From the NCBI RefSeq assembly GCF_014196925.1, contig NZ_JACIEN010000003.1, positions 558,001 through 622,000 on the forward strand: a stretch of DNA of 64,000 nucleotides, written 5' to 3'. Origin of the DNA: Chelatococcus caeni. Its GTDB lineage: Bacteria; Pseudomonadota; Alphaproteobacteria; Rhizobiales; Beijerinckiaceae. Position numbers and translations under genes: made by a program. This document shows, in pieces, positions 1 through 64,000 of this stretch. How positions within the stretch are numbered: the first letter of the stretch is position 1; each line of letters opens with the position of its first letter. The notes below the pieces were generated by a model, which was given only the letters and a program-made list of their open reading frames with translations, had not been told where the DNA came from and ran no database searches.

Positions 1-1083
1 CACCAGGGCGGATTCGATGAAGGTGAAGCTCTCCGGGCTGATGAAGCCCTGGCGCGTGGCAAAGAAGGTGCCCGCGAAGCCGCCGAACATCGCCCCAATG
101 GCGAAGGCGGAGAGCTTGACGCGCGTCGCGTTCACCCCGAGCGCCCGGCAGGCCACCTCGTCCTCGCGCAGCGCCTCCCAGGCGCGGCCGATGGGCAGGC
201 GCCGCAGGCGTGCCGCGATCACCGCCGTCAGCACCACGAGCACCAGGATGAGATAGTAGAGAAACAACACCCGGTGCATGGAGGAGAAGGAGAGGCCGAA
301 GAGCTCGTGGAAGGGCACCTCGCCCTCGGGGGCCGTACGCGCGAAGGGCGCGCCGAAGAAGCTCGGCCGCGGGATGTTGGTGATGCCGTTCGGCCCGCCG
401 GTCAGCGCACCCCAGTTGATGAGGATGATGCGGATGATCTCGCCGAAGCCGAGCGTCACGATGGCGAGATAGTCGCCGCGCAGGCGCAGCACCGGAAAGC
501 CGAGGATGACGCCGAGAAAGGCGGCCATGATGCCGGCGATCGGCAGGCACATCCAGAACGAGAAGTCGTAGTAGGCCGCAAGGAGCGCGAAGGAATAGGC
601 GCCGATGGCGTAGAAGGCGACGTAGCCGAGATCGAGCAGCCCGGCGAGGCCGACGACGATGTTCAGCCCGAGGCCGAGCATCGTGTAGATGAGCACCGTC
701 GTCGCGGTATCGACGATGTAGCGGTCGGCAATCGGCAGGAAGGGCAGCGCGAAGGCGAGAAGGCAGGCCGCGACCCCGATGGCCGTCTGCGACACGAGCC
801 CGCCGCGCACCGTGCGCGCGCCGCCCTGGGCGAGGCGCCCGCGCAGCTCCCTGAGCTCGGGCCTGAACAGGGCGAGCAGGAAGCGGCCGACGGCCACGAC
901 GAGCCCGGCGATCACCACCTGGTCGAAGCGATAGACGATGCCGAGCCCCTGCCCCGGCGTCTCCTGCAGGCGAAAGCCGACGAGCGGAAGCGCGATGCCG
1001 ATCATGATGATGCCGGCGATCGCCGCCTCGCGCAGCGCTGCGCGCAGCCTGTCGGTGACCGGGGAAGCGGAGGAGGCTTGCAT
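1..1083 (-). CDS. livM: Branched-chain amino acid ABC transporter permease LivM (C-terminus cut by window edge)
   Basis: Inner-membrane permease of a Liv-type (HAAT) importer, working with the LivH and binding protein encoded just upstream. About 361 codons are visible from an ATG at 1083; the 3' end lies beyond base 1. The first ~80 residues form the long N-terminal extension with two hydrophobic segments seen in long LivM proteins. The family core follows, with GLGLNIVVGLAGLLDLGYVAFYA-type sequence around residues 137-160 and LRGDYLAIVTLGFGEI around 201-216. It lies 83 bp downstream of the binding-protein gene on the same strand, so it is probably co-transcribed; livG and livF are expected past the left edge. 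The substrate is inferred from the family only. Confidence 0.93.
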   Translation of the reverse strand, partial: MQASSASPVTDRLRAALREAAIAGIIMIGIALPLVGFRLQETPGQGLGIVYRFDQVVIAGLVVAVGRFLLALFRPELRELRGRLAQGGARTVRGGLVSQTAIGVAACLLAFALPFLPIADRYIVDTATTVLIYTMLGLGLNIVVGLAGLLDLGYVAFYAIGAYSFALLAAYYDFSFWMCLPIAGIMAAFLGVILGFPVLRLRGDYLAIVTLGFGEIIRIILINWGALTGGPNGITNIPRPSFFGAPFARTAPEGEVPFHELFGLSFSSMHRVLFLYYLILVLVVLTAVIAARLRRLPIGRAWEALREDEVACRALGVNATRVKLSAFAIGAMFGGFAGTFFATRQGFISPESFTFIESALV

Positions 1084-1166
1084 CGCGGGCTCTCGATGCC
1101 GACGGAATTCAGGAAGGCGGCAGATGAAGGAAACGGAGCGGGCCGGCGGCCCGCTCCGGCAAAGGA

Positions 1167-2270
1167 TCAGAGCTTCGTCGGCGCATAGGCGCCGTCGCGC
1201 CACTCGAAGATGACGTATTCGGGGTCGATGAGGTCGCCCTTGGCGTCGAAGCGGAAGGTGCCGACCACCGTCTCGAAACCGTTGGCGCGCAGGTCCGCGG
1301 CCACCGCCTCGGGCTCCTTGCCAGCCCGCGCGACGGAATCGGCCAGCGCCTGCACGGCGGCATAGTAGTAGAAGGCGAAGTTGTCCGGCTCGCCGCTCTT
1401 CTTCAGCTCCTCGTAGACGCTCTGGGCCGAAGGCTTCGCCTTCACGTCGGCGCTGAAGGTGAAGAGCGTGCCCGCCCCGCCCTCGCCGGCGATGGACCAG
1501 AACTCGTTGGTGGCGAGGCCGTCCGCGCCGACGAAGCGCGTCTCGAGGCCGGCCTGGCGCGCCTGGCGCACGATGAGGCCGAGCTCGGTGTGATAGCCGC
1601 CGTAATAGACGACATCGATGCCCTCCTGCTTCAGGCGGGCGACGAGGGCCGAGAAGTCTCGCTCGCCCGCGTTGACGGAGCCTTCGTAGGCGGGCTTCAC
1701 GCCGGCCTCGGCGAGCGTCTTCTTGGCCGCCTCGGCAAGACCCTGGCCATAGACCTGCTTGTCGTGGACGATGGCGACCTTCTTGTCCTTGAACTTCTCG
1801 GCGATGTACTTGGCCGCGACGACGCCCTGCTGGTCGTCGCGGCCGCAGGCCCGGAAGACGAGCTTCATGCCGCGCTCGGTCAGCTCCGGCGAGGTCGCCG
1901 AGGCGGTCATCATCAGGATGCCTTCCTCGTCATAGACGCCGGAGGCGGCGATCGAAGCGCCGGAGCACAGGTGGCCGACGACGAAGCGGATGCCCTTCGA
2001 CACCACCTGGTTGGCGGCGCTCACCGCGCTCTTGGGGTCGCACTGGTCGTCGGCGATCTCGAGCACGAGCTTCTCGCCCTTGATGCCGCCCTTGTCGTTG
2101 ATGGCCTTCACCGCGGCCTCGGCGCCGAGCCGCGCCTGGGCGCCGATGGCGGCGATCTGCCCGCCGGTGGCGGGGATGCCGAGGGCGAAGGTCACGTCCG
2201 CCCGCGCGGGCGCCGCCGCCAGAAGCGCGGCGGCACAGGCGGACAGCATCAGTTTCGTCATCGCATTCAT
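1167..2270 (-). CDS. livJ: Branched-chain amino acid ABC transporter substrate-binding protein (LivJ/LivK family)
   Basis: Periplasmic type I binding protein of 367 residues. A Sec signal peptide (MNAMTKLMLSACAAALLAAA, predicted cleavage after ARA near residue 24) precedes the mature sequence starting DVTFALGIPATG. The DDQCDP and GHLCSG motifs supply the cysteine pair that forms the conserved disulfide of LIV-binding proteins. The SASATSP-like ligand-loop region (MMTASATSPELT) and the AIVHDKQVYGQG segment are typical of the family. It lies between livH and livM on the minus strand, an ordinary Liv operon arrangement. Leucine, isoleucine or valine are likely ligands, but related amino acids or amides cannot be excluded. 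Confidence 0.93.
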   Translation of the reverse strand: MNAMTKLMLSACAAALLAAAPARADVTFALGIPATGGQIAAIGAQARLGAEAAVKAINDKGGIKGEKLVLEIADDQCDPKSAVSAANQVVSKGIRFVVGHLCSGASIAASGVYDEEGILMMTASATSPELTERGMKLVFRACGRDDQQGVVAAKYIAEKFKDKKVAIVHDKQVYGQGLAEAAKKTLAEAGVKPAYEGSVNAGERDFSALVARLKQEGIDVVYYGGYHTELGLIVRQARQAGLETRFVGADGLATNEFWSIAGEGGAGTLFTFSADVKAKPSAQSVYEELKKSGEPDNFAFYYYAAVQALADSVARAGKEPEAVAADLRANGFETVVGTFRFDAKGDLIDPEYVIFEWRDGAYAPTKL

Positions 2271-2330
2271 GGTCTTTCCTCCCTTAACCGCCCCGTCCGG
2301 CAGCGCCGGCGGTGCGCAGGTCTCGCGCGC

Positions 2331-3245
<915 letters not shown>

Positions 3246-3323
3246 GGCGTTTCCCCCCTTTTATTATGCGGCCTTATGAGCTGCCACGAGACTACTCGCG
3301 GCCCGCGCTTTTGCAAGAGGATG

Positions 3324-3340
3324 GGTCAGTGCAACTGACC
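3324..3340. promoter_or_regulatory. Inverted repeat GGTCAGT-GCA-ACTGACC upstream of livH
   Basis: A perfect 7-bp inverted repeat with a 3-bp centre lies between the fumarylacetoacetate-hydrolase family gene and livH, about 80 bp upstream of the livH start. It is not followed by a T-run on the minus strand, so an operator fits better than a terminator. The TGGTC...GACC core resembles sites bound by FadR-subfamily GntR repressors. That identification is inference, and no regulator gene lies nearby. Confidence 0.4.
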
Positions 3341-3441
3341 AACACCGCATGTGCAAGGCACCAGCCGGCTGCCTAGAGGAGCATTCCCGCCGCCACGAGG
3401 CAATGGGCGCAGGTGTCTGGCGCAGCCTTCGCCGATCGCTC

Positions 3442-4152
3442 TCAGGCTCCGTCGGGCGAAGACGGCTGCGTGATCGTCACCGTCAGCGGCGTGAGGCCCG
3501 CAATCGTCGCCTCGATGACGTCCCCCGGCACCACCGCCCCGACGCCGGCCGGCGTCCCCGTCATGACGAGGTCGCCGGGCTCCAGCCGGTAGAAGCGCGA
3601 GAGGATGGACAGCATGGGCGCCACCGGCCAGATCATGTCGGCGATGTCGCCGCGCTGGCGCGTTGCGCCATTGACCTTGAGCTCCATCGCCGCGCGCTCG
3701 AAGGGGCCCATCTCCGCGGCCGGCGTGATGGCGCCGACCGGCGCCGACTGCTCCACGTTCTTGGCGAAGTCCCACGGCCGGGCCAGATCCTTCGCCGCCG
3801 CCTGCAGGTCGCGCCGCGTCATGTCGAGGCCGACGGCATAGCCGAAGACGATCTTCGCCGCCGCTTCCTCGTCGAGGTCCTGCCCCGCCCCGTCGATGGC
3901 GACGACCATCTCGAGCTCGAAGTGATAGTTCTTCGTCTGCCGCGGATAGGCGATCTCGCCGCCCCCCGGCACCACCGTCTCGGCCCATTTGGTGAAGAAG
4001 AAGGGCGGCTCGCGGTCCGGGTCGCGCCCCATCTCGCGTGCGTGCTCGGCGTAGTTGCGCCCGACGCAGAACACGCGGCGCACCGGGAAGCCGGCCTCGC
4101 GGCCGACCACGGGAATGACGGGCGTGGGCGGCAGGGCGAACAGCGTCTTCAT
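3442..4152 (-). CDS. Fumarylacetoacetate hydrolase family protein (fumarylpyruvate hydrolase-like)
   Basis: Metal-dependent C-C bond hydrolase of 236 residues, the short single-domain FAH form. The metal ligands are visible as E79-x-E81 in NYHFELEMVVAI and D110 in GYAVGLDMTRRDLQ. The segments CVGRNYAEHAREMG and EPPFFFTKWAE match short FAH enzymes such as fumarylpyruvate hydrolase and the hydrolase/decarboxylases of aromatic catabolism. The C-terminal PGDLVMTGTPAGVGAVVPGD is the family signature. It stands alone between livH and ribA, with no aromatic-pathway neighbours, so the true substrate (acylpyruvate or oxaloacetate-like) is unknown. Confidence 0.88.
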   Translation of the reverse strand: MKTLFALPPTPVIPVVGREAGFPVRRVFCVGRNYAEHAREMGRDPDREPPFFFTKWAETVVPGGGEIAYPRQTKNYHFELEMVVAIDGAGQDLDEEAAAKIVFGYAVGLDMTRRDLQAAAKDLARPWDFAKNVEQSAPVGAITPAAEMGPFERAAMELKVNGATRQRGDIADMIWPVAPMLSILSRFYRLEPGDLVMTGTPAGVGAVVPGDVIEATIAGLTPLTVTITQPSSPDGA

Positions 4153-4248
4153 CGGCGGCCTCTCGGAATCGTCGCAACGCCCCTGCTATAGGCCATGGAC
4201 AAGGGCGCGTCGACGCCCGCCGGCGGCCGACCGGGCCGGAACGAAGAA

Positions 4249-4276
4249 CGCCGACGGACCGTGAGGTCTGTCGGCG
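4249..4276 (-). terminator. Probable terminator downstream of ribA
   Basis: Two 12-bp arms (4249-4260 and 4265-4276) pair with one G.U/A.C mismatch around a 4-nt loop. On the minus strand the stem is followed by TTCTTCGTT. It begins about 30 nt after the ribA stop codon, the expected place for intrinsic termination. Confidence 0.5.
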
Positions 4277-4307
4277 CCGTTGCTCTAGGCGAGGTGCCCT
4301 CGCCCGG

Positions 4308-5417
4308 TCAGTCGCGCGGCGGCAGATGCGCCGACAGCGCGTCGATGTCGATGAAGTGGCCGGCACGCTCGCGCTTGGCCGCGAGATAGCGGATGTTCTC
4401 GCTGGTCGGCCGGCCGATCACGCGCTGCTCGTCGACGACGGCAAGGCCCGCCGCCTTCAGGGCCGCGATCTTCTCCGGGTTGTTGGTCATGATGCTGACG
4501 CTCGCGACGCCGAGCTGGCGCAGCATCTCGGCGGCAAAGTCGAACCGGCGCTGGTCGAGCCCGAAGCCGAGGATCTCGTCCGCGTCATAGGTGTCGAAGC
4601 CCTGCGCCTGCAGCTTGTAGGCGCGCATCTTGTTGGCGATGCCGTTGCCGCGCCCTTCCTGGTCGAGATAGAGCAGGATGCCGCCGCCGTTCTCCGCCAT
4701 CCACTGCACGGTATTGCGCAACTGGTCGCCGCAGTCGCACTTGAGGCTGCCGAAGAGGTCGCCGGTGAGGCAGGCCGAGTGCAGGCGCACCGGCACCGTC
4801 TGCGCGAGGTCCGGCCGGCCGACGACGATGGCCACCTGGTCGCGCAGCCCCTCGCCGCCGCGGAAGACGACGAACTCCGTCTCGCTGGCCCCCTCGAGCG
4901 GCACCGGCGCGCGCCCGACGATGCGCAGCGAACGCACCTGGCTGCGGCGGAAGGCGGCGATGTCGTCTTCAGAGACGGCCACCACATCGGCCAGCGCCGG
5001 ATCCTCCGCCGAGACCGACACGGTGACGACCGCCGGCAGGACGAGCGACAGGCGCGCGAGTTCGAGCGCCGCCTCGTCGAGCGGCTGCAGGCAGCCGACG
5101 GGCGCATCAAGCCGCGCATCGCTCGCGAGCGACAGATGCATCACCCGCCGCAGGTCGATCTCGGGCAGGGCGATGATGCCGGCGCTCGCCCGTTCCGCCC
5201 CGAGGCGCCGCAGGCGCGCCGTTGGCAGCACGAGCCGGGCCCGATCGGCCGCCTTGCGCTCCAGCGCCGCCGCGAGTTCCTCGTCGAGGCCCTCGATCCC
5301 CACAGCCAGCACCGACGTGCCGCGCCCGGTGATGCGGACCGGGCGGCCTGCACGGAACTCCGCCAGCGCCCGCTCGACGCTGATCTGGCCGCGATCCTTG
5401 ATAAAATCTGAACTCAT
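4308..5417 (-). CDS. ribA: GTP cyclohydrolase II, long alphaproteobacterial form
   Basis: Converts GTP to 2,5-diamino-6-ribosylamino-4(3H)-pyrimidinone 5'-phosphate, formate and pyrophosphate, the first committed step of riboflavin synthesis. The 369-residue protein has an N-terminal domain of about 165 residues and a GCHII domain. The N-terminal domain lacks the acidic DDEDREN-type motif of DHBP synthase. The zinc ligands are C216, C227 and C229, in SACLTGDLFGSLKCDCG. The LDQEGRGNGI motif (251-260) and DTYDADEILGFGLDQR (275-290) follow. The ATG at 5417 was chosen because it begins the conserved N-terminus; an in-frame ATG at 5441 is possible. It diverges from the RibD-domain gene at 5652, with a small palindrome ACACATGTGT at 5492-5501 between them. 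No FMN riboswitch was recognised, and this copy may serve the neighbouring cluster rather than bulk flavin synthesis. Confidence 0.92.
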   Translation of the reverse strand: MSSDFIKDRGQISVERALAEFRAGRPVRITGRGTSVLAVGIEGLDEELAAALERKAADRARLVLPTARLRRLGAERASAGIIALPEIDLRRVMHLSLASDARLDAPVGCLQPLDEAALELARLSLVLPAVVTVSVSAEDPALADVVAVSEDDIAAFRRSQVRSLRIVGRAPVPLEGASETEFVVFRGGEGLRDQVAIVVGRPDLAQTVPVRLHSACLTGDLFGSLKCDCGDQLRNTVQWMAENGGGILLYLDQEGRGNGIANKMRAYKLQAQGFDTYDADEILGFGLDQRRFDFAAEMLRQLGVASVSIMTNNPEKIAALKAAGLAVVDEQRVIGRPTSENIRYLAAKRERAGHFIDIDALSAHLPPRD

Positions 5418-5651
5418 CGGCGGTGAACTCTCGTGGGCCATAGCTCTGTGGCCGTGAAATCTGCCGGTCCTCACGAACCGCAAAACATGCGACACATGTG
5501 TATTGAAACGAGGTCCGGCAAGGTTCTTCCTGCTGCGCGACGGCTGATATGTCTCCTGCGGCGCCGGCCATGCCATGGCGGCACGGCCGTTGCGGATGTA
5601 TGAACAGGGCATGCCTTCGACGAACGACGATGCCCCACCCGGCGGGAAACC

Positions 5652-6452
5652 ATGCAGCAGCAAGAGGGCCCTGTGACCACACCCGACGAGATGGACGGGA
5701 GTTCCACGCCGGTGGATTGCTTATCACATCGCGCGCTTGCGCGCATAGCCGATGTACCGGAGGGCGCCAGCCTCGTCGTCGCACAGCTCGGACAGTCGCT
5801 CGACGGGCGCATCGCGACGCCGACGGGTGATTCCCGCTACATCAACCGCGCTGCGGCGCTCGACCACCTCCATCGCCTGCGGGCGGCCGTCGATGCGGTC
5901 GTCGTCGGCGTCGGCACGGTCATCGCGGATGATCCGCAGCTCACCGTCCGGCGCGTTGCCGGCCGCAACCCCGCCCGCGTCGTGCTCGACCCGCGCGGGC
6001 GCCTGCCGCCGGACGCCCGCTGCATGACGAGCCCGGACGCGCGGCGCCTCGTGGTGGGCGGCGCCTCCGTCCCGCGCCCGGCCGGGGTCGAGGAGGTCGT
6101 CCTGCCGCTTGCCGGCAGCCGGCTCGATCCGCACGCCATCGTCGCGGCGCTCGCCGCCCGCGGGCTACGCCGCCTGCTGATCGAGGGTGGCGCGCGCACC
6201 ATCTCGGCCTTCCTCGATGCCGGCTGCATCGACCGGCTGCACCTCCTCGTCGCGCCCATCATCATCGGCTCGGGACGGGCCGGGCTCGAGCTTGCGCCCA
6301 TCGGCCCGCTAAGCGAGGCGCTCAGGCCGGCAACCGACATCTATCTGCTTGCCGACGGGGACGTTCTGTTCGACTGTGACATGAGGCGCCGCAACGTGGA
6401 GGCCAGCCTTGTCGCCGAGACCGATGCACGAGGGTTACGGCCCGGCGGCTAA
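5652..6452 (+). CDS. RibD C-terminal (reductase) domain protein, stand-alone
   Basis: A 266-residue protein of the dihydrofolate-reductase-like fold used by the reductase half of RibD. The NADPH and substrate motifs are visible: AQLGQSLDGRIATPTGDS (about 44-61), VVVGVGTVIADDPQLTVR (about 83-100) and LLIEGGARTISAFLDAG (about 176-192). The zinc deaminase domain of bifunctional RibD is absent. Predicted activity is NADPH reduction of the ribosyl side chain of a pyrimidine intermediate to ribityl, which would act after the product of the divergent ribA. The start is uncertain: ATG 5652 or GTG 5673, the latter behind an AAGAGGG sequence. Its 3' end overlaps the cytochrome b561 gene by 44 bp. Confidence 0.88.
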   Translation: MQQQEGPVTTPDEMDGSSTPVDCLSHRALARIADVPEGASLVVAQLGQSLDGRIATPTGDSRYINRAAALDHLHRLRAAVDAVVVGVGTVIADDPQLTVRRVAGRNPARVVLDPRGRLPPDARCMTSPDARRLVVGGASVPRPAGVEEVVLPLAGSRLDPHAIVAALAARGLRRLLIEGGARTISAFLDAGCIDRLHLLVAPIIIGSGRAGLELAPIGPLSEALRPATDIYLLADGDVLFDCDMRRRNVEASLVAETDARGLRPGG

Positions 6453-6960
6453 GTGGCTGCACTGGCTCACCGCCCTCGCCATCCTGACCACGATCCCGCT
6501 CGGCATCGCCATGGTCAACGCGGCGCCGGGCCCGACGCAGAACACCCTCTACGACCTGCACCGCTCCTTCGGCGTCACGGTGCTCACCCTGGCGGCCGTG
6601 CGCCTTTCGGTCCGCCTCGTGCGCGGAGCGCCGGCGCCCCATCCCTCGCTCGGCCGCCTGCTGCAGATCCTGTCCCTCACGGTGCACCGGGCGCTCTACG
6701 TGCTCATCTTCCTGGTGCCGCTGCTCGGCTGGGCCGGGACTTCGGCCTTCGGGGCGCAGATCACGGTCTTCGGCCTCTTCGTGCTGCCGCCGATCCTCCC
6801 CAAGGACGAGGCCCTGTCGGAGACGCTGCTCGGCCTGCACAAGCTCGCCGCCTTCACGCTGGCGGCGCTCGCGACCCTGCATATCGGCGCCGGCCTCTGG
6901 CACGGCTTCGTGCGCCGCGACGGGGTGCTGGAGCGGATGCTGCCTGCCCGCCGCTACTGA
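6409..6960 (+). CDS. Cytochrome b561 family membrane protein
   Basis: Four-helix di-haem membrane protein of 183 residues related to CybB/b561. Histidines suited to haem ligation lie in AAKWLHWLTA (helix 1), DLHRSFGV (helix 2), TVHRALYVL (helix 3), and GLHKLAAF and LHIGAGLWH (helix 4). It probably moves electrons between quinol and a redox partner in the inner membrane. The preferred start is TTG at 6409, because GGAGG at 6398-6402 sits 6 nt upstream; an internal ATG at 6424 lacks such a site. The gene begins inside the end of the RibD-domain gene, implying translational coupling. It meets the methyltransferase gene tail to tail with a few bases of overlap. Confidence 0.88.
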   Translation: MSPRPMHEGYGPAAKWLHWLTALAILTTIPLGIAMVNAAPGPTQNTLYDLHRSFGVTVLTLAAVRLSVRLVRGAPAPHPSLGRLLQILSLTVHRALYVLIFLVPLLGWAGTSAFGAQITVFGLFVLPPILPKDEALSETLLGLHKLAAFTLAALATLHIGAGLWHGFVRRDGVLERMLPARRY

Positions 6961-7808
6961 TCGTCTGACGTCGGCACGGCGAGGAGATCGGCGTGACCGA
7001 CAAGGCAGCGCGATGCCTGAGCACGTGCAGCGCGCCAGGCGGCGAGCCGGTCCGCCGCCACCTGTCCGGTCTCGCCCACCGCGGCAGCCGTGCCGTCGGC
7101 GAGCATCGCGACGAGCGCCCGTTCGCGCTCGGTCAGTCGCCAGGGGCTCGCCGCCTCGCTGACGGTATAGCCCGCACCACGAAAGCCGCCCGCGAGAAGC
7201 CCGGTTGCACGCGGCCCGGCCGCCGGACCGAAGCCCTTGTCGCGCTGCTGGTGGGCGAGGAAAGCGCCGTGCACCGCCTCGTCGTCCGGATGAGGCGGCT
7301 CCCAAGCCTCCCGGCCGTCGTAGGTCAGCGCCGTATAGAAGGGCAGCCTTGCCGCCGCGACCGCCTGCACGAAGGCCTCGATCCACGCCGGCGACACGAG
7401 ATCGAATAAGGCGGCCGCCGTCACGAGATCGGTGGGCACCACGAGAAGCGGCCCGATCCCGTCGGAAAGGTCGTGCGCGATGAAGGAAACCGCGACGCGC
7501 CGCCCGGCGGCGGACAGCACCAGGCCACCGGCATCCTCGGCGAGGGTCGCATCGGCCCAGCGGCGCAGTTCCTCGCGCGCTTTCGCGAGCAGGAGGACAT
7601 CGTGATCGACGAGCCGCCAGTACTGCTCCGGGCCGAGCTGTGGCGCCGTCGCCCGGAGGTTGGACCCCGTGCCGCAGCCGAGATCGAGGACATGCACCGG
7701 CTGCCGGTCCGCCACCGCCGCGGCGGTCGCAGCCAGGAGATCGCGGTTGCGCGCCGCATGGTCGGCCGGCTCGCGCAGGGCGAGCCATTCGGCGGAAAAG
7801 CCGCTCAC
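6954..7808 (-). CDS. Class I SAM-dependent methyltransferase
   Basis: A 284-residue protein with a Rossmann methyltransferase motif I, HVLDLGCGTGSNLR (about 39-52), and a following acidic region (RLVDHDVLLLAKAREEL). The substrate is unknown. GTG at 7808 is taken as the start because it overlaps the stop of the upstream glycosyltransferase (GTGA, 7805-7808), the usual coupling arrangement; the frame is open much further upstream but only as a shadow. It is the last gene of a tight minus-strand run: dehydrogenase, PTPS-like protein, GT4, methyltransferase. It probably methylates the product of that cluster, as an inference from context only. Confidence 0.87.
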   Translation of the reverse strand: MSGFSAEWLALREPADHAARNRDLLAATAAAVADRQPVHVLDLGCGTGSNLRATAPQLGPEQYWRLVDHDVLLLAKAREELRRWADATLAEDAGGLVLSAAGRRVAVSFIAHDLSDGIGPLLVVPTDLVTAAALFDLVSPAWIEAFVQAVAAARLPFYTALTYDGREAWEPPHPDDEAVHGAFLAHQQRDKGFGPAAGPRATGLLAGGFRGAGYTVSEAASPWRLTERERALVAMLADGTAAAVGETGQVAADRLAAWRAARAQASRCLVGHADLLAVPTSDDQ

Positions 7809-8866
7809 GCCGCCCTCCCCCGTCCGGCCAGCGAGCGGACGACGCCGGCGATCGCGGCCGCGGCATCGTCCCAGCGCGGCAGCGCCTGTCCCGCATGCCA
7901 GGCGGCATCCGCCATGGCCGAACGCCTCTCCCGGTCGCCAAGGACCGTCTCCAGCGCTGCGGCAAGGGCAGCCGCATCGCCCGGCGGCACCTTGAGCCCG
8001 GCGGCATCGGGCACGCGCTCGTCCGCCGCCCCGACGCGCGTCGTCACGACGGGCAGGCCGCGCGCCAGCGCTTCCGTCAGGACCATGCCGTAGCCCTCGT
8101 AATGCGATGCCATGACGAAGAGGTCGGCGGACGCGTAGGCGCGCTCCAGCGCCGCGTCGTCGCAGGCGCCGGCCAGCGCGATGCGCCCGGAAAGACCCGC
8201 CCCGGCGATCAGCGCCCGCAGCCGCGCCGCCTCCTCCGGCGCACGGTCGAGGCTGCCGACGATGGTGGCACGCCACGGCAGCGTGGAAAGGCGCGCGAGC
8301 GCCGCGACAAGAACGTCATAGCCCTTGCGCGGCGAGACGGCCCCGACGGCGATGAGATGCGGCGGCTCGCCATCGGCGGGCGCGCGAGAGGCCGGATCGG
8401 TGCCCGGTTCCGCGATCGTCAGCCGATCGGCGGCAACACAGAACTCGCTCGCGAGCACCCGGCCCGTCGGCACGCTCGTCGCGACGACGGCATCGACCGC
8501 CGCAAGCGCCGCACGCTCGCTGGCGAGGAGCTGCCGCCGCGCCGCGTCGGAAAGGCCGGTCTCATGGCCGAGCGGATGGTGCACCAGCGCCACGCACCGC
8601 CTGCCGCAGCCGCGCAGCAGGGAGGCCGGCAGGGCGCCGCAGGCGAGCCCGTCGATCAGGAGCACGGCGTCGCGCGGCGTAGCCGCGAAGGCCGCCGCGG
8701 TTGCCGCAAGCTCGGCATCGGTCGGAAAGGGAAAGCCCGCCGCCAGTGGCAGGTGGACGATGTCGACGCCCTGCGCCGGCAGGTCGTTGAGCATCCGTCG
8801 CGCATAGGCGTAGCCGCCCGTCGGGCTGGCGAGGTCGCCCGGAATGGCGAAGACGACGTCAGGCAC
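7805..8866 (-). CDS. GT4-family glycosyltransferase
   Basis: GT-B fold retaining glycosyltransferase of 353 residues. The N-terminal half carries GYAYARRMLNDL. The C-terminal half has LIAVGAVSPRKGYDVLVAAL and the donor-binding E-x7-E motif in HYEGYGMVLTEALARGLPVV, both typical of GT4. The start is GTG at 8866, overlapping the end of the PTPS-like gene by 8 bp; the end overlaps the methyltransferase start by 4 bp. Pterin glucosyltransferases of cyanobacteria are also GT4 enzymes, so glycosylation of a pterin- or pyrimidine-like compound is possible here. The neighbourhood suggests this; the sequence alone does not prove it. Confidence 0.88.
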   Translation of the reverse strand: MPDVVFAIPGDLASPTGGYAYARRMLNDLPAQGVDIVHLPLAAGFPFPTDAELAATAAAFAATPRDAVLLIDGLACGALPASLLRGCGRRCVALVHHPLGHETGLSDAARRQLLASERAALAAVDAVVATSVPTGRVLASEFCVAADRLTIAEPGTDPASRAPADGEPPHLIAVGAVSPRKGYDVLVAALARLSTLPWRATIVGSLDRAPEEAARLRALIAGAGLSGRIALAGACDDAALERAYASADLFVMASHYEGYGMVLTEALARGLPVVTTRVGAADERVPDAAGLKVPPGDAAALAAALETVLGDRERRSAMADAAWHAGQALPRWDDAAAAIAGVVRSLAGRGRAA

Positions 8867-9266
8867 GGGCCACCGGCCCCTCGAACCACGCCCGGGCCAC
8901 GTGGCTCTCGTGCAGCGTCACGCGGATGTGATCGATGCCCTCCCCGCCCGGCCCGAGCGCGCCGCCGCGCGCCGCCTCCGCCATCGCATCGAAGATATGA
9001 CGGCTCAGGAATTCCGTCGTCGTGTTGCGGCCCGCGAACTGCGGCAGGTCGTCGAGGTTGCGGTAGTTGAGCGGCGAGAGCACCGCCTTCAGCGCCTCGT
9101 GGGCGCGGCCGATGTCGACGACCACCCCCTCCGACGTCAGCTCCTTCCGGAAAAAAGCCACATCGACGATGAAGGTCGCCCCGTGCAGGGCCTGCGCCGG
9201 CCCGAACAGGTCACCGCGGAAACTGTGGGCGATCATGACGTGGTCACGAACCTCGACGGCATACAT
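8859..9266 (-). CDS. PTPS/QueD-fold protein with degenerate active site
   Basis: A 135-residue member of the 6-pyruvoyl-tetrahydropterin synthase / 6-carboxy-tetrahydropterin synthase fold. Family landmarks are recognisable: AHSF with H14, LHGATF with H28, GVVVDIGRAHEALK (47-60), LNYRNLDDLPQF (66-77), and TTTEFLS with E85. Against the canonical enzymes, the HGH zinc motif reads H28-G-A30, so one zinc ligand is missing. The catalytic cysteine ahead of HGH is absent, and the D-H of the triad reads N67-Y68. The two glutamates that usually bind the pterin (E85, E120) look retained. This argues for a pterin-like ligand but altered chemistry. The start ATG is well supported by GAGGGAGGG just upstream. 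Confidence 0.85.
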   Translation of the reverse strand: MYAVEVRDHVMIAHSFRGDLFGPAQALHGATFIVDVAFFRKELTSEGVVVDIGRAHEALKAVLSPLNYRNLDDLPQFAGRNTTTEFLSRHIFDAMAEAARGGALGPGGEGIDHIRVTLHESHVARAWFEGPVARA

Positions 9267-9290
9267 GGCACCCTCCCTCGATCGGACTTG

Positions 9291-10289
9291 TCATTGATAG
9301 CGCACCGCGGTCATCAGCCCGCCCGCCTCCTCGTCGAGGATGGCGGGCAGCGCCTCCGGCAGATCGGCGAAGGCGACCTCGCCGGTGATCAGGTCGTCGA
9401 GCCGCGCGTCGGCGAGCAGGGAGAGCGCCTTCGCAAGGCGCCGCCCTGCCTCCCAGCGCGGACGGCGCGAGGCCGCGACCTGCCCGACCTGCGAGGACAC
9501 GAGCCTGAGGCGCCGGGCGTGGAACTCGCCGCCGAGGTGAACCGGCACCGCCTCGTCCCCGTACCAGCTCAGTTCGACGAGCATGGCCTCGTCGCCGCAC
9601 AGCGTCAGCGCCGTCGCGAGGCCGGCCGGCGTGCCGCTGGCATGGAAGACGACGTCCGCCTCCCCCGGGGCCTCACCCGGCAGGGCGAAACCGGCGCCGA
9701 AACGCCGCACCACCGCCGCGCGCGACGGGTCGGTATCGACGACGGTCACCTCCGCACCGGGCAGGCCGGCACACAGGAACGTGACCAGGAGGCCGACGAC
9801 GCCGGCCCCCACCACCGCAATCCTGTCCCCCGGTCCCGCCCCGGCGTCCCAGACGGCGTTGAGCGCCGTCTCCATATTGGCGGCGAGCACGGCCCGGCGG
9901 GCGGGCACGGCTTCCGGCACCGCGGCGACGGCGGCGGCCGGCGCGGCGAACATCTGCTGATGCGGGTGCAGCGCGAAGACCGTGCGGCCGACGAGATTTG
10001 CCGGCCCGGCCTCCACCAGGCCGACGGCGCAATAGCCGTATTTCACCGGGAACGGAAAGGTCCCCTCCTGCATCGGCGCGCACATGCGCCGGCGATGGCT
10101 CCGGCGGCACAGGCCGTTGAAGACGAGGCGCTCCGTGCCGCGGCTGATGCCGCTGAACAGGGTGCGGACCATGACGTCTCCGGGCCCGGGCTCGATCGGC
10201 GCGACGGGACGCAGTTCGGTGCGGCGCGGCTCCACGTACCACAGTGCGAAAATGCCGGAACCCTCGCGGTTCCTTGCGTTAATGCCCAT
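9291..10289 (-). CDS. BchC-like medium-chain dehydrogenase/reductase
   Basis: A 332-residue MDR-family NAD(P)-dependent oxidoreductase. The N-terminal segment FSGISRGTERLVFNG and PVKYGYCAVGLVEAG resemble the BchC/zinc-ADH-like branch. The Rossmann motif is VVGAGVVGLLVTF (about 178-190), followed by the acidic strand end VVDTD. The GHE zinc motif and the structural-zinc cysteine cluster of classical alcohol dehydrogenases are not seen, so a zinc-independent mechanism is likely. No photosynthesis genes are present nearby, so a bacteriochlorophyll role is unlikely. It is first in the minus-strand cluster and diverges from opgH with 56 bp between them, 24 bp ahead of the PTPS-like gene. Confidence 0.85.
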   Translation of the reverse strand: MGINARNREGSGIFALWYVEPRRTELRPVAPIEPGPGDVMVRTLFSGISRGTERLVFNGLCRRSHRRRMCAPMQEGTFPFPVKYGYCAVGLVEAGPANLVGRTVFALHPHQQMFAAPAAAVAAVPEAVPARRAVLAANMETALNAVWDAGAGPGDRIAVVGAGVVGLLVTFLCAGLPGAEVTVVDTDPSRAAVVRRFGAGFALPGEAPGEADVVFHASGTPAGLATALTLCGDEAMLVELSWYGDEAVPVHLGGEFHARRLRLVSSQVGQVAASRRPRWEAGRRLAKALSLLADARLDDLITGEVAFADLPEALPAILDEEAGGLMTAVRYQ

Positions 10290-10345
10290 CGCACTTCTCT
10301 TCGTTTTGCTCTATATCGCCGCGGCGCGACAGCGGACGGTGCCAG

Positions 10346-12175
10346 ATGACGGAACGGCTCGATCCTGTGACCCTGACTCTCATCGAGGGGTCACCCTCCT
10401 CATCTACGACACCGGGCGGAATGCAGTCCACCACCGCGCTGCGGCGGCGCCGGACCCTGATGGGCGTGCTGAACCTCGCCACCTGCGGCGCTCTCGCCGC
10501 GGCCATGGCATGGATCCTCTCCGCCGGCGGGTGGAGCCTTCTCGACGGCCTCCTCCTCGCCTGCTTTCTCCTCGTCATGCCCTGGACCGCGCTCGGCTTC
10601 TGGAATGCCGCCATCGGCCTGTGGCTGCTGCATGGCCGGCGCGGGGCGCTTGCGGAGGTCGCGCCCTTCGCCAGCGCCGGCACCTCGGGCGAGGCCGTCT
10701 TCCTGCGCACCGCCGTGCTGATGACGTTGCGCAACGAGGATCCGGCCCGCGCCTTCTCGCGCCTCTCGGCCGTCGCCGAGAGCATCGCCCGCACCGGGCA
10801 CGGGCACCACTTCGCCTATTTCGTCCTGAGCGACACCTCCCGTCCCGAGATCGCCGCCGCCGAGGAGGAGGCCTTCGCGGCCTTCCGCGCCACGCTCGCG
10901 GATGGTGCCAGGGCCGTCTATCGCCGGCGTGAGGACAATGTCGGCTACAAGGCCGGCAACCTGCGCGATTTCTGCGCCCGCTGGGGCGGCGAGTACGAGC
11001 TGATGCTGCCGCTCGATGCCGACAGCCTGATGGCGGGCGAGACGATCGTCGCCATGGTGCGCATGATGCAGGCCTATCCCCGCCTCGGCATCCTGCAGAG
11101 CCTCGTCACGGGCATGCCGGCCGCGAGCGGCTTCGCGCGCATCTTCCAGTTCGGCATGCGCCACGGCATGCGGCCCTACACCATGGGAAGCGCCTGGTGG
11201 GCCGGCGATTGCGGGCCCTTCTGGGGCCACAATGCGCTCGTGCGCATCGCGCCCTTTCGCGACGACTGCCATCTCCCGCTGCTCCGCGGCCGCCCCCCGC
11301 TCGGCGGCTCCATCCTGTCGCACGACCAGGTCGAGGCCGCGCTCATGCGCCGCGCCGGCTACGAGGTGCGCGTCCTGCCGGTCGAGGGCGGCAGCTGGGA
11401 GGAGAACCCGCCCACGGTCATGGATTTCGTCCGCCGGGACCTGCGCTGGTGCCTCGGCAACATGCAATACGCCAGGCTTCTTGGCCTGCCGGGCCTCCAA
11501 CCGATGAGCCGTTTCCAGCTCCTGTGGGCCATCCTGATGTTCTTCGGCCTGCCGGCCATGACGGCGATGATCGCGCTGTCGCCCTTCGCGGTGCGCGAGG
11601 CACAGGCGGCCGGCGCCTTCCCGACGGCCCTGGCGGCCGGCCTCTACAGCCTTTTCCTGTTCATCTGCCTCTTTCCCAAGCTCGCCGGCCTCGCCGACAT
11701 CGCGCTGACGCGCGGCGGGCTCGCCCGCTACGGCGGCGGGGTGCGCTTCGGCCTCTCGGCCGCCATCGAGATCGTCTTCGCCTTCCTGCAGGGGGCGGTC
11801 TCCTCCTTCCGCACCAGCCTCTTCATGCTCGGCCTCCTCGCCGGGCGGGCACATGTGGGCTGGAACGGCCAGGAGCGGGATGCCCATGCCCTGTCCTGGG
11901 CGACGGCAGCGGCCGGGCTGTGGCCGCAGACCCTGTTCGGCCTTGCCGTCTGCGGCGCGCTGGCCTGGGCCTCGCCGGCCGCCCTCCTGTGGAGCCTGCC
12001 GCTCACGGCGGGCTACCTTCTCGCCATCCCCTTCGCCGTCGTCACGGCGCGGCCGGCGTTCGGCGCATTCCTCGCGCGGCATCGGCTCTGCGCCATCCCC
12101 GAGGAATTCGACGAGCCTGCCGAGATCGCGGCCCTCGCACGCCCGGCACCGCAGCCGGTGGCCGTCGCCGCATGA
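10346..12175 (+). CDS. opgH: Glucans biosynthesis glucosyltransferase H
   Basis: Inner-membrane GT2 processive glucosyltransferase of 609 residues that makes the beta-glucan backbone of osmoregulated periplasmic glucans. After two N-terminal membrane segments (about 40-95) the catalytic domain shows D224-x-D226 (PLDADSLM), GHNALVRIAPF, and LSHDQVEAALMRRAGYEVR. The product-binding motif is seen as RRDLRWCLGNMQYA. Further membrane helices occupy the C-terminal third. It is shorter than E. coli OpgH (about 850 residues), as is common in alphaproteobacteria. ATG 10346 is taken as start; ATG 10421 is an alternative. OpgG, its usual partner, is not visible. Its stop overlaps the FkbM gene start (ATGA). 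Confidence 0.92.
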   Translation: MTERLDPVTLTLIEGSPSSSTTPGGMQSTTALRRRRTLMGVLNLATCGALAAAMAWILSAGGWSLLDGLLLACFLLVMPWTALGFWNAAIGLWLLHGRRGALAEVAPFASAGTSGEAVFLRTAVLMTLRNEDPARAFSRLSAVAESIARTGHGHHFAYFVLSDTSRPEIAAAEEEAFAAFRATLADGARAVYRRREDNVGYKAGNLRDFCARWGGEYELMLPLDADSLMAGETIVAMVRMMQAYPRLGILQSLVTGMPAASGFARIFQFGMRHGMRPYTMGSAWWAGDCGPFWGHNALVRIAPFRDDCHLPLLRGRPPLGGSILSHDQVEAALMRRAGYEVRVLPVEGGSWEENPPTVMDFVRRDLRWCLGNMQYARLLGLPGLQPMSRFQLLWAILMFFGLPAMTAMIALSPFAVREAQAAGAFPTALAAGLYSLFLFICLFPKLAGLADIALTRGGLARYGGGVRFGLSAAIEIVFAFLQGAVSSFRTSLFMLGLLAGRAHVGWNGQERDAHALSWATAAAGLWPQTLFGLAVCGALAWASPAALLWSLPLTAGYLLAIPFAVVTARPAFGAFLARHRLCAIPEEFDEPAEIAALARPAPQPVAVAA

Positions 12176-12939
12176 GCAGGCTCGGCGCCACCTTGACCGA
12201 ATGGCGCGGGCTCGCCCGCTCCCTCGTCCTCTATCACGGCAACCGCGCCCGCCATCGCGCCATGGATGCGCTCCACCGCCGCTTCCTCGCCCCCGGGGAC
12301 CTTGCCTTCGACATCGGCGCCCATGTCGGCGACCGGACTTCGTCCTTCCGCCGCATCGGCGCGCGTGTCGTCGCGGTCGAGCCGCAGCCGGGGCCGATGC
12401 GCCTCCTGCGTCTCGTCCATGGCCGCGACCGGGACGTGACCCTCGTCGAAGCCGCCGTCGGCGCGGCGGAGGGAACTGCCGAACTCCACGTCAACAGCGC
12501 CAATCCCACCGTCACCACGGCCTCCGGCGCGTTCCTCGCCGCCGCGCGCGATGCCGATGGCTGGCGCGAGCAGCGCTGGGACCGCACCCTGTCGGTGCCG
12601 ATGACGAGCCTCGATGCGCTGATCGCCCGCCATGGCCTGCCGGCCTTCGTCAAGATCGACGTCGAGGGCTTCGAGGACGCGGTCCTTGCCGGGCTGTCGC
12701 AGCCGCTGCCGGCGCTGTCCTTCGAGTTCACCACCATCGCCCGCGACGTCGCCGGGCGCTGCCTCGACCGGCTCGCCGATCTCGGCCGCTACCGCTTCAA
12801 CCTGTCGCTCGGTGAGGAGCAGCGCCTCGCCTTCGCCGAGCCGGTCGCTGCCGAGGCGATGCGGGACCATCTCGCCGCATTGCCCCATCGCGCCAATTCG
12901 GGCGATGTCTATGCGACGCTCGCTGCAACGAGGCCCTGA
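12172..12939 (+). CDS. FkbM family methyltransferase
   Basis: A 255-residue SAM-dependent O-methyltransferase of the FkbM type. Motif I is LAFDIGAHVGDRTSSFRRIG (about 43-62), followed by the acidic VVAVEPQP and the FkbM-specific PAFVKIDVEGFEDAVLAGL near residues 160-178. The ATG at 12172 overlaps the opgH stop by four bases (ATGA), so translation is coupled. This placement suggests methylation of a sugar or substituent on the periplasmic glucan, or of a related envelope glycan; that is an inference from context. It is followed after 35 bp by a secreted protein gene on the same strand. Confidence 0.88.
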   Translation: MSRLGATLTEWRGLARSLVLYHGNRARHRAMDALHRRFLAPGDLAFDIGAHVGDRTSSFRRIGARVVAVEPQPGPMRLLRLVHGRDRDVTLVEAAVGAAEGTAELHVNSANPTVTTASGAFLAAARDADGWREQRWDRTLSVPMTSLDALIARHGLPAFVKIDVEGFEDAVLAGLSQPLPALSFEFTTIARDVAGRCLDRLADLGRYRFNLSLGEEQRLAFAEPVAAEAMRDHLAALPHRANSGDVYATLAATRP

Positions 12940-12974
12940 GCGGCAGGAAACCGCCTTTTTTCACAGGACAACGC

Positions 12975-13970
12975 ATGTCGAGAACCATTCGGGGCCTGCT
13001 CGCCGCAGGCCTTCTTGCCGCCGCCATACCCTCCGCCGGCGCTGCCGAGCTTGCCGCCCGTGTCGACAACGGCAGCGAGCCCGTGCTGTGCGCCGAGAAG
13101 GACAACGTCAGCCTCACCTTCACCAATCCGGCCGTGAAGCACTTCCGCATCCAGGCGGTGCACCCCGTCTATCTCGGCATGCTCAACACGGACCGCTGGG
13201 CGGCCGACTGGACGAGCTGCGACATGGAGGGTGACCCCGTGCATGTGGCCGAGCCGCGCCGCGTCACCTTCTATGAAGCGCCCGACCTGTGGCTGGTCGG
13301 CTATACTTATCCCTCCTTCTGGCGGCCCAACGACGTGCCGGTGCGCGTCGGCGACCGTGTCGAGCACGGGCTGCACCTCCTCCAGGTCTGGGTGCGCTAC
13401 AAGGAGCGCGCCGAGGAAGTGCTCGTGCTCTACCCGCCGGACGGCTACTGGCGGGCCCGCCCCATACCACCCGGCGACATGCGCTGGACGGCCTACGGCA
13501 GTTCCTTCCTCGTCGGCCCCGTCAAGGACGAGGGGCGCCCGATCGTGGCGCTGAAGGACATCGCCTTCGATCCCGCGACGCGGACCTTCACGCTCGCCTT
13601 CGCCGACGGCGGCGAGGGCAAGGTCCGGCTCGCCGCCCTCGACGAGGAGCACGTCGCGCTCGACGTCTCCTTCTCCGGCGACCTGCCGCAGGGCAGGCCC
13701 TTCGCGGCGCTGCGCTCGATGTATGTGATGGAGGCCAATTCCGACACGGCACGCGTCGCCTGGCGCGCGCCCGGCGCCAAGGGCTGGGGCGAATCCCCGG
13801 TCATGACCTTCCCGGGCGGCGAGGCGACGGAGCTGTGGACCGGACGCGTCGTGCCCTCGCGTCACAATACCAGTGCACCGGACATGATCTTCGGGCGTTT
13901 TTCGGACGTCCCGCCGAAGCCGGACAAGCGCGACACCGTCCCGAAGGAAGCGGCGCCCCTGCCTCAGTAG
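12975..13970 (+). CDS. Secreted protein of unknown function, linked to opgH
   Basis: A 331-residue predicted periplasmic protein. The N-terminal signal peptide (MSRTIRGLLAAGLLAAAIPS, cleavage near AGAAE at about 24) is clear; no later membrane segment is seen. The mature part is rich in beta-type alternation and contains two cysteines that could pair (CAEKDN and SCDMEGD). It ends in a Pro/Lys-rich tail. No family was recognised. Its position in an opgH-fkbM-x run suggests a part in glucan handling, perhaps taking the place of OpgG or OpgD in the periplasm. Its 3' end overlaps that of tamB by 7 bp in convergent orientation. Confidence 0.78.
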   Translation: MSRTIRGLLAAGLLAAAIPSAGAAELAARVDNGSEPVLCAEKDNVSLTFTNPAVKHFRIQAVHPVYLGMLNTDRWAADWTSCDMEGDPVHVAEPRRVTFYEAPDLWLVGYTYPSFWRPNDVPVRVGDRVEHGLHLLQVWVRYKERAEEVLVLYPPDGYWRARPIPPGDMRWTAYGSSFLVGPVKDEGRPIVALKDIAFDPATRTFTLAFADGGEGKVRLAALDEEHVALDVSFSGDLPQGRPFAALRSMYVMEANSDTARVAWRAPGAKGWGESPVMTFPGGEATELWTGRVVPSRHNTSAPDMIFGRFSDVPPKPDKRDTVPKEAAPLPQ

Positions 13971-16900
13971 TCCCATTCCATGCCGATGCCGACGGCGCTC
14001 GAGCCGTCGGCGCCCGCCTCGCCCTGCAGCTTGATGCGGTCGGTGATGTCGATGTCGACGGTCACGCGGCTCGAACCCGGCGTCGCGCCCTGCTTGACGC
14101 CGAGATAGATGTTGTCGTCGATGCGCTTGCCGATGCCGACGGCCACGTTGCCCCTGGCGTCGGTGTCGATGTCGACCGCATCGACGCCGAGCGAGCGGCT
14201 GAGGTCGTCGAGCACCCGGTTGCCGCCGGCGAACTGCGCCACCGCCTGCGCCAGCTGCAGCGCCTGGCCGGCCGTCAGGTTGCCTGAGGGCTTGCCGAAG
14301 AGAAGCCGCGCCAGCACCTCGTCCTGCGGCAGCTCGGGCGAGGAGGAGAAGCGCACATCCGGACGCGAGGCGATGCCATCGACAGCGACGCGCGCCGTCA
14401 CGTCGCCTGCCGGCGCCTCGGCCACGAAGTCGACCTGTGGATCGAGCGTGCCGGGGAAGGTGACGTTGCCGCGCGTGAAGGTGAGGCGCCGGCCGAGAAC
14501 CTGGAAGGTGCCGCGGCGCATGGTGAAGCCGCCGTCGACGATCGGGTTCGACGACGTGCCGCGGATCGTGAGCGTGCCGCCGAGCTCGGCATTGATGCCC
14601 TGGCCGCGCACCAGCACGCGCCCCGACGAGGCGTCCACCGTGATGTCGAGTGCGGCGTCGAAGGCCCCGCCCGCGGCGCGCGCCCGCCGCTCCCGCTCGG
14701 CCCTGGCGCGCTCGGCGACGCGCGGCGGCGCATTCTTGTGCCGCACCTCGATCGGCGTCACCGACGGCGGCAGGCGGTCCGGCACGAAGATCTGCAGGTT
14801 CTCGACCGTCACGCGGCCCGAAACCCGCGGGGTCGTGGCCATGGGGCCGGAGACCGCGAGGTCGAGTCCGACGACGGCATTGGTCGTATCGTTGGAGATG
14901 AGCTGGGCATTCGTCGCCCGCAGGGTGATGTTGCCCGGAAAGCCTGCGGCCGGATCGAGCGCGATGCGCCCGCTGCCGGTGATCGCGCCGCCGTTGCGCG
15001 CCCGCGCCGTGAGGCTCTGGATGACGAGCTCGCGCTCGGAGCCGGTGATCGTCGCATTGATGTCGGCGAGGAGGACGCCGTTGACGACGTCCTCGAAACG
15101 GCCGCCGACGAGGCGCACCGTGCCCTGCGCCCGCGGCGCGGCCATGGTACCGGTGAGGCGCAGGTCCGCCGTGGCCGAGCCGGCATAGCGCTGGCCGTCG
15201 CCGGCTGCGAGCCGGTTGGCGATGGCAAGGTCGATGCGGCCGGCGACGGTGAGGTCGAGGTTGCCGTCTGGGGTCGTCGGCAGTGAGCCGGTGATGCGGA
15301 TCGGCGCCTCCGATATGCCGCGCACCGAGGCGTCGATCCCCGCCCGGCCGTCCGCCAGCGTCCCGCTCGCCTCGATGGCGAGCGGCGTCAGGCCGGCGTC
15401 GCGGATCTGCGGCATGGTGAAGCCGCTGACCGACAGCCGGTAACGCCCGTCGGGCCGGGTCGCGGTGCCGGAGATCTGCGCCTCGCCCGACAGCTGGCCG
15501 GCAAGGCCCAGGCCCGGCTCGGCGAGTTCGGCGACGGTGAGCGGCAGGTTGCGGGCCGTGACGGCAAGATCGAGACGCTCGCCGGCCGAGCCGGAGACCG
15601 CGAACGAGCCGCCGTTGGCATTGACCGTGAAATCGCGGATCGTGACCGCCCCGCCGCGCAGGGTGAACGCCGCCCCGCGGGCGACGGTGACGCGCTGGGC
15701 GCCGCGCGAGGCACTGGCGCTGTCCAGCGTCACGACCGTCTCGTCCGGGCGCATGGCGACCTGCGCGGTGGCGGCGACATCGACCCCGCGCACGACGCCG
15801 TTAAGGACGAGGCGCGTCGCCTCGCGCGTCCCTTCCGCCGAGATCTCCGCCCGCGGCATGTCCACGCCCGCAACCGCGAGCCTCTCGAGCGCGACCTTGC
15901 CGTCGGCCGCGAGTTGGCCGAGCAGGTCGCGCACACGCACGTCGACATCGGCCACGGCAAGCGATGCGCCGAAGCCCGCGAAATCGGACACGCGCCCCTT
16001 GGCGGCGAGGTTCTGACGGCCGGCCTCTGCGGACAGGGTCAGGTCGAGGTCGACCGCGCCGGCCATCTCGATGAGCAGCAGCGGCGCGACATCGCCGAGG
16101 TCGCCGGCCCGGAGCGTCAGCCGCCCGCTCGCCAGCGAAGCCGGCGAGATGTCGAACGCGCCCTGCGCGCGGACGGAGCCGAGGCCGATGTCGAGATCCG
16201 ATACCGCCACCGCCCCCGCCGCATCCCGCGCGAAGCGGCCGCTGCCGGTCGCCGGCTTGCCGTCGACGCTGCCCGACAGCGTGAGCTGGCCTGTGGCGGC
16301 ACCCGTGACATCCTGGGCCTCGATGTCAGCCGTCAGCCGCTCGATCGGCCGGCCGAGGGCGCTCGCCTCGTCGATGGTCAGGCGCAGGCGCGCATCGAGC
16401 GCATCGAGCGAGCCGGTCAGCGTCGCATCCACATTGCCGCGTCCGGTAACGCGCGCATCGAGCTGCGAGAGGTCCGGCAGGTCGAGCTTGGCCGTGACAT
16501 TGGCCCGGTCCGCCGTCGCCGAGCCGTCGGCGATGAGGCCGACATGGGCGCCCGAGACGGAGAAGCGCTCGAAGCCGAAGCTGCCGTCCGCATTGCGGCG
16601 GAAACCGCCGGACAGCCGGACATTGCGGCCGAGAAGGCCGTCGGCCTGCGCGACACCCGTCGCGAGGTCGCGCGCCATGCCGTTGAGCGTCACCGCGAGC
16701 CGCGTCAGGTCGAAGCTCGCGGAGACATCCCCGGTGAGCGCCACGACGCCGGCGAGCGGCTGGTCCGTGAAGGCGCGCAGCGCCGCAAGGTCCGCCCGCT
16801 CCACATTGACCTTGCCGTCCACCGCATCGCTCGTGACGGTGCCGGAGAAGGTCGCGGCCAGCGGCGCCAGATCGAGCCGAAGGGCGGCGATATCGGCGCC

Positions 16901-18271
16901 GCCCAGTGTGGCGGTGCCGTTCGCGGTCAGGCGCGCCTCATCGCCGATGACTCCGGCCAGCTCGGGCGCCTGCGGCGCGAGCCCCGAGAGATCGGCCGTG
17001 GCGTCGAAGGCAAAGCGCGTGTCCGGCTGCAACGGCGGTCCCAGCGCCTCGGCCTTGAGACCGATGACGGCGCGGCCGATGGCGTTCTCCGCAATCGACA
17101 GGGCGTTGCCGGTGGCGGACAGGTCGAGCCTGGGCCGCGACAGCGGGCCGTCCACCGTCGCCGTCACCTCCAGCCCCTGCCAGGACAGCGCGACCGGCGC
17201 GAGCGCCGCATAGGGCATGGCCGACGGCAGGGAGAGGACGAGGCGGCCGCTCACGGCATCGCGGGCCTCGTCGAGGGCACCGGAGCCCGTCACGCGGCCG
17301 CCGGCGCCTTCGGCGAAGATCTCGCCGATCTCGATGCGCCCGTCGTCGAACCGTTTTCCCCGTGCCCGCAGCGTGGCCTCGCCGGTGGCGAGGGGCGCAT
17401 AGCGGTCCGGCAGCAAGGCGGCGATGTCGGCCGTGCCGTCGAGGGCGAGCACACGGCCGTCGTCGTCGCGCGTGATGGTCGCGGTGGCCCGTGCTTCGGC
17501 GCTCGCGCCGAGCGTCAGCACGAGGTCCCCGCGCCAGTCGTCGAGCGGGCCGTCGCCGCGCACGGTGAAGTCGAGCGGCGGCAGGTCCGGCAGGTTCGCA
17601 AGGCGCGAGACGATGCCGCCGGCGGGCTCCGCCGCCCTGAGGTCGACGACGAGCTGCTGGGTGTCGGGCACGAAGCGCAGAGTGCCGTCGACGGTGGCGG
17701 CGACCCCGTCTGTTCGCCGGACGGCGATCTCGCCGGACAGCCCGTCGGCCGGATCGACGAGCCGCGCGTTGCCGCTGACGGCGAGTTGCACCGGCTCCCC
17801 GACGAGCGCCTCGCCGAGGGCGATCTCATCGACGGCGAGCTGCTCGACGATGACGCCGACCGGCAGCCGCGGCAGGCCGGCGCTTTCGGCCGCCGGCTCG
17901 GTGCCGGGAACGGGCGGGCGGGTCACGGCGAGACGCCCGGCCTCCACCGCCGTCACTTCGACCACCCCCGAGAGCAGCGACAGCGGCCGCCAGGCGAGAC
18001 GCGCGCGGTCGAGCGTCAGCCACACCCCGTCGCGATCGGCGACGGAGACGTCGCTCACCGTCATGTCGAAGGGCACCGGGCCGTCGAGCCGGCCGATGGA
18101 AAGGCGCATGTCGGGGCTGCTTGCCAGGGCCTCGACGAGCCGCACCAGCTGCGCGCGGCCGGCATCGGTGCGCGTCAGGAGCACGGCAGCCACGACGACG
18201 AGGGCGACCGCCCCGACGACGGTGAGGAGGATGGCGCGGGCGACGCGGCCCGCCTTGCTCGAGCGGCGCAT
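13964..18271 (-). CDS. tamB: Translocation and assembly module protein TamB
   Basis: Very large inner-membrane-anchored periplasmic protein (1435 residues) of the AsmA/TamB lipid-transfer superfamily. A single N-terminal membrane helix (AILLTVVGAVALVVVAAVLL, about 13-32) precedes a long, repetitive beta-rich groove. The conserved C-terminal domain begins around residue 1080 and ends in an aromatic MEWDY. It acts with TamA in outer-membrane protein assembly and in phospholipid transport between the membranes. Its ATG overlaps the tamA stop by one base (TGATG at 18269-18273), so the pair is translationally coupled. Confidence 0.94.
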   Translation of the reverse strand: MRRSSKAGRVARAILLTVVGAVALVVVAAVLLTRTDAGRAQLVRLVEALASSPDMRLSIGRLDGPVPFDMTVSDVSVADRDGVWLTLDRARLAWRPLSLLSGVVEVTAVEAGRLAVTRPPVPGTEPAAESAGLPRLPVGVIVEQLAVDEIALGEALVGEPVQLAVSGNARLVDPADGLSGEIAVRRTDGVAATVDGTLRFVPDTQQLVVDLRAAEPAGGIVSRLANLPDLPPLDFTVRGDGPLDDWRGDLVLTLGASAEARATATITRDDDGRVLALDGTADIAALLPDRYAPLATGEATLRARGKRFDDGRIEIGEIFAEGAGGRVTGSGALDEARDAVSGRLVLSLPSAMPYAALAPVALSWQGLEVTATVDGPLSRPRLDLSATGNALSIAENAIGRAVIGLKAEALGPPLQPDTRFAFDATADLSGLAPQAPELAGVIGDEARLTANGTATLGGADIAALRLDLAPLAATFSGTVTSDAVDGKVNVERADLAALRAFTDQPLAGVVALTGDVSASFDLTRLAVTLNGMARDLATGVAQADGLLGRNVRLSGGFRRNADGSFGFERFSVSGAHVGLIADGSATADRANVTAKLDLPDLSQLDARVTGRGNVDATLTGSLDALDARLRLTIDEASALGRPIERLTADIEAQDVTGAATGQLTLSGSVDGKPATGSGRFARDAAGAVAVSDLDIGLGSVRAQGAFDISPASLASGRLTLRAGDLGDVAPLLLIEMAGAVDLDLTLSAEAGRQNLAAKGRVSDFAGFGASLAVADVDVRVRDLLGQLAADGKVALERLAVAGVDMPRAEISAEGTREATRLVLNGVVRGVDVAATAQVAMRPDETVVTLDSASASRGAQRVTVARGAAFTLRGGAVTIRDFTVNANGGSFAVSGSAGERLDLAVTARNLPLTVAELAEPGLGLAGQLSGEAQISGTATRPDGRYRLSVSGFTMPQIRDAGLTPLAIEASGTLADGRAGIDASVRGISEAPIRITGSLPTTPDGNLDLTVAGRIDLAIANRLAAGDGQRYAGSATADLRLTGTMAAPRAQGTVRLVGGRFEDVVNGVLLADINATITGSERELVIQSLTARARNGGAITGSGRIALDPAAGFPGNITLRATNAQLISNDTTNAVVGLDLAVSGPMATTPRVSGRVTVENLQIFVPDRLPPSVTPIEVRHKNAPPRVAERARAERERRARAAGGAFDAALDITVDASSGRVLVRGQGINAELGGTLTIRGTSSNPIVDGGFTMRRGTFQVLGRRLTFTRGNVTFPGTLDPQVDFVAEAPAGDVTARVAVDGIASRPDVRFSSSPELPQDEVLARLLFGKPSGNLTAGQALQLAQAVAQFAGGNRVLDDLSRSLGVDAVDIDTDARGNVAVGIGKRIDDNIYLGVKQGATPGSSRVTVDIDITDRIKLQGEAGADGSSAVGIGMEWDY

Positions 18272-20250
18272 CAGAATGCCTGCCCCAGGCTGATGTAGAG
18301 GCCGAAGGGCGGATCGCCCCTCTCCCTGTTGAGACCACGGGCGATATCGAGCCTCAGCGGCCCGATGGCGGTATAGTAGCGCAGGCCGATGCCCGCCGAA
18401 TAGCGCATGGGTTCGTCGAAATCGGGATAGCTCGAGCGATAGGCCATGCCCGCATCGACGAAGGGCACGATGCCGATCGTGTCCGTCACCTTCATGCGCA
18501 GCTCAGCGGAAGCCTCAAGCACGCTGCGCCCGCCGATGGGCTGGCCGAAGACGTTCTTCGGCCCGAGGCTCTGGTAATCGTAGCCGCGCACGGACCCGCC
18601 GCCGCCGGCATAGAACCGGCGCGGCGGCGGGATGTCGCGGAGATCGGCCCCGATGAGGCTGCCGAACCCCACACGTCCTGCAAGCACGAAGCGCTCCGCG
18701 GCGTCGATCGCCCAGTAGCCGGAGAGGCTCGCCTTGACCATGGTCATATCCACCGTCGAACCAAGGAGGCTCGAGAACGGTTCCACCGTGACCGAGGCTC
18801 GGATGCCGCGCTTGGGATCGAGCTTGTCGTTGGTGCTGTCGTAGTCGACCTGCACCGGCACGCCGACGAGCGTATACCAGCGCCCGGTGTCGAAATCGGT
18901 GTCGTAGCCGCGCAGGTATTTGGCGCGCTCGATGTCGAGGCCGATCTGGCCCGACCACTCCCGCGTGAAACGCCGCTTGAGGGCGATAGCGCCGACGAAG
19001 CCCTGGCGCGAATAGCTCTCCGTCACCTCGCGCAGGTATGCCGCCTGCACGACGAGGTCGTCCTTCGCCGTGATGATGCCCGGCTTGGTGAAGGTGGCGC
19101 CGAAGCGGTAGCCGACCTTGTCCTGCCACTCGGCCTTCTTGCCGGTCACGCCGATCGTGTTGATGTCGGTGCCCGACACCTGGGCGTCGAGGCGCAGCCG
19201 CTCGGCTCCGCCGAAGAGGTTGCGGTGCCCCCAATAGGCGTTGATGCCCGGCCCCTCGGTCGTCGAATATTTCGCGCCGAAGCCGATGAAGCGCCGCGCC
19301 CGCTCCTGCACCTCGATGGTGATGGGCAGGGTGCCGTCGGGATCGAGCGCATCGCCCTCGCGGATGCGCACCGAGCTGAAGACGTCGTATTCGCCGAGAT
19401 CGCGCCTCAGATCGGCCAGAGGCTCGGGCGAGAAGAGGTCGCCGGTCTTGAACGGCACCCGCTCCTCGACGAAGGAGGGATCGAGCCGCTCGGTGCCCTG
19501 GACCGTCACCCGGCCGAAACGCGCCTTGCGCCCGGGCGCGACGAAGAAGGTCACGTCCATCGTGCGGGTCGCGTGGTCGACCACCGCCTCCCGCCGCGGC
19601 ACGGCGGCGAAGGCGTAGCCTTCTTCGCGTAGGGCCGCGACGATGGCCCGCTCGCCGGCGAGCACGGCCGCGCTCTGGGCCGGCTCTCCCGGCACGAGCT
19701 TGGCCGCGGCCCAGCCGGCGGGCGGCGCGAGGGGCCGCCCCGTCGCTTCATCGACGACGGCAAGGCGCGAGAAGGTGAAGCGCGGCCCGAAGGTGATCGT
19801 GACGCGCACCGGCACCGAGCCGCGGGTGCGGATGGCATCGATGCGCTGCGGGGCCTGCGGCGAGGATACGTCGACGCCCGCCACGGTGATGTCGACGCGC
19901 GGCTGGTAATAGCCGAAGGCCGACAGCGCGCCGAGGAACTGCTGCTTGTCGCCCTCGGCGCGCCTTTGCAGGCCGACGCCACCCGAGGGCGGGTCGTTCT
20001 TCAGCTTCTCGAGGTTGGACAGTTCCTTCAGCCGGTCGCCGAGATCCTCGGTGTCTCCGCGGAAATCGAAGGTGACGTCGTAGGTGACCGGGTCGGGAAC
20101 GGGAAAGGCCGGCCCCTCCTCCTTCTCCTCGGCACCGAAGAGGCGCGCGAAGAAGCCGGGCCGTTCGCCGGCCTGCGCCTCGACCACCATGAGGACGAGC
20201 GCCAGCGCGGTGCCGGCGGCGAGCCAACCACACCACGGCGGGCGGCCCAT
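18271..20250 (-). CDS. tamA: Translocation and assembly module protein TamA (BamA superfamily)
   Basis: Outer-membrane protein of about 659 residues, N-terminal signal peptide followed by POTRA domains and a C-terminal 16-strand barrel. The chosen start, ATG 20250, directly begins a typical signal peptide (MGRPPWCGWLAAGTALALVL, cleavage near AQAGE); the frame extends 12 codons further upstream. The barrel contains the G-x-x-R-G-Y-type lid motif (GGSVRGYDYQSLGP) and a C-terminal phenylalanine (ISLGQAF) read by the BAM machinery. It works with TamB, encoded immediately downstream. Confidence 0.94.
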   Translation of the reverse strand: MGRPPWCGWLAAGTALALVLMVVEAQAGERPGFFARLFGAEEKEEGPAFPVPDPVTYDVTFDFRGDTEDLGDRLKELSNLEKLKNDPPSGGVGLQRRAEGDKQQFLGALSAFGYYQPRVDITVAGVDVSSPQAPQRIDAIRTRGSVPVRVTITFGPRFTFSRLAVVDEATGRPLAPPAGWAAAKLVPGEPAQSAAVLAGERAIVAALREEGYAFAAVPRREAVVDHATRTMDVTFFVAPGRKARFGRVTVQGTERLDPSFVEERVPFKTGDLFSPEPLADLRRDLGEYDVFSSVRIREGDALDPDGTLPITIEVQERARRFIGFGAKYSTTEGPGINAYWGHRNLFGGAERLRLDAQVSGTDINTIGVTGKKAEWQDKVGYRFGATFTKPGIITAKDDLVVQAAYLREVTESYSRQGFVGAIALKRRFTREWSGQIGLDIERAKYLRGYDTDFDTGRWYTLVGVPVQVDYDSTNDKLDPKRGIRASVTVEPFSSLLGSTVDMTMVKASLSGYWAIDAAERFVLAGRVGFGSLIGADLRDIPPPRRFYAGGGGSVRGYDYQSLGPKNVFGQPIGGRSVLEASAELRMKVTDTIGIVPFVDAGMAYRSSYPDFDEPMRYSAGIGLRYYTAIGPLRLDIARGLNRERGDPPFGLYISLGQAF

Positions 20251-20405
20251 GCCGCCCCTCTCTTCCTGTGGCAACCGGATACGCAATACGTTTCAGCCGC
20301 TTCCGCGGCCTCCTTCGCCTCCCTGAGTCCCGCTATACCCGCCGGATTGCGCCGTTATCGAGGCACACAGGCCGGCTGCATGGCAGCACGCGCATATTCC
20401 CAGGC

Positions 20406-20429
20406 ATTCTGCACGATATCGTGCAGAAT
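20406..20429. promoter_or_regulatory. 24-bp perfect palindrome between the RraA-like gene and tamA
   Basis: The half-site ATTCTGCACGAT is followed immediately by its exact reverse complement, giving a 24-bp perfect palindrome. It lies 26 bp after the stop of the RraA-like gene and about 156 bp before the tamA start. On either strand it lacks a following T-run, so a homodimer-binding operator is more likely than a terminator. The binding protein is not known. Confidence 0.5.
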
Positions 20430-20454
20430 TTGCTAACGATGCTGGGCGTTGAGC

Positions 20455-21171
20455 TCAGCCCTCGCCGCCATTCGCCGCCAGAAAGGCCTCGTAGCGGGCC
20501 TTGTTGGCCTCGTTCGGCGGGTAGAGGCCCGGCAGCGCGGCGCCGCCCTCGACCTCCCGCATGATCCAGCCTTCCAGCTTCTCCTGCGCCACGGCGGCCT
20601 TGACCACGTCGCCGAGCAGCGCGCGGGGAATGAGCACGGCCCCGTCGTCATCCGCCACCACGACATCGTCGGGGAAGACGGCGACGCCGCCGCAGGCGAC
20701 CGGCTCCTGCCAGCCGACGAAGGTGAGGCCCGCGACCGAAGGCGGCGCGGCCGCACCCTGGCACCACACCTGAAGGCCCGTGCCGAGCACCCCGGCCAGG
20801 TCGCGCACGACGCCGTCCGTGACGAGGGCGGCGACGCCCCGCTTCTGCATGCGCGCGCACAGGATGTCGCCGAAGATGCCGGCACCGGTGACGCCCATGG
20901 CATCGACGACGGCCACCGCGCCCTCCGGCATCGCCTCGATGGCGGCGCGGGTGGAGGTGGGGGAGGACCAGGATTCCGGCGTCGCGAGATCCTCCCGCGC
21001 CGGCACGAAGCGCAGCGTGAAGGCCGGGCCGACGACGCGCTTCTGCCCCGGCACGAGCGGGCGCGTGCCGCGCATCCACACATTGCGCAGCCCCTTCTTG
21101 AGGAGAACGGTGGTCAGCGTGGCGGTGGAGACTTCGGCGAGGGCGGCGGCAACGGCGGGGTCGAGGCTCAT
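20455..21171 (-). CDS. RraA-like family protein (4-hydroxy-4-methyl-2-oxoglutarate aldolase fold)
   Basis: A 238-residue member of the RraA/HMG-aldolase fold. The signature region runs FGDILCARMQKRGVAALVTD then GVVRDLAGVLGT (about 129-160), which supplies the G-x3-D...R-D residues used by metal-dependent class II pyruvate aldolases of this group. A true RraA (RNase E inhibitor) is shorter, about 160 residues, so an aldolase or decarboxylase function is more likely. ATG 21171 is preferred because AGGA sits 6 nt upstream; the frame is open further. It is divergent from the urate oxidase gene, with about 225 bp between them. Confidence 0.82.
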   Translation of the reverse strand: MSLDPAVAAALAEVSTATLTTVLLKKGLRNVWMRGTRPLVPGQKRVVGPAFTLRFVPAREDLATPESWSSPTSTRAAIEAMPEGAVAVVDAMGVTGAGIFGDILCARMQKRGVAALVTDGVVRDLAGVLGTGLQVWCQGAAAPPSVAGLTFVGWQEPVACGGVAVFPDDVVVADDDGAVLIPRALLGDVVKAAVAQEKLEGWIMREVEGGAALPGLYPPNEANKARYEAFLAANGGEG

Positions 21172-21331
21172 GGCGGTCCTGTGCAGCTTCGCGAGGCCCG
21201 GCGTGCGGCGGGCGGGAGCGCGAGTCATAGGCCGGGCACGAGCCCCTAGGCAACCACCGCAGCTCCGCACCGGATGCAGGGCGATCCACGCACGCCCGGC
21301 ATCCGAGGCAACGGAACCGCGCTTGCCGAGC

Positions 21332-21347
21332 TGGCACGCCCCATGCA
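21332..21347 (+). promoter_or_regulatory. Candidate sigma-54 promoter of puuD
   Basis: TGGCACG-CCCC-ATGCA matches the -24/-12 consensus TGGCACG-N4-TTGC with one mismatch. It has the required GG at 21333-21334, ten bases, then GC at 21345-21346. Transcription would start near 21358, about 40 nt before the puuD ATG. Sigma-54 control would fit nitrogen-regulated use of urate. An upstream NtrC site was not identified. Confidence 0.5.
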
Positions 21348-21396
21348 GGCTGATGCCGCCCCGCCGGACGGGCGGGCGATTCACCGGGAGCTGGGC

Positions 21397-22608
21397 ATGG
21401 GGGCAATCGTCTGGGAATGGCTCAATTTCGGCGTGCGCTGGCTGCACGTCATCGCCGGCATCGCCTGGATTGGCTCGTCATTCTATTTCGTGCACCTCGA
21501 CCTCAGCCTCAAGCCGCGTGAGGGCCTGCCGAAGGAAGCCTATGGTGAGGCCTGGCAGGTGCACGGCGGCGGCTTCTACAGCATGGTGAAATATCTCGTC
21601 GCGCCGCAATCGATGCCGGACGAGCTGACCTGGTTCAAATGGGAGGCCTATACCACCTGGCTCTCCGGCGCGGCGCTGATGGTGCTCGTCTATTACATGG
21701 GCGCCGAGCTCTATCTCATCGATGCCGACGTCCTGCCCCTGCCCGCCTGGGCGGCAATCGCCCTCTCCGTGGGCGGCCTCGCGCTCGGCTGGCTCATCTA
21801 TGACGGCCTGTGCCGCTCGCCGCTCGGCCGCAACGACACCCATCTCGCCCTCGCCGGCTTCGTCTTCCTCGTCGCGCTCGCCTACGGCTTCGGCCTCGTC
21901 TTCTCCGGGCGCGGCGCCTTCATGCAGATGGGCGCGCTCATCGGCACGATGATGGTGGCGAACGTCTTCCTCGTCATCATCCCCAACCAGCGCAAGGTGG
22001 TGGCGGCGCTGATCGCCGGCGAGACGCCGGACCCCACCCTCGGCGCCAAGGGCAAGCAGCGCTCGCTGCACAACAACTACCTGACGCTGCCGGTCGTCTT
22101 CGTCATGATCGGCAACCACTATCCGCTCGCCTTCGCGACGCAATATGCCTGGGCCATCCTCGCCTCAGTCATCGTCATGGGCGCGCTCATCCGCCATTTC
22201 TTCAACACCATGCACAAGACGGGCGAGATGAAGACGTGGCCGTGGTTCGCCTCCGCCCTGCTCCTCCTCCTCGTCATGTTCCTGAGCGCGCTCGGGCCGA
22301 AGGGCCCCGTGCGCGGCACCATGGACGCCGCCGCGCCGGCCGGCCCGGTCACCTTCGCCCGCGTGGAGGAGATCGTCACCAGCCGCTGCAGCATGTGCCA
22401 CGCGATGGAGCCGGTGTGGGACGGCGTCGTCGTGCCGCCGAAGAACGTGCTCCTCGAAACGGGTGACGAGATCCGCCTGCGCGCCCACGACATCGCCATG
22501 CAGGCCGCCTTCACCGGCGCCATGCCGCCCGGCAACGTCACGCAGATGACACCCGAAGAACGGGCCGTGCTGGCGCACTGGTTCGAAGGTGGTGCGGCGG
22601 GGCAGTAA
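21397..22608 (+). CDS. puuD: Membrane urate oxidase with C-terminal cytochrome c domain (PuuD)
   Basis: Oxidises urate at the cytoplasmic membrane, feeding electrons to a c-type haem instead of oxygen, as first described for PuuD-type cytochrome-linked urate oxidases. The 403-residue protein has an N-terminal membrane domain (about eight helices, starting EWLNFGVRWLHVIAGIAWIG). A periplasmic cytochrome c domain follows, with the haem site C331-S-M-C334-H335 and a likely axial Met376 in GAMPPGN. ATG 21397 is chosen because GGGAG lies 6 nt upstream; longer in-frame starts lack this. Other purine-catabolism genes are not in the window. It converges on the EEP-family gene. Confidence 0.92.
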   Translation: MGAIVWEWLNFGVRWLHVIAGIAWIGSSFYFVHLDLSLKPREGLPKEAYGEAWQVHGGGFYSMVKYLVAPQSMPDELTWFKWEAYTTWLSGAALMVLVYYMGAELYLIDADVLPLPAWAAIALSVGGLALGWLIYDGLCRSPLGRNDTHLALAGFVFLVALAYGFGLVFSGRGAFMQMGALIGTMMVANVFLVIIPNQRKVVAALIAGETPDPTLGAKGKQRSLHNNYLTLPVVFVMIGNHYPLAFATQYAWAILASVIVMGALIRHFFNTMHKTGEMKTWPWFASALLLLLVMFLSALGPKGPVRGTMDAAAPAGPVTFARVEEIVTSRCSMCHAMEPVWDGVVVPPKNVLLETGDEIRLRAHDIAMQAAFTGAMPPGNVTQMTPEERAVLAHWFEGGAAGQ

Positions 22609-22652
22609 ACCGGCGGCGATCACCGAACGGCTGTCTCGCAAGCGCACGCCAG

Positions 22653-22813
22653 TCCCCCTCCCCCCGCCTGCGGCGGGGAGGGGTTAGGGGTGGGGGGCGC
22701 CGCCGCCCACCGGACGGCGACCGAACATGATCGCCGATGCTCCCGGTTCCAATCCCATCTGACGGGCGGGACCGCCCCCGCCCCAGCCCTCCCCGCCACG
22801 TCGTGGGGGGAGG
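22653..22813. repeat. GC-rich palindromic intergenic repeats
   Basis: Two C/G-rich inverted repeats lie between the convergent puuD and EEP-family genes. The first (about 22653-22697) pairs CTCCCCCCGCC with GGCGGGGAG and continues into GGGTTAGGGGTGGGG. The second (about 22787-22813) pairs CCTCCCC with GGGGGAGG. Such elements are frequent between genes in this bacterial group and could also terminate either transcript. Confidence 0.6.
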
Positions 22814-22821
22814 AAGTACCT

Positions 22822-23871
22822 TCAGCCCTGCCGCGGGCGGACGTCGGCCACGACGAGGTCGTGGTCGGAGATGGCGCTGCCGGCCGCATCGACCGCCGGC
22901 ACCGTTGCCGGATCGGCCACGGCGACGCCGCGGCAGAACAGCCAGTCGAGCCGGGTGAACGGCGCCTCGGGCGTGCCGTCCGGCCGCGTGCGCAGGCTGA
23001 CGTGGCGCGTATTGCAGGCCTGCCAGGCGAAACCGGCGGCGCGCATCTCGGCAAAGAGCGGCTCGGCCTCCTCGACGGCATCGAGCGGCAGTTCCGCGCC
23101 GGCCGGGCCGACGGGCAGCGCGTTGGTGTTGAGGTCCCCGCCGATGACGACCGGCCCCCCCGGCGCCAGGTCCTCCACCGCGGCGAGCAGGCGCCGCGCC
23201 TGGGCTGCGCGGTCCGCGGCGTCGCTGTTGCTTTCGAGGTGGACGGAGACGGCGAGCAGCTCGCCAGCCGCCGCCGCGACACGGGCGGCAACCGCCATGC
23301 GCCCGCCGAGCCGCCGCTGCCCGACCTCTGCCCCTGCGAACCACCGCCCGCCGTCGTCGAGGCGGATCACCGCCGCGTCGCGGAACGGCAGCCGCGACAG
23401 GATAGCATTGCCGTGCAGGCCGACCGCATTGGTCTGCCCCGCGTGCCAGACGCGCTCGCGCGTGTCGCCGAGCCCGAGCTCGACGAATTCCGTGCCGAAG
23501 GCGTAGCCCATGCCGAGCGCATCGGCGAGGAGCCGCACGGTGTGGACATTGCCCGATCGCGCCATGCCGATGTCCATCTCCGACAGGAGGACGACATCGG
23601 CATCGACCTGCCGGAGCAGCACGACGGACGCCTCGTGGTACTTGCAGCGCTCCGCATTCCACGCCGCGACGCGCAGGGTCGTGGCGGCGCCCGTGACCGC
23701 CGCCAGGGGCCGCATCTCGATGGCGTTGAGCGCCGGCAGGTCAGCCGCGATGCGGTCATGCTCCGCTTTGACGGCCGGCACGCGCCGCGCCTCGTCCAGG
23801 ATGCCGTAGCCCGGCCCGCGCAGCTCGGCGGTGGTCGCGGTGACGAGGCGCTCCAGGGTGGTGATGGTCAT
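22822..23871 (-). CDS. Endonuclease/exonuclease/phosphatase (EEP) family hydrolase
   Basis: A 349-residue Mg-dependent phosphoesterase of the EEP superfamily. Motifs in order are WNAERCKYHEA (metal-binding N and E, about 70-80), SEMDIG (about 97-102), VSVHLESNSDA (catalytic His, about 216-226), GGDLNTNALP (D-x-N, about 247-256) and the terminal SDHDLVVADV (about 335-344). The substrate could be nucleic acid, phospholipid head group or inositol phosphate; nothing nearby decides. No signal peptide is seen, so it is probably cytoplasmic. It is a single-gene unit converging on puuD. Confidence 0.85.
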   Translation of the reverse strand: MTITTLERLVTATTAELRGPGYGILDEARRVPAVKAEHDRIAADLPALNAIEMRPLAAVTGAATTLRVAAWNAERCKYHEASVVLLRQVDADVVLLSEMDIGMARSGNVHTVRLLADALGMGYAFGTEFVELGLGDTRERVWHAGQTNAVGLHGNAILSRLPFRDAAVIRLDDGGRWFAGAEVGQRRLGGRMAVAARVAAAAGELLAVSVHLESNSDAADRAAQARRLLAAVEDLAPGGPVVIGGDLNTNALPVGPAGAELPLDAVEEAEPLFAEMRAAGFAWQACNTRHVSLRTRPDGTPEAPFTRLDWLFCRGVAVADPATVPAVDAAGSAISDHDLVVADVRPRQG

Positions 23872-24008
23872 GATGGGATCACTTTCGGCGAGCTATTACC
23901 GGGAGGCGCGGAACACCGGCTGATGCCGGCTCTGGCGCGTCCTTATCGTCCGAGCGCATGTGTCGCACGGTATTTCCGCAAAGCAGACGCCGTGGCAAGC
24001 GAACCGCC

Positions 24009-24101
24009 CGTCATGGCCGGGCTCGTCCCGGCCATCCACATTTTGCCGCCTCGCACATGCCTCGAGGCGTGGATGCCCGCGACGAGCGCGGGCATGACGG
24101 C
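24009..24101. repeat. Two-hairpin intergenic repeat, copy A
   Basis: About 93 bp bounded by CGTCATGG and CATGACGG. It holds two hairpins: GGCCGGGCTCGTCCCGGCC and a GCCCGCGACGAGCGCGGGC stem, joined by a variable middle. The same layout occurs at 33604-33694 and, inverted, at 54889-54976. Such copies are dispersed in many alphaproteobacterial genomes. Confidence 0.85.
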
Positions 24102-24124
24102 AGGTGGTACCGCCCGTCACCACT

Positions 24125-25048
24125 TCACGCGGCGACGGCGGCCTTCTCGTCGGCGAGGGCGGCAAGGCCGCGGGCGCGGGCGAGGCAGGCCGGCAGCTCA
24201 GGGTTGAAGCGCTCGGTGATCTCCATGATCATGGTCGTGCCGGCCGGGAAGGTGAGTTCCGCAAAGATCTCCTCCCACGGGATGTCGCCCCAGCCGAGCG
24301 GCATGTGCAGGTCGCCGATGCCGAGCGCCATCGCCTCGCTCGGGTGGAAGAAGCGCGTCATCGTATAGGGGCGGCCGAAGGAATCGTGCACGTGCAGGTG
24401 GCCGGCCACCGGCGCCATGGCGCGGATCTCCGCCCGCCAGTCGAGGCCGCGGCGCTTCGATTCGATATAGGCGTGGCTGAAATCGATGAGGGCGCAGAGG
24501 TTCGGATGGCCGATGGCGGCCACCGTCGCGGCAACCTCGGACGGCGTCTGGCGGTATTCGTCGTCGCCCATCGCGAAGATGTTCTCGAGCGCGATGCGCA
24601 CGCCATAGCCGCGGGCGACCTCGGCCATCTCGGCGAGCGCCTCGCGCTCCATGGCGTCGATCAGGCCCATCTCGCCGCGCGTCTTCATGGGCGCCATGCC
24701 GGAGTGATGCACGAGGACGCTCGCCCCGACACGGTCGCACAGCTCCAGCATCGCCCGCATCGCCGCCTTCTGGTACGGCAGGTTCACCGCATCCATGAAG
24801 TTCGAGCAGACGAGGCCGTGCACCGTGTAGCCGAGCTTGTAGCGCTTGGTGATCTCGACGAGCTTGCCGATCCGCTCGGGCAGCACGCGCCCGCCGGAGA
24901 CGAGGTCCTCGCTGTAGAGCGACAGTTCGGCGATGTCGGCGCCGAGGTCCGCATGGCGGGCGAGCGCCCGCTCCAGCACGGAGAGGTCGCCGGTGCCGTT
25001 GCCCGTGCAGAAGCCGACGCCGGCGATGATGTTGCTTGCTTGCGACAT
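24125..25048 (-). CDS. Sugar phosphate isomerase/epimerase-type TIM-barrel protein
   Basis: A 307-residue protein of the xylose isomerase-like TIM-barrel family (AP endonuclease 2 fold). Metal-binding residues are expected in VLVHHSG, RIALENIF (Glu), CALIDFSHAYIE (Asp/His), HLHVHDSFG and MIMEITERF, all visible. The second in-frame ATG (25048) is chosen; the first, at 25060, directly abuts the GAGGAGG ribosome site, leaving no spacing. It is the last gene of the ugp operon, 28 bp after ugpC, where a phosphodiesterase (UgpQ) is often found. It may isomerise or epimerise a sugar or polyol phosphate delivered by the transporter. Confidence 0.85.
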   Translation of the reverse strand: MSQASNIIAGVGFCTGNGTGDLSVLERALARHADLGADIAELSLYSEDLVSGGRVLPERIGKLVEITKRYKLGYTVHGLVCSNFMDAVNLPYQKAAMRAMLELCDRVGASVLVHHSGMAPMKTRGEMGLIDAMEREALAEMAEVARGYGVRIALENIFAMGDDEYRQTPSEVAATVAAIGHPNLCALIDFSHAYIESKRRGLDWRAEIRAMAPVAGHLHVHDSFGRPYTMTRFFHPSEAMALGIGDLHMPLGWGDIPWEEIFAELTFPAGTTMIMEITERFNPELPACLARARGLAALADEKAAVAA

Positions 25049-25076
25049 GATGCGTTCCATCCTCCTCGGGAATTAG

Positions 25077-26189
<1,113 letters not shown>

Positions 26190-26203
26190 GTCCTTGAGCT
26201 CCG

Positions 26204-27124
26204 TCACTTCTCGGTGGCGATGAGGCCGCGCACGAACCAGCGCTGCATCAGCGCCACGACCACGACCGGCGGCAGCATGACGATGAGCGCCGCCGCCATG
26301 GCAACGTTCCAGTCCGGTAGGCCGCCATAGGGGTTGGGCACCATCTGCTTGAGCTCGATGATGGCGGTGCCGTAGGTGCCCCGGTCCGTGGTGACGAGCA
26401 GCGGCCACAGGTACTGGTTCCAGGCGTAGACGAACATGATGGTGGCGAGCGCCAGCATGTTGGTGCGCGACAGCGGCATCAGGATCTCGACGAAGAAGCG
26501 GAAGGCCCCTGCCCCGTCCATCTTCGCAGCTTCGGCGAGTTCGTCCGGCACCGTCATGAAGAACTGCCGGTAAAGGAAGGTGCCGGTGGCGGTGGCGACC
26601 AGCGGCAGGATGAGCCCGACATAGGAGTTGAGCAGGTTCCACTGCAAAGACACTTCGACGCCGGACAGGACCGCGATGAGCGCGCTGATGCCGGTGACGT
26701 CGAGGATCGCCTGCAGCGGCGCGAGCGCGTTGGCCGCGACCGCATAGGTCGGCACGATGCGTACCTCGAGCGGCAGCATCAGCGTGACGAAGATGACCCA
26801 GAAGAAGATCATCCTGAGGCGGTAGTTGAAATAGACGATGGAGAAGGCGCTGAGCGCCGCGATCATCACCTTGCCCAGGGTGACGCCGGCCGCGAGGATG
26901 AAGCTGTTGGCGAGCTTGGTGCCGAAGTCTCCCCGCTGCCAGGCCGCGCCGAGATTGGTAAGAAGCTCGTCGCCGAGGGCGAAGCTGAAGGGGATGCGGT
27001 TGACCGCCTCGACGGTCTGCGTCGCCGCCGTGAAGGCCATCCACACCGGCAGCAGCACGACGAGGAGCCCGCCGATCATGATGGCGTAGGTGACGGCATT
27101 GAAGATGGGGGTGCGCTCGATCAT
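26204..27124 (-). CDS. ugpE: Carbohydrate ABC transporter permease UgpE (MalG type)
   Basis: Inner-membrane permease of 306 residues with six predicted helices. The EAA loop is [20 protein letters not shown], followed by [16 protein letters not shown], typical of MalG/UgpE. It pairs with UgpA to form the channel for periplasmic substrate delivered by UgpB. The ORF lies 10 bp after ugpA on the minus strand, inside a five-gene operon. The start at 27124 begins [16 protein letters not shown], a plausible cytoplasmic N-terminus followed by helix 1. Confidence 0.91.
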
Positions 27125-27134
27125 CTCGCCCGCC

Positions 27135-28025
27135 TCACTTGTAGTGCACGCGCCGCTCCACCCAGCGAAACTGGATGAAGGTGAGCACCATGACGAGCAG
27201 CATGAGGATGATGCTCTGGGCCGCGGCGCCGGAATAGTCGAGGCCTTTGAAGCCGTCGGAATAGATCTTGTAGACGAGGAGGTTGGTGGCGTTGGCCGGC
27301 CCGCCCTCGGTGAGGATGTCGACGATGCCGAAGCTGTCCGGCCCGACGAAGCTCTCGGTGAGGTTGATGACGAGCAGGAAGAAGAAGGTCGGCGTCAGCA
27401 GCGGCAGCTGGATGTCGAGCATGCGCCTGAGCGGCCCGGCGCCGTCCATGGCGCTCGCCTCCATCAGCGCCCGCGGGATCGACTGCAGTGCCGCCAGCAG
27501 GAAGATGAAGTTGTAGCCGATCCACTTCCACGCGAAGCACAGGACGACGAGCGCCATCGCCTGGGCGCCATTGATCGACGGGTTCCACAGGCCCGGCCAC
27601 CACTGGTTGACGAAGGCGACGAGCCCCGTCTCGGGCGCGAAGATGAAGCGGAAGGCGAGGCTCACGGCCGGCGCCGCGACCGCATAGGGCCAGACGTAGA
27701 AGGAGCGGAAGCCCCTGGAGCCGCGCAGCTGCCGGTCGACGAAGAGGGCGAGGACGAGCGCCTGGGCGAGCGCCAGCGCCGTCGCCGCGAAGGCGAAGAC
27801 GCAGCTCGCCACGACCGACGACCAGTATTTGCCGTCCTTGAGCACAGCGGTGAAGTTCTCGAGGCCGACCCACTGGTTGCCGCCGCCCCAGGGCATCTCC
27901 AGCGTGAAGGCCCAGTAGAGCGCGGCGCCCGTCGGCCAGTAGAAGAAGACGAAGACGAGCAGCAGCTGCGGCAGGATGAGCAGGTAGGCGAGGCTGCCGG
28001 CCCTGAAGACGGCGCGCTTTTCCAT
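27135..28025 (-). CDS. ugpA: Carbohydrate ABC transporter permease UgpA (MalF type)
   Basis: Inner-membrane permease of 296 residues with six predicted helices, starting AVFRAGSLAYLLILPQLLLV. The EAA loop reads ALMEASAMDGAGPLRRMLDI followed by QLPLLTPTFFFLLV. ATG 28025 is preferred because GGAG lies about 9 nt upstream; the frame extends 15 codons further without a better site. It follows ugpB after 70 bp and precedes ugpE by 10 bp. Confidence 0.91.
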   Translation of the reverse strand: MEKRAVFRAGSLAYLLILPQLLLVFVFFYWPTGAALYWAFTLEMPWGGGNQWVGLENFTAVLKDGKYWSSVVASCVFAFAATALALAQALVLALFVDRQLRGSRGFRSFYVWPYAVAAPAVSLAFRFIFAPETGLVAFVNQWWPGLWNPSINGAQAMALVVLCFAWKWIGYNFIFLLAALQSIPRALMEASAMDGAGPLRRMLDIQLPLLTPTFFFLLVINLTESFVGPDSFGIVDILTEGGPANATNLLVYKIYSDGFKGLDYSGAAAQSIILMLLVMVLTFIQFRWVERRVHYK

Positions 28026-28095
28026 CGGGTTCGCTCCGGAGGCTCGACGCGGGGAACCGCGGCGCCGCATGGGCGCCGCGGCCGTTCGGCTGGCC

Positions 28096-29442
28096 TCAGA
28101 GGAGGCTCTTGCCCGCGTAGGTCTTCTCGAAGCGGCGCAGCACGGCGTTGGAGCGCTCGGCAGCCTCGTTCAGCGCCTCCTCGACGCCGACCTTGCCGGC
28201 GAAGATGCCCTGCAGCGCGTCCGTCACCTCCTTGCGGATCTGCATGAAGCCGCCAAGGCGGATGCCGCGGGTGATCGGCGTCGTCGGCGTGAAGGTCAGG
28301 CTCTCGATGGCGAGCTCGCGGCCCTTGTAGGGCGCCTTGTCATAGAAGCCCTTGGCCTTCATGGCTTCGAAGCCGGAGTTGGTGACCGGGATGTAGCCGG
28401 TGACCGTCGACCACCACTCGGCCGATTCCGGCGTGCCGATGAACTTGAGGAAAGCCGCGGCGCCCTTGTATTCCGGCTCCGACTTGCCGGCGAGGACCCA
28501 CAGCGAGGCGCCGCCGACGAGCGAGTTCTTGCGCTCGGTGCCGTTCCACACCGGCAGCATGGCGACGTCCCACTTCATGTCCGCGGCGGCCGTCTTGCCG
28601 ATGGTGCCGTGGTCGGCGATCGAGGTCTGGATCATCTGGCAGGCGCCGGAGGCGAAGGACGGGACGATGTCCATGCCCGCCTCCTTCGTGCGCACGGTGA
28701 AGACGCCCTCGTCCGCCATGCGCTTGAAGAACTTCACGTGGTCGACGAACTTCGTCTTGTTGAACACGACCTCGGCGTCGAGCCCGTCATAGCCGTTGTT
28801 CTTGGTGGCGATCGGCTCGCCGTGGATGGCCGAGAACTGCTCCAGGATCTGCCAGGTGTCGAAGTTGAAGCCGAGCGGGCACTCGTAGCCGGCCTTCTTC
28901 AGTTCGCGCGCCACCTCTTCCACCTCTTCCCAGGTGGCGGGGGCCTTGTCGCGGCCGATCTTGGCGAAGGCATCCCTGTTCCAGTAGAGCATCGCCGTCG
29001 ACGAATTGTAGGGGAAGGACAGGAGCTCGCCCTTCGCCGTCGCGTAGTAATTGGCGATGCCGGAGAAGTAGTCGTCCCACTTCACCTCGTAGCCGTTGTC
29101 CGCCATCAGCTTGCGCGCCGGCACATAGGCGCCGGAGAGCATGAGGTCGAGCGTGCCGCCGTCATAGACCTGCACGATGGTGGGCTGCTTGCCGGCGCGA
29201 TAGGCGGCGATGGCGTTCTGCACCGCGTTGGGATAGCCGCCCTGGCCGACGCAGACGGCCTCGAACTCCTGCTGCGAATCGTTGAAACGCTTGCAGGTTT
29301 CCTGCACGCGCTCGCCGAGGTCGCCCGTGAGGCCATACCAGAACTCGAACCTGGCGCGCTCGGCGGCGGCCGGCGAAACGGCGAAGGCGGCGACGAGCGC
29401 ACCCGCGGCCGCAGACATCTGCAGCTTGCTGACGAAGGACAT
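28096..29442 (-). CDS. ugpB: sn-Glycerol-3-phosphate type ABC substrate-binding protein UgpB
   Basis: Periplasmic binding protein of 448 residues. A signal peptide (MSFVSKLQMSAAAGALVAAF, cleavage near PAAAE at about 27) precedes the mature FEFWYGLTGDLGERVQETCK. Several stretches align with E. coli UgpB: GGYPNAVQNAIAAYRAGKQP, QVYDGGTLDLM, LLSFPYNSSTAMLYWNRDAF, GGASLWVLAGKSE and RGIRLGGFMQIR. This makes glycerol-3-phosphate or a glycerophosphodiester the likely ligand. It is first in the operon, behind GGGAG and a PHO-box-like direct repeat at 29566-29583. Confidence 0.91.
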   Translation of the reverse strand: MSFVSKLQMSAAAGALVAAFAVSPAAAERARFEFWYGLTGDLGERVQETCKRFNDSQQEFEAVCVGQGGYPNAVQNAIAAYRAGKQPTIVQVYDGGTLDLMLSGAYVPARKLMADNGYEVKWDDYFSGIANYYATAKGELLSFPYNSSTAMLYWNRDAFAKIGRDKAPATWEEVEEVARELKKAGYECPLGFNFDTWQILEQFSAIHGEPIATKNNGYDGLDAEVVFNKTKFVDHVKFFKRMADEGVFTVRTKEAGMDIVPSFASGACQMIQTSIADHGTIGKTAAADMKWDVAMLPVWNGTERKNSLVGGASLWVLAGKSEPEYKGAAAFLKFIGTPESAEWWSTVTGYIPVTNSGFEAMKAKGFYDKAPYKGRELAIESLTFTPTTPITRGIRLGGFMQIRKEVTDALQGIFAGKVGVEEALNEAAERSNAVLRRFEKTYAGKSLL

Positions 29443-29565
29443 TCCGCAACTCCCTGATGCTGGCGGGCCAGGCGGCCGGCCCTCATGCGGGGAGGTTGCT
29501 ACGCCCTGTGTCTGACAGTTTTATTTCATATCCACAGCGCTTAACTCAGCCGGCAAAGCGCACGA

Positions 29566-29583
29566 CTGTCATTATTCTGTCAG
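29566..29583 (+). promoter_or_regulatory. PHO-box-like direct repeat upstream of ugpB
   Basis: CTGTCAT-TATT-CTGTCAG matches the PhoB consensus of two CTGTCAT repeats in 11-bp phase, with one mismatch. It lies 124-141 bp upstream of the ugpB start. The repeats read on the plus strand while ugpB is on the minus strand, which is the less usual orientation. A single further CTGTCAG half-site, in the ugpB direction, lies at about 29503-29509. Confidence 0.55.
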
Positions 29584-29610
29584 GTGGCGCGGCGAAAAGG
29601 CCCACATCTC

Positions 29611-30141
29611 TCAGCTTTCGGCCTTTTCGTATGTATAGCGAAAATCGCAGTGGCTCGCGCCCTGCATGATGGTCTGGGAGCGGGCGAGCTTGAGCTTGTC
29701 GTCATAGCCCTCGCAGAAGGTGCCGTCCCGCTGGCACGACAGCAGGTGGCCGATCTCGCCGAGGCCCATCTGCCGGTACATCTCGGCATAGCGGCAGCGG
29801 GTGACGTTGAAGGCGAAGGTCGTCTCGGTCTTCTCGATCACGTCGATCTCGAGGGCGTTCTCCATGGTCCACAGCGGCTGCAGCGCGGCGAAGCCCTCGA
29901 TGGAGGTCTCGCCGTTCTGCATGGCGGCGAATCGCGCGCCCTGCTCGATGGAGGAGCGGCGCACCGCATCCGCCACCGCCTTCTGCGCCATCGCGACGCC
30001 GTGGCTCTCCTTCAGCGTCTCGTAGACGTGCTTGAGGATCTCGGCCTCGATGCGCCGGCGCTCGATCATCGGCATCAGCGGGGGTGCCGCGGTATCCGTG
30101 ACTGCCGTGTGCTTGGCTGTCGTATCCTTGGCTGAAGCCAT
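29611..30141 (-). CDS. L-2-amino-thiazoline-4-carboxylate hydrolase family protein (paralogue A)
   Basis: A 176-residue cytoplasmic protein of the ATC hydrolase family. The conserved core is visible: VTRCRYAEMYRQMGLGEIGH, LLSCQRDGTFCEGYDDKLKL and TIMQGASHCDFRY. The family is named for bacterial enzymes that open the thiazoline ring of L-ATC to N-carbamoyl-cysteine, but many members are uncharacterised. The start is one of two adjacent ATGs (30141 or 30144) behind AGAGGAGAGG; the second gives better spacing. It is the last gene of a Liv-type operon, 11 bp after livF. Confidence 0.82.
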   Translation of the reverse strand: MASAKDTTAKHTAVTDTAAPPLMPMIERRRIEAEILKHVYETLKESHGVAMAQKAVADAVRRSSIEQGARFAAMQNGETSIEGFAALQPLWTMENALEIDVIEKTETTFAFNVTRCRYAEMYRQMGLGEIGHLLSCQRDGTFCEGYDDKLKLARSQTIMQGASHCDFRYTYEKAES

Positions 30142-30152
30142 CATCCTCTCCT

Positions 30153-30860
30153 CTACCCGGCGACGTGGCCGCCGAGATAGGCCTCGACGATGCGCGGGTC
30201 GCTGGCGAGCTCGGCCGCCGGCCCGGCAAGGACGACGCACCCGCCCTCCATCACCGCGGCCCTGTCGGCGACCCTGAGCGCCCCGCGCGCATTCTGCTCG
30301 ACGATCAGGATCGACACGCCCTGCTGGCGGATCTGCGCGACGAGATCGAAGATAAGCTTGACGAGCTTGGGCGCAAGGCCGAGCGACGGCTCGTCCAAGA
30401 GCAGCACCCTGGGGCTGCGCATCAGCGCGCGGGCGATGCACAGCATCTGCTGCTCGCCGCCCGAGAGCGAGCCTGCCGCCTGCCCCATGCGCTCGCCGAG
30501 GATGGGGAAGAGCGGCAGCACCTCGTCGAGGCGGGCAAGGCCCTGCGGGCCACCGCCGAGGACGAGGTTCTCGCGCACGCTCATGGTGGCGAAGATCTGC
30601 CGCCCCTCGGGCGCCTGGCAGAGGCCGCGCGCCACGATGGTGTGCGAGGGCGCGTTGGTGATGTCCTCGCCGGCGAGCGTGATCGTCCCACTCCTGACGC
30701 GGTAGATGCCCGAGAGCGCGCGCATCAGCGTCGTCTTGCCGACGCCGTTGGCGCCGAGCATGGCGACGATCTCGCCTTCGCCGAGGTCGATGTCGATGCC
30801 GTGCAGGATCTCCTGCACGCCCATCGAGACGTGGAGGTCGCGGACTTCGAGAAGCGCCAT
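30153..30860 (-). CDS. livF: Liv-type ABC transporter ATPase LivF
   Basis: A 235-residue ATPase of the Liv family. Walker A is GANGVGKTT (36-44), the Q-loop is GLCQAPEGRQIF, the signature is SLSGGEQQML and Walker B is VLLLDEPSLGLAP. The QAPEGRQIF segment separates LivF from LivG. ATG 30860 begins MALLEVRDLHVSMG. It lies 4 bp after livG in an operon with permeases, a binding protein, two ATC-hydrolase family proteins and an FAD oxidoreductase. Confidence 0.93.
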   Translation of the reverse strand: MALLEVRDLHVSMGVQEILHGIDIDLGEGEIVAMLGANGVGKTTLMRALSGIYRVRSGTITLAGEDITNAPSHTIVARGLCQAPEGRQIFATMSVRENLVLGGGPQGLARLDEVLPLFPILGERMGQAAGSLSGGEQQMLCIARALMRSPRVLLLDEPSLGLAPKLVKLIFDLVAQIRQQGVSILIVEQNARGALRVADRAAVMEGGCVVLAGPAAELASDPRIVEAYLGGHVAG

Positions 30861-30864
30861 GGCC

Positions 30865-31620
30865 CTATTCCTCCACGCCGAGATAGGCTTCGAGCACGGC
30901 CGGGTCCTTGCGTACCACTTCGGGCGCGGCATCGGCGATCTTGCGGCCGGTGGCGAGCACCACCACCCGCTCGCAGATGCCCATGACGAGGCCCATGTCG
31001 TGCTCGACGAGGAGCACGGTCATGCCCTCGCCGTGCAGGCGCTTGATGAAGGCCGCGAGTTCGCGCGTCTCGGTGTCGTTGAGACCGGCCGCCGGCTCGT
31101 CGAGGATGATGAGCTCCGGCTCCATGGCGAGCGCGCGGGCGATCTCGAGATATTTGCGCCGGCCATAGGAGATGTTGGCCGCGAGCTCTCCGGCGAGACC
31201 TTGCAGGCCCACCTGCTCAAGCGCCGCCCAGGCGCGCCGCGAGATGGCCTCGCTCCGCCCCTTGCCGCCGAACACCGCCCCCGCCGCATTGACGCCGAGC
31301 ATCCCCGCCGCCCCGACCGAGACATTGTCGAAGACGCTCATGTTCGGGAAGATGCGCAGGTTCTGGAACGTGCGGCCGATGCCGAGCCGGGCGATGCGGA
31401 AGGGCTTCTGGCCGTCGATGCGCCGGCCCTTGAAATGCACCTCGCCCGCCGACAGCGGCGTGAAGCCCGAGATGAGGTTGAAAAGCGTCGTCTTGCCGGC
31501 GCCGTTCGGGCCGATGACGCCGACGAGCTCGCCCTTGGCGACGGTGGTCGAGACGCTGTCGACCGCGGTGAGGCCGCCGAAGCGGCGCGTCGCGCCGTTG
31601 ATGGTGAGAAGCGTCGTCAT
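30865..31620 (-). CDS. livG: Liv-type ABC transporter ATPase LivG
   Basis: A 251-residue ATPase. Walker A is GPNGAGKTT (37-45), followed by LFNLISGFTPLSAGEV and the LivG-type RLGIGRTFQNLRIFPNMSV. The signature region is ISYGRRKYLEIARAL and Walker B is LIILDEPAAGLN. Its ATG overlaps the end of livM by 4 bp (31617-31620). It forms a heterodimer with LivF to power import. Confidence 0.93.
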   Translation of the reverse strand: MTTLLTINGATRRFGGLTAVDSVSTTVAKGELVGVIGPNGAGKTTLFNLISGFTPLSAGEVHFKGRRIDGQKPFRIARLGIGRTFQNLRIFPNMSVFDNVSVGAAGMLGVNAAGAVFGGKGRSEAISRRAWAALEQVGLQGLAGELAANISYGRRKYLEIARALAMEPELIILDEPAAGLNDTETRELAAFIKRLHGEGMTVLLVEHDMGLVMGICERVVVLATGRKIADAAPEVVRKDPAVLEAYLGVEE

Positions 31621-32630
31621 CGCCAGCCCACCTCCGAGCCTGCCTTCGTGCCTTCACCGCGCCATGCGCCGCCGAGCTGCCGGCGCACGAGGTCGAGCGC
31701 CGAGACCTCGCCGATGATGCCCTTGGGCATCAGCAGGATGGAGAAGAACAGCACGCCGCCGACGATGATGTTGCGGAAGTCGCCGACCGGCCTGAGCACC
31801 TCCGGCAGGAGGATGAGGACGAGCGCCCCGATGACCGCCCCCGGCAGGCTGCCGAGCCCGCCGACCACCACCATCGCCAGGATGAGGATGGATTGCGGGA
31901 AGGAGAAATCCGCCGGCGAGATGTAGCCGGCCGTGTGCGCCCACAGCGCCCCGGCGATGCCGGCGAAGAAGCCGGAAACGGCAAAGCTCTCGATCTTCAG
32001 CCGCACGGTGTCGAGCCCCATCGCATCCGCGCACTGGTCGTCCTCGCGCAGCGAGCGCAGCGCGTTGCCGTAGTAGGAATGCGACAGGCGGTGGATCACC
32101 CACAGCGAGGCGAGCGTGACGACGGCCACGACGAAATAGGCGGAGGCCGGCCGCGACAGGTCGTAGCCGAAGAGCGTGAGGCCGCTGGTGATGAGGATGC
32201 CGTTCGGTCCCTTCGTCACCGGCACCCAGTTGAGCATGACGAGATAGAGCATCTGCCCGATGCCGAGCGTCGCCACGGCGAAATAGATCGAGACCAGCCG
32301 CATGGTCGGCAACGCCACGAGGACGGCGACGAAGGCGGCGCCGAGCCCCGCGAGCGGCAGGGTCCAGCCGAAGGAGAGGCCGGCATCCGTCGCGAGCAGC
32401 GCCGCCGTATAGGCGCCGACGCCGTAGAAGGCGGCATGGCCGAGCTGCAGGAGCCCTGCGACGCCGGTGACGAGGTGCATGGAGGCGGCGAGCAGCACGA
32501 AGATCAGCGCGAGATTGGCCACCTGGTAGAGATAGCTGCGGTCGAAGGCGCCGAGCACCGCTGGCACGACCCCGAGGACGAGGACGAGCACGGCCGCGAC
32601 GACGAGAAGGGGGCGCAGACGGTCAGACAC
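31617..32630 (-). CDS. livM: Liv-type ABC transporter permease LivM
   Basis: A 337-residue inner-membrane permease of the short LivM form. Family motifs include LALIFVLLAASMHLVTGVAG, LLQLGHAAFYGVGAY and LRLVSIYFAVATLGIGQ-type sequence. GTG 32630 is preferred: GGAG lies 9 nt upstream and the start overlaps the livH stop by 8 bp, whereas TTG 32648 has no ribosome site. Its stop overlaps the livG start. It lacks the N-terminal extension of the LivM at the left window edge. Confidence 0.91.
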   Translation of the reverse strand: MSDRLRPLLVVAAVLVLVLGVVPAVLGAFDRSYLYQVANLALIFVLLAASMHLVTGVAGLLQLGHAAFYGVGAYTAALLATDAGLSFGWTLPLAGLGAAFVAVLVALPTMRLVSIYFAVATLGIGQMLYLVMLNWVPVTKGPNGILITSGLTLFGYDLSRPASAYFVVAVVTLASLWVIHRLSHSYYGNALRSLREDDQCADAMGLDTVRLKIESFAVSGFFAGIAGALWAHTAGYISPADFSFPQSILILAMVVVGGLGSLPGAVIGALVLILLPEVLRPVGDFRNIIVGGVLFFSILLMPKGIIGEVSALDLVRRQLGGAWRGEGTKAGSEVGWR

Positions 32631-33531
32631 GGTCGCGAGCTCCGCCAAAGATGCCGCGCGGGAAGAAGATGAGCGTCACGATGAGGAAGCCATAGGCCAC
32701 CATGTCGGCCCAGACGGAGGGCACGAAGATGGTCGCGATGCTCTCGCTGAAGCCGAGGATGAGCGCGCAGATGACGGCGCCGGGGATGGACGAGAGCCCG
32801 CCCATGACCATGGCGACAAAGGCCTTGATGCCGGGGATGAAGCCCATGCTCGGAAAGATGGCGCCGTAGTAGAGCCCGACGAGGATGCCGGCCGCCGCCC
32901 CCATCATGGAGCCCACGGCAAAGGTCCAGATGATGGTGCGGTCCGTGTTGATGCCGACATATTTGGCGCCGAGCGGATTGCTCGACACGGCGCGGATCGA
33001 CAGCCCGACATTGGTGCGCTTGAGGACATATTGCAGCCCGCCCAGCATCAGCGCCGCCACGACCAGGATGATGACGTCGCCCGAGACGATGGTGACGGGG
33101 CCGAGGCTGATCGGGCTGTTGAGCAGCCGGTCGAGCGGCACGGTCTGGAACTGCGAGCCAAAGCCGATCTCGACCGCTTCGCGCACGACGATGGACACGG
33201 CGAGCGACGACATCAGCGTCGCCTCGCGCATGGCGCGCGACTTGAGCGAGGCCTCGTCGCTGAAGCGCCGGAACGGCTTGAAGGCTATGCGCTCCAGCCC
33301 GACGCCCGCGAGCGCGCCCACCGCCACCACGACGAGGAGCACGACGATGAGCGGCGGCGCGAAGGCCGAGATGACCACGAGCCCGGCGAAGGCGCCGACC
33401 GTGTAGACCTCGCCATGGGCGAAGTTGACGACGTTGAGCACGCCGAAGATCAGCGTGAAGCCGATGGCCATCAGGGCATAGACCATGCCAAGGGACAGGC
33501 CGATGGCGAGCTGCTGCAGGTAATAATCCAT
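32623..33531 (-). CDS. livH: Liv-type ABC transporter permease LivH
   Basis: A 302-residue permease beginning MDYYLQQLAIGLSLGMVYAL and continuing IFGVLNVVNFAHGEVYTVG, the LivH hallmark. The loop GIKAFVAMVMGGLSSIPGAV is the permease-ATPase contact region. ATG 33531 is chosen because it starts the conserved N-terminus; the open frame upstream runs through an intergenic repeat. It overlaps livM by 8 bp. Confidence 0.92.
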   Translation of the reverse strand: MDYYLQQLAIGLSLGMVYALMAIGFTLIFGVLNVVNFAHGEVYTVGAFAGLVVISAFAPPLIVVLLVVVAVGALAGVGLERIAFKPFRRFSDEASLKSRAMREATLMSSLAVSIVVREAVEIGFGSQFQTVPLDRLLNSPISLGPVTIVSGDVIILVVAALMLGGLQYVLKRTNVGLSIRAVSSNPLGAKYVGINTDRTIIWTFAVGSMMGAAAGILVGLYYGAIFPSMGFIPGIKAFVAMVMGGLSSIPGAVICALILGFSESIATIFVPSVWADMVAYGFLIVTLIFFPRGIFGGARDRV

Positions 33532-33603
33532 CGGGACCGGGAGGTTGGGGCCGAAGAGGCCGCGGGACTCATGCCAATGGTTTTCGAGACCGACGCTCTC
33601 CAG

Positions 33604-33694
33604 CGTCATGGCCGGGTTGGTCCCGGCCATCCACGCCTTTGACGCCGCCTGGCCGCGCGAGGCGTGGATGCCCGCGACAAGCGCGGGCATGACG
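33604..33694. repeat. Two-hairpin intergenic repeat, copy B
   Basis: Same orientation and architecture as copy A at 24009-24101, with hairpins GGCCGGGTTGGTCCCGGCC and GCCCGCGACAAGCGCGGGC. It lies inside the operon, between the binding-protein gene and livH, where its hairpins could lower downstream expression or protect the upstream mRNA. Confidence 0.85.
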
Positions 33695-33744
33695 GCCGTG
33701 GAACCGGGCCGCCGGCATCATGCACCAGCGCCCCGCATCGCAGT

Positions 33745-34863
33745 TCAGTTGGAGACGGCGACGAACTGGCCACCCTTGACGACGGCCTTGGTCAGCTTCT
33801 TGGCCGGCTCGCGGTCGGCATCGAAGGTGGTATCGCCGGTCACGCCGGGGAAGTCCTTGGTTGCGGCGAGCGCATCGCGCACCTTCTCGCGCGTCGGCTC
33901 CGGCCAGGCCTTCTCGAGCGCGGCGAGCATGATGTTGACGGCGTCATAGGCCTGGGCAGGGAACTGGCCGGGCTCCGCCTGGCCGGTCTTCTCCTTCCAG
34001 GCCGCGACGAACTCCTGCACCTGCGGCGCCGGGTTCGACGGCAGGAAGGTCGCCGTCAGATGCATGCCCTCCGCATCGGCGCCGGCAAGCTCGATGAGCT
34101 TCTGGTTATAGGCGGCCGACGTGGAATAGACCGGGATGGTGAGGCCGAGCTGCTTCATCTGCTTGAGGAACTGCGCCCCGTCCTCGTAAAAGAAGCCGGT
34201 GTAGATCGCGTCCGGCTTCTCGCGCGCGATCTTGGTGATGATCGGGCGGAAGTCGGCGAGGCCGCGGTTGAAGAACTCGCTGAACACCACCTCGCCGCCC
34301 TTTGTCTTCACCTCGTCGGCGAAATTGGAGACGACGGTCTGGCCCCAGTCGGTCTGCTCGGCGATGACGGCGATCTTCTTGAAGCCCTGATCCGCCATCC
34401 AGTCGGCGTTATAGGGGCCTTCCTGCGCCTGGGTGGTGATGTTGCGGAACTGCCATTCCGAGATCTTGGCATAGTCCGGATGCGAGGCCGTCTGCGACAG
34501 CTGCGGCATGCCGGCGCTCTTGTAGACCTGGGCCGAGGCCATCGACACGCCGGAGGTGAAGTCGCCGAGCACGCCGACGATCTGCTTGTCGTCGACGAAC
34601 TTGCGCGCGATGGCGATGCCTTCCTTGGCGTCCGAGCGCGAGTCCTCGAAGACGATCTCCACCTTGAACGGCTTGCCGGAGGCGTTGAACTTGGCGAGCG
34701 CGATCTCGGCCGCGTTCTTGAAGTCCTGGCCGTACTGGGCCGTATTGCCCGTGAGCGGGAGCTGGTAGCCGATCTTGACGACCGGCTGCTGCGCGAGCGC
34801 CGCCCCGCCCGAGGCGACGAGCGCGGCGAGCCCCGCGCCGATCAAAAGGTCACGTCTGTTCAT
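33745..34863 (-). CDS. Liv-type ABC transporter substrate-binding protein
   Basis: A 372-residue periplasmic type I binding protein. The signal sequence MNRRDLLIGAGLAALVASGG has an RRDLL twin-arginine-like start and is cleaved near ALAQQ (about 26). The mature domain begins VVKIGYQLPLTGNTAQYGQD. It lacks the cysteine pair of canonical LivJ, and its ligand loop reads SQTASHPDYAK. Amino acids, amides or small heterocycles are possible ligands. Its placement between an ATC-hydrolase family gene and livH suggests that the ligand is the substrate of the flanking enzymes. Confidence 0.9.
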   Translation of the reverse strand: MNRRDLLIGAGLAALVASGGAALAQQPVVKIGYQLPLTGNTAQYGQDFKNAAEIALAKFNASGKPFKVEIVFEDSRSDAKEGIAIARKFVDDKQIVGVLGDFTSGVSMASAQVYKSAGMPQLSQTASHPDYAKISEWQFRNITTQAQEGPYNADWMADQGFKKIAVIAEQTDWGQTVVSNFADEVKTKGGEVVFSEFFNRGLADFRPIITKIAREKPDAIYTGFFYEDGAQFLKQMKQLGLTIPVYSTSAAYNQKLIELAGADAEGMHLTATFLPSNPAPQVQEFVAAWKEKTGQAEPGQFPAQAYDAVNIMLAALEKAWPEPTREKVRDALAATKDFPGVTGDTTFDADREPAKKLTKAVVKGGQFVAVSN

Positions 34864-34895
34864 CTCAGTCACTCTCCCCGATTGTCTTCGGCGTC

Positions 34896-35393
34896 TCAGG
34901 CCGCCTTGCCCGGCAGCACCCTGAGGCGGCAGCAGCCGCTCTCGCCCGGCTTCCATGTCTCGCCGGCGAAGGTGAAGCCGGCGGCGGTGAACAGGCCCGT
35001 GTCGATGGCGCCCGCCATGCGGCACAGCTTGTGCACGTCCTCGTCGGAGCGGCCCATCTCCTGCCAGGCTTCCTTCAGCGGGCAGCGGTGGAAGTAGATC
35101 TCCAGCTCCTCCCCGTCGCAGCGGCGCACCTCGGGCGAGAACATGCGCTCGCCCTCGATGATGCCGCCGAGGAAGGCGTCCTTCAGCCCGTTGAGGTCGC
35201 CCGGGCCGTAGTCCTTGAAATTGCGCCCCATGTCCTCGCCCATGCGGCGGGTCGCCTTCATGCCGAGCTCGAGCGCCTTTTCCTCGCCCAGCTCCTCGCG
35301 CAGCGTGTCGAACATGTAGGCATAGGCCGCCGCGCGCATGGCGAAGGCCCGGCGCAGAAGGTTGATGGTGTTGTCGTCGGCTTTGTCCGCCAT
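34896..35393 (-). CDS. L-2-amino-thiazoline-4-carboxylate hydrolase family protein (paralogue B)
   Basis: A 165-residue protein distantly related to the gene at 29611-30141. The shared core is visible in EIYFHRCPLKEAWQEMGRSD, VHKLCRMAGAIDTGLF and ERMFSPEV-type segments, with conserved cysteines in the same relative places. It may be a second hydrolase or a partner subunit of paralogue A. ATG 35393 starts MADKADDNTINLL; the frame is open 12 codons upstream. It lies 32 bp after the FAD oxidoreductase and 32 bp before the binding protein. Confidence 0.75.
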   Translation of the reverse strand: MADKADDNTINLLRRAFAMRAAAYAYMFDTLREELGEEKALELGMKATRRMGEDMGRNFKDYGPGDLNGLKDAFLGGIIEGERMFSPEVRRCDGEELEIYFHRCPLKEAWQEMGRSDEDVHKLCRMAGAIDTGLFTAAGFTFAGETWKPGESGCCRLRVLPGKAA

Positions 35394-35425
35394 GTCGTCC
35401 TCTTCCACTGCAGGCTCAAAGCGAT

Positions 35426-36721
35426 TCAAGCGATCTCGCGGGCATCACGCCAGCGATAAAGAATGAGATTGAGCGGCGCGAGGCGCCGCAACAGCCCGTG
35501 CATCGGCAGGGGCCGTGGCTCGCTGAACGGCAAAGCAACTTCCGCGCCATCGACGGCGCGCGCCAGTTCGCGGCCGATGCTGAGCGACAGCGCCACCGCC
35601 CGGCCGTTGCAGCCGGCCCAGGCATAGGCGTCCGGCCCGAGGCGGTGGAAGCGCGGGAAATAATCGGTCGTCATGCCGATATAGCCGTTCCACACATGGT
35701 CGAAGCGCACCTCGCCGATCTGCGGGAAGATGCGCTTGAGCCGCTCGCCGATGCGCCGCCTGAGCCGCTCCGCGCCATTCACCGGGGCGATGAGTGCCCC
35801 TCCGGTCACGAGCCGGTGGCGCGCGTCGTAGCGCATGAACCAGAGGTCGCCGTGGGTGTCCGACACGGCCTGGCGGCCGGGAATGATCGAGGCACGCAGA
35901 TTGTCGCCGAGGGGCTCGGTGGCCATCTGCCACGACAGCACCGGCACCACCTCGTGTGCGATGGCGGGCGCGAGTTCTGTGGCGAATTCCCCGGTATAGG
36001 CATTGGTGGCGAGCACCAGCGCCTTGGCCCGCACCTCGCCTTGCGGCGTCGTGACGCGCCAGCCGCCGCCCTCGCGGGCGAAGGACAGGGCCGGCGTGCC
36101 GGCGAAGATGCTCACGCCCTGTGCCGCCGCGGCGCGCGCGAGGCCGCGCGTGAGCGCCAGCGGATTGATGTGCCCGCCGCTGCGGTTCCAGAAGCCGCCG
36201 TGCCAGGCCTCGGATCCGGTCATCTGGCGCACGCGCTCGCGGTCGAGCAGCTCGACCGGCGCGCCATGGCGACTCCACTGCGCGACGCGCGCCTCGGCGA
36301 TCTTCATGCGCCCCGGTGTATGCACGGGCTGGATCCAGCCCGTCTGTTCCGCCTCCGCGGGGATGTCGAGGCGGCGCACCAGGTCGAACAGTACGGACGC
36401 GCTGTCGCGCAGCAGGGCGACGAAGCGCTCGCCCTCCGCACCGTGCCTCGCGACGATATCGTCCGGGTTCGGCCGCGTCAGGGTGGGAATGACCTGGCCA
36501 TTGTTGCGGCCCGAGGCGCCCCAGCCCGGGGCGGCGGCTTCGAGGAGCACGACGCGCTTGCCGCCCTCGGCGAGATGGAGCGCCGTCGACAGGCCGGTGA
36601 AGCCGCCGCCGATGACGACGACGTCGCCGGTCGCCGAACCGGCGAGCGACGGGTAGTCCCCTCCCGGCGGCGTCACGGCCGCCCACAGCGACGGCGGCCA
36701 TGCCGGCTCGATACGCTCCAA
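35426..36721 (-). CDS. FAD-dependent oxidoreductase (DAO/PuuB-like)
   Basis: A 431-residue flavoprotein of the D-amino-acid-oxidase/glycine-oxidase-like family, closest in layout to gamma-glutamylputrescine oxidases. The dinucleotide motif is VVVIGGGFTGLSTALHLAEG (about 34-53), followed by VVLLEA and the FAD-contacting WGASGRNNGQ. The C-terminal GYIGMTTDYFPRFHRLG and AGCNGRAVALS are typical. The start codon is TTG at 36721, behind GAGGAGG. It heads the Liv-type operon, so it probably oxidises the imported amine or amino-acid derivative. It is the only redox enzyme in that set. Confidence 0.88.
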   Translation of the reverse strand: MERIEPAWPPSLWAAVTPPGGDYPSLAGSATGDVVVIGGGFTGLSTALHLAEGGKRVVLLEAAAPGWGASGRNNGQVIPTLTRPNPDDIVARHGAEGERFVALLRDSASVLFDLVRRLDIPAEAEQTGWIQPVHTPGRMKIAEARVAQWSRHGAPVELLDRERVRQMTGSEAWHGGFWNRSGGHINPLALTRGLARAAAAQGVSIFAGTPALSFAREGGGWRVTTPQGEVRAKALVLATNAYTGEFATELAPAIAHEVVPVLSWQMATEPLGDNLRASIIPGRQAVSDTHGDLWFMRYDARHRLVTGGALIAPVNGAERLRRRIGERLKRIFPQIGEVRFDHVWNGYIGMTTDYFPRFHRLGPDAYAWAGCNGRAVALSLSIGRELARAVDGAEVALPFSEPRPLPMHGLLRRLAPLNLILYRWRDAREIA

Positions 36722-36886
36722 TGCCCCCTCCTCGTCCCGCTGCGGGCGACAGCCCGAAGCGTCTCAAAAACGTAACTTATTGATCATTTCGCGACACCCG
36801 CAAGCCCCCAATTCCACGCCAGGCAGGAGAATATCCATATTTCCCACATAAGAACGGGCATTTCCCCGATGGGCGGCAAAATGAAA

Positions 36887-36918
36887 ACGGCCGCCTGCGC
36901 GATGGCGCAGGCGGCCGT
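36887..36918 (-). terminator. Intrinsic terminator of the outer-membrane protein gene
   Basis: A long stem (ACGGCCGCCTGCGC pairing with GCGCAGGCGGCCGT around a 4-nt loop) is followed on the minus strand by TTTTCATTTT. It lies about 25 nt after the stop codon of the beta-barrel gene at 36945. Coordinates are good to one base. Confidence 0.85.
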
Positions 36919-36944
36919 GATGCTGCCTCGGAGAGACCTTGCGC

Positions 36945-37727
36945 TCAGAACTTGTAGTTGAGACCGGCGCGGACGACGCTGAACTGCGTGTCGCTCTTGA
37001 GCGTGAGGGTGTCGCCGGCGAGCGCCGGGTCCGTCCCCGTGTAGCCGAGCCGCGTGTTCTTGTCGCCGAGATCGACGTAGAGATATTCGCCGCGCAGGGT
37101 CAGGTTGTCGGTGATGGCATACTCGAGGCCCGCACCGAGCGTCCAGCCCCACTGCGTGTGGTTGCCGCGGCCGGCCCAGGAATCCTCGCCGATATCGTCC
37201 GCGACCGTCATGCGGTGCTTGACCTGGCCATAGGCGAGACCGCCGGTGGCGTAGATGAGGAGGCGCTCGGTCGCCGTGAAGCCGAGGCGTGCGCGCACCG
37301 TGCCGTACCAGTCCACCGTCGCCTTGGCGAAGACGGAACCGCCGTCACCCTCGAAATCCGACACGACGCCGGCGATGCGGCGGCTGACGTTGATGTAGTT
37401 GAAATCGGCCTCGGCGCCGAGGACGAACTGGCCGATCTGGTAGTTGTAGCCGATCTGCGCGCCGCCGGTGAAGCCGCCGCTGTCGGAATCGCTCAGGCCA
37501 AGGGCCGCGCCGACATTGATCGACTGCAGCGTATCCTCGTCGCGAACGTGAAGAGAGCCATGCTCCCACGCGCCGCCGGCGTTCACACCGGCATAGAAGC
37601 CGGTCCAGGTGAAGATCGGCCCGACGGGCACGATCGGGGCCATCTGCCGCGACGGCAGGTCGGCCGCAAGGACCGGGCCGGCGACGGCGAGAGCCAGAAT
37701 GGAAATCGAAGTGCGAAATGCACGCAT
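36945..37727 (-). CDS. Outer-membrane beta-barrel protein (Omp25/Omp31-like porin family)
   Basis: A 260-residue protein with a signal peptide (MRAFRTSISILALAVAGPVL, cleavage near AADLP at about 22) and an eight-stranded outer-membrane barrel. Typical elements are WTGFYAGVNAGGAWEHGS at the mature N-terminus, GAQIGYNYQIGQFVLGAEAD in the middle, and the terminal VVRAGLNYKF with the BAM-recognised aromatic end. ATG 37727 follows a GGGGGG ribosome site; the frame extends 13 codons further. It is a single-gene unit with its own terminator, next to the CRISPR array. Confidence 0.9.
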   Translation of the reverse strand: MRAFRTSISILALAVAGPVLAADLPSRQMAPIVPVGPIFTWTGFYAGVNAGGAWEHGSLHVRDEDTLQSINVGAALGLSDSDSGGFTGGAQIGYNYQIGQFVLGAEADFNYINVSRRIAGVVSDFEGDGGSVFAKATVDWYGTVRARLGFTATERLLIYATGGLAYGQVKHRMTVADDIGEDSWAGRGNHTQWGWTLGAGLEYAITDNLTLRGEYLYVDLGDKNTRLGYTGTDPALAGDTLTLKSDTQFSVVRAGLNYKF

Positions 37728-38047
37728 CACTACCCCCCAGTGCAAAAGCAGGGGCACTCTACTCATCCCGGGTAACGAATCAATTAAAATCTAAAGAAAT
37801 CGCTTCGAAACGTCTTCGATCCAGCACAGTTTTAGTTAAAATTTTTCACATATCGTCCTGAGCAGCGGCTCTGCTTGAGACCACGGCCGTCAGATCGCCC
37901 CCCCGTCGCCGCCGGACGCCTCGCCGGGAAGGGCCTTGACGCGCACTTCCATAATGTCCGCTCCGAAGCGCGCCAGGGCGTCCGGCCACGATCGCCCCCC
38001 GCAGGGCGGCACAGCGGCGAGCAGTAAGACTGGTACATGCCTTACAT
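37728..38047. other. Intergenic stretch between the beta-barrel gene and the CRISPR array
   Basis: 320 bp. The first ~130 bp are AT-rich for this genome (patches such as TTAAAATCTAAAG and TTAGTTAAAATTTTTCAC) and probably hold the promoter of the beta-barrel gene. From about 37890 to the array the base composition returns to high GC. There, one minus-strand frame ends at a TGA at 37890 with codon choice resembling a gene tail. No start, ribosome site or family could be assigned, so this may be a remnant. Confidence 0.4.
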
Positions 38048-39373
38048 GTTTCAACGCGCACTCCCGTACGGGGAGCGACCGCGGCCGGCGCCGAGCGGCC
38101 GGAACGCCAGACGAGGTTTCAACCCGCGCCCCCGTACGGGGAGCGACAGAACACCATCGCTCCAGTAGCCATGCCTGCGCCGTTTCAACCCGCGCCCCCC
38201 GTACGGGGAGCGACCGTCCATCGGCACCGCCAAGGACAAGACGACGTGGTTTCAACCCGCGCCCCCCGTACGGGGAGCGACCGCACCCACGGAGGCGGGA
38301 CGATGACGAGGCTGACGGTTTCAACCCGCGCCCCCCCGTACGGGGAGCGACTCCGCTACTACGCCCCGGCGACGAGCCGGTTCACTGTTTCAACCCGCGC
38401 CCCCCGTACGGGGAGCGACCGGGCCGAGGCCGCTGGCCACACCCTTCATGGCGTAGTTTCAACCCGCGCCCCCCGTACGGGGAGCGACGACTGGCCGGAC
38501 GTCACGAGCTACGCCGCCTTCCTGTTTCAACCCGCGCCCCCCGTACGGGGAGCGACTTGCCGGGTGAGGAGCCGATCATGGCGAAGAAGGTGTTTCAACC
38601 CGCGCCCCCCGTACGGGGAGCGACCGCCGCTTCCGTCATCGCACGTGCGAGATCGCACGTTTCAACCCGCGCCCCCCGTACGGGGAGCGACGTCAAGCTC
38701 CTCGGGGGTGCCCGCAAGTGGGGCAAGTTTCAACCCGCGCCCCCCGTACGGGGAGCGACCGCTCGGTCGACAGCAACGGAGACCGAGCTATGAAGTTTCA
38801 ACCCGCGCCCCCCGTACGGGGAGCGACAGTCGTGTGCTGGCACCTCGCTGGCTCAGGTTCACCCGTTTCAACCCGCGCCCCCCGTACGGGGAGCGACTCC
38901 AGGTGGCCGGATCGATCTCCTGCCGCTTGATCGTTTCAACCCGCGCCCCCCGTACGGGGAGCGACTCGGGGAGGAAAGAGGGGCCGGACCGCGGCCGGGG
39001 GTTTCAACCCGCGCCCCCCGTACGGGGAGCGACCCGCTCCGGCGCTTTCGGGGGAGGGGGCGTGATGGTGTTTCAACCCGCGCCCCCCGTACGGGGAGCG
39101 ACGGATGCAGATGGCATCGCCATGACCGCGCGACCGTTTCAACCCGCGCCCCCCGTACGGGGAGCGACCGTGCCGCTCGCAGATCGCTGCCCTGTACTTG
39201 GAGGAGTTTCAACCCGCGCCCCCCGTACGGGGAGCGACCCTTCAACCTCGCGGATCCGGGCTTCCGTCTCCTGTTTCAACCCGCGCCCCCCGTACGGGGA
39301 GCGACTCGGATGGATGGTCGATCGTCACCGGGCGATAGGCGTTTCAACCCGCGCCCCCCGTACGGGGAGCGAC
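38048..39373 (-). CRISPR. Type I-C CRISPR array, 20 repeats and 19 spacers
   Basis: Twenty repeats were placed by eye, beginning at 38048, 38116, 38182, 38249, 38318, 38387, 38456, 38524, 38592, 38659, 38727, 38795, 38865, 38933, 39001, 39070, 39136, 39206, 39273 and 39341. On the plus strand the repeat starts GTTTCAACCC and ends GGGGAGCGAC; most are 33 bp. Spacers are 33-37 bp. The crRNA-sense repeat, on the minus strand, starts GTCGCTCCCC and ends GGGTTGAAAC, the I-C pattern. The first-listed repeat (38048-38079) is degenerate, with GCGCACTCCCG in its middle, as expected for the leader-distal end. The cas genes lie to the right on the same strand. The C-run in the repeat varies: five in the second repeat, six in most, seven in the fifth. 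Confidence 0.98.
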
Positions 39374-39597
39374 CCATCGTTCTTATCTGATTGCGACAAC
39401 GAGCAAAACCGGGCGCAGACCACGAAACGCGGCCCGCCGCCGGCGAGGCGGCCGGCACGCCCGCGCCGCAGGCAGAAAGAGATCAACAATGTCAAAGAAT
39501 TGTCCAATGTGCGAACCGGACGGGGATCGCCGGCACGCTTGCGGTTCGCACCCTGCCTGCGCGGCGGTTGCGCCTCGCGGCAGAAACCGGCTCCCAG
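39374..39597 (-). promoter_or_regulatory. CRISPR leader between cas2 and the array
   Basis: 224 bp without a gene, between the cas2 stop and the newest repeat. On the minus strand it contains TTGACA (39490-39495), a possible -35 element for the pre-crRNA promoter, though no good -10 is seen at 17 bp. A perfect 10-bp inverted repeat (39509-39518 and 39542-39551) with a 23-bp loop lies between cas2 and that element. The leader is where new spacers are added. Confidence 0.7.
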
Positions 39598-39888
39598 CTA
39601 GACGATTAAGGGGCCTTCGAGGTCTGTCGCCGGCTTGGCCCCGACGTGTTCGACGCGTCGCTGCCAGTTGGCGCCGAGGTAATAATAGCGCAGGCTGTCG
39701 CGCTCGGGCGCGATGAGTTTTTCGAGGCGCGCTTTCAGCAGCGTCCACTGCGCCGGATCGACGTTGATCTCGAAGACGGAATATTGCACCCGCTGGCCGA
39801 AATCGCGGCAGGCGCGCGCCACGCGCCGAAGCCGCCCTGCCCCGCCTTGATCCGACGTGTTCACGTCATAGGTCACCAGCACCATCAT
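39598..39888 (-). CDS. cas2: CRISPR-associated endoribonuclease/integration protein Cas2
   Basis: A 96-residue ferredoxin-fold protein, the normal length for type I-C. The conserved start [20 protein letters not shown] carries the Asp of the Cas2 active site, followed by [19 protein letters not shown]. With Cas1 it forms the spacer-integration complex. Two adjacent ATGs (39888, 39885) are possible starts behind GAGGTG. It overlaps no gene but begins 8 bp before the cas1 stop ends, so the frames are interlocked. Confidence 0.95.
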
Positions 39889-39895
39889 GGGCACC

Positions 39896-40930
39896 TCACG
39901 TCCACAGCCATGGCGGATAGGCATCGAGGTCGCCGCGCAGGTGCCGGGCCAGAAGCTGAACCTGTAGATAAGGCACCAGGCCGAGCGGAGCGGCCTCCTC
40001 GAGGAAGGGATGGCGTCGCCCCTCCTTCTTGCGCTCCTGCCACGCGGTGAGCACGGTCCTGCGCCCTTCCTCGGTCAGCCACACCGCCCCGCCGTCCCGC
40101 GTCTCGAAATCACGCGCCCGGACCTGTCGCCGATTGACAAGCGACAATGCCAGCCGGTCGACGAGGACAGGGCGCAGTTCCTCCATGAGGTCGAGGGCAA
40201 GGCTCGGCCGTCCGGGCCGGTCGCGATGCAGAAAGCCGACGGCGGGATCGAGCCCCACCGCCTCCGCCGCGCTGCGGCAGTCATGGGTCAGCAGTGTATA
40301 GAGGAAGGACAGCAGGGCATTGATCGGGTCAAGCGGTGGCCGGCGCGATCGGCCGCGAAAGCGCATCGCTGCGTCCGGCGAGCGAATGAGCAGATCGAAG
40401 ACGCTGAAATAAAGGCTGGCGGCCTCGCCCTCCGCACCGCGCAGCGCCTCGGCATCGAGGTCGGCCCGGCTCGCCCGGCGCAGGATATAGGCGAGGCGAT
40501 CGGTCACCGCGCTCATCCGCTCACTGTGCCCGGGCGAGAATTCCTCGCCGTAGTCGCGCAAGCTCCGCATCAGCACCGACCGCTGGTTGGCGACCTTGCC
40601 GAGCACGAGGCCGCGGACGATCTCTACCGGCGTATCGGAAGCGCGGTATTGCGCCCGCCGCAGCAGCACGTTGCCGGCGACGGGGCCCTCGATGCGTGCC
40701 TGAAAGCGGCCGCTGCGCTCGAGGAGGACGATGGTGATCCCGGCTGCGGCGCAGGCCCCGATCAATGCGGGGGAAAGATGGACGGCGCCGAAGGCAACGA
40801 CCGAGGCCAGCATGTGCAGCGGCACGCGGGCGCGCTCGGTGCCCTCGATCTGCGCCACGAGGTTCTCGCCGTCCTTTCTGAGGCTCGCCGCCTCCGTCGT
40901 GACATAGAAGGTGTTGAGCAGCTTCTTCAA
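39896..40930 (-). CDS. cas1: CRISPR-associated endonuclease Cas1 (type I-C)
   Basis: The 344-residue spacer integrase. The N-terminal beta domain starts [20 protein letters not shown]. The metal-binding residues fall in [12 protein letters not shown] (Glu), [17 protein letters not shown] (His near TLLTHD and [12 protein letters not shown]) and [19 protein letters not shown] (Asp/Glu), as in Cas1c. The start is TTG at 40930, behind GGGAG, overlapping the cas4 stop by 4 bp (TTGA); a longer ATG-started frame only reads through cas4 out of frame. Confidence 0.95.
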
Positions 40931-41604
40931 GCGGCACTCCCTTGCTCGTCGAGCAACGACGCCAGCATGCCCTCGCACCAGGCGCGGGCGGAGCGGGACG
41001 ACGCCTTCGGCCGGCAGAGATCGATGAGCGAACAGGCGCGGCAACGCTCGGCGCGCCAGACCGCTTTCGGCGTCTCGAGGCTGCGGAAGATCCGGCGCAG
41101 CTCGCCGATCGTCTCCTCGGTCAGCCGGCGCAGGTCTGCATCGAAGGGCACCGCGACGCGCCGCTTCGTCTCGCCGTAGAACAGCGCCCCCTCCGGCACC
41201 GGTCGCCCCGTCATCTCTTCGAGGCACAGGCCCTGCGCGCAGAGCTGCACCTCGTCGGCGCGGTGCAGCTTCGGCTTGCCACGCTTGAACTCGACCGGAT
41301 ACGGCACCTCTCCACCGGGAGCGGAATGGAACTCGACGAGGTCGGCGACGCCGGCGATGCCGAGCCGGCGCGAGGCGATGGCGAGCGCCGTCTCGCGCCG
41401 CGTGCCGCGCGCCTTGCGGCTGTCCGGCCGGTCCGAGGCGATGTGCATCACATGCCCCTCCGCCGTAAAGCGGTTCTCCGCCCACAGACGCTCCAGATGG
41501 ATGAGCGCCGCCTGCCGCAGGCAATAGACGGCATGCTGGAGCGCCGAGAGCGGAATGGGCTCGGCGTCCAGCTCGTCCGGCTGCGGCAGCGCGTCTTCAG
41601 CCAT
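40927..41604 (-). CDS. cas4: CRISPR-associated exonuclease Cas4
   Basis: A 225-residue RecB-family nuclease that trims and selects PAM-bearing prespacers. The iron-sulfur cysteines are C28 (AVYCLRQAAL) and C188, C191, C197 (RCRACSLIDLC). The nuclease residues are visible in GVADLVEFH (Asp) and YPVEFKRGK (E-x-K), with the downstream QLCAQGLCLEEM motif. It lies 6 bp after cas7 and overlaps cas1 by four bases. Confidence 0.95.
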   Translation of the reverse strand: MAEDALPQPDELDAEPIPLSALQHAVYCLRQAALIHLERLWAENRFTAEGHVMHIASDRPDSRKARGTRRETALAIASRRLGIAGVADLVEFHSAPGGEVPYPVEFKRGKPKLHRADEVQLCAQGLCLEEMTGRPVPEGALFYGETKRRVAVPFDADLRRLTEETIGELRRIFRSLETPKAVWRAERCRACSLIDLCRPKASSRSARAWCEGMLASLLDEQGSAA

Positions 41605-41610
41605 AAGGCA

Positions 41611-42564
41611 TCACAGCCATTCGATGACCTCGACGCCCTCCGGCAGGTTGGCGCGGTTGATTGTCACGAAATAGTCCGAAAAGGCCCGTGCCGGCGGATA
41701 GTTGTCGATCTGCCGGTCGATTTTGCGGAACTCGCCGGCGATGTTGCGGCCGATCTCGACGTGGTCGAACAAGGCATGGGCCGGCGCATTGCCAAGGGCG
41801 CTCGTGTGCTTGAAGGCGATGACCTTGCGCGACGCCATCTCCCCGCGGGCGGCCGAGCGGTCATGCTCGAACATCGAGACGAGGGCCTCGCGCAGGAGGT
41901 CGAGATCGGCTTCGCCGAAGCCGGTGCGCTCGGCGAGTTTGGCGGAAATGAAGCCATGGGCGCGATAGAGGCCGTAGGGCACGATATGCTTGCGGCCCAT
42001 GGTGCGATTGTCGGTGCGGCCGTTGTCCTCTTCGCTGCCTTCCGTCCGCTGCTTCTTCTCTGCCTCGTTGGTCGCAGCCATGCGCGTGATGGAGATTTCC
42101 TGCGGCACGATGGGTTCGACCGATTGGGCGAAGGTCATCTGCACGGGCCCGCGCACCTGGCCGCAGTTGATGCCGGTGGACATCACGGCGCCGAAGGTGC
42201 GCACGTCGAAGAAGTTCCGGCACATGAAATCGCGCAGGCGCTGCGCCTCCTCGTCATTTTTCGGGTTGAGCTTGCCCTCCTTCTTCGCCTTCTCGTCATC
42301 CGGTCGCAGCGCCACATAGGCCTTGCGGTGCTGCTCGTTGAGGATGGCGCCTTCCTGCACGTAGATATTGCAACCGGGCGCGCCATCGCATGCGAGCTCG
42401 ACATAGTTGCGAATCTTGCGCTTCAGGCTCACGTCCGAGACGAGCCCGTGGTTCGTCTCGGGATCGAGGCGCGGCAGGTTGCCGGCATCGGGATCACCGT
42501 TGGGATTGCCTTTGGAGACATCAAACAGGAGAACGAAATCGTAGCGGTTGGCGAGCGCGGTCAT
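41611..42564 (-). CDS. cas7: Type I-C Cascade backbone subunit Cas7 (Csd2)
   Basis: A 317-residue RAMP protein that coats the crRNA spacer in Cascade. Family motifs are RYDFVLLFDVSKGNPNGDPD (N-terminus), VSDVSLKRKIRNYVEL, FDVRTFGAVMSTG and VRGPVQMTFAQSVEPI. The glycine-rich region and the thumb sequence are intact. Its ATG overlaps the cas8c stop (ATGA, 42561-42564). Confidence 0.96.
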   Translation of the reverse strand: MTALANRYDFVLLFDVSKGNPNGDPDAGNLPRLDPETNHGLVSDVSLKRKIRNYVELACDGAPGCNIYVQEGAILNEQHRKAYVALRPDDEKAKKEGKLNPKNDEEAQRLRDFMCRNFFDVRTFGAVMSTGINCGQVRGPVQMTFAQSVEPIVPQEISITRMAATNEAEKKQRTEGSEEDNGRTDNRTMGRKHIVPYGLYRAHGFISAKLAERTGFGEADLDLLREALVSMFEHDRSAARGEMASRKVIAFKHTSALGNAPAHALFDHVEIGRNIAGEFRKIDRQIDNYPPARAFSDYFVTINRANLPEGVEVIEWL

Positions 42565-44324
42565 TGGGCGGCCTCCTCCAGTGTCTCTTCGAGGTCCTGA
42601 TCGGCCTTACGGCGATAGAATTGATGGTAATAGCCGAGCGCAAACTTGCCCTGATCCAGCAGGGAGAGGGTTGCAGGGAACGTCGGCGGCAGCTCAACCA
42701 TGATTTCCGCGATCTGATTGGCAAAGTATCCTGCCAGCCTGGGTTTATCCCCCTTTTCAGCCTTGTCTCTATGGTGTTGATGCAGCCGCAGAAGCAGCGG
42801 AAAGACGCGCTGCGGCGTCGCCGACGCTGCTCCGTAGAACTTGTCTCGAATACTGGCCTTCACAGTGCCGAGAGCCACTTCTTGCATCCTCTCCAGCGCA
42901 GCGAACAGGCGACCAAGTAGATAGGCAGGGTCCTTGTTTTTGATGTCGAGGGCCACGGGAGCCTCCTTTTCCCTCTTGAAATTGCGCACGAGGAGCGCGC
43001 GCAGCATGCCGGCCCTCAGCGCATTGATCTCCCCGTCCGCGCGGATGCGCATCAGCACGGTCGCGAGCAGCGTCAGCGGATAGGGCGTGCCGGTGAGGAT
43101 GGCGCGCATCCACTCCCCGGCGAGGTTGGGCGGCACGTTCTCCCGCTTGCCGAGCACCGCCGTCTCGGCGAGATAGCGCCAGAGCGGGGGATAGCCGTCG
43201 CGCGGCGGCGGCTCGATCGCCATGTCCGAGACGAAGCGCGCGTAATTGCCGGCGAGCCGGCCGAAATCGTCCTCCAGCCAGAAGCGGATGGACAGGCGCG
43301 CCGCATTGGGGGCAAGACCGAGCACATAGAAACGGACGCCTTCGGCGAGCTTGGGCTCGATGTCCTTCAACGGGATGCCACGGCGCATGCGCCCGAGAGC
43401 ATCGCCGACCTTTCCGGCCTCGATCCCCTCGTCCGGCTGCGATGCGAACCAGGCATTGAAGAAGCTTTCGGCCGCCTCCGCCACCTGCGCATCCGAAGCA
43501 TCCGCCCAGAAGACCGTGGAGGCATCGCCGATCTGGATGCGATGCCTGTCGTCGGCGAGGAAGGCGTTGAGCGCCGTCGCATATTTGAAAGCGGCCGCCT
43601 CGGAGACGGGCGCGTTGTCTCCTTGTATGTGTCCGTAGGATTCGTAGGCCTCTTCATTAAAGGAGACAATTGAGGCCCCTGCGGTTTGAGCGCCCCATAC
43701 ACCTTTGATAGCAGCATGAGTTCTGGCGATCGGACCGAAATTGCCTGTCACAAGACAAACACCCTCGCCAGCCTCCTTTCCAGGCACCTCCTTCCACTTT
43801 GCAGCGATCTCGCTCCAGAGATCACGAGCGGCGGGCCGGTCATGCAGATAGACATGCTGTCGCCGCTCCCTCTCCATCGCGAAAACGAGATTCTGGTCCT
43901 TCATCTCGTCGGGCCAGAGTGGTGAAGCGAACAGATCGGGAGACCAACCGTCGAGAAAGCGGGACAGGGCGCGAAGACCAGGGTCGGAGACGCCGCTTAG
44001 AATTCGACGATGGGCGTCTCGAAACGCGTTCTGCCGCCGCTGCGCGTCCTTGCCTTCAGTGGCGCTCACACCCAATACGAAGGCGGTATTGTCCCACAGA
44101 AAAAAGGGTCTTGGCGTGGTGCCAGGGCGCTTGAAAGACGCCGGCACCTGCATCAGCCGCGGCACCTTCTTCTTCCCCGTCCCGTCGCGCAGATCGGTGA
44201 CGGAAGCGACGCTGCCGTCCTCGTTCAGCGAGATGACGAAGCCGATCTTCTCGGTCGAAAAACCGAAGGGCGGCACGTTCGGAAGCCGGTCGTAGGCTTT
44301 GGCGAGGGATGCCAGAATGCTCAT
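42561..44324 (-). CDS. cas8c: Type I-C Cascade large subunit Cas8c (Csd1)
   Basis: A 587-residue large subunit, responsible for PAM recognition and Cas3 recruitment. It begins MSILASLAKAYDRLPNVPPF, a typical Csd1 start, with PFFLWDNTAFVLGVSA near residue 75 and an internal translation start for a Cas11-like small subunit expected in the C-terminal third. ATG 44324 is preferred over the upstream in-frame ATG at 44351, which lacks the family N-terminus. It overlaps cas7. Confidence 0.95.
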   Translation of the reverse strand: MSILASLAKAYDRLPNVPPFGFSTEKIGFVISLNEDGSVASVTDLRDGTGKKKVPRLMQVPASFKRPGTTPRPFFLWDNTAFVLGVSATEGKDAQRRQNAFRDAHRRILSGVSDPGLRALSRFLDGWSPDLFASPLWPDEMKDQNLVFAMERERRQHVYLHDRPAARDLWSEIAAKWKEVPGKEAGEGVCLVTGNFGPIARTHAAIKGVWGAQTAGASIVSFNEEAYESYGHIQGDNAPVSEAAAFKYATALNAFLADDRHRIQIGDASTVFWADASDAQVAEAAESFFNAWFASQPDEGIEAGKVGDALGRMRRGIPLKDIEPKLAEGVRFYVLGLAPNAARLSIRFWLEDDFGRLAGNYARFVSDMAIEPPPRDGYPPLWRYLAETAVLGKRENVPPNLAGEWMRAILTGTPYPLTLLATVLMRIRADGEINALRAGMLRALLVRNFKREKEAPVALDIKNKDPAYLLGRLFAALERMQEVALGTVKASIRDKFYGAASATPQRVFPLLLRLHQHHRDKAEKGDKPRLAGYFANQIAEIMVELPPTFPATLSLLDQGKFALGYYHQFYRRKADQDLEETLEEAAQ

Positions 44325-44382
44325 GGGGACCTTCGCAATCCTTGCGCCCACGCCCTGTCACGGGCGGCGGGCCACTAAAGGT

Positions 44383-45081
44383 TCAGCGCAGAATGTCCGG
44401 CGAGCCGGGACGGGGCACGCGCATCACGCCATTGTCGAGCCGGGCGCGGAAGAACAGCGACGGCCGCCCCGCCGCCTGATGGTCGATGTCCCACAGCATC
44501 AGGCCGAGATCGCGCGGCCGGCCGAAGCCCAGGTCGTCGGTCCGGTGTTCCGGCTCGGGCGCCGGCATCGGCGCATCCGGCGCGATGAGGGAGAAGGCGG
44601 CGGCGAACTCGCGCGTGCCGAGGCAAGGCTGGTGGAAGCACTGGCCACGCTCGGCCCGGCGGTTGAAGATGTCGAGATGCTTGCCCTCGTTCTCGTCGCC
44701 GTCGGCCTTATCCGTCAGCACGAAATGGGCCTCGATGACATAGGCGACGTCGACGAGGACGGTGGCGGCGCGCTGCTGGCGGCTGTCCTCCACCTTGAGC
44801 GCAAGGCCCGCCAGGCTGCCCCGGTTCATGGCCGCCCTCACCGTGCCGGCGGGGATCTTGCTGCCCACCTCGTTGCGGCGGATGGACTGGAAGCGGACCG
44901 GCTTCAAAACATGGATGGCGTCGATGACCCAGCGGATCGCCGGCTTCCAGTGGATCGCGTCCAATATGCCGCGCGCCGCCGACGGCGTCATCACGTCATA
45001 GGAAACACGTTCAACCTTGGTCTCAGGCCTCGTAAAGCAGGCGTAATCGCCCACGACGCGCAATCTGACGCCATAGCCCAT
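44383..45081 (-). CDS. cas5c: Type I-C Cas5 (Cas5c/Cas5d), crRNA-processing endoribonuclease
   Basis: A 232-residue RAMP protein that, in type I-C, takes the place of Cas6 and cuts the repeat. It starts GYGVRLRVVGDYACFTRPET, then KVERVSYDVMTPSAARGILD, the Cas5d signature. ATG 45081 is chosen as it begins this motif behind GGGGTGGGG; longer frames read only upstream noise. A 12-bp inverted repeat lies 33 bp upstream, and cas3 ends 158 bp upstream. Confidence 0.94.
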   Translation of the reverse strand: MGYGVRLRVVGDYACFTRPETKVERVSYDVMTPSAARGILDAIHWKPAIRWVIDAIHVLKPVRFQSIRRNEVGSKIPAGTVRAAMNRGSLAGLALKVEDSRQQRAATVLVDVAYVIEAHFVLTDKADGDENEGKHLDIFNRRAERGQCFHQPCLGTREFAAAFSLIAPDAPMPAPEPEHRTDDLGFGRPRDLGLMLWDIDHQAAGRPSLFFRARLDNGVMRVPRPGSPDILR

Positions 45082-45113
45082 GCCCCACCCCCAATCAGCC
45101 GCCTCGCGAGCGG

Positions 45114-45144
45114 GACGATTGTCCGTCCCCGCCGGACAATCGTC
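45114..45144. promoter_or_regulatory. Inverted repeat between cas3 and cas5c
   Basis: Arms GACGATTGTCCG (45114-45125) and CGGACAATCGTC (45133-45144) are perfectly complementary around a 7-nt loop. The element sits 33 bp before the cas5c start. No T-run follows on the minus strand, so it may be a processing or stability element, an attenuator, or an operator for a second promoter. Nothing else recognisable lies in the 158-bp gap. Confidence 0.6.
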
Positions 45145-45239
45145 TTTGCAACTTCCCAACCAATTTCGACCCACGCCCACAACGGACGACTCACTCCAAT
45201 GCAAACCAGCCTTACACAGCGGCGCGCGCTTTTACAGAC

Positions 45240-47561
45240 CTACACCATCCACTGCTCCAGCCCGAGATAGCCGGCGTCTTCCCACAGGAGGCCGACATCG
45301 GGTCGGTAGAGGCTCCCCGTCATGAGGACGGCGAACTGGTCGCCACGCTGCTCCGCTGCACGAAAAACGACGTGGCCGTTTGCGAGAAGGAGCGCACGAG
45401 CCTTCGGCGGCACCTGCACGATGTAGGGCTGCAGCTCCCGCGCCAGCGCGCCGGAGGGGATGGCCGCGCTGCCGAGCCTCTCCACGATCGACCACGCCTC
45501 TGGCGTAGTCGCCACGATCACCGGCTCCATGCCGCTCTCGATCATGCGGAATTTCTCGGCCACGCAGCGATAGGCGAAATCCGTCTCGATGCCCTCGTTG
45601 CCCCGACCCATGCGGAAGTCCGAGAGGATCGCCTTTTTGTCGACGCCCTCCGGCCCGACGCGCCAGTAGACCTCGCCGAAGAAATCCTCCATGGCCTGTG
45701 GCGACAGGAGATCCTCGTGCTTGTCCGCCATGCGCCCGAGATCGCCGCTCAGACTCTTGATCTCGGGCGGCGGAGGATGGTCGGGCGCGGTGAAGATCGT
45801 GACGATGCTCTCGTCCACCGGCCGCCGCCCCTCGCGGTTGCACCGGCCGGCCGCCTGCGCCACGTTGTCCAGGCCCGCCTCGGCCCGCCAGACCCTTGGA
45901 AAATCGAGGTCGACCCCCGCCTCCACCAAGGATGTCGCGATGACGCGGCAAGGATGCCCGTCCTTCAGCCGCTGCCGGACATCGGCGAGAATGGCGCGCC
46001 GGTCGGCGGCGTGCTGCCGGGTCGACAGATGCACCAGCCCGTCGAGCCCGGCCTCCTGCCCGGCCTGATAGAGCGCGAGCGCGTGCTTGCGGCTGTTGAC
46101 GACGACGAGGCCCTGGCTCTGGTCCATGAGGGCGGCGACGAGCGCCGCATCGTCCATCTCACCGGCGAAGCGAAGCGTCACGCGCCGAAGCTTGCGGGCC
46201 AGGTCCTGCGGCTCGGGCGCCAGTTCCCGGCCGGCGAGCGGCAGGCCGACGGGATGGCCGGCCGGGAAATTGCCGGCATCGAGCGCCGGCTGCGTCGCCG
46301 TGCACAGCACGATGCTGCAGCCGTAGTTCGTGGCCAGTTCCCGCAGCGCCGCCACGGCGGGCGCCAGCAACGGGCGCGGCAAGGTCTGCGCCTCGTCGAG
46401 GATGATGATGCTGCCGGCGATGTTGTGCAGCTTGCGGCAGCGTCCCGGGCGAGCGGCAAAAAGACTCTCGAACAGCTGCACATTCGTGGTGACGACGACG
46501 GGGGCGGCCCAGTCCTCCATGGCGAGCCTCAGCTTGTTCCGGCTCGCCGCTTCGCTGTCCGCCGCAGCGGCGGGAGCCCGCTCCGCCCGCGCCTCGTCGA
46601 TGGCCGAATGGTGCTCGAGAACCACCTCCCCGCCCAGGAGTTCCCGGAAGATGGCCGCCGTCTGGTCGATGATGGAGGTGAAGGGAATGGCGTAGATGAT
46701 GCGGCGATGCCCGTGGATCCGGGCGTGATCGAGGGCGAAGCCGAGGGAGGCGAGCGTCTTGCCGCCCCCCGTCGGGACGGTGAGCGTGAACAGGCCGGGC
46801 GCCTCGCCGGCGCGGCTCAGCACGTGGTCGAGCACGGCGCTGCGCACGCTGTTCACCATCGTGTCGCGGCTGCCGAGCGCCTCCATCCGCCGCGCGTAGC
46901 GGGCCAGCAGCTCCGGCAGGATGGTCTGGAGCGCCGGCCACGCGCGGTCGACCTGTCGTCCCTCGACGCGACAGTAGAAACCCTCCGTATCCTTGAAATC
47001 GGCATCGACGAGGCAGGAGAAGAGCATGCGGCCGAGGAAGGCGAACTGGAAGGCGAGCCGCGCCCGGACGGCATCCGCCTCCGCCGGCGCCGCCCCGCGC
47101 GCCGGCGGAGGCTCCCAGCGAAAGGCCGGCACGAGGCCGCTCGCATCGGGAGCGATCTCCGCGCGCCAGACAGGATCGAGGGACGCATCGGAGAAGCCCT
47201 TCAGCCGTTCGCTCAAGGTGGCGAGGCTTTCCCCCTGCTTGTCGGGCAGGCCGGCATGGTGACCGGCGATGACATAGGCAATGAGTTCGCCGATCAGCCG
47301 GTCGTCGCCTTTGGCGAGTGCCAGGACGAGGGCGGCCCCCGCCGTCGAGTGGTCGACCGGCACCTTGCTGCCGTCGAGCCGGGCCGCAAAGCCGGGCGTG
47401 TATTTGCCGAGATCATGCAGAAGCGCGGCGAGCCGTGCCGCCTTGCCCGCCTTGAAAGCCGCACCATAGGCGGCTGCGCGGACGGCCGTGTCTTCGAGAT
47501 GCTCACGCAGCGGCTGCCAGTTGCCGCGATGCCCGTCTTCCGTCGAATGCGCATAGTACAT
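45240..47561 (-). CDS. cas3: CRISPR-associated helicase/nuclease Cas3 (HD-helicase, type I-C)
   Basis: A 773-residue target-degrading enzyme recruited by Cascade. The HD nuclease domain shows H49-D50 (ALLHDLGKYTPGF), D70-H71 (VDHSTAG), H101-H102 and D186-x-D188. The helicase domain has Walker A PTGGGKT (263-269), DEAQ (389-392), CTATQP, and late motifs SLVEAGVDLDFP and QAAGRCNREG. All catalytic motifs look intact. ATG 47561 follows GGGAGGGG; the much longer open frame upstream runs through the tRNA gene and is not real. It is first in the cas operon. Confidence 0.96.
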   Translation of the reverse strand: MYYAHSTEDGHRGNWQPLREHLEDTAVRAAAYGAAFKAGKAARLAALLHDLGKYTPGFAARLDGSKVPVDHSTAGAALVLALAKGDDRLIGELIAYVIAGHHAGLPDKQGESLATLSERLKGFSDASLDPVWRAEIAPDASGLVPAFRWEPPPARGAAPAEADAVRARLAFQFAFLGRMLFSCLVDADFKDTEGFYCRVEGRQVDRAWPALQTILPELLARYARRMEALGSRDTMVNSVRSAVLDHVLSRAGEAPGLFTLTVPTGGGKTLASLGFALDHARIHGHRRIIYAIPFTSIIDQTAAIFRELLGGEVVLEHHSAIDEARAERAPAAAADSEAASRNKLRLAMEDWAAPVVVTTNVQLFESLFAARPGRCRKLHNIAGSIIILDEAQTLPRPLLAPAVAALRELATNYGCSIVLCTATQPALDAGNFPAGHPVGLPLAGRELAPEPQDLARKLRRVTLRFAGEMDDAALVAALMDQSQGLVVVNSRKHALALYQAGQEAGLDGLVHLSTRQHAADRRAILADVRQRLKDGHPCRVIATSLVEAGVDLDFPRVWRAEAGLDNVAQAAGRCNREGRRPVDESIVTIFTAPDHPPPPEIKSLSGDLGRMADKHEDLLSPQAMEDFFGEVYWRVGPEGVDKKAILSDFRMGRGNEGIETDFAYRCVAEKFRMIESGMEPVIVATTPEAWSIVERLGSAAIPSGALARELQPYIVQVPPKARALLLANGHVVFRAAEQRGDQFAVLMTGSLYRPDVGLLWEDAGYLGLEQWMV

Positions 47562-47777
47562 CCGCCCCTCCCAGCCGCGATGGCCTTGCGGATCTACCCT
47601 GCACAGATTCGGATGACAGCCGTAGCTCCGCAGGCATGCGGCCGGCGCTCGCGGCAGGCGAATGAGACGTTTCGGGCAGACGACATCGACGTCCCGGCGC
47701 CGCGAGGAACGTCGCGGCCGGCCGCTGGACCAACCCGATTGGCAAAAAGCCTGCAAGTGTCTGGAAGTAAACGAGAA

Positions 47778-47853
47778 TGGCGCTCCCAAGGGGACTCGAA
47801 CCCCTGTTTTCGCCGTGAGAGGGCGACGTCCTAGACCGCTAGACGATGGGAGC
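47778..47853 (-). tRNA. tRNA-Glu (anticodon CTC)
   Basis: 76 nt including an encoded CCA end (47778-47780). The acceptor arm pairs GCTCCCA with TGGGAGC. The anticodon loop reads CTCTCAC with CTC as anticodon, and the T arm carries GGTTCGAGTCC. The sequence is close to E. coli tRNA-Glu. It lies about 216 bp upstream of cas3 on the same strand, with a consensus-like promoter 18 bp before its 5' end. Confidence 0.97.
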
Positions 47854-47871
47854 GTCTCGCGTGAGGCCGCT

Positions 47872-47900
47872 TCTATATAAGTGCTTTGCCCCCTGTTCAA
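47872..47900 (-). promoter_or_regulatory. Promoter of tRNA-Glu
   Basis: On the minus strand, TTGAAC (47895-47900) and TATAGA (47872-47877) are separated by 17 bp, close to the sigma-70 consensus. Transcription would begin near 47865, about a dozen bases before the mature tRNA. It may also supply a low level of read-through into cas3. Confidence 0.65.
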
Positions 47901-48008
47901 GCCCTCTCGTGGCACTTTGTGTCGAAAACCGCAGCTCTCCACAGGCGCGGGACGACCGCAGGGCGGGGGAAGGCTTGACTGCCCCGCCGTGACGGGCGAC
48001 GAGCGCTC

Positions 48009-49028
48009 ATGAGCGACAAGATGGCGGATGCCGGCGAAACCATCCATTTGACCGCCGAGGCGCAGGATGCCGGCGTGCGGCTCGACCGCGCGCTCGCCCT
48101 CAGGCTTCCGGACCTGTCGCGCAGCCGCATCCAGCAGCTCATCAAGGACGGCCACGTCACGGTCGGAGGGACGGCCGAGACGAATGCGTCGCGCAAGCTC
48201 GCCGCCGGCCTTCCTGTCGCCGTCACCGTGCCTCCCGCGGCGGCACCGGAACCGTCCGGCGAGGATATCCCCCTCACCGTCCTCTACGAGGACGACGCGC
48301 TCATCGTCATCGACAAGCCGGCGGGTCTTGTCGTGCACCCGGCCCCCGGCAACGAGACGGGTACCCTCGTCAACGCCCTTATCGCCCATTGCGGCGCGAG
48401 CCTCTCGGGCATCGGCGGCGTCCGGCGGCCCGGCATCGTGCACCGCCTCGACAAGGACACGTCCGGCGTCATGGTGGTGGCGAAGACCGACGAGGCGCAC
48501 AAGGGGCTGAGCGCCCAGTTCGCCGACCACGGCCGCACCGGGCCGCTTCACCGGGCCTATGTGGCGGTGGTCTGGGGCGTGCCGCAGCCGCTGGCCGGCA
48601 CCATCAATGCGCCGATCGACCGCGCCCCGCACAATCGCGAGAAGATGGCCGTCGTCCGCGCCGGCCATGGACGCGAGGCGATCACGCACTATATGGTGGA
48701 AGAGCGTTTCGCCGCCGGGAATGCGGCGGATGTGGCAAGCCTCGTGCGCTGCCGGCTTGAAACGGGGCGCACGCACCAGATCAGGGTGCATCTTGCCCAT
48801 CGCGGCCATCCGCTTCTCGGCGACGAAACCTACGGCAGCGGCTTTCGGACGAAGTCCGCCCTCCTTGGCGATGAGGCGCGACTGGCGTTGAGCGTGCTTT
48901 CCCGCCAGGCGCTGCACGCCGCCGAGCTGGGCTTCGCCCATCCCGTGACGGGCGAGGAACTGAGCTTCGAAAGTTCGCTGCCGGCAGACCTGCAGGGGCT
49001 CGTCGCCGCGCTGCGCGCAAACACATAG
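48009..49028 (+). CDS. rluD: RluA/RluD family rRNA pseudouridine synthase
   Basis: A 339-residue enzyme that isomerises uridines in 23S rRNA; RluD modifies helix 69. An N-terminal S4 RNA-binding domain (VRLDRALALRLPDLSRSRIQ, about 23-42) precedes the catalytic domain. The active-site motif is HRLDKDTSG (145-153) with the catalytic Asp148, followed by LHRAYVAVVWG and GRTHQIRVHLAH. Length and domain order fit RluD. It is a single gene reading toward rpoH; the start at 48009 is supported by the conserved N-terminus. Confidence 0.92.
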   Translation: MSDKMADAGETIHLTAEAQDAGVRLDRALALRLPDLSRSRIQQLIKDGHVTVGGTAETNASRKLAAGLPVAVTVPPAAAPEPSGEDIPLTVLYEDDALIVIDKPAGLVVHPAPGNETGTLVNALIAHCGASLSGIGGVRRPGIVHRLDKDTSGVMVVAKTDEAHKGLSAQFADHGRTGPLHRAYVAVVWGVPQPLAGTINAPIDRAPHNREKMAVVRAGHGREAITHYMVEERFAAGNAADVASLVRCRLETGRTHQIRVHLAHRGHPLLGDETYGSGFRTKSALLGDEARLALSVLSRQALHAAELGFAHPVTGEELSFESSLPADLQGLVAALRANT

Positions 49029-49050
49029 TGCGCGGGCGCGGTGTTCGCCG

Positions 49051-49066
49051 TGTGCGCTAGCGCACA
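49051..49066. promoter_or_regulatory. 16-bp palindrome TGTGCGCTAGCGCACA between rluD and rpoH
   Basis: A perfect 16-bp palindrome centred on CTAG lies 23 bp after the rluD stop and about 150 bp before the rpoH start. It could fold as a hairpin ending rluD, but no T-run follows. It could also be an operator for rpoH transcription. Confidence 0.4.
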
Positions 49067-49218
49067 TGCCGGAAGAACCCAACGACCGAAACTGCGGTTC
49101 TGAGACAGTCGGACGCCCTCTTCCGGACAAGGTGTTCCCGGATGTAGGGTGTTCAAGACGGCTGGCCAGGGGGCGGCCGTCGCACGGCCTGCCGTCAGGG
49201 GGCCGAAAGGAGGTGAAA

Positions 49219-50124
49219 ATGGCTACCAGCGCGCTTCCCACGCTCGCCAGCGAAGGCGGGCTCTCGCGCTATCTCGAAGAGATCCGCCGTTTCCCGATGC
49301 TGAAGCCCGATGAGGAATTCATGCTCGCGAAGCAGTGGCGGGAGCATGGCGACCGCGATGCGGCGCACAAGCTCGTGACGTCGCACCTGCGGCTCGTCGC
49401 GAAGATCGCGATGGGCTACCGCGGCTACGGCCTGCCCATCGCCGAGGTGGTGTCCGAGGGCAACGTCGGCCTCATGCAGGCCGTCAAGCGCTTCGAGCCC
49501 GACAAGGGCTTTCGTCTCGCGACCTACGCCATGTGGTGGATCAAGGCCGCGATTCAAGAGTACATCCTGCGTTCGTGGTCGCTCGTGAAGATGGGCACGA
49601 CCGCGAGCCAGAAGAAGCTGTTCTTCAACCTGCGCAAGGCCAAGGGCCGCATCTCCGCCTATGAGGAGGGCGACCTGCGGCCGGAGCAGGTCAAGGCCAT
49701 CGCCAAGCGCCTCGGCGTGCCCGAGCAGGACGTGGTCGAGATGAACCGCCGCCTCGGCGGCGACACCTCGCTCAACGCTCCCCTGCGTCAGGACGGCGAC
49801 GGCGAATGGCAGGACTGGCTGGTCGACGACAGCGACGACCAGGAAACGAACCTCGTGGCGGAGGAGGAGGGCCGCAACCGGCTCGTCGCCCTGCGCCAGG
49901 CGCTCGGCGTGCTCAACGAGCGCGAGCGCCGCATCTTCGAGGCGCGTCGCCTGCGCGACGACCCGATCACGCTCGAGGATCTCTCCAGCGAGTTCGGCGT
50001 CTCCCGCGAGCGCGTGCGCCAGATCGAGGTTCGCGCCTTCGAGAAGGTGCAGGAGGCCGTCAAGCAGGGTCTCGCCCGCATCGAGGCGCCGAAGGGCGAC
50101 GGCCAGGCGCTGAGCCCGGCCTGA
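49219..50124 (+). CDS. rpoH: RNA polymerase heat-shock sigma factor RpoH (sigma-32)
   Basis: A 301-residue sigma-32 that directs heat-shock transcription. Region 2 is visible in LVTSHLRLVAKIAMGYRGYG and FRLATYAMWWIKAAIQEYIL. The RpoH-specific box QKKLFFNLR spans 131-139. Region 4 ends VSRERVRQIEVRAFEKVQEA, binding the -35 element. ATG 49219 is certain: a perfect AAGGAGGTGA lies just upstream. Many alphaproteobacteria have more than one rpoH; only this copy is in the window. It ends at a strong terminator. Confidence 0.96.
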   Translation: MATSALPTLASEGGLSRYLEEIRRFPMLKPDEEFMLAKQWREHGDRDAAHKLVTSHLRLVAKIAMGYRGYGLPIAEVVSEGNVGLMQAVKRFEPDKGFRLATYAMWWIKAAIQEYILRSWSLVKMGTTASQKKLFFNLRKAKGRISAYEEGDLRPEQVKAIAKRLGVPEQDVVEMNRRLGGDTSLNAPLRQDGDGEWQDWLVDDSDDQETNLVAEEEGRNRLVALRQALGVLNERERRIFEARRLRDDPITLEDLSSEFGVSRERVRQIEVRAFEKVQEAVKQGLARIEAPKGDGQALSPA

Positions 50125-50153
50125 CGTCCCGGCAGAACGGCATTTGAAGAGCA

Positions 50154-50180
50154 ACGGCGGCCGAAGGGCCGCCGTTTTGT
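50154..50180 (+). terminator. Intrinsic terminator of rpoH
   Basis: ACGGCGGCC pairs with GGCCGCCGT around GAAG, followed by TTTTGTT. It lies 30 bp after the rpoH stop codon. Confidence 0.9.
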
Positions 50181-50247
50181 TGTGCGGGCGCCCCCGCCCG
50201 ATGGGAGTCGCGGGAATTGCGCCACCGGCGCTCCCCGCGAACGCTTG

Positions 50248-51498
50248 CTATTGCTGGCCGGCCCAGGCCCGCAGGGCCGCCTCGAGCGCCTGCTCGCCCG
50301 ACAGCCCCTTTTCGAAGGCGAGCACCGCGCGCCGGCCGGAGGCATAGCGCAGCGGAATGTCCATCCACGACCGCGACCGAAGCAGCTCGGTGTTGCGCTC
50401 CACGTCGCTCGCGAGGTTGGACAGCCCGACCAGGAAGAAGTTCGGCGTCACCGGCACCGGCAGCCCGGCGAGCGGCGTTCCGCGCGCGCCTTCGTCCGTC
50501 TTGAGCTGCGGCACGCCCACCTCGCGCACCGCCCGATCGGGATCCGTCTCCTCGAAGGTCATCTCCACCGTGTGGGATGCCGGCAGCGTCGCGTCGGTGT
50601 TGCGGCGGAACGTCAGATGCAGCGTGAATCCGGCCTCCGGTACGGAGACCTCGGCCCGCACCACCGTCTCGAGCGGCTGCCCCTCGCCCGCGTTGACGGT
50701 GTCGAGGCGCCAGACCGCACGGCCGCCGGTGGCGCGCGGCGCCTGGTTGGCGTCGCCGGTCTCCTCGTAGAGGATGGCCCGCTGCGAGACCGCAACCGCG
50801 CTGCCGGGCGGCGTCGCCTGCTGCTGCGGCTGCGCCGGCGGGGTCTGCTCGGGCGGGGGACCCCCGATGCGGTCGTTGAACTTCGTCTCGCCTTCGCGCG
50901 CCGGCTCATCGGGCTCCGTCTGTGCCTGGTCCGGCGCCGGTGCGGGCTTCTCCTGCTGCAGCCACAGGGCCGTGCCGGCGATGGCACCGATGGCAAGGGC
51001 GAGGACACCGGCGACGATCAGCGTGCGGCGACGCTCGCCGCCGTCGCGGCCGCTGCGCGTCGGGGACAGGCGCGGGCGCGCCGGGCGCTCGTCCTCGGCC
51101 CTGGGCGCGGCCCCGTGATCGCCGGGCATGTCGGGCGGCTCGGCCGGCTGGTAGTCGCCGGGCCCATAGCGGGCAACCTCGCCGGCATAGGGGCTCGCAC
51201 CGGCATAAGGGTCCTGATCATCATCGTAGCCGGCGCCCGTCCCCGCCGCCTGGTCGAAGCGCGGCTCCAGGGGATCCTCATAGACAGGCGGCGCATATTC
51301 GTTCTCGATCCGCGCGATGACGTCGTCGAGGGCGATCTGCTCGCGCTCGATATCGGCTTCCGACAACGGCGGGTCGACCGCCCGCAACTGCTGCAGCAGC
51401 ACGACGCGCGCCCGATCGTAGATCGCGCGCCGCGTCTCGGGGGTGTTGTCCGGCAGGCCGGCCACGGCCCGCGAGAGCAAAGGATAATAGTCCGCCAT
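50248..51498 (-). CDS. Single-pass membrane protein of unknown function
   Basis: A 416-residue protein. Residues 1-65 form a predicted helical cytoplasmic segment (YPLLSRAVAGLPDNTPETRR, then RARVVLLQQLRAVDPP). A low-complexity acidic and Pro-rich stretch follows (about 65-160), then one membrane helix (TLIVAGVLALAIGAIAGTAL, about 163-182). A Pro/Gln-rich linker leads to a predicted periplasmic domain (about 235-416) with a conserved-looking PNFFLVGLSNLASDVERNTE. No family was recognised. It lies between rpoH (convergent) and purA (same strand, 34 bp upstream). Confidence 0.8.
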   Translation of the reverse strand: MADYYPLLSRAVAGLPDNTPETRRAIYDRARVVLLQQLRAVDPPLSEADIEREQIALDDVIARIENEYAPPVYEDPLEPRFDQAAGTGAGYDDDQDPYAGASPYAGEVARYGPGDYQPAEPPDMPGDHGAAPRAEDERPARPRLSPTRSGRDGGERRRTLIVAGVLALAIGAIAGTALWLQQEKPAPAPDQAQTEPDEPAREGETKFNDRIGGPPPEQTPPAQPQQQATPPGSAVAVSQRAILYEETGDANQAPRATGGRAVWRLDTVNAGEGQPLETVVRAEVSVPEAGFTLHLTFRRNTDATLPASHTVEMTFEETDPDRAVREVGVPQLKTDEGARGTPLAGLPVPVTPNFFLVGLSNLASDVERNTELLRSRSWMDIPLRYASGRRAVLAFEKGLSGEQALEAALRAWAGQQ

Positions 51499-51531
51499 CG
51501 GCTCCCGAATGTCCCGAAAACGTGGGGCCCG

Positions 51532-52824
<1,293 letters not shown>

Positions 52825-52864
52825 TTACGTCCAGCCTCCGGCTGTTTCCGGCCATCAACATGAT

Positions 52865-52898
52865 AAACCCCGGCGCAAGCTCACCTTGGCCGGGGTTT
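52865..52898 (-). terminator. Probable terminator of the glutamine amidotransferase gene
   Basis: AAACCCCGGC (52865-52874) pairs with GCCGGGGTTT (52889-52898). On the minus strand the stem runs into TTTATC. It lies about 80 nt after the stop at 52981 and 40 nt before purA. Confidence 0.65.
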
Positions 52899-52980
52899 CC
52901 TTGCACCCTCTCTTGGGCGATCGGGAGGCGAAAATCAAGCCCGGCGCATGCGCCCACTGCGATTTGGAACGGCTCCCAGA

Positions 52981-53829
52981 TCAATGCCGCATCGTGTCGC
53001 CGCCAAGGCAGCGGGCGACGAAATTGCGGATTTCGAGCGTGCGCAGCGCCTCCTCCAGCACCTGTTCGTCGAGGCCGTGCCGCCAGGCGAGGTCGCGGCG
53101 GCTGCGGTCTGCGTCGAGCGTCCTGAGGTCCTCGACATAACCGGCGACTTCGGCCGGGTCGCGGAAGAAGCCTTCGTCGGCCAGCGGCTCGGCCATGCGG
53201 GCCATGATCGCGGCGAGCTCGGTCAGCGAGAATTCCGGGTGATACTGCACGCCCCAGAAGACGCCGCGCCCGTGGCGGATCTCCGCCGCCTGCACGCCGG
53301 CCATGCCGTTGGACGCAAGCACGATGGCGTTCGCCGGCAGGCTGGCGACGACGTCGAGATGCACGCAGGGTGCATCGAAGGCCCCGGGACGCCCTGCGAG
53401 CAGCGCATGGCCCCGCCCCGCCTCGCTCGGCGTGATTCGCCGCGCAAAACCCACCTCGCGCCCGAGCGGGTTGGGGGTCACCGTGCCGCCGGCCGCGACC
53501 GCCGCCACCTGCAGCCCCCAGCACGAGCCGAAGGACGGAACGCCGCTGTCGTAGACCGCCCGCATCAGCTCGATCTGCCGCCGCACCGGCGCCTCGTCAT
53601 GGTAGACGTGCAGCGGCGAGCCCGTGAGGATCACCGCATCATAGGAGGAGAGCCCGGCGCCGGACGGCAGCTGCGCATCGGCATCGGCCGGCAATGCGAT
53701 ATCGCAGGCGGCGGCCGGAACGATGCGCTTCACGACCGCCGCATAGGCCTCACCCGGCGTCAGGCCGAAGCCCGCGCGGTGGCGCTCGCGTGCATCTTCG
53801 GGATAACCATCGACGATCAGCAACCGCAT
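52981..53829 (-). CDS. Class I glutamine amidotransferase family protein
   Basis: A 282-residue stand-alone GATase1 domain resembling the amidotransferase half of GMP synthase. The nucleophile is C103 in SFGSCWGLQVAAVAAGG; the other triad members are H197 and E199 in GVQYHPEF. A C-terminal helical tail (about 215-282) extends beyond the core. Such proteins may hydrolyse gamma-glutamyl compounds or carry out glutaminase steps; the acceptor is unknown. It is divergent from the EamA transporter. Confidence 0.88.
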   Translation of the reverse strand: MRLLIVDGYPEDARERHRAGFGLTPGEAYAAVVKRIVPAAACDIALPADADAQLPSGAGLSSYDAVILTGSPLHVYHDEAPVRRQIELMRAVYDSGVPSFGSCWGLQVAAVAAGGTVTPNPLGREVGFARRITPSEAGRGHALLAGRPGAFDAPCVHLDVVASLPANAIVLASNGMAGVQAAEIRHGRGVFWGVQYHPEFSLTELAAIMARMAEPLADEGFFRDPAEVAGYVEDLRTLDADRSRRDLAWRHGLDEQVLEEALRTLEIRNFVARCLGGDTMRH

Positions 53830-53929
53830 CCTGTGACACCTTCTGCCGCAATGCTCCCCTGCGTCTAGGCCCCTTACGGGCCGGCGGCAAGCACCCTAGT
53901 CTGCAACGCCATCTTCACGGAAGCCGCCC

Positions 53930-54850
53930 TTGACCCTGCAGCCGTTGACCGCCGCCCGCCATCGCCTCGATCACGCCTACCTGCTCCTGACGCTCACCAC
54001 GCTCATGTGGGGTGGCAATGCCGTCGCGAGCAAGCTCGCGGTCGGCCATATCACGCCGATGGTGCTGACTTCGGCGCGCTGGATCGTCGTCTGCCTCATC
54101 CTGCTGCCGCTCTACGGCCGGGCCCTGCGCGACAACTGGGGCAAGATCGCCTCCCACCGGCTCCGCGTGATCCTGATGGGTGCCTTCGGCTTCACCGGCT
54201 TCAACGCGCTCTTCTATCTCGCCGGCCACCACACGAGCGCCGTCAACATCTCGATCATGCAAGGATCGATGCCGATCCTCGTGCTCATCGGCGCGCTCGT
54301 CTTCTTCGGCGTCAGGGCCACCTGGCTGCAGATCGTCGGCGTCATCGTGACGCTCGGCGGCGTCGCCATGACGGCGACCCACGGCGACATCGCCACCATC
54401 ACGCAGCTCGCCTTCAACATCGGCGACGTGTGGATGCTGATCGCCTGCGTGTTCTACACCGGCTACACGCTGGCCCTGCGCGGCCGCCCGGACGTGCCCG
54501 GGCTCGTCTTCTTCCTGGCGCTCGCCATCGTCGCCTGCCTCACCTCCCTGCCGCTGCTGGCCTGGGAGATCAGCGCCGGCGACGCCTACTGGCCGACCTG
54601 GCAGGGCTATCTCGTCCTCGTCTTCGTCGCGCTGTTTCCGTCCCTGCTCTCGCAGATCACCTTCATGCGCGGGGTCGAGCTCATCGGGCCGAGCCGCGCG
54701 GGCGTCTTCGTCAATCTCGTGCCGGTCTTCGGCGCCCTGCTCGCCGTCCTCATCGTCGGCGAGCCCTTCGGCTGGCACCACGCGGTCGCCATGGCCATGG
54801 TGCTCGGCGGCATCTTCATCGCCGAGCGCCTGGGGCGGAAGATCGGCTAG
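53930..54850 (+). CDS. EamA/DMT-superfamily transporter
   Basis: A 306-residue inner-membrane protein with ten predicted helices in two EamA repeats, the usual size for drug/metabolite exporters. The first repeat starts YLLLTLTTLMWGGNAVASKL; the second begins DVWMLIACVFYTGYTLALRG. The N-terminal ATG/TTG choice is not certain: the frame opens near 53930 with TTG. The substrate is unknown. It is a lone gene on the plus strand. Confidence 0.86.
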   Translation: MTLQPLTAARHRLDHAYLLLTLTTLMWGGNAVASKLAVGHITPMVLTSARWIVVCLILLPLYGRALRDNWGKIASHRLRVILMGAFGFTGFNALFYLAGHHTSAVNISIMQGSMPILVLIGALVFFGVRATWLQIVGVIVTLGGVAMTATHGDIATITQLAFNIGDVWMLIACVFYTGYTLALRGRPDVPGLVFFLALAIVACLTSLPLLAWEISAGDAYWPTWQGYLVLVFVALFPSLLSQITFMRGVELIGPSRAGVFVNLVPVFGALLAVLIVGEPFGWHHAVAMAMVLGGIFIAERLGRKIG

Positions 54851-54888
54851 AGACGGAAGCGTCGGTCGCGGAACAACGGCTCCCGTCG

Positions 54889-54976
54889 TGTCATGCCCAC
54901 GCTTGTCGCGGGCATCCACGCAGCCACGGGACCATGGCCGAAGGCATGGATGGCCGGGACAAGCCCGGCCAGGACA
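54889..54976. repeat. Two-hairpin intergenic repeat, copy C (inverted)
   Basis: Reverse-oriented relative to copies A and B: GTCATGCCCACGCTTGTCGC comes first, then ATGGCCGGGACAAGCCCGGCC. It lies between the convergent EamA transporter and serA genes. Confidence 0.8.
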
Positions 54977-55081
54977 GCGGAAGCCACTGCCCCGTGCCTG
55001 GCGTTTGATTGCAGGGGATAGCAGCCTCCCGTGGGCCCTGCCGGCATCGACACCGGACGCGTGCCAATCACCCAAACGTAA

Positions 55082-55104
55082 ATGCCCGGCACGAGGCCGG
55101 GCAT
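55082..55104 (-). terminator. Hairpin downstream of serA
   Basis: ATGCCCGGC pairs perfectly with GCCGGGCAT around a 5-nt loop, followed on the minus strand by TTTACG. It begins 28 nt after the serA stop. The same stem sequence occurs in the two-hairpin repeats, so it may be a half-copy serving as terminator. Confidence 0.65.
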
Positions 55105-55131
55105 CACAAGATACATGCGAGAGAGCGAGGC

Positions 55132-56721
55132 TCAGAACGTCAGCGCCTTGGCCTGCTTCACGCCCGGGATGGTCTGGATGTCCTCCAGCACCTTGGCGGG
55201 CACCTCGCCGTCCACCTCGACGAGCGCGATGGCGGAGCCGCCGGGGGCGTCGCGGCCGAGGGCGAAGGTGGCGATGTTGACGCCCGCATTGCCCAGGATG
55301 CCGGCGAAGCGGCCGATGAAGCCGGGCTTGTCCTCGTTCGTCACATAGATCATCGACGGGGCGAACTCGGCGTCGACCGTGATGCCCTTGATGTTGACGA
55401 TGCGCGGCTTGCCGTTGGCGAAGACCGTGCCGGCGACCGAGCGGGTCTGCCGCTCGGTGACGACCGTCAGGGTGACGAGCGCGTCGTAGTCGTGCTCGGC
55501 CTCGCGCACCGTCTCCTCGACGACGATGCCGCGTTCCTTGGCGACGACCGGCGCCGACACGACGTTGACGTCCTGCAGGATCGGGCGCAGCAGGCCGGCG
55601 ATGGCCGCCGACGAAAGGGCGCGCGTGTTGAGATGCGCCACCGTACCCTCGTAGGTGATGTGCACGCTCTTCATGCCGGTCTCGGTGAGCTGACCGGCGA
55701 AGGAGCCGAGCTTCTCCGCGAGCGCGATGAAGGGCTTGAGCTTGGGCGCCTCTTCCGCCGTGATCGAGGGGAAGTTCACCGCGTTGGAGATGGCGCCGCG
55801 CAGCAGGTAGTCCGACATCTGCTCGGCGACCTGCAGGGCGACGTTTTCCTGCGCCTCCGTGGTCGCCGCGCCGAGATGCGGCGTGCACACGACGTTCGGG
55901 TGGCCGAAGAGCGGGTTCTCCGTCGCCGGCTCGATGGTGAAGACGTCGAAGGCCGCGCCCGCCACATGGCCCTCGTCGAGCGCCTTGCGCAGCGCCGCCT
56001 CGTCCACGAGGCCGCCGCGGGCGCAGTTGACGATGCGCACGCCCTTCTTCGTCTTGGCGATGTTCTCGGCCGAGAGGACGTTCTTGGTCTTTTCGGTGAG
56101 CGGCGTGTGCAGGGTGATGACGTCGGCCCGGGCCAGGAGGTCGTCCAGTTCCACCTTCTCGACGCCGATGTCGAGCGCCCGCTCCGGCGACAGGAACGGG
56201 TCGTAGGCGACGACCTTCATCCTGAGGCCGAGCGCCCGCTCGGCGACGATGGAGCCGATGTTGCCGCAGCCGATGATGCCCAGCGTCTTGCCGGTGATCT
56301 CGACGCCCATGAAGCGGTTCTTCTCCCACTTGCCGGCCTGGGTCGAGGCGTCGGCGGCGGGGATCTCGCGCGCGAGCGCGAACATCATGGCGATCGCGTG
56401 CTCGGCGGTCGTGATCGAATTGCCGAAGGGCGTGTTCATCACGATGATGCCCTTGGCGGTCGCGGCCGGGATGTCGACGTTGTCGACGCCGATGCCGGCC
56501 CGGCCGATGACCTTGAGGCGCGAGGCCTGCTCCAGGATCTTCGGGGTGACCTTCGTGGCCGAGCGGATGGCGAGGCCGTCGTAATTGCCGATGATCTCGG
56601 CCAGCTTGTCCTTGTCCTTGCCGAGGTTCGGCTGGAAGTCGACCTCGATGCCGCGATCCTTGAAGATCTGCACGGCGGCGGGCGACAGGGCGTCGGAAAT
56701 GAGAACCTTGGGGGCGGTCAT
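55132..56721 (-). CDS. serA: D-3-phosphoglycerate dehydrogenase
   Basis: First step of phosphoserine-pathway serine synthesis: 3-phosphoglycerate to 3-phosphohydroxypyruvate with NAD. The 529-residue long form has the catalytic/NAD domains (LGIIGCGNIGSIVAERALGL is the Rossmann motif near 145-165; the catalytic Arg and Glu are in NCARGGLVDE; the catalytic His is in CTPHLGAAT). An intervening domain (about 320-450) and a C-terminal ACT domain (about 455-529) follow. The start MTAPKVLISDALSPAAVQIF is standard. It follows serC on the minus strand with a 104-bp gap that contains repeats. Confidence 0.96.
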   Translation of the reverse strand: MTAPKVLISDALSPAAVQIFKDRGIEVDFQPNLGKDKDKLAEIIGNYDGLAIRSATKVTPKILEQASRLKVIGRAGIGVDNVDIPAATAKGIIVMNTPFGNSITTAEHAIAMMFALAREIPAADASTQAGKWEKNRFMGVEITGKTLGIIGCGNIGSIVAERALGLRMKVVAYDPFLSPERALDIGVEKVELDDLLARADVITLHTPLTEKTKNVLSAENIAKTKKGVRIVNCARGGLVDEAALRKALDEGHVAGAAFDVFTIEPATENPLFGHPNVVCTPHLGAATTEAQENVALQVAEQMSDYLLRGAISNAVNFPSITAEEAPKLKPFIALAEKLGSFAGQLTETGMKSVHITYEGTVAHLNTRALSSAAIAGLLRPILQDVNVVSAPVVAKERGIVVEETVREAEHDYDALVTLTVVTERQTRSVAGTVFANGKPRIVNIKGITVDAEFAPSMIYVTNEDKPGFIGRFAGILGNAGVNIATFALGRDAPGGSAIALVEVDGEVPAKVLEDIQTIPGVKQAKALTF

Positions 56722-56743
56722 GGGTTTTCGCCTCGATGGAATT

Positions 56744-56820
56744 GGGCAGTCGGCAATCGGCAGATAGGCAGTCGGAGAAGGCAGATCGACGATTGCCGAC
56801 CGCCCATTCCCGACTGTCCC
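56744..56820. repeat. GGCAGTC-type repeat cluster between serC and serA
   Basis: Heptamer-like units GGCAGTC, GGCAATC and GGCAGATA lie in one arm. Complementary units (GATTGCCGACCG, GACTGTCC) lie in the other, giving an imperfect inverted repeat. The same heptamer appears five times in tandem at 58121-58155 upstream of serC. Confidence 0.65.
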
Positions 56821-56825
56821 CGCCG

Positions 56826-58001
56826 TCAGGCGGCAGCGGCGAGCTTCGCCTTCTCGGCGGCGAAGGCCCAGTCGAGCCAGGCCGTCAGGGCCTTGACGTC
56901 ATCCGCCTCGACGGTGGCGCCGCACCAGATGCGCAGGCCGGGAGGCGCGTCGCGATAGGCGCCGATGTCATAGGCGACGCCCTCCTTCTCGAGGGCGGCG
57001 GCGATGCCCTTGGCGACCGCGGCGACCGTCTCGGACCCCTTCGCCACCACCTCGGGATCGACGATCTTGAGGCAGACGGAGGTATTGGAGGCCGTCGCCG
57101 GATCCTCGGCGAGATTGGCGATCCACGGGTTTGCCTCGACCCAGTCGAGGAGCGCCTTCGCATTGGCATCGGCCTTCGCGACGAGCGCCTTGAGGCCGCC
57201 GAGCGACTTCGCCCATTGGAGCGCGTCGATATAGTCCTCGACGCAGAGCATCGACGGCGTGTTGATCGTCTCGCCCTGGAAGATGCCTTCGACGAGCTTG
57301 CCGCCCTTGGTCATGCGGAAGATCTTGGGCAGAGGCCAGGCCGGCGTGTAGCTCTCGAGCCGCGCGACGGCGCGCGGGGAGAGGATCAGCATGCCGTGCG
57401 CCGCCTCGCCGCCGAGCACCTTCTGCCAGGAGAAGGTGACGACATCGAGCTTCTGCCAGTCGAGATCCTGCGCGAAGGCGGCGGAGGTCGCGTCGCAGAT
57501 GGCGAGGCCTTCGCGGTCGGCCGCGATCCAGTCGGCATTCGGCACGCGCACGCCCGAGGTCGTGCCGTTCCAGGTGAAGACGACGTCGCGCGTCCTGGTG
57601 TCGACCTCGGCGAGGTTCGGCAGCGTGCCGTAGGGCGCCTTGATGACGCGCGCGTCGGTGAGCTTGAGCTGCTTGACGACGTCGGTGACCCAACCCTCAC
57701 CGAACGACTCCCAGGCGAGCATGTCGACGCCGCGGGCGCCGAGCATCGACCACAGCGCCATCTCGACGGCGCCGGTGTCGGAGGCCGGCACGATGCCGAT
57801 GCGGTAGTCCGCCGGCACGTTCAGCACTTCGCGGGTGAGGTCGATGGCGAGCTTCAGCTTCGCCTTGCCCACCTTGGCGCGGTGAGAGCGGCCGAGCGGC
57901 GCGTCGTTGAGGGCGTCTAAGGTCCAGCCGGGGCGCTTGGCGCAGGGGCCGGAAGAAAACTGCGCGCGCGCGGGCCGCGCGGCGGGAGCATTCGTCGACA
58001 T
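56826..58001 (-). CDS. serC: Phosphoserine aminotransferase
   Basis: Second step of serine synthesis: 3-phosphohydroxypyruvate + glutamate to phosphoserine, using pyridoxal phosphate. The 391-residue protein is of the alphaproteobacterial type, starting in [20 protein letters not shown]. The PLP lysine lies in [20 protein letters not shown], and the cofactor-contacting D is in [13 protein letters not shown]. It is the first gene of the serC-serA unit. Confidence 0.95.
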
Positions 58002-58120
58002 GTATCCATCCTCTCAGATGGGCGCTTCCCGTTGGGGGGAAGTGTCCCGCGGATGGGGATACGCGAGCCCCGCCCCCGCGTCAACGACGGAATTGGACAA
58101 CGATGCCGCAGGGCCAGAGG

Positions 58121-58155
58121 GGCAGTCGGCAGTCGGCAGTCGGCAGTCGGCAGTC
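58121..58155. repeat. Five tandem copies of GGCAGTC
   Basis: Five exact 7-bp units in a row, upstream of serC. Seven-base units such as these can gain or lose copies by slippage. Related units lie between serC and serA. Confidence 0.9.
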
Positions 58156-58192
58156 GGGAGATCCCCCACCGCTCGCTCACGAGCAACCTCGT

Positions 58193-58232
58193 TTCCCGGG
58201 CGCATGCAGCGAAGCGGAATGCGGCCCGGGAA
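58193..58232. repeat. Palindromic intergenic element
   Basis: TTCCCGGGCGCAT pairs with ATGCGGCCCGGGAA across a GCAGCGAAGCGGA centre, with one bulged base. The arrangement resembles palindromic repeats dispersed in Rhizobiales genomes. It could also act as a terminator for transcripts from either side. Confidence 0.6.
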
Positions 58233-58388
58233 CCAGCACATAAATCTGCCGAAGGCACCATGGAAATAGGCCCCGGCTCAGCACCGCATCATTCACATGC
58301 TGCGGTGTGTCCGGGACGCGAGGGGGCGCGCGGCGTGAAAGGCGCAGGTTGCGCGGCAGAAGACCCCGCGAAGCCCGTTCCCGCCCGC

Positions 58389-59237
58389 TCAGAACTTCGC
58401 GGCGAGCGCACCGCGAACGTTGTGGATGTTGAGGTTGACGTCGCTGAAGGAAGCGAAGCGCACGTATTCGTATTCGCCGCGCAGGAAGAGGTTCTCGGTC
58501 AGCAGGATATCGAGGCCGAGACCCGCGGAGACACCGTAGGCGAACGTGTCCTTCTTGCGCTCGGTCACGACCGTCGGGTTCGGGTTGAGCGCAAGGTCCG
58601 GCCGTCCGGCACCCGATTGATCGACCGCTGTCGCGGCAACCGAGGTGGTGCGCCACACGTCGGCCCGGCCGATGGCGAATCCGAGCGTCGCATAGGGCAG
58701 GAAGTTGCCGAGGTCATAGCCGGCGCGCGCCCGCAACGTGGCGTAATCCGTCATGCGTACCCGGCTCTCGGCGTCGATGTTCACGTTGTAGCGGTACTGG
58801 TCCGACGTCACATAGCTGCGGCCGAGGCTGTCGCTCGCGCGCACGTCGAGATTGGTATGGTTGTAGTTGAGCTCGACGCCGAGGACGACATCCTCCCACT
58901 GACTGTTGTAGCCGACGAGGAAGCCGTAGCTGCCATTACGCGTGTCGCGTTCCGGCAGGGTCGTCCAGCTGGACACCCGCCCTTCGGATTCGACTGTCGT
59001 ATTGCGCAGGATATAGGCGATCTGGCTGCTGTTCGCCGTGCCGAAATCGATATTGGCGTTGGAATAGCCGCCCTGCACGCCGATGTAGAAGCCGCCCCAG
59101 GCGCCGGTCGGCTCGCTGTCGCCATAGGCGGGCATCGAGCCGCGCAGCCAGCTGTCGCCGAGATCGGCGGCGTGAGCGGCCGGAGCCGCGAAAGCCCAGC
59201 CGAGACCAATGACCAGGCCCGGAAGAAGCGCGCGCAT
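58389..59237 (-). CDS. Outer-membrane beta-barrel protein (porin family)
   Basis: A 282-residue protein. The signal peptide (MRALLPGLVIGLGWAFAAPA, cleavage near AHAAD at about 23) is followed by GGFYIGVQGGYSNANIDFGT, typical of Omp25/Omp31 barrels. It ends ALAAKF with a terminal Phe. It contains the late-barrel LFLRGEYEYVRFAS. It is the first of three adjacent barrel genes on the minus strand, each with its own leader, and has TTAACCTTAA 46-55 bp upstream. Confidence 0.88.
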   Translation of the reverse strand: MRALLPGLVIGLGWAFAAPAAHAADLGDSWLRGSMPAYGDSEPTGAWGGFYIGVQGGYSNANIDFGTANSSQIAYILRNTTVESEGRVSSWTTLPERDTRNGSYGFLVGYNSQWEDVVLGVELNYNHTNLDVRASDSLGRSYVTSDQYRYNVNIDAESRVRMTDYATLRARAGYDLGNFLPYATLGFAIGRADVWRTTSVAATAVDQSGAGRPDLALNPNPTVVTERKKDTFAYGVSAGLGLDILLTENLFLRGEYEYVRFASFSDVNLNIHNVRGALAAKF

Positions 59238-59312
59238 CGATCAGAACTCCCCAACCCTCAGTACGGTCCTGATCATTGCTCGTTAACCTTAATATTCCGT
59301 TGCGAATGCCGC

Positions 59313-59999
59313 TCACTCGAAGGTGTAGCGCAGGCCGAAGCGCACCTCGTGGCTGCGCAGGTCGCCGACGCGCACCGCCCCGCCCGCCGCCCGCGCCTTG
59401 CCGAGATCGGCGAAGCGATAGCCGATGTCGAACTTGAGCGAGGTGGTGATGTCGATGGCCGCACCCGCCATCAGCGCCCAGGCGAACCCGGTGCGCGTGC
59501 CGCCGCCGTAGGCGATGTCCGCACCGGTCGCCGTCACGGTCTCCCGGACCGAACCGAGCCGGTTGACCGCAAGACCGGCGCCCGCGCCGACATAGGGCGT
59601 GATGCCGGACCACGTGCCGAGGTCGGCATAGAGATTGGCGAGCACCGCGACGGAATTGAGCTTGGCCGTGGCGGCAAGGCCCGGGGCAGAGGCCGAGAGG
59701 CTGCGCTCGGCGAAGACGTCCCCCGTCACGTCCGCCCGCAGCCAGCCGAAGTCGTAGCCGAGACCGAGCCCGAAGGTGGCGTTCTTGTCCAGCCGCTCCC
59801 CGATGTAGCCGAGGCCGTTGATGGACAGCGCGGGGTCGATCGGCATGGCGTAGCCGACGTCGCCGCGCAGGTAGAATCCCTCCCCGCTCGCCAGCATCCC
59901 CGGCTCGGGATCGAGCACCGGCGCCGGCGGAAGCTCGGCCGCAGCGACGGGGGCCGCCACGACGAGGGACAGGGCTGCGACGAGAGAGGCATGACGCAT
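59313..59999 (-). CDS. Outer-membrane beta-barrel protein (porin family)
   Basis: A 228-residue protein with a signal peptide (MRHASLVAALSLVVAAPVAA, cleavage near AAELP). Barrel strands include GEGFYLRGDVGYAMPID, LGLGYDFGWLRADVTGDV and the terminal HEVRFGLRYTFE, unusual in ending Glu after the Phe. ATG 59999 was chosen because it starts the signal peptide; the frame continues upstream without one. A CtrA-like box lies 81-95 bp upstream. Confidence 0.87.
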   Translation of the reverse strand: MRHASLVAALSLVVAAPVAAAELPPAPVLDPEPGMLASGEGFYLRGDVGYAMPIDPALSINGLGYIGERLDKNATFGLGLGYDFGWLRADVTGDVFAERSLSASAPGLAATAKLNSVAVLANLYADLGTWSGITPYVGAGAGLAVNRLGSVRETVTATGADIAYGGGTRTGFAWALMAGAAIDITTSLKFDIGYRFADLGKARAAGGAVRVGDLRSHEVRFGLRYTFE

Positions 60000-60079
60000 C
60001 GAGAAATACTCCCGGGACGGACGCAATGGGCGTGGGCAAGGGAGGCACCACCGTTTGCCGGGAGCTTGCCGCCAAGAAG

Positions 60080-60094
60080 TTAAGTGACCATTAA
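60080..60094. promoter_or_regulatory. CtrA-like box TTAA-N7-TTAA
   Basis: TTAA (60080-60083), seven bases, TTAA (60091-60094), with a third TTAA at 60097. It lies 81-95 bp upstream of the beta-barrel gene ending at 59999, in a place suited to promoter control by the cell-cycle regulator CtrA. Confidence 0.5.
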
Positions 60095-60142
60095 CCTTAA
60101 CGAATGTTGACCGAAGATCTCGGCTCCTTTCGCCGACGGCCG

Positions 60143-60175
60143 GCAAAAAGAAAGCGCGGCGTAGGACGCCGCGCT
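60143..60175 (-). terminator. Intrinsic terminator of the beta-barrel gene at 60211
   Basis: AGCGCGGCGT pairs with ACGCCGCGCT around AGG. On the minus strand it is followed by TTTCTTTTT. It lies 36 nt after the stop codon. Confidence 0.9.
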
Positions 60176-60210
60176 CCTAGAACTGCGATGATGGCCCGCT
60201 CTGCAGCCGA

Positions 60211-61026
60211 TCAGTATTTGGCGACGATCGGCTCGTAGCTCTCGGCGACCACGGGGCCGCCGAACATCCAGCGCACGCCGAGCTTCACGTCGTGCGAGGA
60301 CAGGTCCTTGAACTTCATCGGGTTGTACACGTTGTTCGTGCCCGTGTACGTGATGATGTCGCCGCTCTGCGCATCGCCCAGATTGACGTAGCGATAGCCG
60401 AGTTCCACCGTGAAATTCGGCGTCACGGCATAGGCAAGGCCCGCATAGAGCGCCCAGGCGAAGTTCCACTTCGAGGCATCGCGCGCATAGGCCGAGCCGA
60501 GGTTCGGCACGTTCTCGTCGCGGAAGCTGTGGATGGTGTTGTAGGAGCCGCCGATGCCCGCGCCGATGAAGGGCGTCAGGCCGCTCCACGTGCCGAGATC
60601 GAGATAGGCATTGGCGAGGAACAGCCATTCGGACTTGGAGCCCGAATAGTTGTTGGAGCCGGCGGAATAGCCGGGACCGGCCGGATAGACGTCGTAGCCG
60701 TGGAAGTTCGCCCGGGCGCGATACTCACCCGTGACATCGAAACGGAACCAGCTGTTGAACTGGTAGCCGACGCCGACGCCGAAGAACGGTGCCGCATCGA
60801 AGGCCTTGTCGATGTTCACGACGCTGGCGTCGTAGAGCGCGTTGTCGAGGCTGTCGACCTCCTGGTTACTGAAGCCGATATCGCCCCTCAGATACCAGCC
60901 GCCGAAGGCGACGGGCTCCGGCACCGGCAATGGCGCCGGCGCAGGCAGGAGATCGGCCGCCCGGGCGCCGGAGACGAGCCCGGCGGCCATGAGGCCGGCG
61001 CACGCGATGGATTTCAGGCTGCCCAT
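60211..61026 (-). CDS. Outer-membrane beta-barrel protein (porin family)
   Basis: A 271-residue protein. The signal peptide (MGSLKSIACAGLMAAGLVSG, cleavage near ARAAD at about 23) is followed by a Pro-rich stretch and the barrel: FGGWYLRGDIGFSNQEVDSL, FRFDVTGEYRARANFHG, LGTWSGLTPFIGAGIGGSYN. The end, HDVKLGVRWMFGG, is followed by a short tail. ATG 61026 is preferred over ATG 61050 because it starts a normal signal peptide. A CtrA-like box lies 75-89 bp upstream. Confidence 0.88.
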   Translation of the reverse strand: MGSLKSIACAGLMAAGLVSGARAADLLPAPAPLPVPEPVAFGGWYLRGDIGFSNQEVDSLDNALYDASVVNIDKAFDAAPFFGVGVGYQFNSWFRFDVTGEYRARANFHGYDVYPAGPGYSAGSNNYSGSKSEWLFLANAYLDLGTWSGLTPFIGAGIGGSYNTIHSFRDENVPNLGSAYARDASKWNFAWALYAGLAYAVTPNFTVELGYRYVNLGDAQSGDIITYTGTNNVYNPMKFKDLSSHDVKLGVRWMFGGPVVAESYEPIVAKY

Positions 61027-61100
61027 GAGTATTTCCTTCGTACCAGGCAAATCATGTTTGCCCGCAAAACCGCAGACGAAGGCAATCTAGGCATCACTCG

Positions 61101-61115
61101 TTAAATATCGCTTAA
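61101..61115. promoter_or_regulatory. CtrA-like box TTAA-N7-TTAA
   Basis: TTAA (61101-61104), ATATCGC, TTAA (61112-61115), a perfect full site, with another TTAA at 61125. It lies 75-89 bp upstream of the beta-barrel gene at 60211-61026, where CtrA could act at the promoter. Confidence 0.55.
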
Positions 61116-61288
61116 GCCTAACGCTTAACCCTACCGATCCGTTAAGACGCCATCGACGCCGCCGGCCGCCGGGATGGCGCAAGACGGCAACCGGCAGCCT
61201 TCCCTCCCCGCGGGGGGTGGGAAGTGCTACCGCATCGCCGATCGTTGCTGGTGCTCTTGTGCGGACGACGCTGGGGCTTGGGCCGGCG

Positions 61289-62632
61289 TCAGGCGGCGGC
61301 CCTGGTCAGCGCGTCGCAGACGTCGCCCACCACCTGCTCCACGAGGTCACGGTCGTCGCCCTCGGCCATCACGCGGATCACCGGCTCGGTGCCCGAGGGC
61401 CGGATGACGAGGCGTCCGTTGCTGCCAAGCCGCTCGCGCGCCGCATCGACGGCGTTGACGACGGAATCGTTCTTCAGCGGCTGGCCGTCCTTGTAGCGCA
61501 CGTTCTTCAGGACCTGCGGCAGCGGCTCGAAGCAATGGCAGACCTCGCTCACCGGCCGATCCTGCGCCTTGAGGACGGCCAGCAGCTGCAGGGCCGCGAT
61601 GAGGCCGTCGCCGGTCGTCGTATGGTCGGACAGGATGATGTGGCCGGACTGCTCGCCGCCGAGGTTGTAGCCGTGCGCCCGCATGTGCTCGAGCACGTAA
61701 CGGTCGCCCACCGCCGTGCGGGCGAGTTCGAGCCCGCGGCCGGCGAGATAGCGCTCGAGGCCGAGGTTCGACATGATGGTGGCGACGATGCCGGGCTTGG
61801 ACAGGCGCCCGTCGGTCTGCCAGCTCGAGGCGATGACGGCCATCAGCTGATCGCCGTCCACGAGATGGCCCTTCTCGTCGACGATGAGCACGCGGTCGGC
61901 ATCGCCGTCGAGCGCGATGCCGATGTCGGCGCGCGTCTCCCGCACCTTGCGCACCAGCGCCTCGGGCGCCGTCGAGCCCACCTCGTGGTTGATGTTGAAG
62001 CCGTCCGGCTCGTCGCCGATGGTGATGACCTCGGCACCCAGTTCCCAAAGCGCCTCGGGCGCGACCTTGTAGGCGGCGCCGTTGGCGCAGTCGACGACGA
62101 TGCGCAGGCCCTCGAGGTCGAGCTGGCGCGGCAGGGTGCGCTTGGCGAATTCGATGTAGCGCGCGTGCACGCTCTCGATGCGCTTGGCCCGGCCGAGGCC
62201 CGCGGGCGGCGCCAGCCGGCTCGTCAGGTCGCTCGTCATCAGCGTCTCGATCTCGCTCTCCACCTCGTCGGACAGCTTGTAGCCATCCGGGCCGAAGAGC
62301 TTGATGCCGTTGTCCTCGTAAGGGTTGTGCGAGGCGGAGATCATCACGCCGAGGTCGCAGCGCATGGACCGCGTCAGCATGGCGACCGCCGGCGTCGGCA
62401 CGGGCCCGAGCAGCAGCACGTCCATGCCGACCGAGGTGAAGCCGGCCTGCAGGGCCGATTCGATCATGTAGCCGGACAGGCGCGTGTCCTTGCCGATGAC
62501 GACACGGTGGCGATAGTCGCCGCGGTGGAAGACGAGGCCGGCCGCCTGGCCGACGCGCAGGGCAAGTTCCGGCGTGATGGTGCCGTTGGCCCGGCCGCGG
62601 ATGCCGTCGGTTCCGAAGAAGCTGCGTGTCAT
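61289..62632 (-). CDS. glmM: Phosphoglucosamine mutase
   Basis: Interconverts glucosamine-6-phosphate and glucosamine-1-phosphate on the route to UDP-GlcNAc for peptidoglycan and LPS. The 447-residue protein begins [20 protein letters not shown]. The phospho-serine is S101 in [15 protein letters not shown]; the metal-binding loop is DGDADR and the sugar-phosphate loop [18 protein letters not shown] 62632 begins the conserved N-terminus. It lies downstream of ftsH on the same strand, as in many alphaproteobacteria. Confidence 0.96.
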
Positions 62633-62771
62633 GTGCGTAGAGCTCGGTGCGTGCAAGAAGAGGTCACTCTTATCTGAACCCGCGCGAATATATCATCCGG
62701 CATCGGCCAAGGATGCGCGCGTTTTGTTCACAAAGTATGAGCGCAGGTTACAGCCGTGCGACCAGAAAGAC

Positions 62772-62795
62772 GAACGGCGCCCGACGGCGCCGTTC
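62772..62795 (-). terminator. Probable terminator of ftsH
   Basis: GAACGGCGCC pairs perfectly with GGCGCCGTTC around a 4-nt loop. On the minus strand the stem is followed by GTCTTTCT. It begins 24 nt after the ftsH stop codon. Confidence 0.7.
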
Positions 62796-62818
62796 GGCCT
62801 GCGATGGATGATTGTGTA

Positions 62819-64000
62819 TCAGGCCTGCGGTTGCGGCTCGAGGCCGGCGTCCGGCTCGCCGCGGGGGCGGTTGAAGCCGGCCGACGGCACGGGCGAGTGG
62901 CGCGTGGGCGCCGCCGGCTCGCCGGCATCGCGCACGGGCGGCTTGCCGTCGAGCAGGTCCCGGATCTCCTCGCCGGTCAGCGTCTCGTATTCGAGCAGGC
63001 CCTTGGCCAGGAGCTCCAGCTGCTCGGCCTTCTCCTTGAGGATGCGCGTCGCCTCGGCATAGCCCGCCTCGACGAAGCGGCGGATCTCGGCGTCGATCTT
63101 CTGGGAGGTGGCCTCGGAGACGTTCTGCTGGCGCGCCACGGACATGCCGAGGAAGACCTCGTCCTGGTTCTCGCCGTACATGACGGTGCCGAGCTCGTCC
63201 GAGAAGCCCCACTGCGTCACCATCATGCGGGCGAGCTTGGTCGCCTGCTGGATGTCGGAGGCGGCGCCCGAAGTGACCTTGTCCTTGCCGAAGATGAGCT
63301 CCTCGGCCACGCGGCCGCCCATCATGATGGCGAGGCGCGAGGTCATCTGCTCGTAGCTCATAGAGAGCTTGTCGCGCTCCGGCAGCTGCATGACCATGCC
63401 GAGCGCGCGGCCGCGCGGGATGATGGTCGCCTTGTGCACCGGGTCCGTCGCCGGAACATTGAGGGCGACGACGGCGTGGCCGGCCTCGTGATAGGCGGTG
63501 AGGCGCTTCTCCTCCTCGCTCATGACGAGGGTGCGGCGCTCGGCGCCCATCATCACCTTGTCCTTGGCATCCTCGAACTCGCGCATGGTGACGATGCGCT
63601 TGGAGCGGCGGGCGGCAAGCAGGGCCGCCTCGTTGACGAGGTTCATGAGATCGGCGCCGGAGAAGCCCGGCGTGCCGCGGGCGATAACCTTGAGGTCGAC
63701 ATCCGGGGCGAGCGGCACCTTGCGCACGTGCACGCGCAGGATCTTCTCGCGGCCGGCGACATCCGGGTTCGGCACCACGATCTGCCGGTCGAAGCGGCCG
63801 GGGCGCAGCAGCGCCGGGTCGAGCACGTCCGGGCGGTTGGTGGCGGCGATGATGATGACGCCCTCGTTGGCCTCGAAGCCGTCCATCTCGACGAGGAGCT
63901 GGTTCAGGGTCTGCTCGCGCTCGTCGTTGCCGCCGCCGAGGCCGGCGCCGCGGTGGCGGCCGACCGCGTCGATCTCGTCGATGAAGATGATGCAGGGCGC
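62819..64000 (-). CDS. ftsH: ATP-dependent zinc metalloprotease FtsH (N-terminus beyond window)
   Basis: Membrane-anchored AAA+ protease that degrades misfolded membrane proteins and short-lived regulators such as sigma-32 and LpxC. The visible 393 residues begin in the AAA domain at Walker B ([13 protein letters not shown]) and include the second-region-of-homology [20 protein letters not shown]. The protease domain carries the zinc motif HEAGH ([15 protein letters not shown]). A Pro-rich tail ends the protein. The first part, including two membrane helices and Walker A, lies past base 64000. No frameshift is seen. Confidence 0.97.

Follow-up and report, generated by a model that had tools for sequence, protein, structure and literature searches.

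The window analysed here, a stretch of 64,000 nucleotides from Chelatococcus caeni (contig NZ_JACIEN010000003.1, positions 558,001 to 622,000), contains a group of riboflavin- and pterin-type genes, which raises the question whether they belong to riboflavin synthesis or to a pathway of their own. Judging from the sequences, we see about an even chance that the genes belong to a dedicated pathway distinct from riboflavin synthesis, whose product would be a 2-amino-4-oxo-pyrimidine or pterin bearing sugar and methyl groups.

Gene content of the locus

The seven gene families named in the first-pass annotation were all recovered (Table 1): RibA, a RibD_C domain alone, cytochrome b561, a methyltransferase (MT), a GT4 glycosyltransferase, a PTPS-like protein and a BchC-like dehydrogenase (DH). 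The seven genes do occupy the interval given for them, 4308-10289, but the conserved neighbourhood continues past 10289 to a divergent MdoH-like gene. The GT4 and PTPS-like genes overlap by 8 bases and the RibD2 and cytochrome b561 genes by up to 44 bases, while the cytochrome b561 and MT genes are convergent with a 7-base overlap. The open frame of RibA2 begins with TTG and the true start is probably near 5417. No Rfam match was found in positions 1-16000 of the window and no sigma-70-like sites in the promoter scan; terminator-like sites (5 against 2.6 in shuffles) gave nothing useful, and the one tRNA detected is distant.

Table 1. Features of the cluster and its flank (window positions)
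Predicted product	Position	Strand	Remark
RibA2, GTP cyclohydrolase II	4308..5663	-	intact Zn and active-site motifs; vestigial RibB-like N-terminal part
RibD2, stand-alone pyrimidine reductase domain	5652..6452	+	without deaminase; clade apart from riboflavin RibD
Prokaryotic cytochrome b561	6409..6960	+	overlaps the end of RibD2
Class I SAM-dependent methyltransferase (MT)	6954..7802	-	
GT4-type glycosyltransferase	7805..8866	-	
PTPS-like protein	8859..9266	-	SCO6650 (3d7j) type
BchC-like medium-chain dehydrogenase (DH)	9291..10289	-	
MdoH/OpgH-like glucosyltransferase	10346..12175	+	divergent from DH
FkbM-type methyltransferase	12175..12939	+	
Probably secreted protein	12975..13970	+	no Pfam match; secretion from reading of the N-terminus

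Conservation of the gene set

Thirty PTPS-family loci of 2.3-3.4 kb fell into two groups. Eighteen (L001-L018) had no match to any window protein, scored higher with PF01242 than the others and are presumably of the QueD type. In the other 12, GT4 and MT lie beside the gene in every case and DH in 11, the exception being a contig end; because the three recur in this way, the neighbours are not there by chance. In an even phylum sample the PTPS-like gene was found in 27 of 398 genomes. Within 8.5 kb of it were DH (27/27), GT4 (26/27), MT (25/27), RibD (23/27) and RibA (12/27), as counted with HMMs retrained on fetched loci that included these 27; MT was absent from the stretch read in two genomes, GT4 in one, RibD in four and RibA in 15. 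GT4 and MT are fused in six of the 27.

The co-occurrence that the first-pass annotation had proposed to look for thus extends far beyond the genus, in the phylum sample as well as among relatives. The gene set recurs in the Hyphomicrobiales (Methylobacterium, Xanthobacter, Microvirga and others), with versions also in Streptomyces and Microbacterium. Many soil- and plant-associated bacteria have it. Gene order and flanks vary among clusters and some clusters are on plasmids, as would be expected of unrelated neighbours that chance or plasmid hitch-hiking has kept side by side. That explanation is very improbable, since it is contradicted by the 398-genome sample and the 27 neighbourhoods, by recurrence across Actinomycetota, Alpha- and Gammaproteobacteria, and by the GT4-MT fusion.

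The two riboflavin-type enzymes

RibA2 matches PF00925 and scores 530.6 bits with PRK08815 (cut-off 464). It carries the motifs CLTGDLFGSLKCDCG and RAY, which we take to be the zinc cysteines and the catalytic Tyr/Arg region of GTP cyclohydrolase II, and by sequence belongs to this family. RibD2 consists of the RibD_C domain only, with no deaminase domain. Whether a second canonical ribA and ribD exist elsewhere in the genome had been left as a question, and the answer differs for the two genes. A ribD is present in the riboflavin operon nrdR-ribD-ribE-ribH-nusB (L133); it includes the deaminase domain, so RibD2 is additional to a canonical operon and is not the only RibD of the genome. The genome's own RibBA has lost its GTP cyclohydrolase II site and RibA2 is therefore the only clearly canonical enzyme of that kind.

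The phylogenetic analyses place RibD2 in a dedicated clade. The branch had support of 100/100 in a tree of 37 RibD2 and 21 RibD sequences, and of 100/99 with 27 RibD2, two archaeal reductases and 14 riboflavin RibD, among them those of Streptomyces, E. coli, Bacillus and Deinococcus. The archaeal-reductase model TIGR01508 gave no separation (RibD2 111 bits, the riboflavin RibD domain 119).

Of 60 relatives, 23 have the cluster and 37 do not. RibD2, counted as stand-alone RibD_C frames scoring more than 115 bits with lower stand-alone matches (below 86 bits) left out, was found in 14 of the 23 and in none of the 37 (Fisher p 5e-8). It is missing from nine cluster genomes; lack of conservation, which would have spoken against a pathway, was nevertheless not what was seen for this clade, which is conserved with the cluster. 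RibA2, counted as PF00925 matches of 159-181 bits with six higher (189-241 bits) and all lower ones left out, was found in 22 of 23 against 6 of 37 (p 5e-10), the last figure being possibly too high because one genome (G009) is 78% complete and in another (G033) the contig opens within a GT4-like fragment of 49 residues next to RibA. Distance correlations, uncorrected for common descent, were r 0.72-0.83.

RibA2 is thus less specific to the cluster and may also feed riboflavin synthesis, because these six cluster-less relatives keep it and the genome's own RibBA is without a GTP cyclohydrolase II site. In two cluster-less genomes (G034 and G035) RibA2 adjoins the gene normally found past MdoH, and the genes from MdoH to RibD are absent between them. 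In six cluster genomes RibA2 lies away from the cluster; cytochrome b561 was near it in all four loci read (L147-L150).

A role in flavin supply, in which the cluster raises riboflavin dosage or makes flavin precursors for secretion and the remaining genes alter riboflavin or lumazine, is rather unlikely. The inactive GTP cyclohydrolase II domain of RibBA would fit such a role, and in some members of the family RibA2 does seem to supply riboflavin synthesis: among 35 genomes of family f1, with G016 set aside, a creatininase-family match of at least 210 bits was found in 11/11 without RibA2 and in 12/24 with it, as would be needed for the BrbF formamidase route that serves riboflavin in Sinorhizobium (PMC9478397). 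The window cluster, however, shares only RibA and the RibD reductase domain with canonical riboflavin synthesis. RibB is absent, as are, in agreement with the first-pass annotation, the deaminase, lumazine synthase (RibH) and riboflavin synthase (RibE), which are encoded elsewhere in the genome (L133). RibD2 forms its separate clade and never occurs without the cluster in the 60 relatives, and the PTPS-like protein, DH, GT4 and MT have no part in known riboflavin synthesis.

The PTPS-like protein

The PTPS-like protein matches the PTPS family with 76.5 bits. The annotated plasmid records read call the gene the queuosine enzyme or PTPS; the window protein is not a QueD by TIGR03367 (36.7 bits, cut-off 89.25). 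Catalytic places were defined by alignment with human PTPS (3i2b), and the window protein has HGA in place of the HGH zinc motif and Ala, Asn and Tyr at the places of the catalytic Cys, Asp and His. The alignment had 135 rows (131 distinct sequences, L152 and L153 left out). At the Cys place 134 rows have Ala and the remaining one Gly, the His place is never His (Tyr in 123), and the Asp place is Asn in 114 and still Asp in two. All 135 lack both the catalytic Cys and the catalytic His as well as one of the zinc His, so that the triad and the three zinc His of the PTPS of BH4 synthesis are incomplete. A30, T84, E85 and E120 are kept in every row and are presumed to bind the pterin ring.

The protein is of the SCO6650 type (E 1.3e-53 with the profile over positions 1-131; HGATF and LNYRNLD in common), and the solved structure of SCO6650 (3d7j) thus belongs to its family. 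We take SCO6650 and SCO6655 to be the PTPS and GTP cyclohydrolase II homologues of Streptomyces coelicolor, and know of no product assigned to either.

The residue losses would also suit a non-catalytic protein controlling the operon enzymes as a sensor or scaffold, with DH, GT4 and MT acting on a sugar and not on a pteridine, and PTPS-like genes without a cluster do occur in two Streptomyces plasmids (L152, L153). The constancy of DH and RibD in the sampled neighbourhoods (27/27 and 23/27) argues against this, and we consider it quite unlikely.

DH, GT4 and MT

The best NCBIfam match of DH is BchC (TIGR01202), with a score (46.4 bits) so far below the cut-off of 291.25 that DH is BchC-like only. 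In 17 sequences the glycine-rich NAD(P) motif is invariant and there is no invariant Cys. The predicted model (pLDDT 89) resembles polyol and secondary-alcohol dehydrogenases, as that of any superfamily member would. MT has a weak Methyltransf_25 match and a predicted fold (pLDDT 96) that resembles many unrelated methyltransferases; its profile matched none of the PDB sequences. GT4 matches Glycos_transf_1, and no pteridine glycosyltransferase was found by name among the best 60 of the 87 PDB matches of its profile.

Flanking genes

The MdoH-like gene is a frequent neighbour in the Hyphomicrobiales and was found in 11/27 of the phylum sample. The FkbM-type methyltransferase gene also recurs (9/27), its tie to the pathway being uncertain, and the gene for the probably secreted protein adjoins RibA in two relatives without the cluster. 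Near the cluster in other genomes are a CDP-alcohol phosphatidyltransferase (12/27) and an LPG_synthase_TM protein (11/27), both also in Streptomyces, Microbacterium and Agrobacterium plasmids. These could point to a membrane lipid whose head group is a ribityl-pyrimidine or a pterin: the CDP-alcohol transferase would join this group to the lipid, GT4 would glycosylate it and the LPG-TM protein would flip it; PimA and MshA-type enzymes among the PDB matches of GT4 fit the same idea. The GT4 similarity is generic, however, and at the window cluster MdoH and cytochrome b561 take the place of the two lipid genes, neither of which lies nearby. A lipid product is unlikely.

Proposed pathway

From the gene content, its conservation, the single RibD2 clade, the residue losses and the fusion, all of which are observed, we infer each reaction and the product of a dedicated pathway as follows. 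By its family and intact active site, RibA would convert GTP to 2,5-diamino-6-ribosylamino-pyrimidinone phosphate, and RibD2, as a reductase-only domain, would reduce the ribose to ribityl with the 2-amino group retained. DH may oxidise a secondary alcohol of the side chain. The PTPS-like protein would hold the 2-amino-4-oxo ring through the conserved Thr-Thr-Glu and the C-terminal Glu and may promote its closure to a dihydropterin. A reduction at C1' and then an oxidation at C2' would yield the ketone that the FolE rearrangement also produces. The product would be decorated by GT4 and MT, whose fusion in some bacteria makes successive steps probable. Export or attachment to the membrane is suggested by MdoH and cytochrome b561, and elsewhere by the CDP-alcohol transferase and the LPG-synthase-type membrane protein.

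In its most specific form, which is less probable than the general reading, this would be a FolE-independent pterin route: GTP cyclohydrolase II and reductase-only RibD would give an undeaminated ribityl-pyrimidine, DH would re-oxidise C2' and the PTPS fold would close the ring. The glycosylated, methylated pterin would be a new class made by Actinomycetota and Proteobacteria and might act as cofactor, pigment, export signal or lipid head group. If the general reading holds, a pteridine pathway with a reductase clade of its own has gone unrecognised, the PTPS fold works without its usual catalytic residues, and two studied but unplaced Streptomyces proteins would find their place.

The pterin glycoside route of cyanobacteria and Chlorobium enters through FolE. 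It has a PTPS-fold protein (PTPS-II) and a sugar transferase (pteridine glycosyltransferase) in common with the window cluster, which differs in its entry through GTP cyclohydrolase II and a ribityl reductase and in the altered PTPS site. Pteridine glycosyltransferases are described in PMC5683033. The gene set still fits no pathway that we can name, as originally stated. To our knowledge neither toxoflavin, deazapurine, F420 nor methanopterin synthesis fits; all were considered and dropped. Tetrahydromethanopterin synthesis is marked by ribofuranosylaminobenzene phosphate synthase and its partner genes, which are not named in the annotation tables read. Titles and abstract openings among the literature matches listed did not describe the gene set, most subscription papers being outside the search.

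Streptomyces versions

One Streptomyces cluster (L180) has DH, PTPS-like, GT4, MT, RibD and RibA, and a second (L151) has the same genes except RibD. In both, Met occupies the Tyr switch place of RibA, and RibA is adjoined by a creatininase-family gene, a likeness to the BrbF route that the window cluster does not have. A creatininase-family gene was in the neighbourhood of 6/27 sampled clusters, and four proteobacterial clusters have it together with a Tyr-type RibA. Six further plasmid-borne relatives of the Streptomyces creatininase were near neither RibA nor PTPS-like genes, and because these lay in other contexts the link rests on the two Streptomyces clusters and weaker cases. The RibA of S. 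fungicidicus has Met at the switch place, whereas the window RibA keeps Tyr and has no adjoining creatininase. In S. fungicidicus the RibA gene comes fifth after that of the PTPS-like protein, a spacing that fits the numbering of SCO6650 and SCO6655.

Gene content and arrangement

All seven enzymes that the first-pass annotation had named were recovered in the cluster interval by ORF listing and by Pfam and NCBIfam scans. The dehydrogenase (DH) and PTPS-like genes are separated by a 24-base gap, the PTPS-like and glycosyltransferase (GT4) genes overlap by 8 bases and a 2-base gap lies between the GT4 and methyltransferase (MT) genes. The PTPS-like protein is 97% identical to the copy in Chelatococcus sambhunathii, the closest named contig among the matches listed.

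Features of the cluster region in the window
Feature	Position	Orientation and placement
Seven-gene cluster	4308-10289	
RibA (GTP cyclohydrolase II, GCHII; window copy RibA2)		one flank of cluster; divergent from the RibD2-cytochrome b561 pair
RibD2 (stand-alone RibD reductase domain) and cytochrome b561		same direction, pointing away from RibA
DH, PTPS-like, GT4, MT		minus strand, in that order
MdoH-like gene	from 10346	divergent, next after DH
Gene for a probably secreted protein, no Pfam match	12975-13970	often retained close to cluster

Conservation and spread

The cluster was found in 23 of 60 relatives, and loci were examined for all of these (the window, L024, L026, 18 further loci, L184 and L185). 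RibD2 is present in 14/23 relatives with the cluster versus 0/37 without, and RibA2 in 22/23 versus 6/37, both compared with a Fisher test. In an even draw of 398 genomes over the phylum the PTPS-like gene was found in 27 (E 1e-15), and all 27 neighbourhoods were examined within 8.5 kb with HMMs retrained on the fetched loci. The first-pass annotation had proposed a candidate pathway from these genes. The set is conserved: DH is close to the PTPS-like gene in 27/27, GT4 in 26/27, MT in 25/27, RibD in 23/27 and RibA in 12/27, the absences being upper bounds because some stretches run to contig ends (L168, L176). More variable neighbours are a CDP-alcohol transferase (12/27), MdoH and an LPG_synthase_TM protein (11/27 each), FkbM (9/27), cytochrome b561 (8/27) and a creatininase (6/27). 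GT4 and MT form a single protein in six of the 27 (L172, L175, L177, L179, L189 and L190), the L172 fusion also being seen by Pfam. The fusion protein has about 650 residues and its carriers belong to another class of the same phylum.

When the window proteins were used alone for scanning, the same layout appeared in many of 80 named contigs, which are best matches and therefore biased to near kin; Methylobacterium, Xanthobacter, Azorhizobium, Microvirga, Roseibium and Stappia are among them. Plasmid records added cluster-type loci from Methylosinus trichosporium, Agrobacterium, Thiodictyon, Palleronia, Streptomyces and Microbacterium. The PTPS-like gene stands without the cluster in L152 and L153, two of the first nine records examined, and the fold may thus have additional uses. 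Both are Streptomyces plasmids, one with a MEKHLA-domain gene beside the PTPS-like gene. A PfkB-type sugar kinase adjoins two Rhodobacterales versions of the cluster (L156 and L159), the former also having an inositol-monophosphatase-family gene; kinase and phosphatase steps are possible. Over 60 loci, the distances for PTPS-like, DH, GT4, MT and RibD show mutual correlations of 0.72-0.83, values that common descent alone could yield. No published description of the gene set was found among the matches listed in the literature searched.

Separation from the riboflavin operon

The first-pass annotation had considered that this RibA and RibD domain might be the only riboflavin genes of the genome. 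For RibD2 this does not hold: an nrdR-ribD-ribE-ribH-nusB operon is present elsewhere in the same genome, and its RibD carries a deaminase domain. A 43-member reductase tree places all 27 RibD2 sequences, drawn from both Actinomycetota and Proteobacteria, on one side of a branch (support 100/99); the other side holds 14 riboflavin RibD domains, among them those of Streptomyces, E. coli, Bacillus and Deinococcus, together with two archaeal reductases. An earlier tree of 58, with riboflavin RibD from the own order only, was concordant (37 RibD2 versus 21, 100/100). The cluster is distinct from the riboflavin operon.

The PTPS-like protein

The profile of the PTPS-like protein matched PDB 3d7j (SCO6650 of Streptomyces coelicolor) at 1.3e-53; the match to human PTPS was weak. 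Aligned with human PTPS, it has Ala24, Asn67 and Tyr68 at the places of the catalytic Cys, Asp and His; Ala30 replaces the second His in the zinc motif HGH, and the Thr-Thr-Glu stretch is retained. In PTPS those Cys, Asp and His are the catalytic residues, and Thr-Thr-Glu together with a C-terminal Glu holds the pterin ring. SCO6650 reportedly has a pocket of pterin-like type but neither zinc nor PTPS activity. Among 135 rows, 131 of them distinct, A30, T84, E85 and E120 are found in all and T83 in 133. Place 24 is Ala in 134 and Gly in one, place 68 is Tyr in 123 and His in none, and place 67 is Asn in 114 and still Asp in two. The genome has no PTPS-family match other than the window protein. 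Annotations of related genes name them 6-carboxytetrahydropterin (queuosine) or 6-pyruvoyl-tetrahydropterin synthase; for the window protein, which falls below the NCBIfam cut-off, such a name is not supported.

Proposed pathway

The best reading of these sequences is a pathway that would run through an undeaminated diaminopyrimidine, favoured because two features agree: the reductase comes with no deaminase, and the PTPS pocket keeps the residues for a 2-amino-4-oxo ring. RibD2 would reduce at C1' and DH would oxidise at C2', giving the same ketone to which rearrangement leads in the FolE reaction; the ketone would then be set to close on the 5-amino group, and GT4 and MT would decorate the product. 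The GT4-MT fusion in some genomes argues for consecutive GT4 and MT steps, and the lineage-dependent membrane genes may point to export or anchoring. A review from 2026 on pterin signals in bacteria (PMC13259868) calls it unclear which pterin PruR binds in vivo.

The role of RibA

The role of RibA is ambiguous, as it may contribute to riboflavin as well. In the genome's own RibBA, the GCHII domain no longer has its zinc cysteines or its active-site region; a third GCHII homologue (C2:524202) keeps cysteines but is distant. The RibA2 N-terminus is RibB-like and vestigial (hhalign E 1.3e-4, probability 54%). A RibBA without its RibA site and a RibA2 with a vestigial RibB part look like mirror remnants.

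A creatininase-family match of at least 210 bits was found in 11/11 family f1 genomes without RibA2 versus 12/24 with it, G016 being excluded as it has another GCHII. A route through the creatininase-family formamidase BrbF is reported for Sinorhizobium riboflavin in PMC9478397. The matches in the members without RibA2 would fit a replacement of GCHII by riboflavin synthesis of the BrbF type, and the agreement of the distribution with this route points to RibA2 as a possible source of riboflavin where the BrbF route is missing. The Chelatococcus genome has RibA2 plus a high-scoring creatininase (C8:143164). In the relatives G034 and G035, which lack both the cluster and any creatininase match, RibA2 adjoins the gene that lies at 12975-13970 in the window, and the MdoH-to-RibD2 genes are absent between the two or elsewhere in 18 kb (L146, L142). 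Loss of the unit would give this arrangement, as would its later gain elsewhere.

Met occupies the Tyr switch place in two of 57 cluster RibA copies, some of which are near-copies; both are from Streptomyces (L151 and L180). The other 55 comprise 49 that fit the Tyr pattern, five whose Tyr has somewhat altered surroundings, and L071, which has a gap there. SCO6655, which bears this Met, reportedly makes a formylated intermediate, and an adjoining formamidase would then restore the usual product. A creatininase-family gene neighbours RibA in both Streptomyces loci; RibD is present in L180 and was not found in the 20 kb of L151. Counting against a strict Met-creatininase rule, four loci (L172, L174, L175 and L190) carry Tyr as well as a creatininase, and the Streptomyces creatininase has six further relatives on plasmids that sit in unrelated contexts.
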